Part shown: piece by piece, positions 1 to 48,084 of the stretch
Layout: each line of letters opens with the position of its first letter
How positions within the stretch are numbered: position 1 is the stretch's first letter
DNA from: Bacteroidales bacterium
Lineage (GTDB): Bacteria > Bacteroidota > Bacteroidia > Bacteroidales > UBA1715
Length of the DNA stretch: 48,084 nucleotides
Direction of reading: 5' to 3'
NCBI GenBank assembly: GCA_027858745.1
Contig: JAQICB010000021.1
Span: 1 to 48,084 of the forward strand
The notes under the pieces: generated by a model
The model's input: only the letters and a program-made list of their open reading frames with translations
Databases searched by the model: none
Told to the model about the DNA's origin: nothing
Made by a program: the position numbers and the translations under genes

Positions 1-119
1 AATAGCTCGCTATTATTCAATAATTTGCCTTGATAAACAGCTTTTTATATCAACCGAGGACAAAGGACGAGCTCAGCGGAGCTAATCTGAACTCGAAAAA
101 TTACGTCGAACTCAGGTTA
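1..119. repeat. Dispersed intergenic repeat, left copy (truncated by window edge)
   Basis: This stretch matches the reverse complement of 47940-48058 at 118 of 119 positions; the only difference is at base 102 (T here, C in the complemented right copy). Identity stops at base 119 and may continue beyond base 1. It contains small palindromes, for example AATAG/CTATT at the start and AGCTC/GAGCT near 70-83. The end nearest the tRNA (about 94-119) recurs at 27811-27836 and, inverted, at 20251-20276. It lies downstream of tRNA-Leu and has no open reading frame. It is probably a dispersed intergenic element; the function is unknown. Confidence 0.9.
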
Positions 120-164
120 CTAAATTAGAATATCGAATTTTTCAAAAAAACAAGAGTAAATTAA

Positions 165-204
165 GACAAAAAAAACAGCTTAGAAAAATATTCTAAACTG
201 TTTT
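165..204 (-). terminator. Rho-independent terminator of the tRNA-Gly/tRNA-Leu unit
   Basis: The arms 173-185 and 191-203 pair (AAACAG and TTAGAA on one side, TTCTAA and CTGTTT on the other, one C/A mismatch). Read on the minus strand, the hairpin is followed by a run of eight T. It starts immediately after the tRNA-Leu 3' end, as expected for the end of the tRNA transcript. Confidence 0.85.
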
Positions 205-291
205 GGTACCTAGGGCGGGAATCGAACCCGCACGGACGCAATGTCCACAGGATTTTAAGTCCTGCGTGTCTACCAATTCCACCACCTAGGC
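204..291 (-). tRNA. tRNA-Leu (anticodon UAA)
   Basis: The minus strand folds as a class II tRNA. The acceptor GCCTAGG pairs with CCTAGGT, the discriminator is A, and CCA is encoded. The D-arm carries TGGTAGACACG, the anticodon loop reads CTTAAAA (anticodon TAA), a long variable arm is present, and the T-loop is GGTTCGATTCC. Its length of 88 nt including CCA is normal for tRNA-Leu. It lies 17 nt downstream of tRNA-Gly and is probably co-transcribed with it. Confidence 0.97.
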
Positions 292-308
292 GAATAGTAA
301 TAAAAAAG

Positions 309-381
<73 letters not shown>

Positions 382-391
382 AATACGGGTG

Positions 392-399
392 CAAATATA
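392..399 (-). promoter_or_regulatory. Putative -7 box for the tRNA unit
   Basis: The minus strand reads TATATTTG, matching the Bacteroidota -7 consensus TAnnTTTG. It lies 11 bp before the tRNA-Gly 5' end, so transcription would start within a few bases of the mature tRNA. No clear TTG -33 element is seen. Confidence 0.5.
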
Positions 400-513
400 T
401 AAAACTTTTTACTTTCTCCACACCACAGACCAAAAAAAATCTACATTTTTTTATTTTTTTTTAAGTATCTTTAGTAAAAAATTGAAAATCTGAGATTTAA
501 ATATCCCAACACA

Positions 514-1560
514 CTAAGAATGGTGCAAAAGGTGTCTACAAATTTTTTGTATCAAAACAGGACCTTCATAAATAAAACCGGTATATAATTGCACCAAACT
601 CGCTCCGGCATCTAATTTTTCTTGTGCATCATCGGGAGTCATTATCCCCCCAACACCAATTATAGGAATTGTGCCCTGCGATTTTTGATGAATATACCGA
701 ATAACTTCTGTCGATACATCTTTTTCGGGAGCACCACTTAACCCGCCTGCTCCGAGTGATTCGACATATTCTTGAGAATAATGAGGTAAATTATCTCGTA
801 TAATTGTCGTGTTTGTAGCAACAATTCCGGCGATACCTGTTGATTTTACAATATCAACAATATCATCTAATTGATTATGCGAAACATCGGGAGCAATTTT
901 CAACAAAATAGGCTTTGGTGTTGCTTTGCTGTTGTTATGTTCCATCAAGGTCGAAAGGATATGCGTCAAGGGCTCTTTGTCTTGTAATTCACGTAAATTT
1001 GGAGTATTTGGCGAACTGACATTTACGGTAAAATAATCAACATAATCATACAAAGTCTCAAAACAGGTAATATAGTCAGAAACAGCATCTTCATTAGGAG
1101 TTACTTTGTTTTTGCCAATATTTCCACCAACAATGATTTTTGTATTTTTCTTCCGTAATTGCGAAACTGCATACCCTAGGCCTTTATTATTAAAGCCCAT
1201 ACGATTGACAATAGCCTTGTCTTTTGGCAAACGAAACAATCGAGGTTTATCATTTCCGGGCTGAGCTAATGGTGTTACCGTACCTATTTCCACAAACGAA
1301 AAACCCATGGCACCAAACATGGCATATGCCTGTGCATTTTTATCCAAACCCGCAGCTAAGCCAACAGGATGAGGAAATTTGATACCAAAAACTGTTCGAG
1401 ACAAGCTTTCATTTTTTGGTACAGAATATGCCTGCGAAACAATCCATCGACTGAGAGAACATTTCGAAAGAACGGATAAATATCCTATGGTAAAATTATG
1501 TACACCTTCAGGATTGAAGCGAAAAAGAACCGGACGTATAATTTGTGTATAAACAGACAT
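514..1560 (-). CDS. pyrD: Dihydroorotate dehydrogenase (quinone), class 2
   Basis: Oxidises dihydroorotate to orotate, the fourth step of de novo pyrimidine synthesis, passing electrons from FMN to membrane quinone. The 348 residues match class 2 enzymes. The N-terminal helical extension (about residues 1-40, with FNPEGVHNF) that binds the membrane is present, followed by the FMN barrel. The motifs [19 protein letters not shown] and [13 protein letters not shown] (with the class 2 catalytic Ser), the ATNTT segment and the phosphate-binding GVGGI are all seen. The gene is the last of a minus-strand run: it starts 17 nt after the small membrane protein gene at 1578-1850, which itself abuts the GH5-like gene. 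The start ATG gives the full family N-terminus. No truncation is apparent. Confidence 0.97.
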
Positions 1561-1577
1561 TTTGTAGATATAGAAGT

Positions 1578-1850
1578 TTAAAATTCATTTTTAAAACAAG
1601 TACATAGCTGTGTTAATTTGATTTTTCCACCAAAATACTGACCAAGGAAATAAGCTATAAAAAAAAGAGGGAGCGTGACTAATGTGGTGGAAACATTAAA
1701 CATATATTTGGTGCCTATCACAAAAAAAACAGGAGTATGTACCGCAACAAACCACAACAACGAAAATTTGGCTTGTTTATCACGTAAATATCCAAAGGGA
1801 ATATTTATAAGCACAATAATGCAACACACCAAAATTACCGTTCCAACCAT
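1578..1850 (-). CDS. Small integral membrane protein, function unknown
   Basis: A 90-residue protein I cannot assign to a named family. Three hydrophobic stretches (about residues 3-21, 31-47 and 57-72) predict three transmembrane helices, with charged RDKQAK between the first two and a short C-terminal tail containing two Cys (CTC). The ATG directly follows the stop of the upstream GH5-like gene (TAG-ATG with no gap), and pyrD begins 17 nt after its end, so it is probably translated from a shared mRNA. The coupling supports it being a real gene. The opposite-strand frame at 1675-1857 is a shadow. Confidence 0.75.
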
Positions 1851-4244
1851 CTATTGAATTATTAATTTTTGCACATACACCTCTTCATCTGTTTGTACTG
1901 AAAGCACATAAACACCTTTCGGCAGTTGTGTTACCATAAGTTCTGCCGTGCCATCAACTATTGGCACTTTCGTTTTCACTACCGACACACCAATACTATT
2001 TATAATTAACACTTGTGCTTCTGTTGATATTTCAGAATCAAAAGAAAGAACAAGAGAGGATGCTGATTGTGTCGGATTGGGAAATACATTCATTTCCGTT
2101 TTGTGTACATACACCAATCCTGTTGGTTTTGGTACAGTAAATGATAAATCCCGACAGCTTGTTTCACCAAACCAGTCTGTTGCAATTATTCGTACATAAT
2201 GCACTCCCGTATCTTGTATCTCCGGGGTTCCGGATAAGGAATGAGTAAATGGCTCAAACGACAACCAATCTGACAAAGGATCTCCGTTCGGTCGTTCTGC
2301 AGAAAATTGTAACACATCATTATTTTCATCAGTAAATCTGTTCAGAGAAACAGAATAATTCAGAGAATACCCAAGATTTATATTAATATTAGACAATGAA
2401 CAATCCGATTCGGGACCAACATTATCGGACTCACCATTATCGGTATATGCTTCAACCTCAAAAAGAGAATAGCCCCATCCGGTAGCTCGCTCATGAAATT
2501 GAATTTTAATATATCGAGCATCTGTTTGAGGTATCACAAAATTATTTACCCCTTGTGCCCCTCTTCCAACAGACATTACCGTATCCCATTGCTGCGCATC
2601 GGTAGACAATAAAATATCATATACATCGCCATATGCTGCTTCCCAATACAAAACGATACGAGAAATGCTGTGTACCGAAAGCATATCAAACTGTATCCAC
2701 TCATCGTCGTTATATGCACTCGACCAGCGTGTTTGCATATCACCATCTGAAGCAGATACTCGTCTGCGTTCCTCATTTTCAGAAGACGAAGCAGACACAA
2801 TACTATATAATAAGTGATTATCAGAATCAACAAGCGAATCACGCACAAGAACATTAAATTGAGTAGATACTGTTTTACCTCCTGTATCAATAGCTTCAAC
2901 AATAAAAGGAATTACGCCGATTGAATCAGCAACAAGATTCAAAGACAGAATAGAATCCTGAAACAAAGAAGGAATTACCGGCCCCTCACCCGAAACAACA
3001 TACGTTAACGGAGTTTCATCTTCAAAAAAATCGTTCAAATTCACATACGCTTCAATCGGATTAGAATTTACATACAAAACCGTATCGGGAATACTTAGAA
3101 TATGCTTTGGTGCATAATTATGATTTGGGTCTCGTGGAATGGTAATAAGCTCCGGATATGTGTTTTGTAAAGAATCCATGACATATCGCATATCACTCAA
3201 ACCACCATGACCGTCATGATTTGTATATGTCCATCCCCAACCGCCGGCATATCCGTTATCAAAAAGAAATGCCAAAGATTCTGTTGCAGAAAGTTCAGAC
3301 GAAGGAGCAAAACCGGCACCATCGTCAATTATTCCATGAGCCGAATACTCACCAATTAATAAAGGTTTATCAAGTTCCCAAAACGTAACCGGATTGTGAA
3401 ACGGTGAATATTTATCACCGGAATATTGTGGATAAAAATGCATCATATAAAAATCGAGCGTACCTGCAGCATCACCACCGGCAGCAATAAGAGCTTCATC
3501 AGAATAATAATTAGTAGAAGAAATTGCTTCTATATCTACCGTTGCTTTTGCATTCCAACTCCCATTCGAAACCTTAGCCTCGGGGTCGGCACGATGGATA
3601 GCTCCGGCACAGCGATTAATAAAACGTTGAATATAGTGAATGTCAACATTTTCAATATGACTCCAATTACCAATAGTCGTCATTCCTTCGGGTTCATTAA
3701 AAATTTCCCAACACAAAATTGCGGTATGTCCGGCAAATCTTTCTACCATAGGAATCAATGCCTTATCAATATATGCTTGTGTAGCTGCCGAATCTTCCAA
3801 CAAAATTCTGTTTTTCGTTAACCGATCCAAAGCAACAGCATCCGACTCTTCATCTTTCTTTGAGTGCATCATATCAAACGACCACAAGCACAGGCTAATA
3901 ACAATCTGATGTTCGGCAGCAATATCTAAAGCTGTTCCCAAATTATTGAGAGCCGTTTCGGAAATCCCAACAATGGTATCATTTTCATACGTAGGCGTAC
4001 TTCGACCGTCTATATGTATCCACCAGCGAACAGAATTACCACCGGCGTCTGACACATTTTGCATAATAGTACGGAACCGCTCCACATCGAAATTTGTGAG
4101 ATCATTCCCAAAATCCATCCACGCAAGATTAATTCCACTCAAAAATATGTCATTCCCCTTATGTTGGATATAATTCTGCGAAAATGCTTGAGATAGAATC
4201 TGGAAAAAAAAGATAGAAAAAAATAGAAACTGTTTCATATACAT
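1851..4244 (-). CDS. Secreted GH5-like glycoside hydrolase with CBM32 and T9SS sorting domain
   Basis: A 797-residue exported enzyme likely to hydrolyse beta-1,4-linked glucan or mannan; the exact substrate cannot be read. A signal peptide covers about residues 1-22 (cleavage near AFSQ; Met3 is an alternative start giving a more typical MKQ leader). The TIM-barrel catalytic domain spans about 24-370, with GINLAWMDFG near the N-terminus, the acid/base Glu184 in FNEP and a probable nucleophile Glu299 in LIGEYS. An Ig/cadherin-like segment follows (about 385-470), then an F5/8 type C (CBM32) carbohydrate-binding domain (about 473-600), a dystroglycan-type cadherin-like domain (about 608-705) and a type-A T9SS C-terminal domain starting near NVFPNP and ending KLIIQ. 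It heads the run leading into the membrane protein and pyrD and diverges from the giant CotH protein gene. Confidence 0.88.
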   Translation of the reverse strand: MYMKQFLFFSIFFFQILSQAFSQNYIQHKGNDIFLSGINLAWMDFGNDLTNFDVERFRTIMQNVSDAGGNSVRWWIHIDGRSTPTYENDTIVGISETALNNLGTALDIAAEHQIVISLCLWSFDMMHSKKDEESDAVALDRLTKNRILLEDSAATQAYIDKALIPMVERFAGHTAILCWEIFNEPEGMTTIGNWSHIENVDIHYIQRFINRCAGAIHRADPEAKVSNGSWNAKATVDIEAISSTNYYSDEALIAAGGDAAGTLDFYMMHFYPQYSGDKYSPFHNPVTFWELDKPLLIGEYSAHGIIDDGAGFAPSSELSATESLAFLFDNGYAGGWGWTYTNHDGHGGLSDMRYVMDSLQNTYPELITIPRDPNHNYAPKHILSIPDTVLYVNSNPIEAYVNLNDFFEDETPLTYVVSGEGPVIPSLFQDSILSLNLVADSIGVIPFIVEAIDTGGKTVSTQFNVLVRDSLVDSDNHLLYSIVSASSSENEERRRVSASDGDMQTRWSSAYNDDEWIQFDMLSVHSISRIVLYWEAAYGDVYDILLSTDAQQWDTVMSVGRGAQGVNNFVIPQTDARYIKIQFHERATGWGYSLFEVEAYTDNGESDNVGPESDCSLSNININLGYSLNYSVSLNRFTDENNDVLQFSAERPNGDPLSDWLSFEPFTHSLSGTPEIQDTGVHYVRIIATDWFGETSCRDLSFTVPKPTGLVYVHKTEMNVFPNPTQSASSLVLSFDSEISTEAQVLIINSIGVSVVKTKVPIVDGTAELMVTQLPKGVYVLSVQTDEEVYVQKLIIQ

Positions 4245-4276
4245 TATTTTATACTATTATCAATCAAAAAAGTACA

Positions 4277-4294
4277 CAAATATACCCAAATATA
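4277..4294 (-). promoter_or_regulatory. Two putative -7 boxes for the GH5-like gene
   Basis: The minus strand carries TATATTTG twice (4277-4284 and 4287-4294), each matching TAnnTTTG. They lie 33-50 bp upstream of the hydrolase start in the 191-bp divergent intergenic region. Confidence 0.4.
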
Positions 4295-4358
4295 GTGTTT
4301 TATTAAAAAAATATTGAACTTTCCTGTTAATTATATAGTGAAAAATAGTAAAAAAATG

Positions 4359-4366
4359 TACTTTTG
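4359..4366 (+). promoter_or_regulatory. Putative -7 box for the giant surface protein gene
   Basis: TACTTTTG matches the Bacteroidota -7 consensus TAnnTTTG. It implies a 5' leader of roughly 60-65 nt before the ATG at 4436. No clear TTG is found at the usual -33 spacing. Confidence 0.4.
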
Positions 4367-4435
4367 ATATTCGGGTTTTTACAAACTTTTTTGTCTTATT
4401 AATAATTGGGAGATTTTATATAAATACTAAAATTT

Positions 4436-7400
4436 ATGAAAAAAATTTTATTCTTAAGTTTAACTATTACATTATCTATATTTCATACACTTAATGCACA
4501 AGTGAAACTAAATGAAATTCAATCAAGCAATGCAACTACAGTAACAAGCGATTTAGGAAACTATGCAGATTGGATAGAATTATACAATACCGGCTCTGCA
4601 ACAGTAGATATTAGTGGCTACTATATAACAGATGATAATGATGAGCCACGAAAATGGCAAGTACCAAGCGGCACAACTATAAGTAGCAACAACCACCTAT
4701 TAATATGGTGTGACGGATTAACTACCGGTCTTCATACAAACTTTAATCTCTCCGGTTCAAAAGGCGAAAAATTATATATCTACTCTTCAAGCATGTTATT
4801 GTTAGACACCGTAACATTTCCTACTCTCACAACAGACTATACATACGGAAGGGTTTTAGACGGAACAGGCGAATGGGCACGATTAGCTTCACCAACTCCC
4901 GACGCACAAAATGATCCGGAAATTATACAAGGTGCTGCTCCTGCCCCCGCATTTTCAATCCCCGCAGGTTTCTATTCTTCGAGTCAAAATGTTGGTATTA
5001 CGAGCTCCGTACCAAACGCGGTGATTCGCTACACAACTGACGGAACCGAACCAACAGAATCTTCTCCCATATATACGGGACCGATTACGGTTGATAAAAC
5101 CACCGATATGACATTAAAATATGGGTACAATCGTGATAACAATACTGGTATACAAGAATATCATTGGGCTGTCGACATAGGATACCCCCCTGTTGGTTAT
5201 TACGACAATGAAAATCAGGAATTTGGGGCTATGATAAAAGCAAAAGCATTTCACGATGATTATTCTCCGAGCAAAACAGCTACTTCTACCTTTTTTATAA
5301 ATATGAGACGTCCGAGTTTACCGATTATTTCAATAACAACAGATAAAGCCGGTTTTTTTAGTGCTGATCAAGGTATTTACATTCAGGGGACAAACGGAGC
5401 AACGGAAACATATGAAGGACAACAATTTACAGCAAACTGGCATCAAGATGATTGGGAACGAAAAGTGTTTGTTGAATATTTTGACGAAAACGGCGAAAAA
5501 CAATTTGGGGTAAATGCCGGTATTCAAACTATGGGTGCTGTCTCTCGAAATTGGGATCAAAAATCTTTAAAAATATCACTCCGTAATGAATATGGCGATT
5601 CAGAGTTAAATTACCCACTTTTTGGTGATGACGGACAAGATTCTTATGACTCATTTTATTTGCGAAACTCCGGAAATGACTGGGAACAAGGGAGTTTAAC
5701 TCGTGATGCAATAATCCAATATATTTTACGTGGAAAAGTAAATTTAGAAACGCAGGCATACAAACCTGTTGTTATGTATCTTAATGGTGAATATTTTGGT
5801 ATCATAAATATGCGAGAACGATACGGTGAAGATCATCTTGCAAACCTCCATGATTTTGTTGACCCGGATGAAGTTGATATACTAAAAATTAATAGCGACG
5901 CTGAAACATTTAATGCTTCTGAAGGAGACTCTACGAGATACTTTGAACTTGTTGATTTTCTAAATTCATTCAGTATGACTGATGAAACGTATTACAATTA
6001 TGTTATTGATAATTATGTTGATAAAGACAATATTATTAATTATTACATCGGACATATTTACTGCCAAAACACCGATTGGCCTGGAAATAACACACGTTTA
6101 TGGCGACCACGTATGCAAAAAGGAAAATTTAGATTTCTTTTTTATGATACCGACTTCGGATATGGTTTATGGGGAGGTGGACCATCTGCTAATAATTTAT
6201 CACGCACGTTGTCGTCAAGTGAAGATCATGCATGGGCTACTATTGTAATTAGAAGTCTGATGGAAAACCCAACATTTGAAAGTGAATTCATTCAACGATT
6301 TAGTTATATGATTAACACTATCTATACTCAAGATAGATTAGAAAGCATTGCTAACAGTTTTGAAAATACTATTGCAAACGAACGTGACAATTACAGTGAT
6401 GAAGAGTGGACAAGAAGTGTGTCTGCCTACGGCTATAATGTTAACGATATGATTTCCTGGGGCATTGATCGTATTGGTTATATGCGCGATCAAATCAATT
6501 CCGAATTCGGTAATGAAGGATACTCATACCTCACGGTGAATTTTACTGAGAGTAATGGGTCGGTATATCTCTGTTCTCTCCCGGTTGAGGCAGGATATTC
6601 GGGTAGACAATACGAAAACACTCCCATTAGGCTTGTTGCTGAGGCAAAAGACGGATATCAATTTGTGCGATGGAAAAGTGGTTCAACAACCCTTTCTACC
6701 GAGCAAGAATATTTTTTAACTATCACCGGTGATTACACAATAGAAGCAGAATTTGAATCACGAACGCCTGTTACCGGAATTCACATAAACGAAATAATGG
6801 CTTCGAACAGTCTGTTTTTCAATAACGAATTAAATGAATATGAGGATTGGATAGAAATATACAATCCGGGAACTTCAGATATTGATTTAGCAGGATTGTA
6901 CATAAGCGACCGCTTAGATAGTCTCGATAAACACAAAATCCAATACGGTTCTCCGGAACTTACAACTGTTCCAGCCGGTGGTTATTTAATATTATGGGCA
7001 GATAAACAAACTCACGCCGGGGCGAATCACCTTAATTTCAACCTCGCTCGCACCGGAGAATCGGTAGTTATTTCTCAAATTAACGCAAGTGGTACAACAA
7101 CAATTATTGATCAGATAACGTATGGAGTGCAAAACATCAATCTTTCTTTCGGTCGTTATCCTGATGGTTCTTCGAACCAAATTGTTTTTGATATACCAAC
7201 TCCCGACGCTTCAAATCAAATTCAAAGTACTGCTGAAATTGACGGTTTAGTAATTACCGAATGTATGGCAAAAAATGCACAAACAATTACCGAAGAAACC
7301 GGTGGGTATGCTGATTGGATTGAAATATATAACAGTACCGATGAAGCAATTAACATCGGTGGCTTATTTGTGACCAATGATTTAGGCGATTTAAACAAAT

Positions 7401-10400
7401 ATATGATTCCGGCAAACCAACCATCTCTTACAACAATTCAACCTAGTGAATATTATATACTTTGGGCAGACGAACAAATTGCAATCAACCCAAATCACGT
7501 TGGTTTCAAACTCAAAGCAGAGTTTGGCGATATTGCTATCGTGCAATTACGCGGATCTGAAAATTATATAATTGACCAAGTTTCATACGCTAATCAAGGT
7601 GAGGATATTGCATATGGAAGGTTTCCGTCTACCACATCTGGATTCCGATATTTACCCACTCCCACTCCGGGTGACCCCAACTCTAACAATGCAACTATAA
7701 GTATTAAAACCGGGTTAACTATCAATGAACTCTTAGCTGCGAATACATCTATTGTAAAAACCGAATACAATAAATATTCTGATTATATTGAATTCTATAA
7801 CGCCTCTTCCACTCCTATTGACTTAGGTGGTTTATTTGTGAGCGATTCGCTTTCGTATAGTCTAAAATACCGCATTCCGCGAAATAATTCTGCTGAAACA
7901 ACTGTTCAGCCCGGCGAATGGATTACATTCTGGGCAAACAGTTCTCCCGAAAATGGCAGTATGCATTTAGACTTCGGACTTGATGTTCTCGGAGAAGAAG
8001 TGGTGCTTTCTCAAGTTACCGAAAATGGCATTCAACAACTTGACTATATAATATTTGAAGCACAAACACAAAATATCAGTTACGGTCGTTTTCCCGAAAC
8101 AACTGATAATTGGGAGTTGATGACGCCAACATATAATGCGGAAAATCAATCGACCTCTGCAAGTACGAGTTTAGCTACGCTTACTACCAGTATTGGAGAA
8201 ATTTCACCATCATATTCAAACACGGTTTCTCATTACATTTGCTACTTACCACAAGGCACCTCAAATCCTCCGGTAATTTCGGCAACACCAATGAACGAAA
8301 ATGCTTCTCTTACTATTACACAAGCAACTTCTCTCAGCGAACAAGCAACAGTCGATATAATATCAGCTGATGGTAACAATACGGCAACGTACACCGTAAG
8401 CTTCGAATTAGCACCATCTGATGATGCTACACTTTCTGTTCTATCAACTGACTATGGCACATTAAGCCCGGTTTTTTCACCAAGCATAAACACGTATACA
8501 ATAGACCTTCCGTCACCAATTATTCCTTTGCTTACCGCTCAAGCAAATCAAGAAAATGCATCGGTTGAAATTAATTATGGAAGCTCTATAGAAAATACAA
8601 CTTCCATAACCGTTACCGCTGAATCCGGAAATACAAATACTTATTTTATTTCGTACAACTCTCAAACACAAAATGAAATAATTTATAGTTGGGTAGATGA
8701 TTTCAATAATGGCAGCACAAGCGAATGGGATATTAGCGGTTCAAGTACTGATTTTTACGCAATCACCGCAACAAACGGAGAAATAAACCTTTCTCAAGCA
8801 GCAGAAAAAACAACATACAGAACGGTTACATATACTTTACCGGCAGGTTTTGTATTAGATATGGAAAATAATCCAAATCCGGTTTTATCGCTTGATGTAT
8901 ATGCTTCCGAAGACTCTGAAATACGGATTGACCTTAAAGATATTAATAGCACGACCGGAAATTCCGAAACAATAAGTCACACCGTAACAGGTGGCACCAC
9001 AGAAACTTTAATGTTTGATTATGACGGCGTAAACACCGGAGCAGATGAATCTCAAATAAACACTATTGTTTTTTACACTGACCCGGATGATTATATTGCC
9101 GACGAAAAAGAATTCATTTTTGATAATTTAACTATTGGTATTCCTTTATCAGCAAATGCTGATTTAGCTTCGCTTAGCTCAAATATTGGCACATTATCTC
9201 CAACATTTAGTGCAAACACAACCGAATATTCACTCACAATTCCTCATAATACGACAACAATTCCTACAATTTCCGCAAATGCCGATGATGTAAATGCTCT
9301 TGTTGAAATCAGTCAGGCATCTTCGGTAACCGGAGAAGCTACAATTAGAGTTACAGCTGAAAATAATACCACGCAAACATATACGGTAACAATTGAACGT
9401 GAATTAGAAATTGTTGAAGGATATGTCGAAAACATTATACAACCAAATCTAGCAGGATTCAGTGAATCAAATGCAACCTACGAATTAATATACGGCGGTG
9501 GATACGCAGAAATCTCATATAATCGTTCGGAAACAAGTGGTAACGATAGTTTTATATATAACATTTCAGAAGCTGATGCAAAAATCTTAAATCTCTCTAA
9601 TTACCCCTATGTTGCCATTCGTGCTCGAACAACCACACTTACAGACATGCGTATTGATTTGTTTGACGGGAACGAATATGTAAGCACCGAAACACCTGTC
9701 TCAGTGACTGTTAACGGCCCCGAATACACCACATATGTGTATAATTTTGCAAATAAACTTGCTGCAAATCTTACGGTAGAAGATATTCGAGGCATAAAAA
9801 TATACTTTGATAAAGATGTGACTACTGTTAATTCAGGCTCTGTGTTCTTCGATAAAATTATGTTTGGCAGCGAGGTTGATATGTTAATCAATCACCCGCC
9901 TGTTATTTCAACTATCCCTAACCAGACACAAATGCGGGGAGAAACGTTTAGTAACATTTTACTCGACAATTATGTGAGTGATGATAATACATCTGATGGC
10001 TCGTTAATATGGTCTCATTCAAGTTCAACAGCTTTTGCACTGTCAATATCATCATCTCATGCCTTAAGCATTACCCCTCTCGATTCTGAATGGATGGGAA
10101 GTGAAGAGATCACATTAACCGTTGCAGATACAGAGGGAGAATCCTCATCAATAACTATTACCATTTCTGTTACAGAATTACAAATTCCGGCTGAAAGTGT
10201 TACGTTTACACAAACATCTATTAGTTTAGATCAAGAACAAACACGTGACTTGCATACGTATTTGACCATTTATCCGGAAACTGCCACAATTGAAAGTATA
10301 ATTTGGTCTGTTGATAATCCAAATATTTCTATTACAGAAAACGGCATCATTTCACATTCTCTTGAATTTGGAAGCGAATCAGGTACTATCAGTGTTACGG

Positions 10401-13400
10401 TTCTCGACAAATCAGGTAATGAATACATACAAACAATGGTTGTAGTAATTACCGGGTGCCCAATACATTTAGAAACAGTAACATTAAGTCCCTCACTAGC
10501 AACGGTAACCGAAGAGCAAACACTGCAATTATCTCCTGTTTTGTACCCTACCGATGCGTGTATTCAAAACATCTCATATTCTTCTGATGAGGAAACTATT
10601 GCTACAGTTTCGGAAACTGGTTTAGTAAGTGGATTAATTCCGGGAACAGCTATTATAACTATTTCTATTAATGACGGTTTTTCAACAATTACCAGCACAC
10701 GAACAGTTACGGTAGAAAAAGATTGTTCGGGAGATATTAGCCTATCGATAAACAAAGAAATAACAGATATAATTGAAACATATACAGAAACGCTCATTGC
10801 AAACATTAGCCCCGATGATGAATGTACGGAAAATAATGTGATAATATGGGAAAGTCTTGACACAGATTATGCTACCGTAAATTCAAATGGTATTGTTTCT
10901 GCAATAGCTGAAGGAACAGCACGTATAGTAGCATCGACAACAGGCAACGGCATTACGTCTGACACATGTATTGTGAACGTTCTCAAAGATTGTTACTATG
11001 GCACAGTAACCGTAACCTTAGATTTAGAAACTGAATCTATTCTTACTAATAGTGGTACTACCCTTACCTACTCTATTTCTCATCCGGATGCCTGTAATAG
11101 CGGAGTAACATGGGAATCAACAGAGGAAACTATTGCAACAGTGGATGAAAATGGAGAAGTTTCTGCGATAAATATTGGTGAAACTTATATTATTTGTCGT
11201 AGTGTTCAATCTCCAGAAATGGCAGATACCTGTATTCTAAGTGTTGAAGAACGCCTACCGACATCTATCGAATTACCAAGCACTCTCACGGTATATGATG
11301 ATGAAAATGTAAGCATTACCGCGACCGTTCTTCCCGAAAATGCTGACAATAAAAATATAACTTGGGAAACGCTCAATCAGGATATAATTTCTCTCACTCA
11401 AACAGGAGATATGACCGCTTTAGAAGTTGGTACCGATACTATTCGGGTAACATCTCTTGCTGACCCGTCAATTTATGCTGAATGTATTGTAACCATTTTA
11501 CCGGTTGAAGCAGATACTATCATCATTACTCCCGATACCCTTGAATTATTTGTATATGATGAAAGCAGTCTTTCTGTAACTTTTGAACCAATAAACACAA
11601 CGAATCAATCGATTGTATGGTCGATTGCAAATACAGATATTGCGACACTATCAGAAGGAACAATTACTGCTGTTTCTGCCGGCGAAACTATTATCACCGC
11701 AATAGCAAGTAATGGTGCATATTCAGAAGCAGTGGTAATTGTATCAGACATTGAACCAACCGACATTCTGCTTTCTGAAACAAGTCTTTCATTATTCCCC
11801 GAAGAAATTGCAACTCTTTCGGTATTATTTACACCATTAAATACGACTGACACTCTTGTTTCATGGACATCAAACAATACTGATATTGCTACGGTTTCTG
11901 AGGGTATTGTCACCAGCCATTCTGTGGGAGAAACAATTATTACCGTAACAACAAACAATGGTTTAGAACAAACATGTGATGTGACTGTATCTCCTGTTAT
12001 TGCTGAATCTATCACATTAAACACACACGAAGTATCACTAATAATTGATGATACACAACAATTAATAGGTGCTATTTCGCCAGATAACACGACAGACCAA
12101 ACAATTTCTTGGCATTCCGAAAATGAAACAATTGCAACAGTAGACGAAACAGGATTAGTTACGGCACATAATGTTGGGCAAACAGAAATCATTACAACAA
12201 CTCACAATAACCTTACTGACACATGTATTGTCTATGTGGAAGAAACTGTAATTGAAGTTGATAGTGTTGTATTAAGCGATGAAAATCTTTCCATTTTATT
12301 ACTTAGTTCGGGTTCTTTATCTGCTGAAATTTATCCTTTTGACGCATCAAACAAAACGGTCATTTGGAAAAGTGCAAACACCAATATTGCAACTGTTTCA
12401 CAATCCGGTACAATTACGCCACAACAAACAGGTGAAACATATATTGTTGCTACTACCTCAAACAATCTTACCGATACTTGTTTTATAACAATTCAACCAA
12501 ACCCGATTACGACTATTTCATTGAGTCAATCAACAATAGATTTAGCTCAAAATGCATCGAGTAACCTCGAACAATTTATTGTGATTGAACCCTCTGAAGC
12601 AGAAATTAGCTCAATAAATTGGTCAACAGAATCAGATAACATCACCTTAGATGCAAACGGTATGGTTTCCAATCTTGTTGATTTTGGTACAGAAACAGCA
12701 ATCGTTACTCTTGTCGTAAGTGACACATACACCAATGAGTTTACTGAAACAATAACCCTAAACCTTACCGGATGTGCGACCGAACTTACTTCAGTAACTC
12801 TTTCGCCGGCAGCAACAACAATAGTTGAAGGGGGAACACTCCAACTGAGCCCCACACATGCTCCAACAAACGCATGTATTAAATTTACAACCTACGAAAG
12901 CTTAAACGAAACAGTAGCGAGCATTTCTCAAACAGGATTAATCACTGCTCACCTAACGGGTGAAACAACAATCGAAGTAACAGTTTCTGATGGGTTTAAT
13001 ACCTATTCCGATTCATTTATCCTCACAGTTGAAAAAGACTGTTCAGGAGATATTGAATTGTCATTATCGGAAACGTCATATACAATTACACGGGGATTTT
13101 CGTTCACATTAACAACAACAATAATTCCCGATGACGAATGTACAACTGACAACGTAATTACATGGATCAGTTCGAACCCTGAAATTGCGAGTGTTGAAAA
13201 TGGAGTTGTTTCTGCTCACGAAACAGGAACAACAACAATTACCGCATCAACAGATGGCACTGGTATTACTGTCGCAACTTGCGAAGTAACCGTAATTTCC
13301 GATTGTTTCGAGGGAACCGTTTCAATTGAAGCAAGTACAGATTCCATATCGCTCTACAAAACCGAAACGGCTCTAAGCTCCGCAAATATAATTCCAACAG

Positions 13401-16387
13401 AAGCATGTGACGCTTCTGTAACTTGGACATCAAGCAATACTGAAATTGCAACAGTAAACGATGGAACAATCACTGCTCTTTCTACATTTGGAGAATGCTA
13501 TATTATTTGCTCAAGCAATCAATCTCCTGAAATTACAGATACAATTGTTGTTTCGGTAATTGAACGACTCCCTTCTTCGGTTTCACTTACCGAAACACTT
13601 AATATCTATATTGAAGATGAAACAATACTCACAGCGACAATTGAACCAATAAATGCCGACGACAAATCACTCACTTGGACAAGTTCCAATCTTAGCATTG
13701 TCGGTATCGATGCATCGGGTACAATTATCGGCAACTCTATTGGAACAGCAACGATTACAGCAACAACAATAAATAATATATCTGCTTCATGCGAAGTAAC
13801 GGTCTTACCAATACCGGCAAGTTCATTTTCATTATCAGAATCTGTTGCATCAATATTTGTGTATGATGAGCTCCAATTAAACGGAACTATTCTACCCGAC
13901 AACACTACGAATACAACTATTTCGTGGTCTAGTTCAGATTCGAATATTGCAACGGTAGATGAAAACGGTAAGGTTACCGGGATTTCTTCCGGACAAACAA
14001 CAATTACAGCACGAACACATAATGATAAACTTGCTGAATGCATTGTTACCGTAAAAGATATTCAACCAACACATATTACATTAGAAATTGGTCTCGACTC
14101 TATGAATGTTAATACGACACAAACAATCAATGTTACATTTGACCCCGAAAATACGACAGCACGAGAAATCGAATGGTCAACCAGTAATGTTAATCTTGCA
14201 ACGGTAAATGACTTAGGTCAGATTACCGCATTACAACCCGGCACCGTTATTTTTACAGCTACAACCAGTAATGACATTTCACAAGAAATTTCAATTGTGG
14301 TACGACCAATTGAAACAGAATCTATCAGTCTTAACACCACTGCGGTTAACATTCGCATTTCCGAAAACCAACAATTAATTGCAAGCATTTATCCGGAAAA
14401 CACAACCGATAAAACAATTACATGGACATCAGCTGACACAAGTATTGCCACAGTAAACAATTCCGGAAAAATTCTTGGAAAATCAATAGGAACAACAGGT
14501 ATTACGGCAACAACAGCTAACGGAAAAACAGCTACCTGTAACGTTACTGTTCGTTTAAATACCATTTCTGTTGACGAAGTGATAATAAGTCAAGATTTTA
14601 TTGATATGTTCCCAGATGCAAGTCATCAAGTTTCCGCTGAAATTGTTCCCGACAATGCTACCAACAAAACAATAGTGTGGTCAAGTAACAAAATTTCAGT
14701 TGCCACTGTAGACCAAAACGGAGTTATTACTTCTGTAAGCCCGGGAACAGCGTTAGTTATAGCAACGGCATCAAACGGAATTGCAGACACCTGTACCGTT
14801 ACCGTCATGCCAATTTACGCAGACAGTATTATTATATCGACACAAGCTATTACTCTTTCGATTAATGAATCGCAAGAAATAACAGCCGAAATTTATCCGG
14901 AAAATGCCACTCAAAAAACAATTTTTTGGTCAGTAGAAAATACCGATATCGCAAGTGTTTCAACAAATGGAACATTAACCGGAAATAATATTGGCGCAAC
15001 AGAATTATATGCTCAAACATTAAACGGTTCCATCGATACCTGTATAGTTACCATTATTGAAGTTTCTATTCCGGCAGACAGTATCCATGTTTCTCCTACC
15101 GAATCGAATATTGATGTTGATGAAACAATTACAGCTCTCGTAACATTTTATCCCGAAGCAACCACAAATAAAACAATAACGTGGACTTCTAATGATGAAA
15201 ATATTGCAAGCGTTAATCAATACGCAAAAATTACAGGTGTAAACACCGGAACAACAATTATTCGTGCAAAATCAGCAAATAACAAAACAGCAGAAATTCA
15301 CATAACAGTTAACGAATTATTTGCATCATCTATCGAACTCGAAGCATCATCTCTCATTTTTGAACCGGGACAAACACATACAATTGGTGCAACTATTTCG
15401 CCTATTAAAACCACAAACAAAACAATAACATGGACAAGCGAAAATGAAGAAATTGCAAGGGTTAACGAATTTGGTCTCATCACGGCTGTTTCGCCCGGAA
15501 CTACGCTCATTACTGCAACAACATCAAACGAATTAACAACATCCTGCGAAATAACAGTTACCGAAATCTATCCTACAGAGATATCTATTATTCCTCCGGA
15601 CAAAACAACTATTTTAATTGACGAAACACTGCAATTGAATGTTGAATACACGCCGACTTCAACAACTGCAACTGGATTACTTTGGTCAAGTTCAAATACA
15701 GATATTGCAACAGTCAATGAATTTGGTGAAGTAACCGGAATAAATGAAGGTGTTGTTACTATAAATGTAAGTTCCGAAATTTATCAGAATGTTAATACTT
15801 CAATAAACATAAGCGTTTCTATTTATAACGAAGCTCCTGTTGTTACCGACATTCCTCCACAAGTCATTTTAATTGGCGAAGAATTCCCGATTATCAATTT
15901 GAATGACTATTTCACAGATGATAACACATCTGCAAATAACATAAGATGGTCGGCAAACACTCCCGGAGTAATAAGCCTTCAAATTAACAGTAATGGTGAT
16001 GTTACCGCAACATGCACTCAAGAAGGATGGCTCGGAAGCGAAACAATTACAATTCGAGCAAAAGACGAACATGGGTTAATAACATCGTATCCGGTAATAT
16101 ATACAATTTCTGACGGTACTGCGATACACTCTGTTTCTTTACAAACCATACGGGTTTACCCGAACCCAAGCACGGGAATATTTACTCTTGCATTTGAAAC
16201 CGTGTCGGAAGGAAACTACACAATTCAATTAATATCACCCGAAGGGAAAACTGTGTTTGCAGAAAAAAGCTTTGTGTTAGGTTCGTATTCTCATAGATTT
16301 ACCAACAATTCATTAGCAAAAGGAATATATACCATTAGAATACAACACAAAAAACAGAGTATAACTCGACATATACTTATACAGTAA
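4436..16387 (+). CDS. Giant T9SS surface protein with lamin-tail, CotH kinase, cadherin-like and 22 Ig-like domains
   Basis: A 3983-residue exported protein, probably a surface adhesin or substrate-binding scaffold. Domains in order (approximate residues): signal peptide 1-21; lamin-tail domain (LTD) 23-158; chitobiase C-terminal-like region 165-289; CotH kinase-like domain 293-690, with the NTDWPGNN motif (Asp547) and the YDTD motif (Asp571, Asp573), so it may bind ATP and phosphorylate; InlB-type repeat 696-775; LTDs at 782-920, 937-1085 and 1093-1235; cadherin-like beta-sandwich domains at 1245-1325, 1327-1407 and 1574-1658, alternating with two jelly-roll-like modules (1415-1570, 1662-1815); a cadherin/dystroglycan-like domain 1819-1916; 22 Big_2 Ig-like domains 1917-3797; a second cadherin/dystroglycan-like domain 3798-3895; and a type-A T9SS sorting domain ending HILIQ. 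It sits between a GH5-like and a GH9 gene, which suggests a role in polysaccharide attachment. Domain identities are solid; the function is inferred. Confidence 0.9.
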   Translation: MKKILFLSLTITLSIFHTLNAQVKLNEIQSSNATTVTSDLGNYADWIELYNTGSATVDISGYYITDDNDEPRKWQVPSGTTISSNNHLLIWCDGLTTGLHTNFNLSGSKGEKLYIYSSSMLLLDTVTFPTLTTDYTYGRVLDGTGEWARLASPTPDAQNDPEIIQGAAPAPAFSIPAGFYSSSQNVGITSSVPNAVIRYTTDGTEPTESSPIYTGPITVDKTTDMTLKYGYNRDNNTGIQEYHWAVDIGYPPVGYYDNENQEFGAMIKAKAFHDDYSPSKTATSTFFINMRRPSLPIISITTDKAGFFSADQGIYIQGTNGATETYEGQQFTANWHQDDWERKVFVEYFDENGEKQFGVNAGIQTMGAVSRNWDQKSLKISLRNEYGDSELNYPLFGDDGQDSYDSFYLRNSGNDWEQGSLTRDAIIQYILRGKVNLETQAYKPVVMYLNGEYFGIINMRERYGEDHLANLHDFVDPDEVDILKINSDAETFNASEGDSTRYFELVDFLNSFSMTDETYYNYVIDNYVDKDNIINYYIGHIYCQNTDWPGNNTRLWRPRMQKGKFRFLFYDTDFGYGLWGGGPSANNLSRTLSSSEDHAWATIVIRSLMENPTFESEFIQRFSYMINTIYTQDRLESIANSFENTIANERDNYSDEEWTRSVSAYGYNVNDMISWGIDRIGYMRDQINSEFGNEGYSYLTVNFTESNGSVYLCSLPVEAGYSGRQYENTPIRLVAEAKDGYQFVRWKSGSTTLSTEQEYFLTITGDYTIEAEFESRTPVTGIHINEIMASNSLFFNNELNEYEDWIEIYNPGTSDIDLAGLYISDRLDSLDKHKIQYGSPELTTVPAGGYLILWADKQTHAGANHLNFNLARTGESVVISQINASGTTTIIDQITYGVQNINLSFGRYPDGSSNQIVFDIPTPDASNQIQSTAEIDGLVITECMAKNAQTITEETGGYADWIEIYNSTDEAINIGGLFVTNDLGDLNKYMIPANQPSLTTIQPSEYYILWADEQIAINPNHVGFKLKAEFGDIAIVQLRGSENYIIDQVSYANQGEDIAYGRFPSTTSGFRYLPTPTPGDPNSNNATISIKTGLTINELLAANTSIVKTEYNKYSDYIEFYNASSTPIDLGGLFVSDSLSYSLKYRIPRNNSAETTVQPGEWITFWANSSPENGSMHLDFGLDVLGEEVVLSQVTENGIQQLDYIIFEAQTQNISYGRFPETTDNWELMTPTYNAENQSTSASTSLATLTTSIGEISPSYSNTVSHYICYLPQGTSNPPVISATPMNENASLTITQATSLSEQATVDIISADGNNTATYTVSFELAPSDDATLSVLSTDYGTLSPVFSPSINTYTIDLPSPIIPLLTAQANQENASVEINYGSSIENTTSITVTAESGNTNTYFISYNSQTQNEIIYSWVDDFNNGSTSEWDISGSSTDFYAITATNGEINLSQAAEKTTYRTVTYTLPAGFVLDMENNPNPVLSLDVYASEDSEIRIDLKDINSTTGNSETISHTVTGGTTETLMFDYDGVNTGADESQINTIVFYTDPDDYIADEKEFIFDNLTIGIPLSANADLASLSSNIGTLSPTFSANTTEYSLTIPHNTTTIPTISANADDVNALVEISQASSVTGEATIRVTAENNTTQTYTVTIERELEIVEGYVENIIQPNLAGFSESNATYELIYGGGYAEISYNRSETSGNDSFIYNISEADAKILNLSNYPYVAIRARTTTLTDMRIDLFDGNEYVSTETPVSVTVNGPEYTTYVYNFANKLAANLTVEDIRGIKIYFDKDVTTVNSGSVFFDKIMFGSEVDMLINHPPVISTIPNQTQMRGETFSNILLDNYVSDDNTSDGSLIWSHSSSTAFALSISSSHALSITPLDSEWMGSEEITLTVADTEGESSSITITISVTELQIPAESVTFTQTSISLDQEQTRDLHTYLTIYPETATIESIIWSVDNPNISITENGIISHSLEFGSESGTISVTVLDKSGNEYIQTMVVVITGCPIHLETVTLSPSLATVTEEQTLQLSPVLYPTDACIQNISYSSDEETIATVSETGLVSGLIPGTAIITISINDGFSTITSTRTVTVEKDCSGDISLSINKEITDIIETYTETLIANISPDDECTENNVIIWESLDTDYATVNSNGIVSAIAEGTARIVASTTGNGITSDTCIVNVLKDCYYGTVTVTLDLETESILTNSGTTLTYSISHPDACNSGVTWESTEETIATVDENGEVSAINIGETYIICRSVQSPEMADTCILSVEERLPTSIELPSTLTVYDDENVSITATVLPENADNKNITWETLNQDIISLTQTGDMTALEVGTDTIRVTSLADPSIYAECIVTILPVEADTIIITPDTLELFVYDESSLSVTFEPINTTNQSIVWSIANTDIATLSEGTITAVSAGETIITAIASNGAYSEAVVIVSDIEPTDILLSETSLSLFPEEIATLSVLFTPLNTTDTLVSWTSNNTDIATVSEGIVTSHSVGETIITVTTNNGLEQTCDVTVSPVIAESITLNTHEVSLIIDDTQQLIGAISPDNTTDQTISWHSENETIATVDETGLVTAHNVGQTEIITTTHNNLTDTCIVYVEETVIEVDSVVLSDENLSILLLSSGSLSAEIYPFDASNKTVIWKSANTNIATVSQSGTITPQQTGETYIVATTSNNLTDTCFITIQPNPITTISLSQSTIDLAQNASSNLEQFIVIEPSEAEISSINWSTESDNITLDANGMVSNLVDFGTETAIVTLVVSDTYTNEFTETITLNLTGCATELTSVTLSPAATTIVEGGTLQLSPTHAPTNACIKFTTYESLNETVASISQTGLITAHLTGETTIEVTVSDGFNTYSDSFILTVEKDCSGDIELSLSETSYTITRGFSFTLTTTIIPDDECTTDNVITWISSNPEIASVENGVVSAHETGTTTITASTDGTGITVATCEVTVISDCFEGTVSIEASTDSISLYKTETALSSANIIPTEACDASVTWTSSNTEIATVNDGTITALSTFGECYIICSSNQSPEITDTIVVSVIERLPSSVSLTETLNIYIEDETILTATIEPINADDKSLTWTSSNLSIVGIDASGTIIGNSIGTATITATTINNISASCEVTVLPIPASSFSLSESVASIFVYDELQLNGTILPDNTTNTTISWSSSDSNIATVDENGKVTGISSGQTTITARTHNDKLAECIVTVKDIQPTHITLEIGLDSMNVNTTQTINVTFDPENTTAREIEWSTSNVNLATVNDLGQITALQPGTVIFTATTSNDISQEISIVVRPIETESISLNTTAVNIRISENQQLIASIYPENTTDKTITWTSADTSIATVNNSGKILGKSIGTTGITATTANGKTATCNVTVRLNTISVDEVIISQDFIDMFPDASHQVSAEIVPDNATNKTIVWSSNKISVATVDQNGVITSVSPGTALVIATASNGIADTCTVTVMPIYADSIIISTQAITLSINESQEITAEIYPENATQKTIFWSVENTDIASVSTNGTLTGNNIGATELYAQTLNGSIDTCIVTIIEVSIPADSIHVSPTESNIDVDETITALVTFYPEATTNKTITWTSNDENIASVNQYAKITGVNTGTTIIRAKSANNKTAEIHITVNELFASSIELEASSLIFEPGQTHTIGATISPIKTTNKTITWTSENEEIARVNEFGLITAVSPGTTLITATTSNELTTSCEITVTEIYPTEISIIPPDKTTILIDETLQLNVEYTPTSTTATGLLWSSSNTDIATVNEFGEVTGINEGVVTINVSSEIYQNVNTSINISVSIYNEAPVVTDIPPQVILIGEEFPIINLNDYFTDDNTSANNIRWSANTPGVISLQINSNGDVTATCTQEGWLGSETITIRAKDEHGLITSYPVIYTISDGTAIHSVSLQTIRVYPNPSTGIFTLAFETVSEGNYTIQLISPEGKTVFAEKSFVLGSYSHRFTNNSLAKGIYTIRIQHKKQSITRHILIQ
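10184..12502 (+). repeat. Nine-domain Ig-like block, first copy (within the giant protein gene)
   Basis: Residues 1917-2689 contain nine Big_2 domains. The block aligns domain for domain with residues 2690-3460: TGC, EKDCSGDI, ERLP, VYDE, DIEPT and ESITLNT here correspond to TGC, EKDCSGDI, ERLP, VYDE, DIQPT and ESISLNT there, at a constant offset of about 2313-2319 nt. The first domain of each block is the long variant, and domains 2-4 carry paired Cys. Confidence 0.85.
12503..14815 (+). repeat. Nine-domain Ig-like block, second copy (within the giant protein gene)
   Basis: Residues 2690-3460 are the diverged tandem duplicate of 1917-2689. The duplicated unit is a whole set of nine domains, not a single Ig domain, since block-specific linkers and Cys positions recur in the same order. 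Domain 9 of this block runs into four further Big_2 domains. Confidence 0.85.
14816..15826 (+). repeat. Four terminal Ig-like (Big_2) domains outside the nine-domain blocks
   Basis: Residues 3461-3797 hold four more Big_2 domains, each with the ITW(T/S)S-type strand and IA-V motif. They do not continue the block register. They are followed by the second cadherin/dystroglycan-like domain and the sorting domain. Confidence 0.8.
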
Positions 16388-16409
16388 AAAAATAATTTTA
16401 CAAAAACGA

Positions 16410-16441
16410 GGGTATTTCATTGTTTGAAATACCCTTTTTTG
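16410..16441 (+). terminator. Rho-independent terminator after the giant protein gene
   Basis: A perfect 10-bp stem, GGGTATTTCA (16410-16419) with TGAAATACCC (16425-16434), loop TTGTT, followed by seven T. It lies 23 nt past the stop codon and separates the giant gene from the GH9 gene. Confidence 0.9.
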
Positions 16442-16514
16442 TGTACAGAATTACCAAATAATTATTATTTTTACGACAAATGAATTTTCAAAATATTATT
16501 TAAACAAGTAACAA

Positions 16515-18437
16515 ATGAAACAATTACTATTTATAATTTCACTCGCCATGGTATACAGTTGTAACACTAAAAAAATCAACACAGAAGATATTGTAAACAC
16601 AGGAACATATATTGTTATCGATCAATTTGGCTATCTGCCCGAATCCGAAAAAATTGCAGTCATCCGTTGTCCCGAAATCGGATTTGATGCCGAAGAGACG
16701 TACACTCCTGGAAACACCTTCACAGTTATTAATGCAGAAACTAATACTGAAATTTTTTCGGACACAATTAGCTCATGGAAAAATGGAGATATTGATTCAA
16801 CATCAGGCGATAAAGTGTGGTACTTTGATTTTTCTAAACTCACAGAAAATGGCAGTTATTATATTCTAGACAAAGAAAACAACTATGCTTCATATCCTTT
16901 TTCTATTTCAGAAGATGTGTACAAAAACACCTTAAAACATGCGTTCCGCACGTTTTTCTACCAACGTGCCGGCTTTACAAAAGAAGCACAATATGCAGGC
17001 GAAGGCTGGGCAGATAGTGCCAGTCATGTCGGAAAAGGACAAGACACCGAATGTCGAAATTTTTTAGATAAAGATAACCCGGCAACAGAAAAAGATGTAC
17101 ACGGAGGATGGTACGATGCCGGTGATTATAATAAATATACAAACTGGACTGCCGATTATATTCATTACTTATTACTTGCCTACGAAGAAAATCCGAAAGC
17201 ATGGACAGACGACTTTAATATTCCTGAATCGGGCAATGGCATTCCCGACATTATTGATGAAGTAAAATTCGGACTCGAACATTTACTTCGTTTGCAATTT
17301 GATGATGGTAGTTTAATTGCCGTTGTCGGTGTTTCTCACGGCTGCCCCCCATCGGCTGCTCAAGACTCAAGCTTTTGGGGCGGACCAAGCACCTCGGCAA
17401 GCCTTTCGGGAGCAATGGCATATGCATACGGTGCAAAAGTGTTGAAAGAATTTGATGCAGATTTTGCTCAAAAACTAGAAATTGCAGCAAAAAAAGCATG
17501 GGATTGGGCTGACAAAAATCCAAAAGTGCTGTTTTACAACAATAGTGCTGAACATGGCACCCAAGGTTTAGCAGCAGGACAGCAAGAAGTTGATGATTTA
17601 GCACGAATCGAGAAAAAAATTCATGCAGCAATGCGATTGTACGACCTCACCAAAGACAAAAAATACCAACAATTCTTTGAAGAAAATTATTCGAAAGCAC
17701 GTATGATTGAATGGCAATTAGTATATCCATTCGGCGAAGCTAATCAGGATATGCTCTTATACTACTCAAAACTTCCGTATGCAAATAAAGAAATAGCATC
17801 TCAAATACAATCTATCTACAAAAAAGGTCTAGATACTATTTATAATCTATTTGCAATTCGCGACCAAAACGATGCATATTTTGCCTACCAAAAAGATTAT
17901 GTATGGGGTTCTAACGGTACTAAGTCAAAACAAGGAAATATCTATTACAATCTTATTACCTACGATATTTCGCCAAAAACTGAAATTTCAACCAATTATA
18001 AAAATCTAGCTGCGCGATATATTCATTACTTACACGGAGTTAATCCACTTAATTTTTGCTATTTAACAAACATGAACTCTCGAGGTGCAACCAACAGCGT
18101 TACAGAAGTATACCACGAATGGTTCCAAGAAGGATCAGAAAAATGGGATAAAGCGGGTGTTTCAACATATGGCCCCGCACCGGGATTCCTTGTCGGAGGT
18201 CCAAATCCGGCGTACTCATGGGATGGGTGTTGCCCGGACGATTGTGACAGTGAAGAAAATAATGCAAAATGTTTTGAGCTCGATGTTTCAGTTATTACCA
18301 ACCAACCGGCATTGAAATCATTTATGGATTTTAACCACGGATGGCCATTAAATTCATGGGCAATTACCGAAAATAGTTGTGGCTATCAAGTGCAATATTT
18401 ACGTCTGCTTTCAAAATTTGTTGCAGATTCAAAATAA
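16515..18437 (+). CDS. GH9 endoglucanase-type lipoprotein
   Basis: A 640-residue family 9 glycoside hydrolase that should cleave beta-1,4-glucan (cellulose or related) by inversion. The N-terminus is a lipoprotein signal with lipobox VYSC (Cys16), so it is membrane anchored and, unlike its two large neighbours, has no T9SS sorting domain. Residues about 30-130 form the CelD_N-type Ig-like domain (VIDQFGYLP motif), followed by the (alpha/alpha)6 barrel. The motif GGWYDAGDYNKYT carries Asp201 and Asp204 (catalytic base region). The C-terminal signature ends SWAITENS, with Glu619 as the proton donor, and the HGVNPLNFCY and NSRGATNS segments are typical. The gene has its own terminator downstream and is separated from the giant gene by another. 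Active-site residues appear intact. Confidence 0.93.
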   Translation: MKQLLFIISLAMVYSCNTKKINTEDIVNTGTYIVIDQFGYLPESEKIAVIRCPEIGFDAEETYTPGNTFTVINAETNTEIFSDTISSWKNGDIDSTSGDKVWYFDFSKLTENGSYYILDKENNYASYPFSISEDVYKNTLKHAFRTFFYQRAGFTKEAQYAGEGWADSASHVGKGQDTECRNFLDKDNPATEKDVHGGWYDAGDYNKYTNWTADYIHYLLLAYEENPKAWTDDFNIPESGNGIPDIIDEVKFGLEHLLRLQFDDGSLIAVVGVSHGCPPSAAQDSSFWGGPSTSASLSGAMAYAYGAKVLKEFDADFAQKLEIAAKKAWDWADKNPKVLFYNNSAEHGTQGLAAGQQEVDDLARIEKKIHAAMRLYDLTKDKKYQQFFEENYSKARMIEWQLVYPFGEANQDMLLYYSKLPYANKEIASQIQSIYKKGLDTIYNLFAIRDQNDAYFAYQKDYVWGSNGTKSKQGNIYYNLITYDISPKTEISTNYKNLAARYIHYLHGVNPLNFCYLTNMNSRGATNSVTEVYHEWFQEGSEKWDKAGVSTYGPAPGFLVGGPNPAYSWDGCCPDDCDSEENNAKCFELDVSVITNQPALKSFMDFNHGWPLNSWAITENSCGYQVQYLRLLSKFVADSK

Positions 18438-18450
18438 ACAACATAAAAAA

Positions 18451-18484
18451 AAGGAGCTTGTTACAAACAAACTCCTTTTTTTTT
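18451..18484. terminator. Bidirectional terminator between the GH9 and DUF2795 genes
   Basis: The stem is AAGGAG-C-TTGTT (18451-18462) with AACAA-A-CTCCTT (18466-18477), one mismatch, loop ACA. A-rich sequence precedes it and a T run follows, so it can terminate transcripts from both of the converging genes. Confidence 0.85.
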
Positions 18485-18498
18485 TGAATTTTTTGTAC

Positions 18499-18720
18499 TT
18501 AATATTCATCTTCATTAAAGAAAAAATCATCTTTACTTGGATAATCAGGCCAAATATCTTCAATACTTTCGTAGACATCACCCTCATCCTCTATTTCCTG
18601 AAGATTTTCGATAACTTCGAGCGGTGCTCCCGAACGAATAGCGTAATCGATTAATTCATCTTTAGTCGCCGGCCATGGAGCATCTTCGAGTTTTGAAGCA
18701 AGTTCTAAGGTCCAATACAT
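18499..18720 (-). CDS. DUF2795 family small protein
   Basis: A 73-residue acidic protein. The segment LASKLEDAPWPATKDELIDYAIRSG resembles the DUF2795 fold (short helical domain with the PATKxELI motif); the remainder, VIENLQEIEDEGDVYESIEDIWPDYPS, is typical of the Bacteroidota members. Its role is unknown. It is transcribed toward GH9 and shares the bidirectional terminator. It starts 54 nt after the end of the cobalamin adenosyltransferase gene on the same strand and may be co-transcribed with it. Confidence 0.8.
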   Translation of the reverse strand: MYWTLELASKLEDAPWPATKDELIDYAIRSGAPLEVIENLQEIEDEGDVYESIEDIWPDYPSKDDFFFNEDEY

Positions 18721-18774
18721 AATGTTTAAGTTTTAGTTGTGAATTTTCTGCGAATAAATGAAAAAAAAAGTATA

Positions 18775-19320
18775 TTACAAAATTGGTTTCCATGTTATTT
18801 CACTTTTGTTGAAATCTTTTAATATTTTCCGAGCCAAAACAAATAAAAAATCAGATAAACGATTAAGGAAGCGTATAACATCCTGATTGACTGGGGCTTC
18901 TTCAGACAAACGAATTACATTACGCTCTCCTCTCCTACACACCGTACGTGCCACATGACATTGCGAAGAAATTGGATGACCGCCCGGCACAATAAAATTT
19001 GCCAATACCGGCAAAGCATCGGTATATTCATCTATTTTTTGTTCTAACTGTTTAATCTGTTTTTCGGAAAAATCCGGTGTTTTTTTCGTATCCGAATCTT
19101 CATTAGCCAAATGCGAACAAATAGCAAACAAAGTATGTTGAATTTGTGCTAAAAATTCCGAATCATCTTCATTTTCAATCATATCTCGAAGTAAGCCAAC
19201 ATGAGCGTTCAACTCATCAATAGTTCCATATGAATCCAATCGAATATGGTATTTAGAAACACGCGTACCACCCAATAATGAAGTTGTACCGGCATCCCCA
19301 GTTTTTGTATATATTTTCAT
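18775..19320 (-). CDS. ATP:cob(I)alamin adenosyltransferase, PduO type
   Basis: Transfers the adenosyl group of ATP to reduced cobalamin, giving adenosylcobalamin for B12-dependent mutases. The 181 residues match the PduO/MMAB family. The N-terminal KIYTKTGDAGTTSLLGG ATP-binding motif is present, as is RTVCRRGERNVI with its conserved Arg residues and the C-terminal RFLNRLSDFLFVLAR helix. No other cobalamin gene is in the window, so it probably serves a salvaged cofactor; that is inference. The start ATG gives the usual MKIYTKTGD N-terminus. It faces the divergent SDR gene across 103 bp. Confidence 0.95.
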   Translation of the reverse strand: MKIYTKTGDAGTTSLLGGTRVSKYHIRLDSYGTIDELNAHVGLLRDMIENEDDSEFLAQIQHTLFAICSHLANEDSDTKKTPDFSEKQIKQLEQKIDEYTDALPVLANFIVPGGHPISSQCHVARTVCRRGERNVIRLSEEAPVNQDVIRFLNRLSDFLFVLARKILKDFNKSEITWKPIL

Positions 19321-19423
19321 ATTTTTATTGTTTTACATTATTGACACAAAAAATAACAGTATATTACAGATTATTTCAACTAAAATAAGAATTATTTATG
19401 AATTTTCTTAAAAAATTACAATA

Positions 19424-20245
19424 ATGAACTCACAGATAGTATTAATAACCGGAGCATCTTCGGGAATAGGAAAACGAACAGCAGAAATTCTTCTCACGCA
19501 AGGATACATTGTATACGGTGCTGCTCGGCGAATCGAAAACATGCAATCTATTAAAGATCAAGGAGCTCACGTTCATTACCTTGATATTACCGACGATGCC
19601 AGCATACAAGCCTTGGTTGATACAATTATAAAAGAACAGGGACGACTAGACATCCTCATAAACAATGCGGGTTACGGCTCATACGGAGCAATAGAAGATG
19701 TGCCTATTTCTGAAGGAAAAAGACAATTCGACGTGAATCTGTTTGGTCTTGCCCGATTAAGCCAATTAGTAATTCCACACATGCGAGAACAATCATTCGG
19801 GAAAATTATCAATATATCTTCCGTAGCCGGAAAAACACACTCACCTCTTGGCGGTTGGTATCACGCTTCGAAACATGCATTGGAAGGCCTATCTGACTGT
19901 TTGCGATTCGAATTGAAACCCTTCGGTATTGACGTTATTATAATTGAGCCCGGGTTAATCGCAACAGAGTGGGACGATATAGCACTCGAATCGGCAGAAA
20001 CATATTCGGGAAAAACAATATATAAACCATATATTCAAGGATTACGAAATTTATTTTCAAACATGAATCCTGCTGCTCCTGATTTAATTGCACACACAAT
20101 TATTAAATCAATGAAAGCTCATAAACCAAAAACCAGATACGTTGCCGGTTTTGGCACAAAACCATTATTGTTTTTCAAAAAATTCATGTCAGATAATCTA
20201 TACGACTCAATTATGCGAAACATGAGCAAACGAGGGAAGAAATAA
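19424..20245 (+). CDS. Short-chain dehydrogenase/reductase (classical SDR)
   Basis: A 273-residue NAD(P)-dependent oxidoreductase of unknown substrate. The Rossmann motif TGASSGIG (residues 9-16), NNAG (80-83), the catalytic Ser near 132-133 and the YxxxK pair Tyr146/Lys150 are all present. AARR after the second beta strand (residues 33-36) suggests NADPH preference. The C-terminal part (IEPGLIATEWDDIALES) is the usual substrate-lid region. Bacteroidota carry many such stand-alone SDRs. It is transcribed alone, with a structured intergenic region after its stop. Confidence 0.92.
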   Translation: MNSQIVLITGASSGIGKRTAEILLTQGYIVYGAARRIENMQSIKDQGAHVHYLDITDDASIQALVDTIIKEQGRLDILINNAGYGSYGAIEDVPISEGKRQFDVNLFGLARLSQLVIPHMREQSFGKIINISSVAGKTHSPLGGWYHASKHALEGLSDCLRFELKPFGIDVIIIEPGLIATEWDDIALESAETYSGKTIYKPYIQGLRNLFSNMNPAAPDLIAHTIIKSMKAHKPKTRYVAGFGTKPLLFFKKFMSDNLYDSIMRNMSKRGKK

Positions 20246-20250
20246 ATCTA

Positions 20251-20409
20251 TAAACCTGATTTCGATATAATTTTTTAGGTTCAGAACGCTTATAAATAGT
20301 GAGGTTCAATCAAAAATAATAACGGGTTTTTAAATTATTTTTGAGCTGAAGATGGCTGTTTATAAGCGGAAAAAGTATGCTTTGCATAAAAAAGATTACC
20401 TGCTAAATC
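20251..20409. repeat. Diverged copy of the dispersed repeat plus a long imperfect hairpin
   Basis: This is the intergenic region between converging genes. 20252-20285 resembles the start of the right-end repeat at 47940-47974 (AACCTGA, TTCGA, ATTTTT and GTTCAGA in the same order). It is followed by an approximately 82-nt imperfect hairpin: 20287-20299 pairs with 20356-20368 (12 of 13), TTCA at 20305-20308 pairs with TGAA at 20347-20350, and CAAAAATAAT at 20311-20320 pairs perfectly with 20334-20343. There is no open reading frame. It could act as a bidirectional terminator or a structured RNA. Confidence 0.6.
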
Positions 20410-23004
20410 TTACTGTCCTTCAGAAAATTTATGAATAAACCCACTCAAAATACGTGGTTGAAGTGTGCAGTCTTGCCAATATTCGTACACATCACAAACA
20501 TAGTAAAATACCCCATCGGGTAAATTTTTCTGTGTTCTTTGGTGTAATCCTTTCCAATTCAATTCCGGGTCTTTTGTTTCAAAAACTAAATCACCCCAAC
20601 TGTTATATATTTTCATATCAACTTTTTGTACATATTTGTTCTGTGCAGGAACATATATTTCATTCTCACCATCATTATTTGGCGTGAAAATATTTGGCAA
20701 AATATACACCGGGCAGGTATACAAGCAGGTATCGGTATTTTTTTCACTTTCATTTCCTACATTATCGACACTTGTTACATAATAGCAGGAGGACATGGTT
20801 GCGTCTTGTTCCGAAAAAGCATGAACATACCTCCGAGCATCATACGGAACTTCTTCCAATAAATTAAAAGAATCCATAGCACACGAACGGTAATAGATTC
20901 TCACATTCACAATATCAGTAGAAAGAGAATCCCATTCTATTGTATGGGTAAAATTCTCACAACTTTGTGTAACAGAAAAGGAAATAGGTTTTGGCGGCAC
21001 AGTATCTATGGGTTGCGCACACATTATTTGTGATGAATTATATACTCGTTTGGGTAATTGTTCCGATTCGAAATACCCGGACGTTCTTACATAATAACAA
21101 TACTCCTGTAAATTAACTAAAGCGGAATCTCGAAATACATTGTTTTGAAAAATACCGAGAGAATCAAATCCACCAAGAGAATCCTGACGATACACAAAAA
21201 CGGTATCATTTTCCCAACTCACATGGGTTTCTACATGCAATTCCAAAAACGAATCTCCGGCACCTAATGATAGTAAGGGTGACGACGAAATTGGTGAGGA
21301 TGATACAAAAACTAAACTATCAGCCACACGCGAATACATATCTACCCGATACGAATACGGATACAATTTTGAACACACTGACTTATCATAAAAAACAGTA
21401 TCGGTATTGTCGGTAACATGAAGAATTTCGGTAAAATTATCAGTCGAAAAACCTTCTGCTCGCAGTAATGAATATTCGTAGGGTTTCGGATATAACAGGG
21501 TATCAATATCACGAGGAATTGTCCATGTAACCATTATTTCACCATCATCGCAGGAAGTGTTTTCGACACTCACATTCGTTATGACGGGCGTTACAGGTTC
21601 AACCGTAACACAGGTTTCATCGGAAATATAGCTCGACACAGTATCTGTTTTGTACACAGAAAACAGGCGGTAACAGTACGTAAAGCCCGGGCTCACCCCC
21701 CAATCATCATAGGTGTCGATAAAGCTTGAGTCCCCATTTGACGCACTTCCCACAAAGGTGTAATCCTCAGATAATTCTGCGGGCATACCATATTCACAAT
21801 ATGACGGGGTATACAATATTGGTTTTTTACTTCGATAAACATCATACCTCATTACAACATTATTACTATCATTATCGGTCCATTCCACACTATTTGTATT
21901 ATCTGCATAATCAACAGATAATTGCTTTGAAGGGTGACCAATAACAGTAATATTAAGATATTGTAATGCCGACAAAGAAACATCTGCTCCGGCATCAGTT
22001 GCCTTAAAAACAACAGTATACGGTTGCTTCCGCACTTCCGAAGCTCCGGGAACCCAAACAAAATCAGTTGTAACAGAACCGGAACCGGAAGTATTTGTAA
22101 ACTGAGCCACGTTGTGTGTAGCTTCCAGAGGACCTCCACGAGCAGTTAGTTGCATATAATCGCCATCAGGATCAGTTGCGGAAACGCTTACTCGCACTGT
22201 ATCATCGGCACGCACACACACATCAGAAAGGGGGGTAAAAACCGGGACACGATTATCTGTTTCAAAAACTTCTATCTGAATATCACGTGCAACATACCCA
22301 ATTTTAATCCCGTTACGCCATTCCTCTATGTGCATTGCAACATTATAACTACCAACAGCAATTGGAGCATCCCAAATCAAATCACCATTAACAGAATCAA
22401 CTCGCAACTCATTACTAGCAGCCGGAAAGGTATAATTGGGTATTTCTTCTCCATGAGCACCGCGACACACAGCCAAAGAATACGAAAGGCTGTCTCCGTC
22501 AACATCATAAGCAGCTGGATTATGTACAAATCGCTGTCCCAAAGCAGCCTTATCGACCGGCGGATTCAATAGGATTGGCGTACTATTACCACCCAAAACA
22601 GGATCGATTTTTATCGTTGTAGAAATTGAAAAAGGAATATTTACCGAATCAAATATATTTTTAATTCCCGAATTTCTATTAGGGTCTTCCATAACAATTT
22701 TGTAAACTCCGGGGCCGGGAAACGTATGTGTCGCAACATACGTGTTTTTTGTATAGTTGTCGGGCAAATAATTTATAGTTGCTCGTTGCACAAAACTTGT
22801 TGTTCCATCGCCCCACTCAACCGGCAACTGTCCTCTGTATTCATTCGCAGCACTCGGAGTATAGGTATAGGTAACGATAGTAACTTCGTAAGTGTACGCT
22901 GAAATTTGTTTGTACGTAATCTCCCCTGCTCTATTATGCGTTGCATACGCAAATTGAGTACATAATAGACAAAGAAATACAGTACCAAAAAAAAATTTCA
23001 TCAT
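20410..23004 (-). CDS. T9SS type-B sorting-domain protein, gliding-motility associated family
   Basis: An 864-residue exported surface protein. A signal peptide covers about residues 1-21 (ending FAYA), followed by THNRAGEITY, a typical start for this Bacteroidota family. An Ig/PKD-like region follows (GDGTTS, ATHTFPGPGVYKI, then SLSYSLAVCRG), then several FN3/Ig-like modules. The C-terminal ~95 residues (from VYILPNIFTPNNDGENE, with NSWGDLVFE and DGVFYYVCDVY) are the type-B T9SS sorting domain first described in SprB-like gliding adhesins. The mature protein is likely on the cell surface; ligand unknown. Its ATG overlaps the stop of the DUF6702-like gene (ATGA), so the two are translationally coupled. 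Confidence 0.88.
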   Translation of the reverse strand: MMKFFFGTVFLCLLCTQFAYATHNRAGEITYKQISAYTYEVTIVTYTYTPSAANEYRGQLPVEWGDGTTSFVQRATINYLPDNYTKNTYVATHTFPGPGVYKIVMEDPNRNSGIKNIFDSVNIPFSISTTIKIDPVLGGNSTPILLNPPVDKAALGQRFVHNPAAYDVDGDSLSYSLAVCRGAHGEEIPNYTFPAASNELRVDSVNGDLIWDAPIAVGSYNVAMHIEEWRNGIKIGYVARDIQIEVFETDNRVPVFTPLSDVCVRADDTVRVSVSATDPDGDYMQLTARGGPLEATHNVAQFTNTSGSGSVTTDFVWVPGASEVRKQPYTVVFKATDAGADVSLSALQYLNITVIGHPSKQLSVDYADNTNSVEWTDNDSNNVVMRYDVYRSKKPILYTPSYCEYGMPAELSEDYTFVGSASNGDSSFIDTYDDWGVSPGFTYCYRLFSVYKTDTVSSYISDETCVTVEPVTPVITNVSVENTSCDDGEIMVTWTIPRDIDTLLYPKPYEYSLLRAEGFSTDNFTEILHVTDNTDTVFYDKSVCSKLYPYSYRVDMYSRVADSLVFVSSSPISSSPLLSLGAGDSFLELHVETHVSWENDTVFVYRQDSLGGFDSLGIFQNNVFRDSALVNLQEYCYYVRTSGYFESEQLPKRVYNSSQIMCAQPIDTVPPKPISFSVTQSCENFTHTIEWDSLSTDIVNVRIYYRSCAMDSFNLLEEVPYDARRYVHAFSEQDATMSSCYYVTSVDNVGNESEKNTDTCLYTCPVYILPNIFTPNNDGENEIYVPAQNKYVQKVDMKIYNSWGDLVFETKDPELNWKGLHQRTQKNLPDGVFYYVCDVYEYWQDCTLQPRILSGFIHKFSEGQ

Positions 23005-23474
23005 TGCAAATTAATAGTTATATTTTGATTTTTGCAATCTAACACATATCCTTTTTCAGAATTTTCTACCGAAACAATACATAAATTTTTTTGTTCTTCA
23101 AAAATCTCACATAAAAGTGAATTGCTATACAAAAAACTATGCACATCTGAGGGCATTTTTACGTGAGCATATACCCAATAAAATTCATCTTTTTCGAAAC
23201 ACGAATCAATACTCATATACAAATCTTGAATTTCTGTGGCACACACCATCTGTTTATTATATATTTCTTCAATTCCTGCCTCAGAACGTTCTCGCCACGA
23301 ATTTCCAAATACAAACTCAACATCATGTGTATATATTTTTGTGAGAAATTGAATAGAGTCCGTTTGCACATGAATTTTTGTATAGGAAATATGTACCGGA
23401 TGTAATACAGCTGAACAAGTAATATACGCAAAAACAATTAATAAGCCTATTTTAACTTGTTTATTAAAATACAT
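23001..23474 (-). CDS. DUF6702-like secreted protein
   Basis: A 157-residue protein with an N-terminal hydrophobic signal or anchor (about residues 8-24), then HPVHISYTKIHVQTDSIQF, resembling the HPxHxSxTEI opening of the Bacteroidota DUF6702 family. It contains five Cys in the mature part and a WVYAHVKMPSD segment. Function is unknown. It overlaps the type-B T9SS protein gene by 4 nt and follows the DksA-like gene by 9 nt, forming a three-gene minus-strand set. Family assignment is from motif resemblance only. Confidence 0.65.
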   Translation of the reverse strand: MYFNKQVKIGLLIVFAYITCSAVLHPVHISYTKIHVQTDSIQFLTKIYTHDVEFVFGNSWRERSEAGIEEIYNKQMVCATEIQDLYMSIDSCFEKDEFYWVYAHVKMPSDVHSFLYSNSLLCEIFEEQKNLCIVSVENSEKGYVLDCKNQNITINLQ

Positions 23475-23483
23475 AGACTTATT

Positions 23484-23822
23484 TTATTTTTTCGTAAAAC
23501 AGCGAGCACAAAATCTAATTTCCGGTCGCAATCGTAATCGTTCAATTTGAATATCTTGTCCACATTTTTCACAGGTTCCAAAATCTGCATCATGTTGATT
23601 GTGTTGTATTTCTTGCAACAATCGCAAACGCTCTTTGGAATTTCGCACACTTGCCTCGTAAATAGTTTTATTTTGTATTGCATCCATGCGAGAAACTCTG
23701 CCAATTGCATTATCCGGGGAAATTGGTTCAATAAAAGATTGCAACTCTTCAATTTTTGTGCTTGTTTTTTCTATTTCCTGAGCAATAACCCGGCGAATTT
23801 CATTTTTATCTTCTTCCTTCAT
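23484..23822 (-). CDS. TraR/DksA family C4-type zinc finger protein
   Basis: A 112-residue cytoplasmic protein with the DksA/TraR layout. An N-terminal coiled-coil hairpin (about residues 5-75) is followed by a C4 zinc finger with Cys84, Cys87, Cys105 and Cys108 (CEKCG and CARC). The family binds the RNA polymerase secondary channel and modulates initiation. The protein is shorter than E. coli DksA (151), as is usual for Bacteroidota paralogues. The tip of the coiled coil, containing DNAIGRVSRMDAIQ, keeps the acidic residue expected there. It heads the set with the DUF6702-like and type-B T9SS genes. Confidence 0.88.
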   Translation of the reverse strand: MKEEDKNEIRRVIAQEIEKTSTKIEELQSFIEPISPDNAIGRVSRMDAIQNKTIYEASVRNSKERLRLLQEIQHNQHDADFGTCEKCGQDIQIERLRLRPEIRFCARCFTKK

Positions 23823-23885
23823 AGTTCAAAAACATAAAATATTGTATGCAAGATACACATAAATTTGGAAGGAAACAGATAGTTT

Positions 23886-26135
23886 CTATAAAGAAATACC
23901 ACCGGAAGCTTCCATATGTGCAAGTGTTAATTTAATATCTTGATACGTATAATCATGTGGCACATGCTCTTTTATTGCTTTTAAAGAATAGGTCTTTTGA
24001 GAGGAAATACATTTTTTAATAGTAGAAACCACATCTTCGGGAATAATATCTACAACATCAATCATACCCTCAGCAACGAAATAACAAAGATGTCCGGCTA
24101 TTGTACTCGGCTTAAGACTTCGCTCAATCGAAATTTGTTCGATACTCATACCCGACTCAAACATTTCGTAGGATATTTCCTGAGTTGAACGGCCATCTTT
24201 TATTTTAGAAGAAGATTTCGTTGATTTTTTTGCTTTGGATTTAGTCGGTTTTAATTTTTTTCTTTTTTCCTGAATATATTCCGGCAGCATATCTTTTTTC
24301 TGCACATCTTGATTGGAGAGAACAGCCTCAATAATCAGAATACATTTCCGCATTTTTTGAAATTGATTGAAACACAACAATTCTAAAGAACGCAATTCAT
24401 TTTCGAAAGCCTTCACTCCCCGTTGTGACTGCAAATCGTCAATAATGAGAAAAAAGCTGTTTGAAATTTCATCGAACAAAGGTTCAAAATAATTGACTGC
24501 CGCAGTAACTCGTTCGAGTACAAAAGACAAATCATTTTCTTGCATAAACATTCTTTGCACCTGTGTCTGAAACTGCATAGCCACGGTAGCCACGGGTGGA
24601 ATTTTCACACTTATTTGTTCTACTGCCTTTTTATAGGCTTGTTTATTCGAACGTCCGGTATCTTTTGTGTACGTACTCAAATGATGATTCATTTCGTACT
24701 TAACAGCCGAAATATCAAAAGCTTCCATAATAAACGATTGCACATAATTTTGCACCCCATTCTGATACTCTGAATTTAATTCATCATTCGATAATTTTCT
24801 ATTTGCGAACTGCAACAAACGTCTGTTTTGTTCCGGAATATTTGTATGAATTGCTTGAGTAAGCACGAGTCCGTCGAGAGATTCAAGTCGCGACAAAGCT
24901 ACATAAATCTGACCCGGAGCAAAAGCATCAGACACATCAATAATTGCTTGTTTAAATGTAAGCCCCTGACTTTTGTGAACAGTTACAGCCCACGCTAATT
25001 TAATAGGATAATGAGTAAACGTGCCGAGCTCCTTTTCCTCTATAGCTCCCGTCGATTTATTCAATTCAAACCGTTTATGCTCCCACATATAGCGTTCTAC
25101 CGAAACAATTGTATTAGTTTCAGGAAAGCGAACCAAAATCTCATCATTACTCAGCGAGTGAATGACTCCAATTTTCCCGTTATAGTAGAGAGACTCTCCG
25201 GAATAATCATTTTTCACAAACATTATTTGTGCTCCCTCTTTAAACTCAGTTTTATATTCCAAAGGATATAAATGTTCCGAAAAATCGCCACGTACAATAG
25301 CTTCATAATAAAAAGATTCCGAAGGTAATTGAGCTAATTCACGAGAATTTATCGTATTAGCTTTATTATTATGCGTCGTGATATGAATATACGAATCCTC
25401 TTCTCTCGGTTTAAAATCGGGCTGTACAAACTTATTAAGAATTTCAATATCAGAATCGAGCACAATATTATTTCGTAAATTATTAAGAATAGACACAAAA
25501 TCCTTATCAGTCTGCCGATAAATTCGTTCCAATTCGATAACAATAGGTTTTTGTTGCTGAAACACATGTGCATCAAAAAAATACATGCTTTTGTAATAAT
25601 TCTTCAACACGGCCCATTCATTATCTTTTACAATAGGAGGAAGCTGAAGCATATCACCAATAAACAAAACTTGCAAACCGCCAAAAGGCAACGAACGCTT
25701 ACGACGAACATAGCGTAACACAAAATCAATTGCATCAAGCAAATCGGCACGTAACATACTCACCTCATCAATTATCAACAGTTCTGCCTGTTTCAATAGA
25801 TTTCGTTTAGCACTATTTAGTTTTATTTTTTTAGGTAAATACGACAAAGGTGTCAACTGAAAATTGAGCGTATTAGATTGTGTAAACTGAGTCGTATCGG
25901 GCACAAATGCCCCAAAAGGTAATTGAAATAAAGAATGAATAGTAACACCTCCCGCATTTAAGGCCGCAATACCGGTTGGTGCCGCTATAATATATTCCTT
26001 GTGCGTATGCGACACAATATTATGCAAAAGTGTTGTTTTTCCTGTACCTGCTTTACCGGTCAGAAAAATTGCACGATTTGTCGCATTTACAAATTTTATC
26101 GTGTTAAGAGCTTCTTCATTATCTGTAAAATTCAT
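23886..26135 (-). CDS. PIF1-family helicase with C-terminal HTH domain
   Basis: A 749-residue SF1B DNA helicase. Walker A GKAGTGKTT (residues 27-35) and Walker B IIDE (121-124) are intact. The RRM3/PIF1 N-terminal motifs (APTGIAALNAGG, IHSLFQLPFGAF) are followed by the C-terminal UvrD-like VTVHKSQGLTF motif. The region after residue 450 holds a helical segment and then a lysine-rich linker (KRKKLKPTKSKAKKSTKSSSK). The end is a helix-turn-helix of the RecQ-associated type (SYEMFESGMSIEQISIERS and following). PIF1 enzymes unwind G-quadruplexes and stalled forks. It has a divergent promoter region with gdhA and a candidate -7 box 27 bp upstream of the start. Confidence 0.93.
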   Translation of the reverse strand: MNFTDNEEALNTIKFVNATNRAIFLTGKAGTGKTTLLHNIVSHTHKEYIIAAPTGIAALNAGGVTIHSLFQLPFGAFVPDTTQFTQSNTLNFQLTPLSYLPKKIKLNSAKRNLLKQAELLIIDEVSMLRADLLDAIDFVLRYVRRKRSLPFGGLQVLFIGDMLQLPPIVKDNEWAVLKNYYKSMYFFDAHVFQQQKPIVIELERIYRQTDKDFVSILNNLRNNIVLDSDIEILNKFVQPDFKPREEDSYIHITTHNNKANTINSRELAQLPSESFYYEAIVRGDFSEHLYPLEYKTEFKEGAQIMFVKNDYSGESLYYNGKIGVIHSLSNDEILVRFPETNTIVSVERYMWEHKRFELNKSTGAIEEKELGTFTHYPIKLAWAVTVHKSQGLTFKQAIIDVSDAFAPGQIYVALSRLESLDGLVLTQAIHTNIPEQNRRLLQFANRKLSNDELNSEYQNGVQNYVQSFIMEAFDISAVKYEMNHHLSTYTKDTGRSNKQAYKKAVEQISVKIPPVATVAMQFQTQVQRMFMQENDLSFVLERVTAAVNYFEPLFDEISNSFFLIIDDLQSQRGVKAFENELRSLELLCFNQFQKMRKCILIIEAVLSNQDVQKKDMLPEYIQEKRKKLKPTKSKAKKSTKSSSKIKDGRSTQEISYEMFESGMSIEQISIERSLKPSTIAGHLCYFVAEGMIDVVDIIPEDVVSTIKKCISSQKTYSLKAIKEHVPHDYTYQDIKLTLAHMEASGGISL

Positions 26136-26161
26136 ATATCAATATTTTTAGTGTTGCAGCA

Positions 26162-26169
26162 CAAAAATA
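26162..26169 (-). promoter_or_regulatory. Putative -7 box for the PIF1-like helicase gene
   Basis: The minus strand reads TATTTTTG, matching TAnnTTTG, 27 bp upstream of the helicase start. This gives a short leader of about 20 nt. Confidence 0.4.
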
Positions 26170-26281
26170 TAAAAAATCAATATGATTTAACTTTATTTCC
26201 GATTTTTTTTTCTGTTTTTCTTGGGGGTACGTATAACACGTAAATCGAGTACCAAACACCTATAGTTCAACAAAGAAATTG

Positions 26282-26289
26282 TATGTTTG
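26282..26289 (+). promoter_or_regulatory. Putative -7 box for gdhA
   Basis: TATGTTTG matches the Bacteroidota -7 consensus TAnnTTTG. It lies 49 bp before the gdhA ATG. No convincing TTG is seen at -33. Confidence 0.45.
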
Positions 26290-26338
26290 AATACAGAATA
26301 AATTTTCAATTACATATTAATTTTTAAACGCATATCAA

Positions 26339-27691
26339 ATGGCAGATTTATTAGATGTTAAAGTAAATGATTTTATGGCAAAAGTAATTGCCAAAAATCC
26401 TGGTGAAGTAGAATTTCACCAAGCAGTTCAAGAAGTTGTTGAATCATTATTACCTTTTATTGAAGAAAACCCGAAATACAAATCGGCAAAAGTTCTTGAA
26501 AGAATGGTAGAACCTGAACGCGTAATTTTATTCCGTGTACCATGGGTTGACGACAAAGGCGAAATTCAAATCAACCGAGGAATCAGAGTTCAAATGAACA
26601 GTGCTATTGGTCCATACAAAGGTGGATTACGATTTCACCCAACCGTAAGTTTAGGTGTATTAAAATTCTTAGCATTCGAACAAGTTTTCAAAAACAGCTT
26701 AACAACTATCCCAATGGGTGGTGGTAAAGGTGGTTCAGATTTCGACCCAAAAGGAAAAACTGATAATGAAATAATGCGATTCTGCCAAAGCTTTATGACA
26801 GAACTTCAACGCCACGTAGGTGCAGACACAGATATTCCTGCCGGTGATATTGGTGTTGGTGGTCGTGAAATTGGTTTCATGTATGGTCAATACAAACGTC
26901 TTCGTAACGAATTTACCGGTGTATTAACAGGTAAAGCTCTCGAATGGGGCGGTTCTCTTATTCGTCCGGAAGCAACAGGATATGGTGAAGTTTACTTTGC
27001 ACAAGAAATGCTTAAAACTCGTAACGACTCAATGCAAGGCAAAATATGTGTGGTGTCCGGTTCGGGTAATGTTGCACAATTTGCTATTGAAAAAGCAACC
27101 GAATTAGGTGGAAAATGTGTTACGGCTTCTGACTCTAACGGTTTTATTTATGACCCGGACGGAATCGATGCTGAAAAATTAGAATTCATTAAAGACCTTA
27201 AAAACAATAAACGAGGTCGTATTAAAGAATATGCAGAAAAATATAACTGCGAATTTTATGAAGGTAAAACTCCATGGGGAATTAAATGTGATGTTGCATT
27301 CCCATCAGCTACTCAAAACGAATTATTGGAAGAAGATGCAAAAACATTAGTTGCAAACGGTTGTATTTGTGTGTCTGAAGGAGCAAACATGCCATCTACT
27401 CCAGAGGCTGTTGAAATATTCCTTGAAGCAAAAATTCTATACGGTTTAGGTAAAGCTGCTAATGCAGGTGGTGTTGCTACTTCAGGACTTGAAATGGCAC
27501 AAAACTCTATGCGTTTAAACTGGACAAGTGAAGAAGTGGATGCAAAATTACAACAAATCATGAAAAACATTCATGCAACATGTGTAAAACACGGAACTGA
27601 AAAAGACGGTTTTATCAATTACGTGAAAGGTGCAAACATTGGCGGATTTATTAAAGTTGCTGATGCTATGATAGCACAAGGTGTGGTGTAA
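26339..27691 (+). CDS. gdhA: NADP-specific glutamate dehydrogenase
   Basis: Converts 2-oxoglutarate and ammonium to glutamate with NADPH, the main ammonium assimilation route in many Bacteroidota. The 450 residues fit the hexameric bacterial class. The catalytic lysine Lys130 lies in PMGGGKGGSDFDPKGK, the substrate-binding GPYKGGLRFHP motif is at 91-101, and the Rossmann motif SGSGNVAQ lies in the coenzyme domain. The C-terminal NAGGVATSGLEMAQNS segment is typical. It is transcribed alone: divergent from the helicase upstream, with its own strong terminator downstream. Codons are rich in the common AT-ending forms, as expected for a well-expressed gene. Confidence 0.97.
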   Translation: MADLLDVKVNDFMAKVIAKNPGEVEFHQAVQEVVESLLPFIEENPKYKSAKVLERMVEPERVILFRVPWVDDKGEIQINRGIRVQMNSAIGPYKGGLRFHPTVSLGVLKFLAFEQVFKNSLTTIPMGGGKGGSDFDPKGKTDNEIMRFCQSFMTELQRHVGADTDIPAGDIGVGGREIGFMYGQYKRLRNEFTGVLTGKALEWGGSLIRPEATGYGEVYFAQEMLKTRNDSMQGKICVVSGSGNVAQFAIEKATELGGKCVTASDSNGFIYDPDGIDAEKLEFIKDLKNNKRGRIKEYAEKYNCEFYEGKTPWGIKCDVAFPSATQNELLEEDAKTLVANGCICVSEGANMPSTPEAVEIFLEAKILYGLGKAANAGGVATSGLEMAQNSMRLNWTSEEVDAKLQQIMKNIHATCVKHGTEKDGFINYVKGANIGGFIKVADAMIAQGVV

Positions 27692-27720
27692 TTTATATAG
27701 TTTTTACTCATAATTCAAAA

Positions 27721-27756
27721 AAGGTTGTCATATGTTGTATGACAGCCTTTTTTTTA
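27721..27756 (+). terminator. Rho-independent terminator of gdhA
   Basis: The stem GGTTGTCATA (27723-27732) pairs with TATGACAGCC (27738-27747), one G-T pair, loop TGTTG, followed by a run of about ten T. It lies 31 nt past the gdhA stop. Confidence 0.9.
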
Positions 27757-27797
27757 TATTGACCTACCGGGCAACATAAAACCGTTCGAATATTTGT

Positions 27798-27837
27798 AAT
27801 AACCTTAACTGTAAAAATTATATCGAACTCAGGTTAA
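27798..27837. repeat. Short diverged copy of the dispersed intergenic repeat
   Basis: 27811-27836 differs from bases 94-119 of the left-end repeat at only four of 26 positions: GTCGAACTCAGGTTA there reads ATCGAACTCAGGTTA here, and both have AAAAATTA upstream. Weaker similarity extends back to about 27798. It is in the same orientation as the left copy and lies between the gdhA terminator and the pentapeptide protein gene. Confidence 0.65.
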
Positions 27838-27919
27838 TAAATCAAAAAGACAGACTTTATGGACAGACTCTATTTATATTGTTTATATTTATATTTTAAA
27901 AAAATCATACTCAAAAAAT

Positions 27920-28495
27920 ATGTCTCCATACACAGAAAACAAAACATTTAAAAGTATACAAAGCAACAAAAATATGCTCAAACAAGGTGACTACGAAAAT
28001 TGCTCCTTTGTAAATTGTGATTTTTCAAATGCAGACCTCTCAGATTTTACTTTTATTGATTGTACATTCACAGACTGTAATTTGAGTGTAGCAATCCTAC
28101 ATAACACCATATTCAGAGACATCACCTTTAAATCTTGTAAAATGTTAGGACTCCATTTGTATGATTGTAATACATTCGGTCTTTCCTTCTCGTTTGAAAA
28201 CTGTGTTCTGAATCATTCATCATTTTATAAAACTCAGTGTAAAAAAACCGTTTTTTCCAACTCAGAACTTCAAGAGGTTGATTTTACAGAATGTGATGTA
28301 ACAGAGGCTCAATTTTTAAATTGCAATCTTACAAACGCCTCATTTGATAATACAATTTTAGAGAAAGCTGATTTACGCAGCTCATATAACTATAAAATTG
28401 CGCCTGAAATAAACCGTATTAAAAAAGCAACATTTTCCATTCACGGACTTCCGGGACTTTTAGATAAATACGATATTGAAATTGTAGATATGTAG
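27920..28495 (+). CDS. Pentapeptide repeat protein, Qnr-like
   Basis: A 191-residue cytoplasmic protein made almost entirely of A(D/N)LXX/F-type pentapeptides, predicted to form a right-handed quadrilateral beta-helix (about residues 25-165). The overall length and the C-terminal ending with GLPGLLDKYDIEI resemble Qnr/McbG-type proteins that mimic DNA and protect gyrase. Whether this one gives quinolone protection cannot be told from sequence. It stands alone after the gdhA terminator. An imperfect 13-bp tandem direct repeat (GACAGACT at 27849 and 27862) lies 51 bp upstream. Confidence 0.85.
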   Translation: MSPYTENKTFKSIQSNKNMLKQGDYENCSFVNCDFSNADLSDFTFIDCTFTDCNLSVAILHNTIFRDITFKSCKMLGLHLYDCNTFGLSFSFENCVLNHSSFYKTQCKKTVFSNSELQEVDFTECDVTEAQFLNCNLTNASFDNTILEKADLRSSYNYKIAPEINRIKKATFSIHGLPGLLDKYDIEIVDM

Positions 28496-28563
28496 TCTTT
28501 GTAAGAAAACAGTACAGGTTGAAAATTATACCCGATTAGCTATCAAAAATTACTTGTTTTTTA

Positions 28564-28571
28564 TACTTTTG
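28564..28571 (+). promoter_or_regulatory. Putative -7 box overlapping the acyl-CoA reductase leader
   Basis: TACTTTTG matches TAnnTTTG but ends only 4 bp before the ATG at 28576. If used, the mRNA would be nearly leaderless. Confidence 0.3.
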
Positions 28572-28575
28572 TTAT

Positions 28576-29604
28576 ATGAATATTTCGGAACGAACAGATG
28601 CTTTTATTGAACTCGGAAAAATACTGTCAGAAAAATGTGGTGCCGGCTCAGACGCTGAATTTGATGCAACAATACGCAAAGCTGAACAGCAAAACCCTTG
28701 GTTTACGCACGACAATATCATCAACGCTCTGTCTGAAATAGCCGATATGGTGCGTGAGGACGAATTGAAAAAATGGATTGCAGAATATTCTTTTACAAGC
28801 AGTCACTCAAAGCGTGTTGCAGTTATTATGGCAGGAAACATTCCGGCTGTTGGTTTTCACGATGCTTTATGTGTTCTCATTTCGGGCAATTATTTAATTG
28901 CAAAAACCTCATCGAAAGATGCGGTACTTATTCCGTATATCCTTACACTCCTCACGAATATAGAATCGCAATTTGCATCTCAATACGAAATATGTACGGA
29001 ACGATTACCGGCATTTGATGCAATTATTTGTACGGGTTCGAATAATACCTCTCGCTATTTCGAATATTATTTTGGGAAATATCCGCATATAATTCGCAAA
29101 AACCGCACATCGGTTGGAATTATCGTTCCCGAAGATACTGCTTCCGTGTATGGTGCTCTTGGTTCAGATATTTTTTCGTATTTCGGATTAGGCTGCCGAA
29201 ATGTTTCGAAATTGTATATTCACGAATCTATTGATGTAACTAAAATTCTAGATGAGTTCATGCAATTTGACTCACTTCGATCGCATAATAAGTACATGAA
29301 TAATTACGAATACAACCGTTCGGTGTATTTACTCAATCAAATTGAGCATCTCGATACCGGATTTATGCTATTGAAACAAGACGAACAACTTCATTCACCT
29401 CTTGGTGTGGTTTTTTATGAAACATATAGTGATATTTCAAGCCTTAAAACACAACTTGCGAATATAAAAAACGAGTTGCAATGCGTAGTCTGTTCACAAG
29501 ATACATTTTTCCACACACACACCTTACCCGGAAAAAGCCAACAGCCAAAAGTTTCGGAATATGCAGACAATATTGACACAATACATTTTTTATTAAATAT
29601 TTAA
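28576..29604 (+). CDS. LuxC-type acyl-CoA reductase
   Basis: A 342-residue NAD(P)H-dependent reductase predicted to reduce an acyl-CoA to an aldehyde through a Cys thioester. The family motifs MAGNIPAVGFHD (about residues 85-96), AKTSSKDAVLIPY and the catalytic Cys207 in FGLGCRNVSKLYI are present. LuxC proteins act with LuxD/LuxE in bioluminescence, but no lux partner is here, and the Bacteroidota members are stand-alone enzymes of uncertain substrate. It is shorter than Vibrio LuxC (about 480), as in other Bacteroidota. It is the first gene of a set with the acidic ORF-3-like protein (8 nt later) and miaA. Confidence 0.88.
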   Translation: MNISERTDAFIELGKILSEKCGAGSDAEFDATIRKAEQQNPWFTHDNIINALSEIADMVREDELKKWIAEYSFTSSHSKRVAVIMAGNIPAVGFHDALCVLISGNYLIAKTSSKDAVLIPYILTLLTNIESQFASQYEICTERLPAFDAIICTGSNNTSRYFEYYFGKYPHIIRKNRTSVGIIVPEDTASVYGALGSDIFSYFGLGCRNVSKLYIHESIDVTKILDEFMQFDSLRSHNKYMNNYEYNRSVYLLNQIEHLDTGFMLLKQDEQLHSPLGVVFYETYSDISSLKTQLANIKNELQCVVCSQDTFFHTHTLPGKSQQPKVSEYADNIDTIHFLLNI

Positions 29605-29612
29605 TTAATTAT

Positions 29613-30128
29613 ATGATTTTTAAATTACGTATTATTTCTGATGAAGTAGAAACATTTTTTATGAATATAGAAGTAGATGAAACCAATACCTTTGATTCTC
29701 TTCACTCACTTATTCAAAAAGAATGTAGTTTTAAAAAAGATCAAATTTCATCTTTTTTCATATCAAACGACGATTGGGAAAGAGGACATGAAATAACATT
29801 ATTGGACATGAATGATGAAAATGCGGAAACGTCTACCATGTTTGACACACCAATAAATGAACACATTACCTCCCTTAACGACAAGTTAATCTACATTTTT
29901 GACCAGTTTAACGATCGAGGTTTATTTATAACAGTAGTTGATGTACGTGAAGAACATGAAGACACAGACTATCCGGTGTGCTCACACAAAACCGGTAATC
30001 CACCGGTAATGAGCGAAGATGATATTATTTCGCTGTTGCAAGATTCAGAAGATATTTTTGACGATTTGTTAGATGACAACCGTTCTGACAATAATCTTTC
30101 CGATAACGATACCGAAGATTATATCTAA
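29613..30128 (+). CDS. Plasmid pRiA4b ORF-3-like family protein, acidic
   Basis: A 171-residue protein matching the PF07929-type fold: the beta-rich opening MIFKLRIISDEVETFFMNIE, the FFISNDDWERGHEITLLDM segment and a LIYIFDQFNDRGLFITVVDV core. The C-terminal tail (from about residue 135) is very acidic, rich in Asp and Glu. The family name comes from a plasmid but many chromosomal Bacteroidota genes have it; function is unknown. It lies 8 nt after the acyl-CoA reductase gene and 5 nt before miaA, so it is probably co-transcribed with both. Confidence 0.8.
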   Translation: MIFKLRIISDEVETFFMNIEVDETNTFDSLHSLIQKECSFKKDQISSFFISNDDWERGHEITLLDMNDENAETSTMFDTPINEHITSLNDKLIYIFDQFNDRGLFITVVDVREEHEDTDYPVCSHKTGNPPVMSEDDIISLLQDSEDIFDDLLDDNRSDNNLSDNDTEDYI

Positions 30129-30133
30129 AAACT

Positions 30134-31051
30134 ATGAATCAGCTCTCGGAAAAAAAATCGCAGTTTGTAATTGTTGTTTCTGGTCCTACCGGTGTAGGGA
30201 AGACAAATACGGCAATACAGATTGCCAGGCATTTTCAGGCTGAAATAATTTCTGCGGATTCACGACAATTTTTCAAAGAAATACCAATCGGCACGGCAGC
30301 TCCAACACAGGAAGAATTACAGGCTGTGCCACATCATTTTGTCGGGAACCTTTCTATAACAGATTACTACAACGCATATATGTTTCAAAAAGAAGTATTA
30401 GAAATACTACCAAGCCTTTTTAAGAAAAACAAATATGTTGTTCTCTGTGGCGGTTCGGGAATGTATATTGATGCCGTGTGCAATGGTATAGATGATATTC
30501 CTGATATAGACCCTGAGCTTCGCACATCGGTAATTACACAATATAAAAATGAAGGACTCGAAAGTTTACGAAATACCCTCAAAAAATTAGATCCCGATTA
30601 TTATGCAGAAGTTGACTTAAAAAACCCTGCACGACTCATGCGTGCGATTGAAGTATGCATACAAACAGGAAAACCATTCAGTTCCATTCGTAAACAGGCA
30701 TATGCACCACGAGATTTTTCGTGTATACACATCGCCCTTTCATTGCCACGCGAAGAATTGTATACTCGCATCAATGCTCGAGTAGAAAACATGATGGAAC
30801 AAGGACTTGAAGAAGAAGCACGTTCCGTATTTCCATACAAAGAACACACCGCTCTCAAAACCGTGGGATACAAAGAATTATTTGCCTATTTCAATAAAGA
30901 ATACTCAAAAGATTTTGCAATAGAAAAAATCAAACAACATTCCCGCCACTATGCAAAACGACAAATTTCGTGGTTAAAACGAAATAATGAATATACCTGG
31001 TTTCATCCTGAAGACTACACAGAAATTTTCAATCACATCAAAGAACAATAA
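30134..31051 (+). CDS. miaA: tRNA dimethylallyltransferase
   Basis: Adds a dimethylallyl group to A37 of tRNAs that read codons starting with U. The 305 residues match MiaA. The P-loop GPTGVGKT (about residues 16-23), the SADSRQFFKE motif, the DYYNAYMFQKE segment, GGSGMYIDAV and the KTVGYKE plus RQISWLKR motifs near the C-terminus are all present. It ends the acyl-CoA reductase set. Start: the ATG at 30134 gives MNQLSEKKSQ before the core; a few residues of leader are normal. Confidence 0.97.
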   Translation: MNQLSEKKSQFVIVVSGPTGVGKTNTAIQIARHFQAEIISADSRQFFKEIPIGTAAPTQEELQAVPHHFVGNLSITDYYNAYMFQKEVLEILPSLFKKNKYVVLCGGSGMYIDAVCNGIDDIPDIDPELRTSVITQYKNEGLESLRNTLKKLDPDYYAEVDLKNPARLMRAIEVCIQTGKPFSSIRKQAYAPRDFSCIHIALSLPREELYTRINARVENMMEQGLEEEARSVFPYKEHTALKTVGYKELFAYFNKEYSKDFAIEKIKQHSRHYAKRQISWLKRNNEYTWFHPEDYTEIFNHIKEQ

Positions 31052-31146
31052 GAGCTGTTAGAAAATTTCGTCGGTTTGGTTAAAGTCTTAATTTAGAAAA
31101 GGCAGTGATTCCTTTCGTGGGTTGGATTGTGCCTTATTATTTATAT

Positions 31147-31180
31147 TAAAAAAAGTCTTTTGCTCATCAAGTGAGCCTGT
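31147..31180 (-). terminator. Possible terminator downstream of clpB
   Basis: On the minus strand GCTCA (plus 31172-31176) pairs with TGAGC (plus 31162-31166), then AAAAGAC and seven T follow. The stem is short and the T run is offset by about 7 nt, so this is a weak candidate. The rest of 31052-31220, between the converging miaA and clpB genes, holds nothing else recognisable. Confidence 0.35.
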
Positions 31181-31220
31181 CCAAAATAACAACTGCCTCA
31201 TTATCCTCAAACATTACCCC

Positions 31221-33818
31221 CTACGCCTCTACATTTCGAAAAACAAATAGATCGGCAATAAAATCAATCAAAATACCGGATTCTTTATTAATGGTATCCG
31301 ATAAAATTTGTTTTGACAATTCATTCAGCAACTCTTTTTGGATAATTCGTTTTACCGGCCGTGCTCCAAATTGCGGATTATAACCCAAACGAACTAATTC
31401 TTCAACCGCATCATCGGTAATATCGACAGAGACCCCCATCTGTTTAAGACGTTTTGCTAAGAGCGAAAATTGAATTCGCACAATATCGGTAATATCTTTT
31501 TTCGACAATGGCGTAAACATAATTGTTTCGTCAATACGATTCAAAAATTCGGGTCGCACACTTTTCTTCAATAAATCAAACACTTCTGTTTTTGCTTGTT
31601 GCAATACCTCATCTTTATTTTCATCCGTTAAAATATCAAATTTTTCCTGAATAATATGTGAACCAATATTTGAAGTCATAATAATTACAGCGTTTCTAAA
31701 ACTAGCAGTACGTCCTTTATTATCGGTTAAAATACCATCATCAAGCACTTGTAACAAAACATTAAACACATCGGGGTGTGCTTTTTCAATTTCATCAAGC
31801 AATACCACCGAATAAGGTTTACGACGAACAGCTTCCGTCAACTGTCCTCCTTCATCGTAGCCAACATATCCCGGAGGTGCACCTACCAGACGAGACACAG
31901 AGTGACGTTCCTGATATTCAGACATATCAATACGAGTCATTAATTGTTCGTCATCGAACAAAAATTCGGCAAGAGCTTTCGCTAATTCTGTTTTACCGAC
32001 ACCGGTTGTGCCAAGAAAAATAAATGAGCCTATCGGACGTTTTTCGTCCTGCAAACCTGCACGACTTCGACGAACCGCATCAGATACGGCAAGAATTGCC
32101 TCGTTTTGCCCCACCACACGTTTGTGTAATTCATCTTCTAATTTCAATAATTTTTCACGTTCGCCCTGCAACATTTTATTTACCGGAATACCCGTCCAGC
32201 GCGAAACAACATCGGCAATATCATCAGCTCCAACCTCTTCGTCAATCAAGGCACCATGAGATTGTTTTTCTTTCAACTCTTCTTCCAAGTTATTCATCTG
32301 AGCTTCACAATCTTTCATTTTTCCGTATCGAATTTCAGCCACTTTACCAAAATCCCCTTCTCGCTCTGCCTGTTCAGCTTCAAACTTAAGAGTTTCCATA
32401 TCTTGTTTCAAGCCTTGAATGGTTGATACCATATTCTTTTCCGAATCCCACGCAGCATGGAGAGAAGAATATTCGTCTCGCAAATTAGATAAAACTTTAT
32501 CGAGTTCAGCAACTTTATCGAGTAAACCATCACGCTTAACCGCTTCTCGTTCAATTTCGAACTGACTAATTTTCCGTTTCAACTCATCTATCTCCTCCGG
32601 AACGGAATTCATTTCTATTCGCAATTTTGACGCAGCCTCATCCATTAAGTCAATCGCTTTATCGGGCAAAAATCTACCGGTAATATATCTGTTTGACAAT
32701 TCAGCTGCTGCGATAATTGCTTCATCAAGAATTTTAACTTTATGGTGACTTTCATATCGCTCTTTAATACCGCGAAGAATAGAAATTGCATCGGTTACAC
32801 TTGGTTGGTCAACCACGACAGTTTGAAAACGACGTTCAAGAGCTTTATCTTTTTCAAAATATTTTTGATATTCATCGAGCGTTGTTGCACCAATCGCTCT
32901 CAATTCGCCCCGAGCAAGAGCCGGTTTTAAAATATTTGCTGCATCCATAGCTCCTTCACTTTTTCCGGCACCAATAAGAGTATGAATTTCATCTATAAAC
33001 AAAATTATTTCGCCATTGGCATCAACAACCTCTTTCACCACAGATTTCAATCGTTCCTCAAACTCTCCCTTATATTTTGCACCAGCAATCAGTGCACCCA
33101 TATCGAGCGAAAAAATCTGTTTTGTTTTAAGATTTTCCGGCACATCTCCTTTTATAATTCGATGAGCTAATCCCTCAGCAATTGCCGTTTTCCCTACCCC
33201 GGGATCACCAATCAAAATCGGATTGTTTTTGGTCCGCCGAGCCAAAATTTGGAGTAAGCGACGAATCTCATCATCTCGTCCGATTACCGGATCGAGTTTG
33301 CCCGAAGCAGCACGTTCGTTAAGATTTATCGCAAAGCGATTCAAAGCATTATACGTATCTTCGGCTGTTTGACTCTCAACATTTGCTCCTTTACGCAATT
33401 CTTTAATCGCAGAAACCAGAGCTTTCTCTGTTACCCCATTATCTTTTAACAACTGAGAAACTGCATCGCCGGTACTAAAAATACCAAGCAGCATATGTTC
33501 AACAGACACATATTTATCATTGAATTTTGGCAATTGATTCATCGCATACATCATGGCCTTATTGGCAGGTGATGACAAGTACGGTTCGCCACCCTCAACT
33601 TTCGGAAACGATTCCATCATTTTGTCTAAAACCTGAGAAATAACATGCGTTTTAATCCCCAATTTTTGAAAAATAAAATCGGATACATTTTGTGCTTTTT
33701 CGAACAGTGCCTGCAAAACATGAGCTGTTTCTATTGTCTGTTGCGACCGAGCTGAAGCAATTTGCACTGCGTGACTTATTACTTCTTGAGCTTTAATTGT
33801 ATATTTACTTACATCCAT
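31221..33818 (-). CDS. clpB: ATP-dependent disaggregase ClpB
   Basis: A Hsp100 chaperone that, with DnaK, resolubilises aggregated proteins after heat stress. The 865 residues are the full family length. Domains: N-terminal double Clp repeat (1-145), AAA1 with Walker A GDPGVGKT (204-211), the coiled-coil M domain (about 405-525, [14 protein letters not shown] and following), and AAA2 with Walker A GTTGVGKT (about 603-610) and the [16 protein letters not shown] pore segment. The C-terminal part has the arginine finger region FGARPVKR. The absence of a ClpP-binding IGF/L loop fits ClpB rather than ClpA/C. It faces the FKBP pair across a 224-bp divergent region. Confidence 0.97.
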
Positions 33819-34005
33819 AATTACATTTTTTAATATTCTTACTACATCACCTTTTTGTCAAACTATTTGCCAGATAACAAAAAGCGACTTTTTTTCTGAT
33901 TATCTTCAAAAGACACCGACAAAATGGCAATTCATATGCAAAAATCAAGATTGTGGAATGTATAAAAAAATATTGAAGAATACTTATATTAAAACAAAAA
34001 AACCG

Positions 34006-34013
34006 TATGTTTG
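34006..34013 (+). promoter_or_regulatory. Putative -7 box deciding the first FKBP start
   Basis: TATGTTTG matches TAnnTTTG and overlaps an in-frame upstream ATG (34007). It therefore argues that translation starts at the downstream ATG, 34043. The remaining divergent region 33819-34005 shows no other recognisable site. Confidence 0.45.
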
Positions 34014-34042
34014 CAGATAAGTGTCAAAAAAACAAAAGAACA

Positions 34043-34975
34043 ATGAACAAACTCACACATTTTTCAATACTAATAAGCGTGTTTATTATCTTACATTCTT
34101 GTTCTCCCGAAGAAGAATCGACACACAACATAACAAACTACACCGACTCTCTTTCATATAGTTTGGGCATGACCTATGCACAGAAATTACCTGACAATTT
34201 ACAACAAAACGGTCTTGATTCAATTTCATTCACAGAATTTATTCGCGGATTTCAAGATTATTTTGATACCACACAAGCAAACATATTAAGTGATGAAGAA
34301 ATAATTTCAATTACCGAACAATTTTTACAACTACGTCAGAAAAGAATTGAACAAGCTTTTCTGGATTCTCATAAAGTTGTGAATATTGATAAAGGGAATG
34401 CTTTTTTAGAAAAAAACAAAGAAAAACGTGGCATAAAGGGAATTGAAAAAGGTTTACAATATGAAACGCTATACCGAGGATGGGGGCAGCAAAAACCGAG
34501 AGTTAATGATACGGTTTTGGTATCATACAAAATATATTCAATTGACAACACATTATTATTCAACAGCGAAAAAATCTCAAACAACCCGATACCGGTTACT
34601 TTAGATTCGGCAATACTTGCATGGCAAAAAGTGATACCACTTTTTGTGACCGGTGGTAGGATGAAAATTTTTGCATCACCTGAATTTGCATATGGTTCTT
34701 CATATTCTCAAGAAAAGGGAATTAAACCCTACTCAACACTTATATTTGAAGTAACATTACACAAATTTATACGCAGCAACATTCAAGAAGAAACAACAAC
34801 CTCTGATCCGATTCAACCTCCAGAGGCTATTAACGTAGAACCGCCTGCACAAGAGCAAAGACAAAGCTCACAGCAAGAATCAGTAAACAGAGGTCAATCT
34901 GAGGATACATCAACGACAACTCAACAAAACACTCAACAAACGACACCTCCTCGTGTTGACACAACAAATCAGTAA
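34043..34975 (+). CDS. FKBP-type peptidyl-prolyl isomerase lipoprotein, probably degenerate active site
   Basis: A 310-residue lipoprotein. The start is placed at 34043, because the resulting MNKLTHFSILISVFIILHSC is a lipoprotein signal with a Cys lipobox and because a -7 box overlaps the upstream in-frame ATG at 34007. An FKBP_N-type helical dimerisation region follows (DSLSYSLGMTYAQKLP), then an FKBP fold (from GLQYETLYRGWG, with DTVLVSYKIY, FVTGGRMKIF and EFAYGSSY). The usual FDSS of FKBPs is FNSE here, so the conserved Asp is Asn and catalysis may be weak. The C-terminal tail (about 50 residues) is rich in Gln and Thr, probably disordered. It is followed 42 nt later by a second, canonical FKBP gene. 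Confidence 0.85.
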   Translation: MNKLTHFSILISVFIILHSCSPEEESTHNITNYTDSLSYSLGMTYAQKLPDNLQQNGLDSISFTEFIRGFQDYFDTTQANILSDEEIISITEQFLQLRQKRIEQAFLDSHKVVNIDKGNAFLEKNKEKRGIKGIEKGLQYETLYRGWGQQKPRVNDTVLVSYKIYSIDNTLLFNSEKISNNPIPVTLDSAILAWQKVIPLFVTGGRMKIFASPEFAYGSSYSQEKGIKPYSTLIFEVTLHKFIRSNIQEETTTSDPIQPPEAINVEPPAQEQRQSSQQESVNRGQSEDTSTTTQQNTQQTTPPRVDTTNQ

Positions 34976-35017
34976 AAACGAATTATAATTTTAATTAAAT
35001 ATAAAAACTATACAAGT

Positions 35018-35776
35018 ATGAAATCTATTAAAACAATTACTATTCTTTCACTTACAACAGGTTTATTTTTTTCGTGTTCAAACAACACTGATCAATCTAT
35101 AAATCCTGATTCAGAATTACAAACACTTCGCGACAGTGCAAGTTATGCAATAGGTATGGCTATAGCATCTGATTTTGCTCAAGGTCAAATTGACTCTTTA
35201 AATATGTCTGCTTTTTTTGGCGGATACCAAGATTTTGAAATACCTGAAGAGGCAAAAATGCCACAATCGGAAATTGGTCCAACAATTAATCGATTTATGG
35301 AAGCAGAAGCACGTAGAAAATATCCTGCTTTGGAACCGGGAGAAAAATTTCTGACAGCAAACGCACAAAAAGAAGATGTAAAAACAACTGAATCCGGTTT
35401 ACAATATAAAATTATTGAAGAAGGAACCGGCGAAAGTCCAAACATGTACGACACTGTTACGGTGCATTATCACGGAACAACTATTGACGATACTGTTTTT
35501 GACAGTTCTATTGGTGGCGAACCTGTATCATTTGTTGTTGGTCAAGTTATTGAAGGTTGGAATGAAGCTCTCCAATTAATGAAAGTTGGCGGAAAAATGA
35601 AAATATTTGTACCTCACGATCTCGGTTACGGTGCAGAAAATATGGGTAAAATTCGTCCGTATGAAACACTAATTTTCGACATTGAATTATTAGATGTTAC
35701 AAAAGGCAAAGCTCCAAAAATGGATCCTGCTATGTTCCAACAAATGATGCAACAACAACAACAAGGAAGACGTTAA
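35018..35776 (+). CDS. FKBP-type peptidyl-prolyl cis-trans isomerase lipoprotein
   Basis: A 252-residue lipoprotein (signal MKSIKTITILSLTTGLFFSC) that should accelerate proline isomerisation during envelope protein folding. The FKBP_N region (DSASYAIGMAIASDFAQG and following) is followed by the FKBP domain with the active-site set: HYHGTTIDDTVFDSS, the WNEAL Trp, DLGYGAENMG and a Phe in LIFDIELLDV. The C-terminus has a Gln-rich tail (QQMMQQQQQ). It is paralogous to the preceding gene and lies 29 nt before ugd, so the pair and the sugar-nucleotide genes may share one transcript. Confidence 0.92.
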   Translation: MKSIKTITILSLTTGLFFSCSNNTDQSINPDSELQTLRDSASYAIGMAIASDFAQGQIDSLNMSAFFGGYQDFEIPEEAKMPQSEIGPTINRFMEAEARRKYPALEPGEKFLTANAQKEDVKTTESGLQYKIIEEGTGESPNMYDTVTVHYHGTTIDDTVFDSSIGGEPVSFVVGQVIEGWNEALQLMKVGGKMKIFVPHDLGYGAENMGKIRPYETLIFDIELLDVTKGKAPKMDPAMFQQMMQQQQQGRR

Positions 35777-35805
35777 TATTCTAATATTCAATTTTCACAC
35801 ACAAA

Positions 35806-37137
35806 ATGAAGATATCTATTGTTGGCACCGGCTACGTTGGTTTAGTTTCGGGTGCTTGTTTTGCAGAAACAGGTATACACACAACCTGTGTTGATATAAA
35901 CAAAAAAAAAATCTCAAAACTTAAACAAGGAATTATTCCTATTTATGAACCGGGCTTAGATGATTTGGTTGAAAACAACGTAAAAAAAGAACGCCTTCTT
36001 TTCACTACAAGTTTAGCTGAAAGTCTTACCGATTGTTTAGCAATATTTATAGCTGTTGGCACGCCACCCGATGAAGATGGCAGTGCCGACTTGAAGTATG
36101 TATTAGAAGTAGCACGCGAAATCGGAAGAAATATTACCGATTATATTGTTATCATTACCAAAAGCACCGTGCCTATAGGAACGGCAGAAAAAGTTCGTAA
36201 AGCTTGTCAGGAAGAGTTGGACAAGCGAGGTGCGGCTATTGAATTTGATGTTGCTTCTAATCCTGAATTCTTAAAGGAAGGTGCGGCAATTGCCGATTTT
36301 CTTCGTCCCGAACGAATTGTAATTGGTGTTGATTCGCCACGAGCCAAAGGTGTTTTAGAGAAAATATATAAACCATTTTTATTGAATGGTCACCCCATAA
36401 TTTTCATGAATATAGCATCTTCGGAATTGACCAAATATGCAGCTAATTCAATGTTGGCAACACGAATCAGCTTTATGAATGATATTGCAAATTTATGCGA
36501 CATTGTGGGTGGCGACATCAATATGGTGCGAAAAGGTATTGGTGCAGACTCTCGCATTGGAAATAAATTCTTATATGCCGGCATTGGCTATGGCGGCTCT
36601 TGTTTTCCGAAAGATGTGAAAGCTCTTATTAAAACAGGAAAAGACTACAATCACCCGCTTACTCTTCTTGAGGCTGTTGAAACTATTAATGATGCTCAAA
36701 AAGCAGTATTGTTTAATAAATTATTGCACTACTTTAAAGGTAATATTTCGGGCAAAAAAATTGCCTTGTGGGGATTATCTTTCAAACCAAACACTGATGA
36801 TATGCGTGAAGCTCCGGCTTTAACCCTTATTGAAAAAATTCAACAAGCAGGTGGTTCGGTATCAGCATACGACCCGGTAGCAACAGAAGAAGCCCGGCGA
36901 ATACTCGGCGACAGCATTGAATATGCAAATGATCAATATGAAGCGGCAAACAATGCTGATGCTCTCCTTATTGTGACTGAATGGCGAGAATTCCGTATGC
37001 CACATTTTGATGTGTTGACAAAAATCATGAAACATAAAGCTATTTTTGACGGACGAAATATTTTTGAACACGAAGATGTGCTTGAACATGGTTTTCATTA
37101 CGAATGCATCGGACGAAACAATAATTCATACATATGA
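35806..37137 (+). CDS. ugd: UDP-glucose 6-dehydrogenase
   Basis: Oxidises UDP-glucose to UDP-glucuronate with two NAD+. The 443 residues match the family. The N-terminal Rossmann motif [17 protein letters not shown], the [10 protein letters not shown] segment, [11 protein letters not shown], and the catalytic Cys in [13 protein letters not shown] are present. The C-terminal UDP-binding domain has [17 protein letters not shown]. It overlaps the next gene by 4 nt (ATGA), which is the UDP-glucuronate decarboxylase that uses its product. The pairing strongly supports the assignment. Confidence 0.97.
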
Positions 37138-38072
37138 AACGAATTCTTATAACAGGCGGTGCCGGATTTATTGGTTCTCATCTTTGCGAACGATTACTTA
37201 ATGAAGGTAACGAGGTCTTGTGTGTCGATAATTATTTTACGGGCAACAAACAGAATATAATTCATTTGTTTGATAATCCGTATTTCGAATTAATTCGTCA
37301 TGATGTTACCACACCATTTTATGCGGAAGTTGACCAAATATACAACTTAGCATGCCCTGCATCACCGGTTCACTATCAATACAATCCCATTAAAACGATT
37401 AAAACATCGGTAATGGGTGCGATTAATATGCTTGGTCTTGCAAAACGGGTGAAAGCGACCATGTTACAAGCCTCTACGAGTGAAGTATACGGCGATCCAC
37501 AAGTTCATCCGCAAAGCGAAGATTATTGGGGACACGTAAATCCAATTGGTATTCGTTCGTGTTATGATGAAGGAAAACGATGTGCAGAAACACTCTGTAT
37601 GGATTACCATAATCAGAATAATGTCGCAATAAAAATTGTTCGCATATTTAACACATATGGTCCGCGAATGCATCCTAACGATGGCCGGGTTGTTTCGAAC
37701 TTTATTGTACAAGCACTCCAAAACAAACCTATCACCATATATGGTGATGGTTCACAAACACGCAGTTTTCAATATGTTGACGATTTGGTCGAAGGACTTA
37801 TTCGCATGATGAATTCCGGTTCTGATTGTATTGGCCCTATAAATATTGGAAATCCGGGAGAATTCACTATTATTGAATTAGCACAAAAAATTATTACACT
37901 CACTGGTTCTCAGTCACAAATAGAATATCTTCCGCTTCCGCAAGATGACCCAATGCAAAGAAAACCGGACATTTCAAAAGCACAAGAAAAACTAAAGGGC
38001 TGGAATCCAAACTGTAACCTTGACAATGGGCTACAGAAGACTATTGAATATTTTAAACAGATTATCGTATGA
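37134..38072 (+). CDS. UDP-glucuronate decarboxylase (UDP-xylose synthase)
   Basis: Decarboxylates UDP-glucuronate to UDP-xylose. A 312-residue extended SDR with [15 protein letters not shown] at the N-terminus, [13 protein letters not shown], and the YxxxK catalytic motif in SCYDEGKR. The ACPASPxHYQ and YDEGKR motifs are typical of UXS rather than of RmlB or GalE. The start overlaps the ugd stop and its own stop overlaps the rmlA start (both ATGA), so the three genes are translationally coupled. It occupies the position where rmlB would be expected in an rml set. Confidence 0.93.
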
Positions 38073-38947
38073 AAGGAATAATATTGGCAGGTGGCTCGGG
38101 CACACGGCTCTACCCTATTACAAAAAGCATTTCGAAACAGTTGGTACCAATTTACAACAAACCAATGATTTATTATCCGCTTTCGGTATTAATGCTTGCA
38201 GATATTAAAGACATACTTATTATCACCACTCCCGAAGATAAAGACATGTTTGTTCGTCTTCTTGGAGATGGAAGTCAATGGGGCATTTCTCTTTCGTACG
38301 AAACACAAGCTTCACCGGACGGACTTGCTCAGGCATTCATTATTGGGGAAGATTTTTTGGCGGGAGACAGTGCATGTCTCATTCTTGGTGACAATATTTT
38401 CTTTGGACACGATTTAGGAAAAGTACTCAAAAAGGCACAATCACTTAAAAAAGGTGCTACCGTATTCGGGTATTATGTAAACGACCCCGAACGATATGGA
38501 GTTGTTGAATTTGATGAAAATAAAAAAGCAAAAAGTCTGGAAGAAAAACCGGATCAGCCAAAATCGAACTATGCAGTTACGGGACTCTATTTTTACGACA
38601 ACACCGTTGTTGAAAAAGCAAAAAGTCTGAAACCTTCAAAACGTGGCGAATTGGAAATTACCGATTTAAACAAACTCTATTTACAAGACAATAAACTGAA
38701 CGTGGAATTGCTTGGACGTGGAATTGCGTGGCTCGACACCGGAACTCATGAAAGTTTACTCGAAGCATCAAACTTTATTGCAGCTATAGAAAACCGACAA
38801 GGATTAATGGTTTCGTGCATCGAAGAAATAGCATATATTAAAGGGTATATTTCAAAAGAAGAACTGCTCAAATTAGCAGAGCCATTGAAGAAAAACGGAT
38901 ATGGTGAATATTTAATGACAATAACATCTAAAAAATTTATTGAATAA
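38069..38947 (+). CDS. rmlA: Glucose-1-phosphate thymidylyltransferase
   Basis: Makes dTDP-glucose from dTTP and glucose-1-phosphate, the first step of dTDP-rhamnose synthesis. The 292 residues are the standard length. The nucleotide-binding motif [17 protein letters not shown] and the [14 protein letters not shown] segment are present, as are [12 protein letters not shown] and [20 protein letters not shown], with [14 protein letters not shown] near the C-terminus. Its start overlaps the UDP-xylose synthase stop. rmlC follows 3 nt later. Confidence 0.97.
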
Positions 38948-38950
38948 ATT

Positions 38951-39499
38951 ATGCAAATTACACCGACAAAAATTTCCGATGTATATATAATCACACCTCG
39001 AATATTTCAGGATGAGCGAGGATATTTTTTCGAAAGTTATAATAAGCAAAAACTTGACTTAGAACACATATCATATACATTTGTTCAAGACAATGAATCA
39101 AAATCATCATACGGTGTAATACGCGGTCTTCATTTTCAGAAACCTCCGCATGCACAAACAAAATTATTGCGTGTGGTTCATGGAGCAATTTTAGATGTTG
39201 CAGTAGATATTCGCACAAACTCTCCTACCTTTGGTAAATATGTTTCGGTGGAATTAACGGCTGAAAACCACAAACAATTACTCATTCCCGCCGGATTTGC
39301 ACATGGTTTTTCGGTACTGAGCGAAACAGCAACTGTACAATACAAGTGCACAGACTATTATCATCCAGAAACTGAAGGTGGACTCATCTATAACGACCCT
39401 ACAATTAATATAGACTGGAAAATACCGACAGAAAACGCAATTGTTTCGTCAAAAGACACACAACAACCAAAATTAGCCGACATAAACAGTCCTTTTTAA
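38951..39499 (+). CDS. rmlC: dTDP-4-dehydrorhamnose 3,5-epimerase
   Basis: Epimerises dTDP-4-keto-6-deoxyglucose at C3 and C5. A 182-residue cupin with PRIFQDERGYFFESYN, the catalytic His in GVIRGLHFQ, VVHGAILDVAVDIR, and IPAGFAHGFSVLSETA, all standard for RmlC. It starts 3 nt after rmlA and ends 36 nt before the rmlD ATG. Its substrate requires RmlB, which is not in this window. Confidence 0.97.
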   Translation: MQITPTKISDVYIITPRIFQDERGYFFESYNKQKLDLEHISYTFVQDNESKSSYGVIRGLHFQKPPHAQTKLLRVVHGAILDVAVDIRTNSPTFGKYVSVELTAENHKQLLIPAGFAHGFSVLSETATVQYKCTDYYHPETEGGLIYNDPTINIDWKIPTENAIVSSKDTQQPKLADINSPF

Positions 39500-39535
39500 T
39501 TGAGCATTTTATTCACTCACAATAAACCGACGTAT

Positions 39536-40405
39536 ATGAAGACAATACTAGTAACAGGAGCAAACGGACAATTAGGAAGTGAATTACAAGAACATGCGAG
39601 AAATTACTCTCATTTCAACTTCATATTTACCGATTACGGGGAATTAGATATTACAGACGAAACCGCAGTTGGTTCATTTTTCTCATCACACACCTTAGAT
39701 TATGTCATAAATTGTGCAGCATACACTTCGGTAGACAAAGCGGAAACGGACTATGAACGCGCAAAAATATTAAATGCAGAAGCTGTTGGCATATTAGCAA
39801 AAGAAGCTCACCGGACAGATATACCATTTATTCATATTTCAACCGATTATGTATTTGATGGAAAAAACTTCAAACCTTATCAGGAAGATGATGTTGTTAA
39901 TCCTCAATCTGCGTATGGCAAAACAAAATTAGACGGTGAAAATCTCGCCTTTGCAAATCACGAAAAAACAATGATTATTCGTACATCCTGGCTGTATTCT
40001 TCTTTTGGAAATAACTTTGTAAAAACAATGATTCGTCTGGGAAAAGAACGTGAAGAATTGTCAGTTATATTTGACCAAATTGGAACCCCAACATACGCAC
40101 ACGATTTGGCAGATGGAATTATCAGCATGATAGACTCTGTTGAAAAAAATGAACAATCATTTACTTCCGGCATATATCATTATTCAAACGAAGGAGTTTG
40201 CAGTTGGTTTGATTTTGCAAAAGAAATACATGCATATTGTAATATACCATGCACTGTAAATCCTATAAAAACAAAAGACTATCCTACCCCGGCACAACGA
40301 CCGTTTTACAGTGTGCTGGATAAATCGAAAATCAAAGAAACATATTCACTTTCAATTCCATATTGGAAAGACAGTTTGCATGCTTGTATTGAGAAAATAA
40401 AATAA
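39536..40405 (+). CDS. rmlD: dTDP-4-dehydrorhamnose reductase
   Basis: Reduces dTDP-4-keto-L-rhamnose to dTDP-L-rhamnose with NAD(P)H. The start is placed at ATG 39536, giving MKTILVTGANGQLGSELQEH and 289 residues; a TTG at 39500 would add 12 unrelated residues. The Rossmann motif TGANGQLG, the HISTDYVFDGKNFKPYQE segment, the SAYGKTKLDGE catalytic Tyr and Lys, and RTSWLYSSFGNNFVKTM are characteristic. It is the last gene of the nucleotide-sugar set. A hairpin follows at 40437-40454. Confidence 0.96.
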   Translation: MKTILVTGANGQLGSELQEHARNYSHFNFIFTDYGELDITDETAVGSFFSSHTLDYVINCAAYTSVDKAETDYERAKILNAEAVGILAKEAHRTDIPFIHISTDYVFDGKNFKPYQEDDVVNPQSAYGKTKLDGENLAFANHEKTMIIRTSWLYSSFGNNFVKTMIRLGKEREELSVIFDQIGTPTYAHDLADGIISMIDSVEKNEQSFTSGIYHYSNEGVCSWFDFAKEIHAYCNIPCTVNPIKTKDYPTPAQRPFYSVLDKSKIKETYSLSIPYWKDSLHACIEKIK

Positions 40406-40436
40406 GCAGAGATTTAGAAAAATAAATAATTATTAT

Positions 40437-40454
40437 AATCTCAAATCTGAGATT
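40437..40454. terminator. Hairpin after rmlD, possible terminator
   Basis: AATCTCA (40437-40443) pairs perfectly with TGAGATT (40448-40454), loop AATC. The sequence after it is AT-rich but lacks a clean T run, so it is only a candidate. The region to 40507 shows no clear -7 box. Confidence 0.35.
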
Positions 40455-40507
40455 AGATATAAAAATATTATTTATCTTGCAAACACATTTCAAAAACCTC
40501 TAAAAAG

Positions 40508-41818
40508 ATGACAATACCGGCAATTATAACATTATGTATTCTTCTGCTTATTTCGTATATATTTCATCTAACTGCGGCAAAAACTAATATTCCTGCTGTT
40601 ATTTTACTATTGTTGCTTGGTTGGATAATGCGTCAATTTACAATATTTTTTGACATTCAACTGCCCGGGCTTCAGTCTTTTTTACCTGTTTTGGGAACTA
40701 TAGGTCTGATTTTAATAGTATTAGAAGGTGCGTTTGAATTAGACATGCATAAATCAAAAATACCTTTTATTACAAAATCATTTATAACATCTCTTATACC
40801 TCTCATTTTTGCCTCATTTGCATTATCATATTTCTTTCAATGGTACGGTATGCAAAACGGCGAAGTGTTTTCATTAAAAAAAGGGCTTCTCAATGCTATT
40901 CCACTTTGTATTATTAGTAGTGCCATAGCTATACCCAGTGCTCAAAATCTAAGTCGTGCAAAAAAAGAATTTGTAATTTATGAAAGTAGTCTTTCAGACA
41001 TTTTTGGGGTTATTTTTTTTAATTTTATTGCATTAAATTCAATCTTTGACTTATACTCATTTGCCCATTTCGGATTTCAAATACTTATCATAATTATTGT
41101 CACATTCATTGCCACAATTTCTCTCTCACTGCTTTTAAGTAAAATAAAAAATCATATTAAATTTGTCCCGATAATTATTCTCATAATACTTATATACTCT
41201 GTATCAAAATATTACCACCTTCCGGCATTAGTTTTTATTCTTATGTTTGGTTTATTTATCGGGAATGTTACGAAACTTTTTCATTTTAAATGGGCACAAT
41301 ATTTCAGACCCGACATTTTGGAGAAAGAAGTTGCAAAATTTACGGAACTTACCTCAGAGGCGACATTTGTAATACGCTCGTTATTTTTTCTATTATTTGG
41401 GTATCTTCTTGAAACCGAGGAGCTATTAAATCCCGATACGTTTATCTGGGCAGTTGCAATTGTTGGCGGAATTTATTTTATACGTGGATTTATTTTGTTA
41501 GTACTCCGCATTCCAATTAAACCACTTATTTATATTTATCCGAAAGGTCTTATAACTATACTTTTATTTCTTACGATAAGCGAGACTCAATCCATTAGCT
41601 TTGTTAATAGTTCGTTAATTATACAAATCATACTGCTTTCATCTTTTGTTATGATGTTTGGAATCATGTTTTATAAACGAGATGCAAAAGAATTAGAAAA
41701 AATAGAACGCTTCGAAAAAGAATATGGTGATGGAGATGTAAATATTGAAGAAGAAGAAATTGAAATGGAAGTAATAAACACAAAAGAAAAAACCGATACA
41801 GAAGATTCTATTAAATAA
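40508..41818 (+). CDS. Cation/proton antiporter, CPA family
   Basis: A 436-residue inner-membrane exchanger, probably moving Na+ or K+ against H+. About a dozen hydrophobic helices cover residues 1-400. The IVLEGAFELD segment resembles the LEGxxxL motif of CPA1 exchangers, SSAIAIPSA lies in a discontinuous helix, and YESSLSDIFG occupies the position of the ion-binding E/ND motif. The C-terminal tail is strongly acidic (EKEYGDGDVNIEEEEIEMEV). Length and layout suit the Bacteroidota NhaP-like group; the ion cannot be told from sequence. It is flanked by rmlD and a Crp/Fnr regulator, 71 nt downstream. Confidence 0.85.
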   Translation: MTIPAIITLCILLLISYIFHLTAAKTNIPAVILLLLLGWIMRQFTIFFDIQLPGLQSFLPVLGTIGLILIVLEGAFELDMHKSKIPFITKSFITSLIPLIFASFALSYFFQWYGMQNGEVFSLKKGLLNAIPLCIISSAIAIPSAQNLSRAKKEFVIYESSLSDIFGVIFFNFIALNSIFDLYSFAHFGFQILIIIIVTFIATISLSLLLSKIKNHIKFVPIIILIILIYSVSKYYHLPALVFILMFGLFIGNVTKLFHFKWAQYFRPDILEKEVAKFTELTSEATFVIRSLFFLLFGYLLETEELLNPDTFIWAVAIVGGIYFIRGFILLVLRIPIKPLIYIYPKGLITILLFLTISETQSISFVNSSLIIQIILLSSFVMMFGIMFYKRDAKELEKIERFEKEYGDGDVNIEEEEIEMEVINTKEKTDTEDSIK

Positions 41819-41858
41819 AAAAAAATACAATTTTTCATATTTAATGTGCAAAAAACTT

Positions 41859-41866
41859 TATCTTTG
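41859..41866 (+). promoter_or_regulatory. Putative -7 box for the Crp/Fnr regulator gene
   Basis: TATCTTTG matches TAnnTTTG and ends 23 bp before the ATG at 41890. It suggests that the regulator has its own promoter rather than only read-through from the antiporter. Confidence 0.45.
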
Positions 41867-41889
41867 TGTATCAAAAAAACAATAATTAG

Positions 41890-42573
41890 ATGCCAAAAGT
41901 TTCGCTTGAACAAGTTTTAGAAGAACACAAATTGTTTTCACTTCTTACGCAAGAAGAAAAACAAAGTATTATTGAAAACAGTACCCATCTCTTATACAAA
42001 AAAGGTGAAACAATTTGTAAACAAGGTGCATTTGCCAACCACATTATTGTTATTACCGATGGTTTAGCAAAAACATACTTAGAGGGTTCAAATGATAAAA
42101 ATCTCATCATTGATATATTAAAACCGGTTAACTGGATTGGATTATCTTCCGTATATAACGAAACAACATATAATTTTTCTGCGGCAACAATTATTGACTC
42201 ATCGATTTGTTTGATTGAAAAACAAACATTTATAGACATCCTTTCTCAAAACAATGAATTTGCAAATCAAATAATCGGAAAACTCTGCCGTAACTCAAAA
42301 CACTTTTTCAACAAAATTACAAGTTTAGGCAACAAGCAATTGCATGGAAGATTTGCTGATGCATTGTTATATTTGAGCAACAAAGTTGCAAAAAATCCGG
42401 TTATAGAATTGTCCATTACCCGAAAAGAAATTGGTGAGTTAGCAGGAATCTCTACCGAAAGTGCTATCCGACTTCTTTCTGAACTCAATCACGATGGCAT
42501 TATTAAGTTGGACGGAAAGGTTATCACCATTTTAAAAGAAAATCTTCTGGTAAAATTAAGCCAAATAGGATAA
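41890..42573 (+). CDS. Crp/Fnr family transcriptional regulator
   Basis: A 227-residue regulator with an N-terminal cyclic-nucleotide-type beta-roll (about 10-125; ICKQGAFANHIIVITDGLAKTYLEG) and a C-terminal winged helix (about 150-220). The recognition region is ITRKEIGELAGISTESAIRLLSELNHDG, typical of Crp/Fnr proteins. There is no N-terminal Cys cluster, so it is not an oxygen-sensing Fnr of the iron-sulfur type; the ligand is unknown. It lies 21 nt before pepD and may be co-transcribed with it. Confidence 0.92.
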   Translation: MPKVSLEQVLEEHKLFSLLTQEEKQSIIENSTHLLYKKGETICKQGAFANHIIVITDGLAKTYLEGSNDKNLIIDILKPVNWIGLSSVYNETTYNFSAATIIDSSICLIEKQTFIDILSQNNEFANQIIGKLCRNSKHFFNKITSLGNKQLHGRFADALLYLSNKVAKNPVIELSITRKEIGELAGISTESAIRLLSELNHDGIIKLDGKVITILKENLLVKLSQIG

Positions 42574-42594
42574 TCAGTTTTATAATATCTTACT

Positions 42595-44052
42595 ATGAAT
42601 GTTATTTCAAATCTCCAACCGGAATGTGTGTGGAAGCATTTTGAAAAAATCTGTTCTATTCCCCACCCTTCTCATCACGAAACTCAAATATTAGCATATC
42701 TTTTAGAGTTTGCGAAAACGCAAAATTTAAAAACATATCAAGATTCAGCAGGAAATATTATTGTTACTAAGAATGCACACAAAGGATTTGAATCTTGTGA
42801 GACTATAGCATTACAGGCTCATGTAGATATGGTACCTCAAAAAAATCACAATATAGAGCATGACTTCACACGCGACCCCATAAAACCATATGCTCTGGAG
42901 GGTTGGGTTTCGGCAGAAAACACAAGTCTTGGTGCCGACAATGGCATTGGATTGGCATGTATTCTTGCAATTTTAGAATCCGATACTATAACACACGGAC
43001 CAATCGAAGCATTATTTACGGTGTCGGAAGAAACGGGTATGACCGGTGCGTATGCACTCGAAACGGAAAAGCTAGAAGCTCGCTACATGATTAACACCGA
43101 CACCGAAGACGAACACGATATTACAATTGGATGCGCCGGCGGAATTGATGGGAATTTCATCTGTCCCATAAAACATGAATCCTGCCCAAAAGATGCTCTC
43201 TCATTTATCATCGAAATACAGGGACTAACAGGTGGCCATTCCGGATTTGAAATAATGTATGAACGAGCAAATGCAGCAAAATTAATCTGCGAATTGCTTT
43301 CAGTACTCTGTTTGAATCACTCGGCATCTCTTGCTCACATAGAAGCTGGAAATATGAGAAATGCAATCCCAAGAAATGCACGCGCTCACATTGTCTGTTC
43401 TCTTGCCCAGAAAGAAAAGATTGTTTCATATATTCAGTCATTTGCCCAGACAATAGCAAAGCGTTTTTCAGAAACAGATTGCAACATTTCGTGTACGGCT
43501 ACCGAACACGAATTACCGAAAAAAATTATTTCAACACAGTCAACTCATTCCTTTTTACAAGCAGTATCGTCTTGTCCTAACGGAGTGATTTCATTCGAAA
43601 AAGAAATAAATACCGTACGGACTTCTACAAATCTTTCTATAATTCAAACACACAACAAAGATATTGAGATTAATTGTTTATTACGTAGTTCAAATACCCA
43701 AGAAAAAACAGAACTCGCTCTTGTCATGCAACATATATTCAATATATTTTCAATTGAAGCACATTTCGAAGGAGATTATCCGGCATGGGAACCACAAGCT
43801 GATTCAAAAATTGCTTCGCTTGTTCAAAAAGCATACGACAAATGCACCGACACAAAACCAACACTGCAAGTAGTTCATGCAGGTTTGGAATGTGGCATTA
43901 TTCAAAAAAAATATCCGAACATAGAGTATATTTCTATAGGACCAAACATTCGCGGACCGCATTCACCCGACGAAAAAGTTGAAATTCGTTCGGTTGCACA
44001 ATTTTGGAATATATTATTATATATACTTGAACACAGCCCAAAAGCATCATAA
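42595..44052 (+). CDS. pepD: Aminoacyl-histidine dipeptidase (Xaa-His dipeptidase)
   Basis: A zinc-dependent M20 family cytosolic dipeptidase cleaving carnosine-type and other dipeptides. The 485 residues are the family length. The metal ligands lie in LQAHVDMVPQKN (His and Asp), LGADNGIGLA (Asp), VSEETGMTGA (catalytic Glu and metal Glu), NTDTED and RGPHSPDEKVEI (His). The central lid domain (about 200-390) has GGHSGFEI. The gene follows the Crp/Fnr regulator by 21 nt. Its 3' end has an in-frame overlap with a longer reading of gldF that I reject. Confidence 0.96.
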   Translation: MNVISNLQPECVWKHFEKICSIPHPSHHETQILAYLLEFAKTQNLKTYQDSAGNIIVTKNAHKGFESCETIALQAHVDMVPQKNHNIEHDFTRDPIKPYALEGWVSAENTSLGADNGIGLACILAILESDTITHGPIEALFTVSEETGMTGAYALETEKLEARYMINTDTEDEHDITIGCAGGIDGNFICPIKHESCPKDALSFIIEIQGLTGGHSGFEIMYERANAAKLICELLSVLCLNHSASLAHIEAGNMRNAIPRNARAHIVCSLAQKEKIVSYIQSFAQTIAKRFSETDCNISCTATEHELPKKIISTQSTHSFLQAVSSCPNGVISFEKEINTVRTSTNLSIIQTHNKDIEINCLLRSSNTQEKTELALVMQHIFNIFSIEAHFEGDYPAWEPQADSKIASLVQKAYDKCTDTKPTLQVVHAGLECGIIQKKYPNIEYISIGPNIRGPHSPDEKVEIRSVAQFWNILLYILEHSPKAS

Positions 44053-44091
44053 AAAAATCCGGTATTTCTCTTTAAGCTCAACGGTTTTAAT

Positions 44092-44099
44092 TACATTTG
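44092..44099 (+). promoter_or_regulatory. Putative -7 box for gldF
   Basis: TACATTTG matches TAnnTTTG and ends 11 bp before the gldF ATG at 44111, implying a very short leader. It also supports the downstream start over the upstream in-frame one at 43979. Confidence 0.4.
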
Positions 44100-44110
44100 C
44101 AAAAAAAAGT

Positions 44111-44842
44111 ATGAGAACCCTATTATGGAAAGAAATAGTAAGTTTTTTTAGTTCTCTAATCGGATATATTGTTATTGCAATATTTTTATTGGGGACAGGT
44201 CTCTTTTTATGGGTCTTTGAAAGCGAAATGAATATTCTTCAAACAGGATTTGCCGGTTTAGACGGACTTTTTCTCCTTGCTCCTTGGATTTTTTTATTTC
44301 TCGCCCCAGCTATTACCATGCGTTTTTTCGCAGATGAAAGTAAAAGTGGTACAATAGAACTACTCCTCACCTATCCCATAACAGACAAAGATATTGTGTT
44401 CTCAAAATTCTTTGCAGGTATTATTCTTATCTTTCTATCGTTAATTCCAACTGTTTTATATTTCATAACAGTATATGCTTTAGGAAGTCCTCCCGGAAAT
44501 ATTGATATTGCTGCAACAATTGGGGCATATATCGGATTATTTTTACTTTCGGGAGTATATATTGCAATTGGAACATTCATTTCATCAATAACAGACAACC
44601 AAATAGTTTCATTTATTGTGACTGCCGCACTCTGTTTTGTGTTTTTTATAGGATTCGACTTTATTGCAGACATATTTCAAAACAGTACCATTAATAATAT
44701 TGTAGTATTAACGGGTATTCGACAACATTACGAATCGATAAGCAGAGGTGTTATTGACACTCGCGACATTCTTTATTTTATAAGCATAATCGGACTGTTT
44801 CTCTATATGACAATAATATCTATTAAAAACAAACGGAAATAA
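44111..44842 (+). CDS. gldF: Gliding-motility ABC transporter permease GldF
   Basis: The membrane subunit of the GldA-GldF-GldG ABC transporter found in gliding Bacteroidota. The start is placed at 44111 (MRTLLWKEIVSFFSSLIGY), giving 243 residues, the family length; an upstream in-frame ATG at 43979 would add 44 residues overlapping pepD that look unlike the family. About six hydrophobic helices are present, with the ABC-2 permease motif FFADESKSGTIELLLTYPIT between the second and third. gldG begins 3 nt after its stop. The ATPase gene gldA is not in the window. Confidence 0.93.
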   Translation: MRTLLWKEIVSFFSSLIGYIVIAIFLLGTGLFLWVFESEMNILQTGFAGLDGLFLLAPWIFLFLAPAITMRFFADESKSGTIELLLTYPITDKDIVFSKFFAGIILIFLSLIPTVLYFITVYALGSPPGNIDIAATIGAYIGLFLLSGVYIAIGTFISSITDNQIVSFIVTAALCFVFFIGFDFIADIFQNSTINNIVVLTGIRQHYESISRGVIDTRDILYFISIIGLFLYMTIISIKNKRK

Positions 44843-44845
44843 AAC

Positions 44846-46573
44846 ATGCGGAAAAAGTCTACTATATTACGTAATATATTGATTGCAATATGCATTGTTT
44901 TTGCTCTCAATTGGATTGGCAACTCCACCTATCTTCGATTCGACCTAACCGAAGATAACCGATACACACTGTCTGATGAAACAAAATCATACCTGAACAA
45001 TCTTCAAGACACTATTCGCTTTTCGGTATATCTGCATGGAGACTTACCATTAACATTCACTAAAATGAAACGGGATGTGTCTGATTTTTTAGAAGAAATA
45101 AAACGAATAGGTGGTTCTCGTATCCACATAAAATATATAGATCCACTTAATATTGGCACCGATAATAAATCAAACAAAGCTGCATTTAACAGATTAATTC
45201 AAAATTATGGCTTACGACCATACACCATTCAAGAACAAGATGAATCGGGGAAATTTGAACAACGATTTATTATCCCCGGCATAATTGTATCTACCAGCTC
45301 TTCATTTGTGCCGGTAAATTTATTCTCTGATGTAATAGGCTCATCAACTGAAGAGCAAGTGTATGAAGCTCTTGGGAAACTAGAATATTTATGTTTAAAA
45401 AGCATCAAACAATTAACACAAAACCGTACCAAAAAAATTGCATATATTACCAATCACAATGAATTGTCATCTGTGTATGTATACGACGCACTTAAATCAT
45501 TACAAGATTTTTACGATATCGATAAAATCTCTACCTGGCAACTGCTCGACTCTCTTACCACATACGATATGGTAATGATAGCACAACCCACCTCAAAATT
45601 TTCTGAAGAAGACAAATTTATTCTCGATCAATACGTAATGAACAATGGAAATTTGTTCTGCTTGTTCGATAAAGTTCAGGTAAATGCAGATACCCTTCAA
45701 TATGTTTCGGAAGCTCTTGCTATACCTCGAGACATAAATATTTCAGACTTTTTATTTCATCTCGGTGTCAGAATCAACAGCACCATTTTACTTGACAACC
45801 AATGTGCAAAAGTACCATTAAATATATCACCTCCGGAAATGCAGCCAAATTATCAAGGCGTACCCTGGTATTATTATCCACTATTGCGAGGTAATAAAAA
45901 TCACCGCATTACTCAAGATATTTCTTTAGTAAAATCGCAATTTGCAAGTACTATTGACACAACAGTTACCGGCAATGGCAGCTTACAAAAAACCGTATTA
46001 TTATCATCTTCTGCATACGCTCGCGAAATACAAGCACCTGCTCAGGTAGGTTTCAGTATTCTGCAAAGAATTGGCGGGAACTATTTCAACTCATATTATG
46101 TGCCTGTTGCTATTCTTAACGAAGGTTCAATGAAATCTTTTTTTGATAAACGCTCCTGTCCTATTCCTGCGAATAAATTACCCGAAAACTTTTCTATAAA
46201 AACCCAATCAGATTCTAACAAAATGGTATTTATAGCAGATGGCGACATTATAAAAAATGAAGTGGAAATTAAAGGTTTCGACACTATTCCAAAACCTCTT
46301 CACTTTTATAAATATGTAGCTGTAGACAATAAATTATATACCGGAAACAAAGAATTTATACTCAATGTTGCCAATTATATATGTGGTGATTCTGAATTTA
46401 TCCCCTTGCGTACGCAAGAAATGAAAATCAGATTACTCAATGAAAAACGTATTTTAAAAGAACGAAAAAATTGGCAATTGTTTAATATTGCAGTCCCATT
46501 ATTGCTGCTCACAATAATTGGAACAATAATTATGATTATTAGAAAAAGAAAATACAGTCAACATGTTAGCTAA
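44846..46573 (+). CDS. gldG: Gliding-motility ABC transporter component GldG
   Basis: A 575-residue membrane protein, the auxiliary subunit of the GldAFG system. One transmembrane helix lies near the N-terminus (about residues 11-28, [16 protein letters not shown]), a large extracytoplasmic ABC_transp_aux-type domain follows (about 35-540, with [17 protein letters not shown]), and a second helix lies near the C-terminus (about 547-568). The order gldF-gldG with a 3-nt gap is the known arrangement. Its stop codon region overlaps the hisF start by 11 nt. Confidence 0.93.
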
Positions 46574-47315
46574 ACGAATCATTCCATGTCTTGATATTAA
46601 AAACGGACGCACGGTTAAAGGAGTTAATTTTCTCCAATTACGAGATGCCGGTGATCCAATTGAATTGGGAGCATTTTATGCTCAACAAGGAGCTGACGAA
46701 TTGACTTTTTTAGATATTACCGCTACACTTGAACGGAGAGAAACATTAGCATCATTGGTCAAACGTATTGCATTGCATCTCAACATTCCATTTACTGTTG
46801 GCGGAGGAATCACCTCGGTAAAAGACGTAGGCGTATTGCTCGAAGCCGGAGCAGATAAAATTACAATTAATTCTGCAGCAGTTACTAATCCAAAATTAGT
46901 TGAAGAATTAGCAAAAGAATTTGGTTCGCAATGTGTAGTAGTAGCAATAGATACGAAACTCTACGATACGGATTGGCGTGTTCATACTCATGGTGGAAAA
47001 AAACCAACAGATATTCTAACACTCGATTGGGTTAAAGAAATATATAGCAGAGGTGCCGGTGAAATCTTGTTGACATCAATGAATCACGATGGTACCAAAA
47101 ATGGCTTTGCTGTTGAAATAACAAGAACCATTTCAGACATGGTAGACATTCCAATTATTGCGTCCGGAGGTGCCGGAACAATGGAGCATTTTAAAGATGT
47201 TTTTGTTGATGGAAAAGCAGATGCTGCACTCGCTGCAAGTATTTTTCACTTTAAAGAAATAGCTATACCCAATTTAAAAAATTATTTACAAAACAATAAT
47301 ATTTCTATTCGTTAA
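46563..47315 (+). CDS. hisF: Imidazole glycerol phosphate synthase subunit HisF
   Basis: The cyclase half of the HisF-HisH enzyme, making imidazole glycerol phosphate and AICAR from PRFAR and ammonia. A 250-residue TIM barrel with the two catalytic aspartates Asp11 (PCLDIKNG) and Asp130 (VVAIDTK), and the phosphate-binding GGGI and SGGAG motifs. Its ATG lies inside the last codons of gldG (11-nt overlap). It is followed by hisIE after 12 nt, the order usual at the end of his operons; hisH and the rest are not present. Confidence 0.97.
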
Positions 47316-47327
47316 TAAACTTTTTTT

Positions 47328-47924
47328 ATGGAATTACAATTTTCAAAATCACCTGACGGGCTTATTCCCGTAATTATTCAAGATGCTCACACCAATGTTG
47401 TTTTAATGTTAGGTTATATGAACAAAGAGGCGTATGAAAAAACATGCACGGAAAAACGTGTTACATTTTATAGCCGTTCACGTCAAACTCTCTGGACAAA
47501 AGGAGAAACATCCGGAAATTTTCTTGATGTTATAGACATGCACATAGACTGTGACCAAGATACTTTGCTCATAAAAGCAAAACCTCATGGCCCAACATGC
47601 CATACAGGCTCAGACACATGTTTTAATGAAAAAAACAACCAAGAAACTGACTTTTTATCGTACTTAGAAAATGTTATTCAAACACGAAAAAAATCTCCGG
47701 TTGAAGGCTCATATACAAATCATCTGTTTAACAAAGGAATAAACAAAATTGCTCAAAAAGTTGGGGAAGAAGCTGTTGAATTAGTAATAGAGGCAAAAGA
47801 TTCTAACAAAGAATTATTTTTAGGAGAAGCTGCTGACTTACTATATCACTACTTAGTACTCTTAGCAGAAAAAGAATATTCTCTCGAAGAAGTTATCAAA
47901 GTATTAAAATCAAGACATTCATAG
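47328..47924 (+). CDS. hisIE: Bifunctional phosphoribosyl-AMP cyclohydrolase / phosphoribosyl-ATP pyrophosphatase
   Basis: Performs steps two and three of histidine synthesis. The 198 residues carry an N-terminal HisI domain (about 1-112; MLGYMNKEAYEKT, TFYSRSRQTLWTKGETSGN, and the metal site DCDQDT plus GPTCHTG) fused to a C-terminal HisE domain (about 113-198; NKIAQKVGEEAVELVIEA and AADLLYHYLVLL). The fusion is common in Bacteroidota. It is the last gene of the window; the repeat begins 15 nt after its stop. Confidence 0.97.
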   Translation: MELQFSKSPDGLIPVIIQDAHTNVVLMLGYMNKEAYEKTCTEKRVTFYSRSRQTLWTKGETSGNFLDVIDMHIDCDQDTLLIKAKPHGPTCHTGSDTCFNEKNNQETDFLSYLENVIQTRKKSPVEGSYTNHLFNKGINKIAQKVGEEAVELVIEAKDSNKELFLGEAADLLYHYLVLLAEKEYSLEEVIKVLKSRHS

Positions 47925-47939
47925 GTAGTCATTTTTTTA

Positions 47940-48058
47940 TAACCTGAGTTCGACGTGATTTTTCGAGTTCAGATTAGCTCCGCTGAGCTCGTCCTTTGTC
48001 CTCGGTTGATATAAAAAGCTGTTTATCAAGGCAAATTATTGAATAATAGCGAGCTATT
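47940..48058. repeat. Dispersed intergenic repeat, right copy (inverted relative to the left copy)
   Basis: Reverse complement of 1-119 with a single mismatch (base 47957). The first 35 nt form an imperfect RNA hairpin: AACCTGAGTTCGA (47941-47953) pairs with TCGAGTTCAGATT (47963-47975) at 12 of 13 positions, allowing two G-U pairs. It begins 15 nt after hisIE. Bases 48059-48084 beyond it show nothing recognisable. Confidence 0.9.
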
Positions 48059-48084
48059 GTGAAATAATTTAACGCAGAAAAACT

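Follow-up and report, generated by a model that had tools for sequence, protein, structure and literature searches.

Our analysis points to a giant protein that we judge, at a probability of about one half, to be a family-specific fiber-binding stalk anchored at the cell surface, bearing a CotH head and partnering a mannanase or xyloglucanase of the type IX secretion system (T9SS); fiber binding, orientation, surface cooperation and substrate are what we infer from its domains, orthology and gene linkage. The giant (3983 aa; 4436-16387, + strand, in the window, i.e., the whole stretch of 48,084 nucleotides analyzed) is the core of the arrangement, its commonest upstream partner is the divergent gene of a GH5 mannanase-type enzyme, and a GH9 gene lying downstream is excluded from that core. 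How Bacteroidales hold and digest fiber without many SusCD systems is not settled, and the giant suggests itself directly as a candidate for the component that attaches them: it is present in 14/14 genomes of its uncultured Bacteroidales family, was detected in no sampled order genome outside the family, and has flanking plant-wall hydrolases that change from genome to genome.

The sequence-only reading had set the three genes side by side, and open reading frames were indeed called at all three positions, for the GH5 enzyme (797 aa; 1851-4244, - strand), the giant and the GH9 enzyme (640 aa; 16515-18437, +). The first two are separated by a divergent promoter region (4245-4435, no strand assigned) with the motif TAnnTTTG, which we take to be a promoter consensus, facing the giant at 4359-4366 (+) and GH5 at 4287-4294 and 4277-4284 (-). 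Such a box faces the giant in all eight GH5-giant pairs and GH5 in six of the eight, where 0.1-0.5 would be expected in each direction.

Pfam resolves the giant into four lamin-tail (LTD) stretches (PF00932, 4 stretches, E 3.7e-46; the best at residues 779-897, 6770-7126, +), CHB_HEX_C_1, a CotH kinase-type domain, 20 Big_2 stretches (PF02368, E 8.2e-191) spanning 10180-15920 (+; outer limits approximate, set by eye) and a Por_Secre_tail, the latter a type-A sorting domain at 16154-16384 (+; PF18962; TIGR04183 33.8 bits, cut-off 23). With this domain and a signal peptide identified by eye, the giant is a predicted T9SS cargo that would be exported by Sec and then the type IX system and, given that its sorting domain is of type A, would be expected to be fixed at the surface by its C-terminus; so fixed, the roughly 20 Big_2 domains would form a long stalk, from which the LTD/CotH/LTD head at the N-terminus may point outward together with two CBM-like jelly rolls.

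Jelly-roll segments had already been proposed for the giant, and two of them were recovered in an AlphaFold model of the region (overall pLDDT 68.9), at about residues 1416-1570 (8681-9145, +) and 1660-1816 (9413-9883, +). At this moderate model confidence they appear to adopt a CBM30/11/29/4-like fold (Z 11-13), the first resembling CBMs of BiXyn10A, of the mannanase entry 1wky and CBM29 (Z 11-12), the second CBM30 and CBM11 of Clostridium thermocellum cellulosomal enzymes (Z 12.2-12.8). Neither has a Pfam CBM match, the same structure match lists include reelin, meprin and a complex I assembly factor, and the jelly-roll fold is common to many non-carbohydrate proteins. Foldseek searches with the whole model of the region gave TM-scores by query length of at most 0.25, because the model comprises several domains in an unsure arrangement. 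In the preferred reading, the giant would tether the cells, and probably also co-secreted T9SS hydrolases, to plant hemicellulose or cellulose.

Every one of the 14 family genomes has an orthologue of the giant, complete copies being 3665-3983 aa long, and the two others scanned (G006 and G011) have the same architecture. No match to the giant at E <= 1e-100 was found in 291 genomes of the order outside the family (4/295 positive, all four being family members), a threshold that leaves out more distant LTD/CotH proteins. Identity per 100 residues among the giants is 0.42-0.66 in the LTD/CotH part vs. 0.08-0.43 in the jelly rolls and stalk. Glycoside hydrolases (GH) fill 17 of the 25 flank slots visible in the 14 genomes (8 GH5, 7 GH74 xyloglucanase, 1 GH5 cellulase, 1 GH9), as compared to 0/25 for the GH9 orthologues and 1/22 for other CotH genes; these linkages are inherited, so that 17/25 does not equal 17 independent events. 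At genus level, the trees of GH5 and of the giant are congruent. Conservation of the neighborhood, as the sequence-only reading had envisaged it, held for the divergent GH5-giant pair (8/14 genomes) and failed for the triple, which among the 14 is confined to the window genome. Of the 13 genomes with a visible downstream slot, 9 have a GH there: GH74 follows the giant in 7/14 genomes (gaps of 5 bp in G007, 16 bp in G005 and 44 bp in G010) and a GH5 cellulase in 1/14, which lends support to the wider idea of a giant T9SS protein associated with plant-wall hydrolases without SusCD. Since fiber-cutting enzymes lie beside it in most relatives, the giant may help the cells to hold and digest fiber; such neighbors are nonetheless not required by it, as two genomes (G011, G013) have no GH next to the giant and in a third (G001) its sole visible flank is DnaJ.

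The same distribution could be explained if the giant were a general surface adhesin, serving cell-cell contact, host mucus or biofilm, with GH neighbors inherited from an ancestral adjacency, an alternative to which we give a modest chance. The giant persists in all 14 genomes, G011 and G013 included, Big_2 and Por_Secre_tail domains are uninformative on substrate, and according to the GH5 and giant trees 15 of the 17 slots could be traced to two ancestral linkages, one of GH5 and one of GH74. However, a simple adhesin sits less well with slots that hold a mannanase-type GH5, GH74, GH5 cellulase or GH9 across different genera, several GH families being represented among members of all four, with the complete lack of GH neighbors in the core-gene control offered by the GH9 orthologues, and with the CBM resemblance suggested by the jelly-roll models.

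We also considered whether CotH genes generally lie beside hydrolases, and discarded the idea: among the 22 neighbors of 13 non-giant CotH genes (out of 21 such matches) only one, in G011, carries a GH domain, of family GH8. No CotH gene was found by our own CotH profile near the GH5 relatives outside the family (L019-L037), a weak negative since this profile misses divergent CotH, as with the C35 and C117 copies detected by Pfam.

The commonest upstream partner contains Cellulase (GH5), F5_F8_type_C, He_PIG and Por_Secre_tail domains. Its catalytic domain (residues 24-355; 3180-4175, -), delimited by alignment to 2c0h, has beta-1,4-mannanases as closest solved structures (2c0h, 5y6t, 3vup, 4oou; E 1e-43 to 1e-29), and its catalytic residues Glu184 (NEP) and Glu299 (IGE) are invariant across 10 family copies. 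The enzyme is therefore a predicted beta-mannanase, presumably of subfamily GH5_10. It further carries a CBM32-like (F5/8 type C) domain (residues 484-595; 2460-2795, -; Pfam E 2.6e-20), nearest to domains of the Glucanase/chitosanase entries 4zz5 and 2rva, and a type-A sorting domain (1857-2087, -; PF18962; TIGR04183 39 bits, cut-off 23) which, together with a signal peptide identified by eye, marks it as a putative T9SS cargo. All seven genomes of genus g3 have another GH5-like gene after the GH5 gene and then an MFS_2-like gene, predicted to encode a sugar transporter, and in three of them (G004, G009, G010) a GH130 gene for a candidate mannoside phosphorylase comes next; in G004 and G009 GH5 lies away from the giant, with the mannan genes still alongside. 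Mannan would be cut by the GH5 enzyme, which carries the CBM32-like domain, and, in the relatives, xyloglucan by GH74, and the resulting oligosaccharides would be taken up by a route with few or no SusCD pairs. The window genome has 59 T9SS-tail matches vs. 3 SusD matches, and the latter (SusD_RagB) fall on three contigs (C101, C140 and C164) other than C41, which holds the window; judged by SusD, the locus is not a Sus-type PUL, and the earlier statement that no SusC/SusD pair accompanies the three genes is confirmed as far as SusD is concerned.

The CotH domain of the giant (residues 363-682; 5522-6481, +; PF08757, E 5.6e-40) could play a more active role. Asp547, Asp571 and Asp573 are invariant in the 14 giants and in seven diverse CotH, and the CotH profile matches spore coat protein H (5jd9/5jda, E 8.6e-14) with the same three residues aligned; having retained the aspartates of the spore-coat kinase, the domain is a putative kinase that may phosphorylate partners, or else serve as a structural head. 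That the head controls surface assembly by phosphorylating the giant or the hydrolases secreted with it seems unlikely as the main role, and is proposed by analogy. In its favor are Asp547 and the invariant Asp571-x-Asp573 pair, the inactivation of Bacillus subtilis CotH by changes of Asp228 and Asp251 (B. subtilis numbering, not mapped to that of the giant; PMC7821199), the arrangement LTD, LTD, Fn3, CotH of cellulosomal Cthe_0239 of C. thermocellum (PMC6083626) and a review that presents cellulosomal CotH as possibly structural and/or regulatory through kinase activity (PMC12484212). Against it stand the low sequence likeness to the solved kinase and an N-terminal head model with a mean pLDDT of 49.9. 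Moreover, phosphorylation by CotH would need ATP beyond the inner membrane, for which we know of no source. The giant and spore coat protein H (5jd9/5jda) share a CotH domain with conserved Asp residues, but here the domain is exported as one part of a giant chain.

The GH9 enzyme (CelD_N and GH9 domains; PF00759, E 2.7e-50) keeps Asp201, Asp204 and Glu619, presumably its catalytic residues, invariant in 14 family copies, and is assigned to GH9 on this basis. The window copy starts with a lipobox-like 'VYSC' signal, without an acidic run after the lipobox Cys, and searches with PF18962 and TIGR04183 found no T9SS sorting domain in it; 12 of the 14 family orthologues have, by inspection, a plain signal peptide without lipobox, and GH9 is for this reason probably periplasmic. 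Hence, of the suggestion that all three proteins are exported, the export signals stood (T9SS tails on GH5 and the giant, the lipobox-like signal on GH9), while the surface anchoring of GH9 did not. A strong terminator-like hairpin (16408-16436, +; 12 pairs, then a T tract; z -2.73), one of 2 matches in a scan vs. a mean of 0.1 in shuffles, parts GH9 from the giant. A single fiber-degrading unit of GH5, giant and surface-anchored GH9 is hence improbable: the genes are adjacent, each with an export signal, and GH9 could be one more recruitment to the often GH-filled downstream slot, but its orthologues, present in 14/14 genomes, adjoin the giant in the window genome alone (1/14) and other genes elsewhere, and the hairpin, the missing T9SS tail and the signal peptides all speak against it as a member.

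Published work already covers both fiber degradation by T9SS without SusCD and the occurrence of CotH in cellulosomes. We found no description of a CotH/LTD/Big_2 T9SS giant in the literature covered, to which most subscription journals do not belong, nor a paper joining CotH kinase, Bacteroidetes and polysaccharide. SprB is a giant T9SS adhesin, a very large, repeat-rich surface protein exported by this system. The present giant is likewise very large, repeat-rich and T9SS-exported, and adds to this a CotH and LTD head and hydrolase neighbors. The BF0772 operon of Bacteroides fragilis reportedly combines a mannanase with an MFS_2-type sugar transporter and GH130. The sister genomes group the same three functions, as in SusCD-free GH130 mannan pathways (PMC8950772), but the secreted mannanase is here a T9SS-tailed enzyme whose gene pairs with that of the giant.

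That such a system is an alternative to both cellulosomes and Sus, as the sequence-only reading put it, has already been proposed for rumen Bacteroidales: PMC5831590 describes T9SS-dependent, PUL-poor fiber degradation in 'Candidatus Paraporphyromonas polyenzymogenes' of family Ca. MH11. Both groups are Bacteroidales from herbivore guts (here several relatives), with T9SS-tailed CAZymes, few or no SusC/SusD PULs, and GH74 and mannanases in their repertoires; the two families are not equated, and the text of that paper mentions neither CotH (0 occurrences) nor adhesin (PMC5831590). In cellulosomes, CotH/LTD proteins (CseP and Cthe_0239 of C. thermocellum; anaerobic fungi) tie an LTD, Fn3-type and CotH module to plant-wall hydrolases (PMC6083626 and PMC12484212). 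The giant differs in lacking dockerin and cohesin and in having a single chain of 3983 aa that unites a T9SS tail, CBM-like jelly rolls and a stalk of 20 Big_2 domains; no Pfam domain of dockerin or cohesin type was found in GH5, the giant or GH9, in contrast to a cellulosome. It is a long shot that the giant corresponds to a cellulosome scaffold made as a single chain and anchored through T9SS, a family-specific stalk whose CBM-like domains would hold fiber and whose active CotH head would phosphorylate, and in this way gather at the cell surface, separately secreted hydrolases; if true, the LTD/Fn3/CotH module would be an organizer of fiber degradation common to the cellulosomes of Clostridia and the T9SS of Bacteroidales. 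The giant also provides a second context, outside cellulosomes, for studying what CotH does in fiber degradation.

The three open reading frames that the sequence-only reading had joined into one surface fibre-degrading unit without SusC/SusD are all intact in the window (contig C41), whose draft genome measures 2.92 Mb (completeness 98%). The GH5 enzyme (1851-4244, minus strand) consists of GH5, F5/8C (CBM32-like) and He_PIG domains and a type-A T9SS tail, and its nearest solved structures are beta-1,4-mannanases (2c0h, 5y6t, 3vup, 4oou). The giant (4436-16387, plus strand) carries, according to Pfam, LTD, CHB_HEX_C/Fn3_assoc, CotH (residues 363-682), Flg_new_2 (a divergent InlB B-repeat), more LTD (four stretches altogether), a region of cadherin-like and jelly-roll type, 20 Big_2 stretches and a T9SS tail. 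The GH9 enzyme (16515-18437, plus strand) pairs a CelD_N domain with the GH9 domain; its signal is lipobox-like, and domain search found no T9SS tail on it. Further downstream (20410-23004), a protein of 864 aa whose T9SS signal domain is of the CHU_C type adjoins a DUF6702 gene.

Giant (query: its first 776 residues) and GH9 orthologues occur in all 14 family genomes (4 genera, window's own included) and the long GH5 orthologue in 10; the family search did not find the latter in G001, G011, G012 and G013, apart from a single weaker match in G011 (37% across the catalytic portion). In an order-wide search of 295 genomes (E <= 1e-100) the giant was matched in four, every one within its family. 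Complete giants span 3665-3983 aa, those of G001 and G003 being cut by contig ends, and two further copies scanned, from G006 and G011, match it in domain composition, their Big_2 stretches numbering 15 and 20, respectively. LTD/CotH is the best conserved part (0.42-0.66 identity per 100 residues) and the stalk the least (0.08-0.43). The giant's branch is 2.5 times as long in the window genome as in its genus mate (0.45 vs. 0.18), i.e., faster change, with a weaker difference for GH9 (0.44 vs. 0.32).

Asp547, Asp571 and Asp573 of the CotH head are invariant across the 14 giants and seven diverse CotH proteins, and line up with Asp residues in spore coat protein H (5jd9); two Asp are required in B. 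subtilis CotH according to PMC7821199, whose numbering is not equated with that of the giant. The jelly-roll model (pLDDT 68.9) has CBM30, CBM11, CBM29, CBM4 and agarase/xylanase domains among its best structural matches (Z 11-13), and since meprin, reelin and a complex I assembly factor also match, sugar binding is no more than plausible.

Hydrolase genes recur beside the giant. The divergent GH5-giant pair is found in 8/14 genomes (the window's, G002, G003, G005, G006, G007, G008, G010), while in G004 and G009 both genes are present, separated. TAnnTTTG is the promoter box consensus; boxes directed at the giant occur in all eight intergenic regions of the pair and boxes directed at GH5 in six, with 0.1-0.5 expected per region from shuffles preserving local base composition only. 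Seven genomes (G002, G004, G005, G006, G007, G009 and G010) carry a GH74-type xyloglucanase gene downstream of the giant and on its strand (assigned by Pfam, in G006 by PDB matches to xyloglucanases, in other copies by BLAST against G006); in this position G012 has a GH5 cellulase that includes a CBM4_9 domain, and the window has GH9. The giant-GH74 spacer is 16 bp in G005, 5 bp in G007 and 44 bp in G010. Among the 25 flank slots that can be seen (out of 28; the upstream side, for instance, is cut off in G001 and G012), 17 hold a GH; the other eight hold DnaJ, UDG (twice), FtsX, SufBD, DNA polymerase I, RibD and one ORF without assignment. Control flanks gave 0/25 for the GH9 orthologues of 13 relatives and 1/22 for non-giant CotH genes (13 of 21 matches covered). 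These slots are not independent, because the GH5 and giant trees agree at genus level, which fits inheritance. Nonetheless, the slots contain several types of hydrolase, and each of the four genera has members in which a GH adjoins the giant; both facts argue for more than a single event.

GH9 is a gene separate from the giant: the proposed common unit was not borne out, adjacency being confined to 1/14 genomes and a 12-pair hairpin followed by a T tract (16408-16436) lying between the two. Hairpins 3' of the giant are also present in some relatives (G002 and G004, with GH74 beyond). Among family orthologues inspected, only the window and G011 copies have a lipobox signal. An acidic run after the lipobox Cys is the export rule by which a lipoprotein's destination is judged; because none follows in the window GH9, the enzyme is read as probably periplasmic, and the suggested surface anchoring is not confirmed. 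A GH9 paralogue (54% identical) lies on contig C46 of the same genome (locus L149, 345-5298 including the two ORFs that follow it, which are GH16-like by eye).

All seven genomes of one genus, g3, share a gene order in which another GH5-like gene and then an MFS_2-type transporter come after GH5 (the transporter being assigned by Pfam in G005 and by similar N-termini elsewhere), with GH130 next in line in G004, G009 and G010. The window genome has a SusCD-free mannan set away from the giant's contig (C35, locus L136, 11511-18371). In it, a GH5-like lipoprotein without Pfam match and an MFS_2-like transporter, both assigned by likeness, accompany two GH130 genes and a member of the GlcNAc_2-epimerase family. 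Such gene sets support mannan as the putative GH5 substrate. About 4 kb from this set is a 714-aa CotH protein with a T9SS tail (5422-7566).

Other CotH genes adjoin DUF2490 proteins (L137, 3962-10039, also with a VTC domain gene; L140, L143, L145, L146), a recurring neighbourhood different from the giant's, and in G011 a 1925-aa ORF with GH8, DUF11 and Fib_succ_major adjoins a non-giant CotH gene (L148, 4225-9999).

No description of a giant CotH/LTD/Big_2 T9SS protein was found in the literature searched, most subscription journals lying outside it. Publications already describe Bacteroidales whose fibre degradation by T9SS enzymes is SusCD-free (PMC5831590), and cellulosomes that contain CotH and LTD-Fn3-CotH proteins (PMC12484212, PMC6083626).

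Follow-up and report, generated by a model that had tools for sequence, protein, structure and literature searches.

CotH of Bacillus (5JD9/5JDA; B. subtilis CotH) is a spore-coat protein kinase for CotB and CotG, and the D228Q and D251A variants of B. subtilis CotH are catalytically inactive (PMC7821199). CotH proteins have also been described from C. thermocellum; the cellulosomal Cthe_0239 has the order LTD-LTD-Fn3-CotH (LTD, lamin-tail domain), and the locus tag of CseP (Cthe_0044) is adjacent to that of Cel9N (Cthe_0043) (PMC6083626). Among 80 loci compared here, which come from Bacteroidota, Marinimicrobia, KSB1, Ignavibacteria and Calditrichota, the commonest architecture is a protein of about 1180 aa with an LTD-CotH-LTD order and a tail for the type IX secretion system (T9SS). 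This compact type is widespread yet apparently unstudied; in the literature searched, a single paper, on an unrelated subject, mentions both CotH and type IX secretion. The CotH ligands of Mucorales also expose the CotH fold on the surface, beyond spore coats, as is proposed below for a giant bacterial protein. The Mucorales proteins are eukaryotic and, to our knowledge, have neither a T9SS tail nor an Ig stalk of the giant type.

The window (the whole stretch of DNA analysed, 48,084 nucleotides) contains a giant CotH gene at 4436-16387 on the forward strand, which reads as a single unbroken ATG frame of 3983 residues. The features of this gene and its surroundings are as follows.

1851..4244 (-): divergent neighbour, GH5 endo-mannanase-like, with an F5/8C (CBM32-like) domain and a T9SS tail
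4436..16387 (+): giant LTD-CotH-Big_2-T9SS protein, 3983 aa; single ATG frame, same-family orthologues 13/13
4436..4498 (+): predicted Sec signal peptide (MKKILFLSLTITLSIFHTLNA-Q), read from the sequence
4493..4825 (+): LTD 1, residues 20-130 (Pfam, orthologue-trained profile, model match to lamin tail)
4961..5293 (+): CHB_HEX_C_1 / Fn3_assoc domain, residues 176-286 (Pfam)
5312..6535 (+): CotH kinase-fold domain, residues 293-700, Pfam core 363-682 (Pfam, model, profiles)
6068..6091 (+): NTDWPGNN, residues 545-552; D547 corresponds to B. subtilis CotH D228, N552 to a conserved Asn
6143..6154 (+): YDTD, residues 570-573; D571 aligns to B. subtilis CotH D251
6596..6760 (+): divergent InlB B-repeat domain (Flg_new_2), residues 721-775 (Pfam)
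6770..8068 (+): LTD 2, 3 and 4, residues 779-900, 934-1054 and 1091-1211 (Pfam, orthologue-trained profile)
8099..10189 (+): cadherin-like beta sandwiches, two jelly-roll (CBM-like) modules and Big_9, residues 1222-1918
10187..15778 (+): 22 Big_2 Ig-like domains, residues 1918-3781 (Pfam, orthologue-trained profile)
16154..16381 (+): T9SS type A C-terminal sorting domain (Pfam, NCBIfam)
16408..16436 (+): terminator-like hairpin directly 3' of the giant gene
16515..18437 (+): downstream neighbour, a lipoprotein of the CelD_N-GH9 endoglucanase type; its lipobox, VYSC, was read from the sequence

The source genome is a draft of 169 contigs, and the giant might therefore be an assembly or annotation artefact that fuses separate genes. 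However, an orthologue was found in all 13 other same-family genomes searched, matching 94-100% of the query at 37-55% identity. Eleven of these are complete or nearly so (3665-3972 aa, including 3972 aa in G002), and two are interrupted by contig ends. The full-length copies come from independent assemblies and have an identical domain order; every complete copy carries 4 LTDs and 18-22 Big_2 domains. The chance of an artefact is thus negligible, and misassembly of the frame was rejected. The uninterrupted frame reported in the initial annotation was borne out by these orthologues of near-equal length.

The domain layout proposed in the same annotation was largely recovered. Four LTDs (PF00932) gave 156 bits in all; the LTD1 model resembles lamin tail structures (TM up to 0.66, to 3jt0), and LTD3 and LTD4 are the most conserved modules of the giant, with 66% and 62% identity to the orthologues. 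The CHB_HEX_C_1 match covers residues 176-229 and the Fn3_assoc match 187-286. The Big_2 domains were found by Pfam as 20 stretches (618.9 bits), whereas the orthologue-trained profile gave the 22 domains and 4 LTDs originally counted; at a looser threshold the same profile adds one weak Big_2 stretch. The Big_2 region is strongly acidic, with a net charge of -199. Two further Ig (Big_9) domains exceed the Pfam cut-offs. The cadherin-like and jelly-roll modules were confirmed in part: one cadherin-like domain lies above the PF12733 cut-off and the remaining copies are weaker, while the two jelly-roll modules matched no Pfam family and no PDB sequence. General O-glycosylation by the D[ST][AILVMT] motif was rejected, as the motif is depleted (14 vs 24 expected). 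In the window (10187-15778), Big_2 domains nine positions apart are unusually similar (0.37 vs an average of about 0.30; 0.44 vs 0.34 in G002). This suggests that a nine-domain block might have been duplicated in the lineage with 22 Big_2 domains; the periodicity was not seen in the 18-domain orthologues.

The C-terminal sorting domain was recognised both by Pfam (Por_Secre_tail, PF18962, residues 3907-3982; 40.0 bits, cut-off 27) and by NCBIfam (TIGR04183; 33.8 bits, cut-off 23), which confirms type A. The genome encodes a T9SS translocon gene (SprA_N, E 1.1e-156) and has 54 Por_Secre_tail matches. Together with the predicted signal peptide, also noted earlier, display of the giant on the surface via the T9SS is well supported at the sequence level, and the protein is presumably anchored there. 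Another gene in the window (20410-23004, -) encodes a protein of 864 aa in which a T9SS type B sorting domain (CHU_C) is the only domain recognised.

The CotH domain (PF08757, residues 363-682) scored 138.2 bits against a cut-off of 23.8. An AlphaFold model covering residues 1-795 (mean pLDDT 86) most closely resembled 5JDA, the CotH of B. cereus with Mg/AMP bound (E 3.9e-11; TM 0.74, normalised by target length). A direct phmmer search of the CotH region against the PDB gave no match, and neither did a profile built from the near relatives; a broader 20-sequence bridging profile matched 5JD9 at 1e-36. In the bridging-profile alignment, the Bacillus motifs FDGFVHN and PWDYD fall onto NTDWPGNN and YDTD. 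Within the Bacillus chain, 23 positions separate the two Asp residues, the same distance as from D228 to D251, and these catalytic residues align with D547 and D571. The suggestion that the aspartates of the two motifs lie on the active site of a CotH fold therefore held in profile, model and alignment. Bacillus CotH shares this fold; however, it has no LTDs, Ig stalk or T9SS export.

The active-site set includes K376, E461, N545, D547, N552, D571 and D573. In an alignment of 33 divergent sequences, all seven positions belong to the 20 columns, out of 403, that never vary (hypergeometric p about 2e-10, which is approximate because the set was chosen with the alignment in view). All seven are kept in 14/14 giants and in 16/16 other CotHs of the family. 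Among 60 order-wide homologues, which as high-scoring matches are somewhat biased toward conservation, D547 and D571 were each found in 58 and N552 in 60. Because the active-site residues are retained almost universally, the comparison favours a catalytic head.

A serious rival is that the head binds: the CotH fold, LTDs and CBM-like modules would let the bacterium adhere to plant fibre or to another cell, with catalysis vestigial or minor. A long Ig stalk with a distal head is the typical build of adhesins. The jelly-roll model is weakly similar to surface glycan-binding proteins and carbohydrate-binding modules; since the TM-scores are low for this multi-domain model (pTM 0.51), carbohydrate binding is only suggested. 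CotH proteins of Mucorales were reported as GRP78 virulence ligands (PMC12211043). The catalytic Asp has been lost in some long LTD-CotH relatives, so the wider family includes members with a non-catalytic role. Phage proteins found in a viral fold search also carry CotH-like folds and are uninformative as to function. On the other hand, the seven positions are invariant in the giants although the CotH domain averages 54% identity. ATP is scarce outside cells, which counts against a kinase; this problem and the adhesin-like anatomy keep alive the binding head, which we regard as somewhat less likely than a catalytic one.

The relatives that lost the Asp are two LTD-CotH proteins of 3187 and 3205 aa (L150 1838-11401 and L151 3691-13308), in which SNRSW or ANKSW replaces NxDW. 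They have other repeat modules instead of Big_2 domains, are independent of the giants, and from their sequences are candidate natural pseudokinases.

The giant is confined to the six family members sampled among 393 genomes of the order, and the CotH score drops from 652 to 335 bits on leaving the family. When 84,980 species were scanned, the top 13 matches were all same-family MAGs, whose record titles indicate herbivore gut or faeces, bioreactors and other anaerobic isolates; the next match was 40% identical and only 1174 aa long. In the tree, the giant CotH domains form a single clade (support 1.0). The compact LTD-CotH-LTD-T9SS proteins have the head architecture, sorting signal and active site in common with the giants; whereas they have no Big_2 stalk, usually a single LTD past CotH, and fall outside the giant clade. 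A CotH on an Ig stalk at a Gram-negative surface had been called unusual. A search for the LTD-CotH-Big_2-T9SS architecture showed this to be true of the stalk, as 18-22 Ig domains occur only in one family, but not of surface CotH itself, since a CotH match of the giant's type is present in 132/393 genomes of the order. What is new is the stalked form, specific to the family, together with its hydrolase neighbours; it is a variant and not a separate category. A CotH protein of Halalkalibacterium ligniniphilum (Bacillota; L138) has two Big_2 domains and adjoins VTC and DUF4956 genes.

Plant-polysaccharide hydrolases (GH5 mannanase, GH9, GH74 or GH5-CBM4_9) adjoin the giant in 11/14 genomes, the window counted. 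The GH5 neighbour upstream matches 2c0h (1.4e-43) and is kept beside 8 of the 12 assessable giants, again with the window. Downstream, the orthologue loci often carry a GH74 xyloglucanase (6p2l, 2.5e-174), and in G007 a GH5-CBM4_9 takes this place. No hydrolase neighbour was found in the other three genomes (G001, G004 and G009; one was seen on one side only). Co-transcription of the giant with GH9 in an operon is not supported because the terminator-like hairpin separates the two genes. The C. thermocellum CotH proteins are similar in the LTD-Fn3-CotH order, the plant-fibre setting and a CotH near GH9 (PMC6083626); however, they are cellulosomal, Gram-positive and far smaller. The giant has a T9SS tail instead, and no dockerin was found among its Pfam matches.

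The source genome contains three additional CotH genes. One paralogue (1318 aa, three LTDs, T9SS tail; L035 4191-11038, G000:C106) lies in an operon-like same-strand run with a CarboxypepD_reg-like protein, a VTC polyphosphate-polymerase domain, DUF4956 and DUF2490. This run bears on a further alternative, in which the CotH head transfers a group other than ATP phosphate, for example AMP, or phosphate from VTC-made polyphosphate. Other chemistries are already known among proteins with a kinase fold. Outside the family CotH and VTC co-occur (18 genomes with both, 8 with CotH only, 3 with VTC only and 17 with neither; Fisher p 3e-4, per genome and with kinship ignored), and CotH was reported with a polyphosphate polymerase and DUF4956 in Pel clusters (PMC7112168). 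The giant gene itself has no VTC neighbour, however, and such a chemistry seems improbable here. CotH and VTC genes also lie close together in several genomes of the order.

The preferred reading, to which we give a probability of roughly 45%, is that the giant is a T9SS surface protein, made by a fibre-degrading family of Bacteroidales, with a competent CotH head, which would phosphorylate co-secreted fibre-degrading or adhesion proteins. The sorting domain would carry the protein across the outer membrane and fix it on the surface. The 22 Big_2 domains, with the cadherin-like and Big_9 domains, might form an extended acidic stalk bearing the two CBM-like jelly-roll modules. At its tip would be the head, composed of LTD, Fn3-associated, CotH and InlB-like domains and three LTDs, in which the LTDs may act as docking modules. 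The CotH domain would most likely modify Ser/Thr on co-secreted surface proteins, for instance adhesins or the hydrolases encoded nearby; this would take place before export, in the periplasm, or else at the surface. We know of no phosphate donor for T9SS cargo, which counts against a kinase, and we identified no substrate with Ser/Lys/Arg repeats comparable to CotB or CotG. A broader outer-surface (or periplasmic) phosphorylation system of Bacteroidota, in which T9SS-displayed CotH kinases (on an Ig stalk in the present case) modify the fibre-degrading machinery from a non-classical phosphate source, is regarded as doubtful.

If the head is active, the giant would be an anchored extracellular kinase linked to the breakdown of fibre in digesters and in the guts of herbivores. 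It would then become possible to test directly for protein phosphorylation on the outside of Gram-negative bacteria, and the compact relatives, present in about a third of the order's sampled genomes, would generalise this biology.
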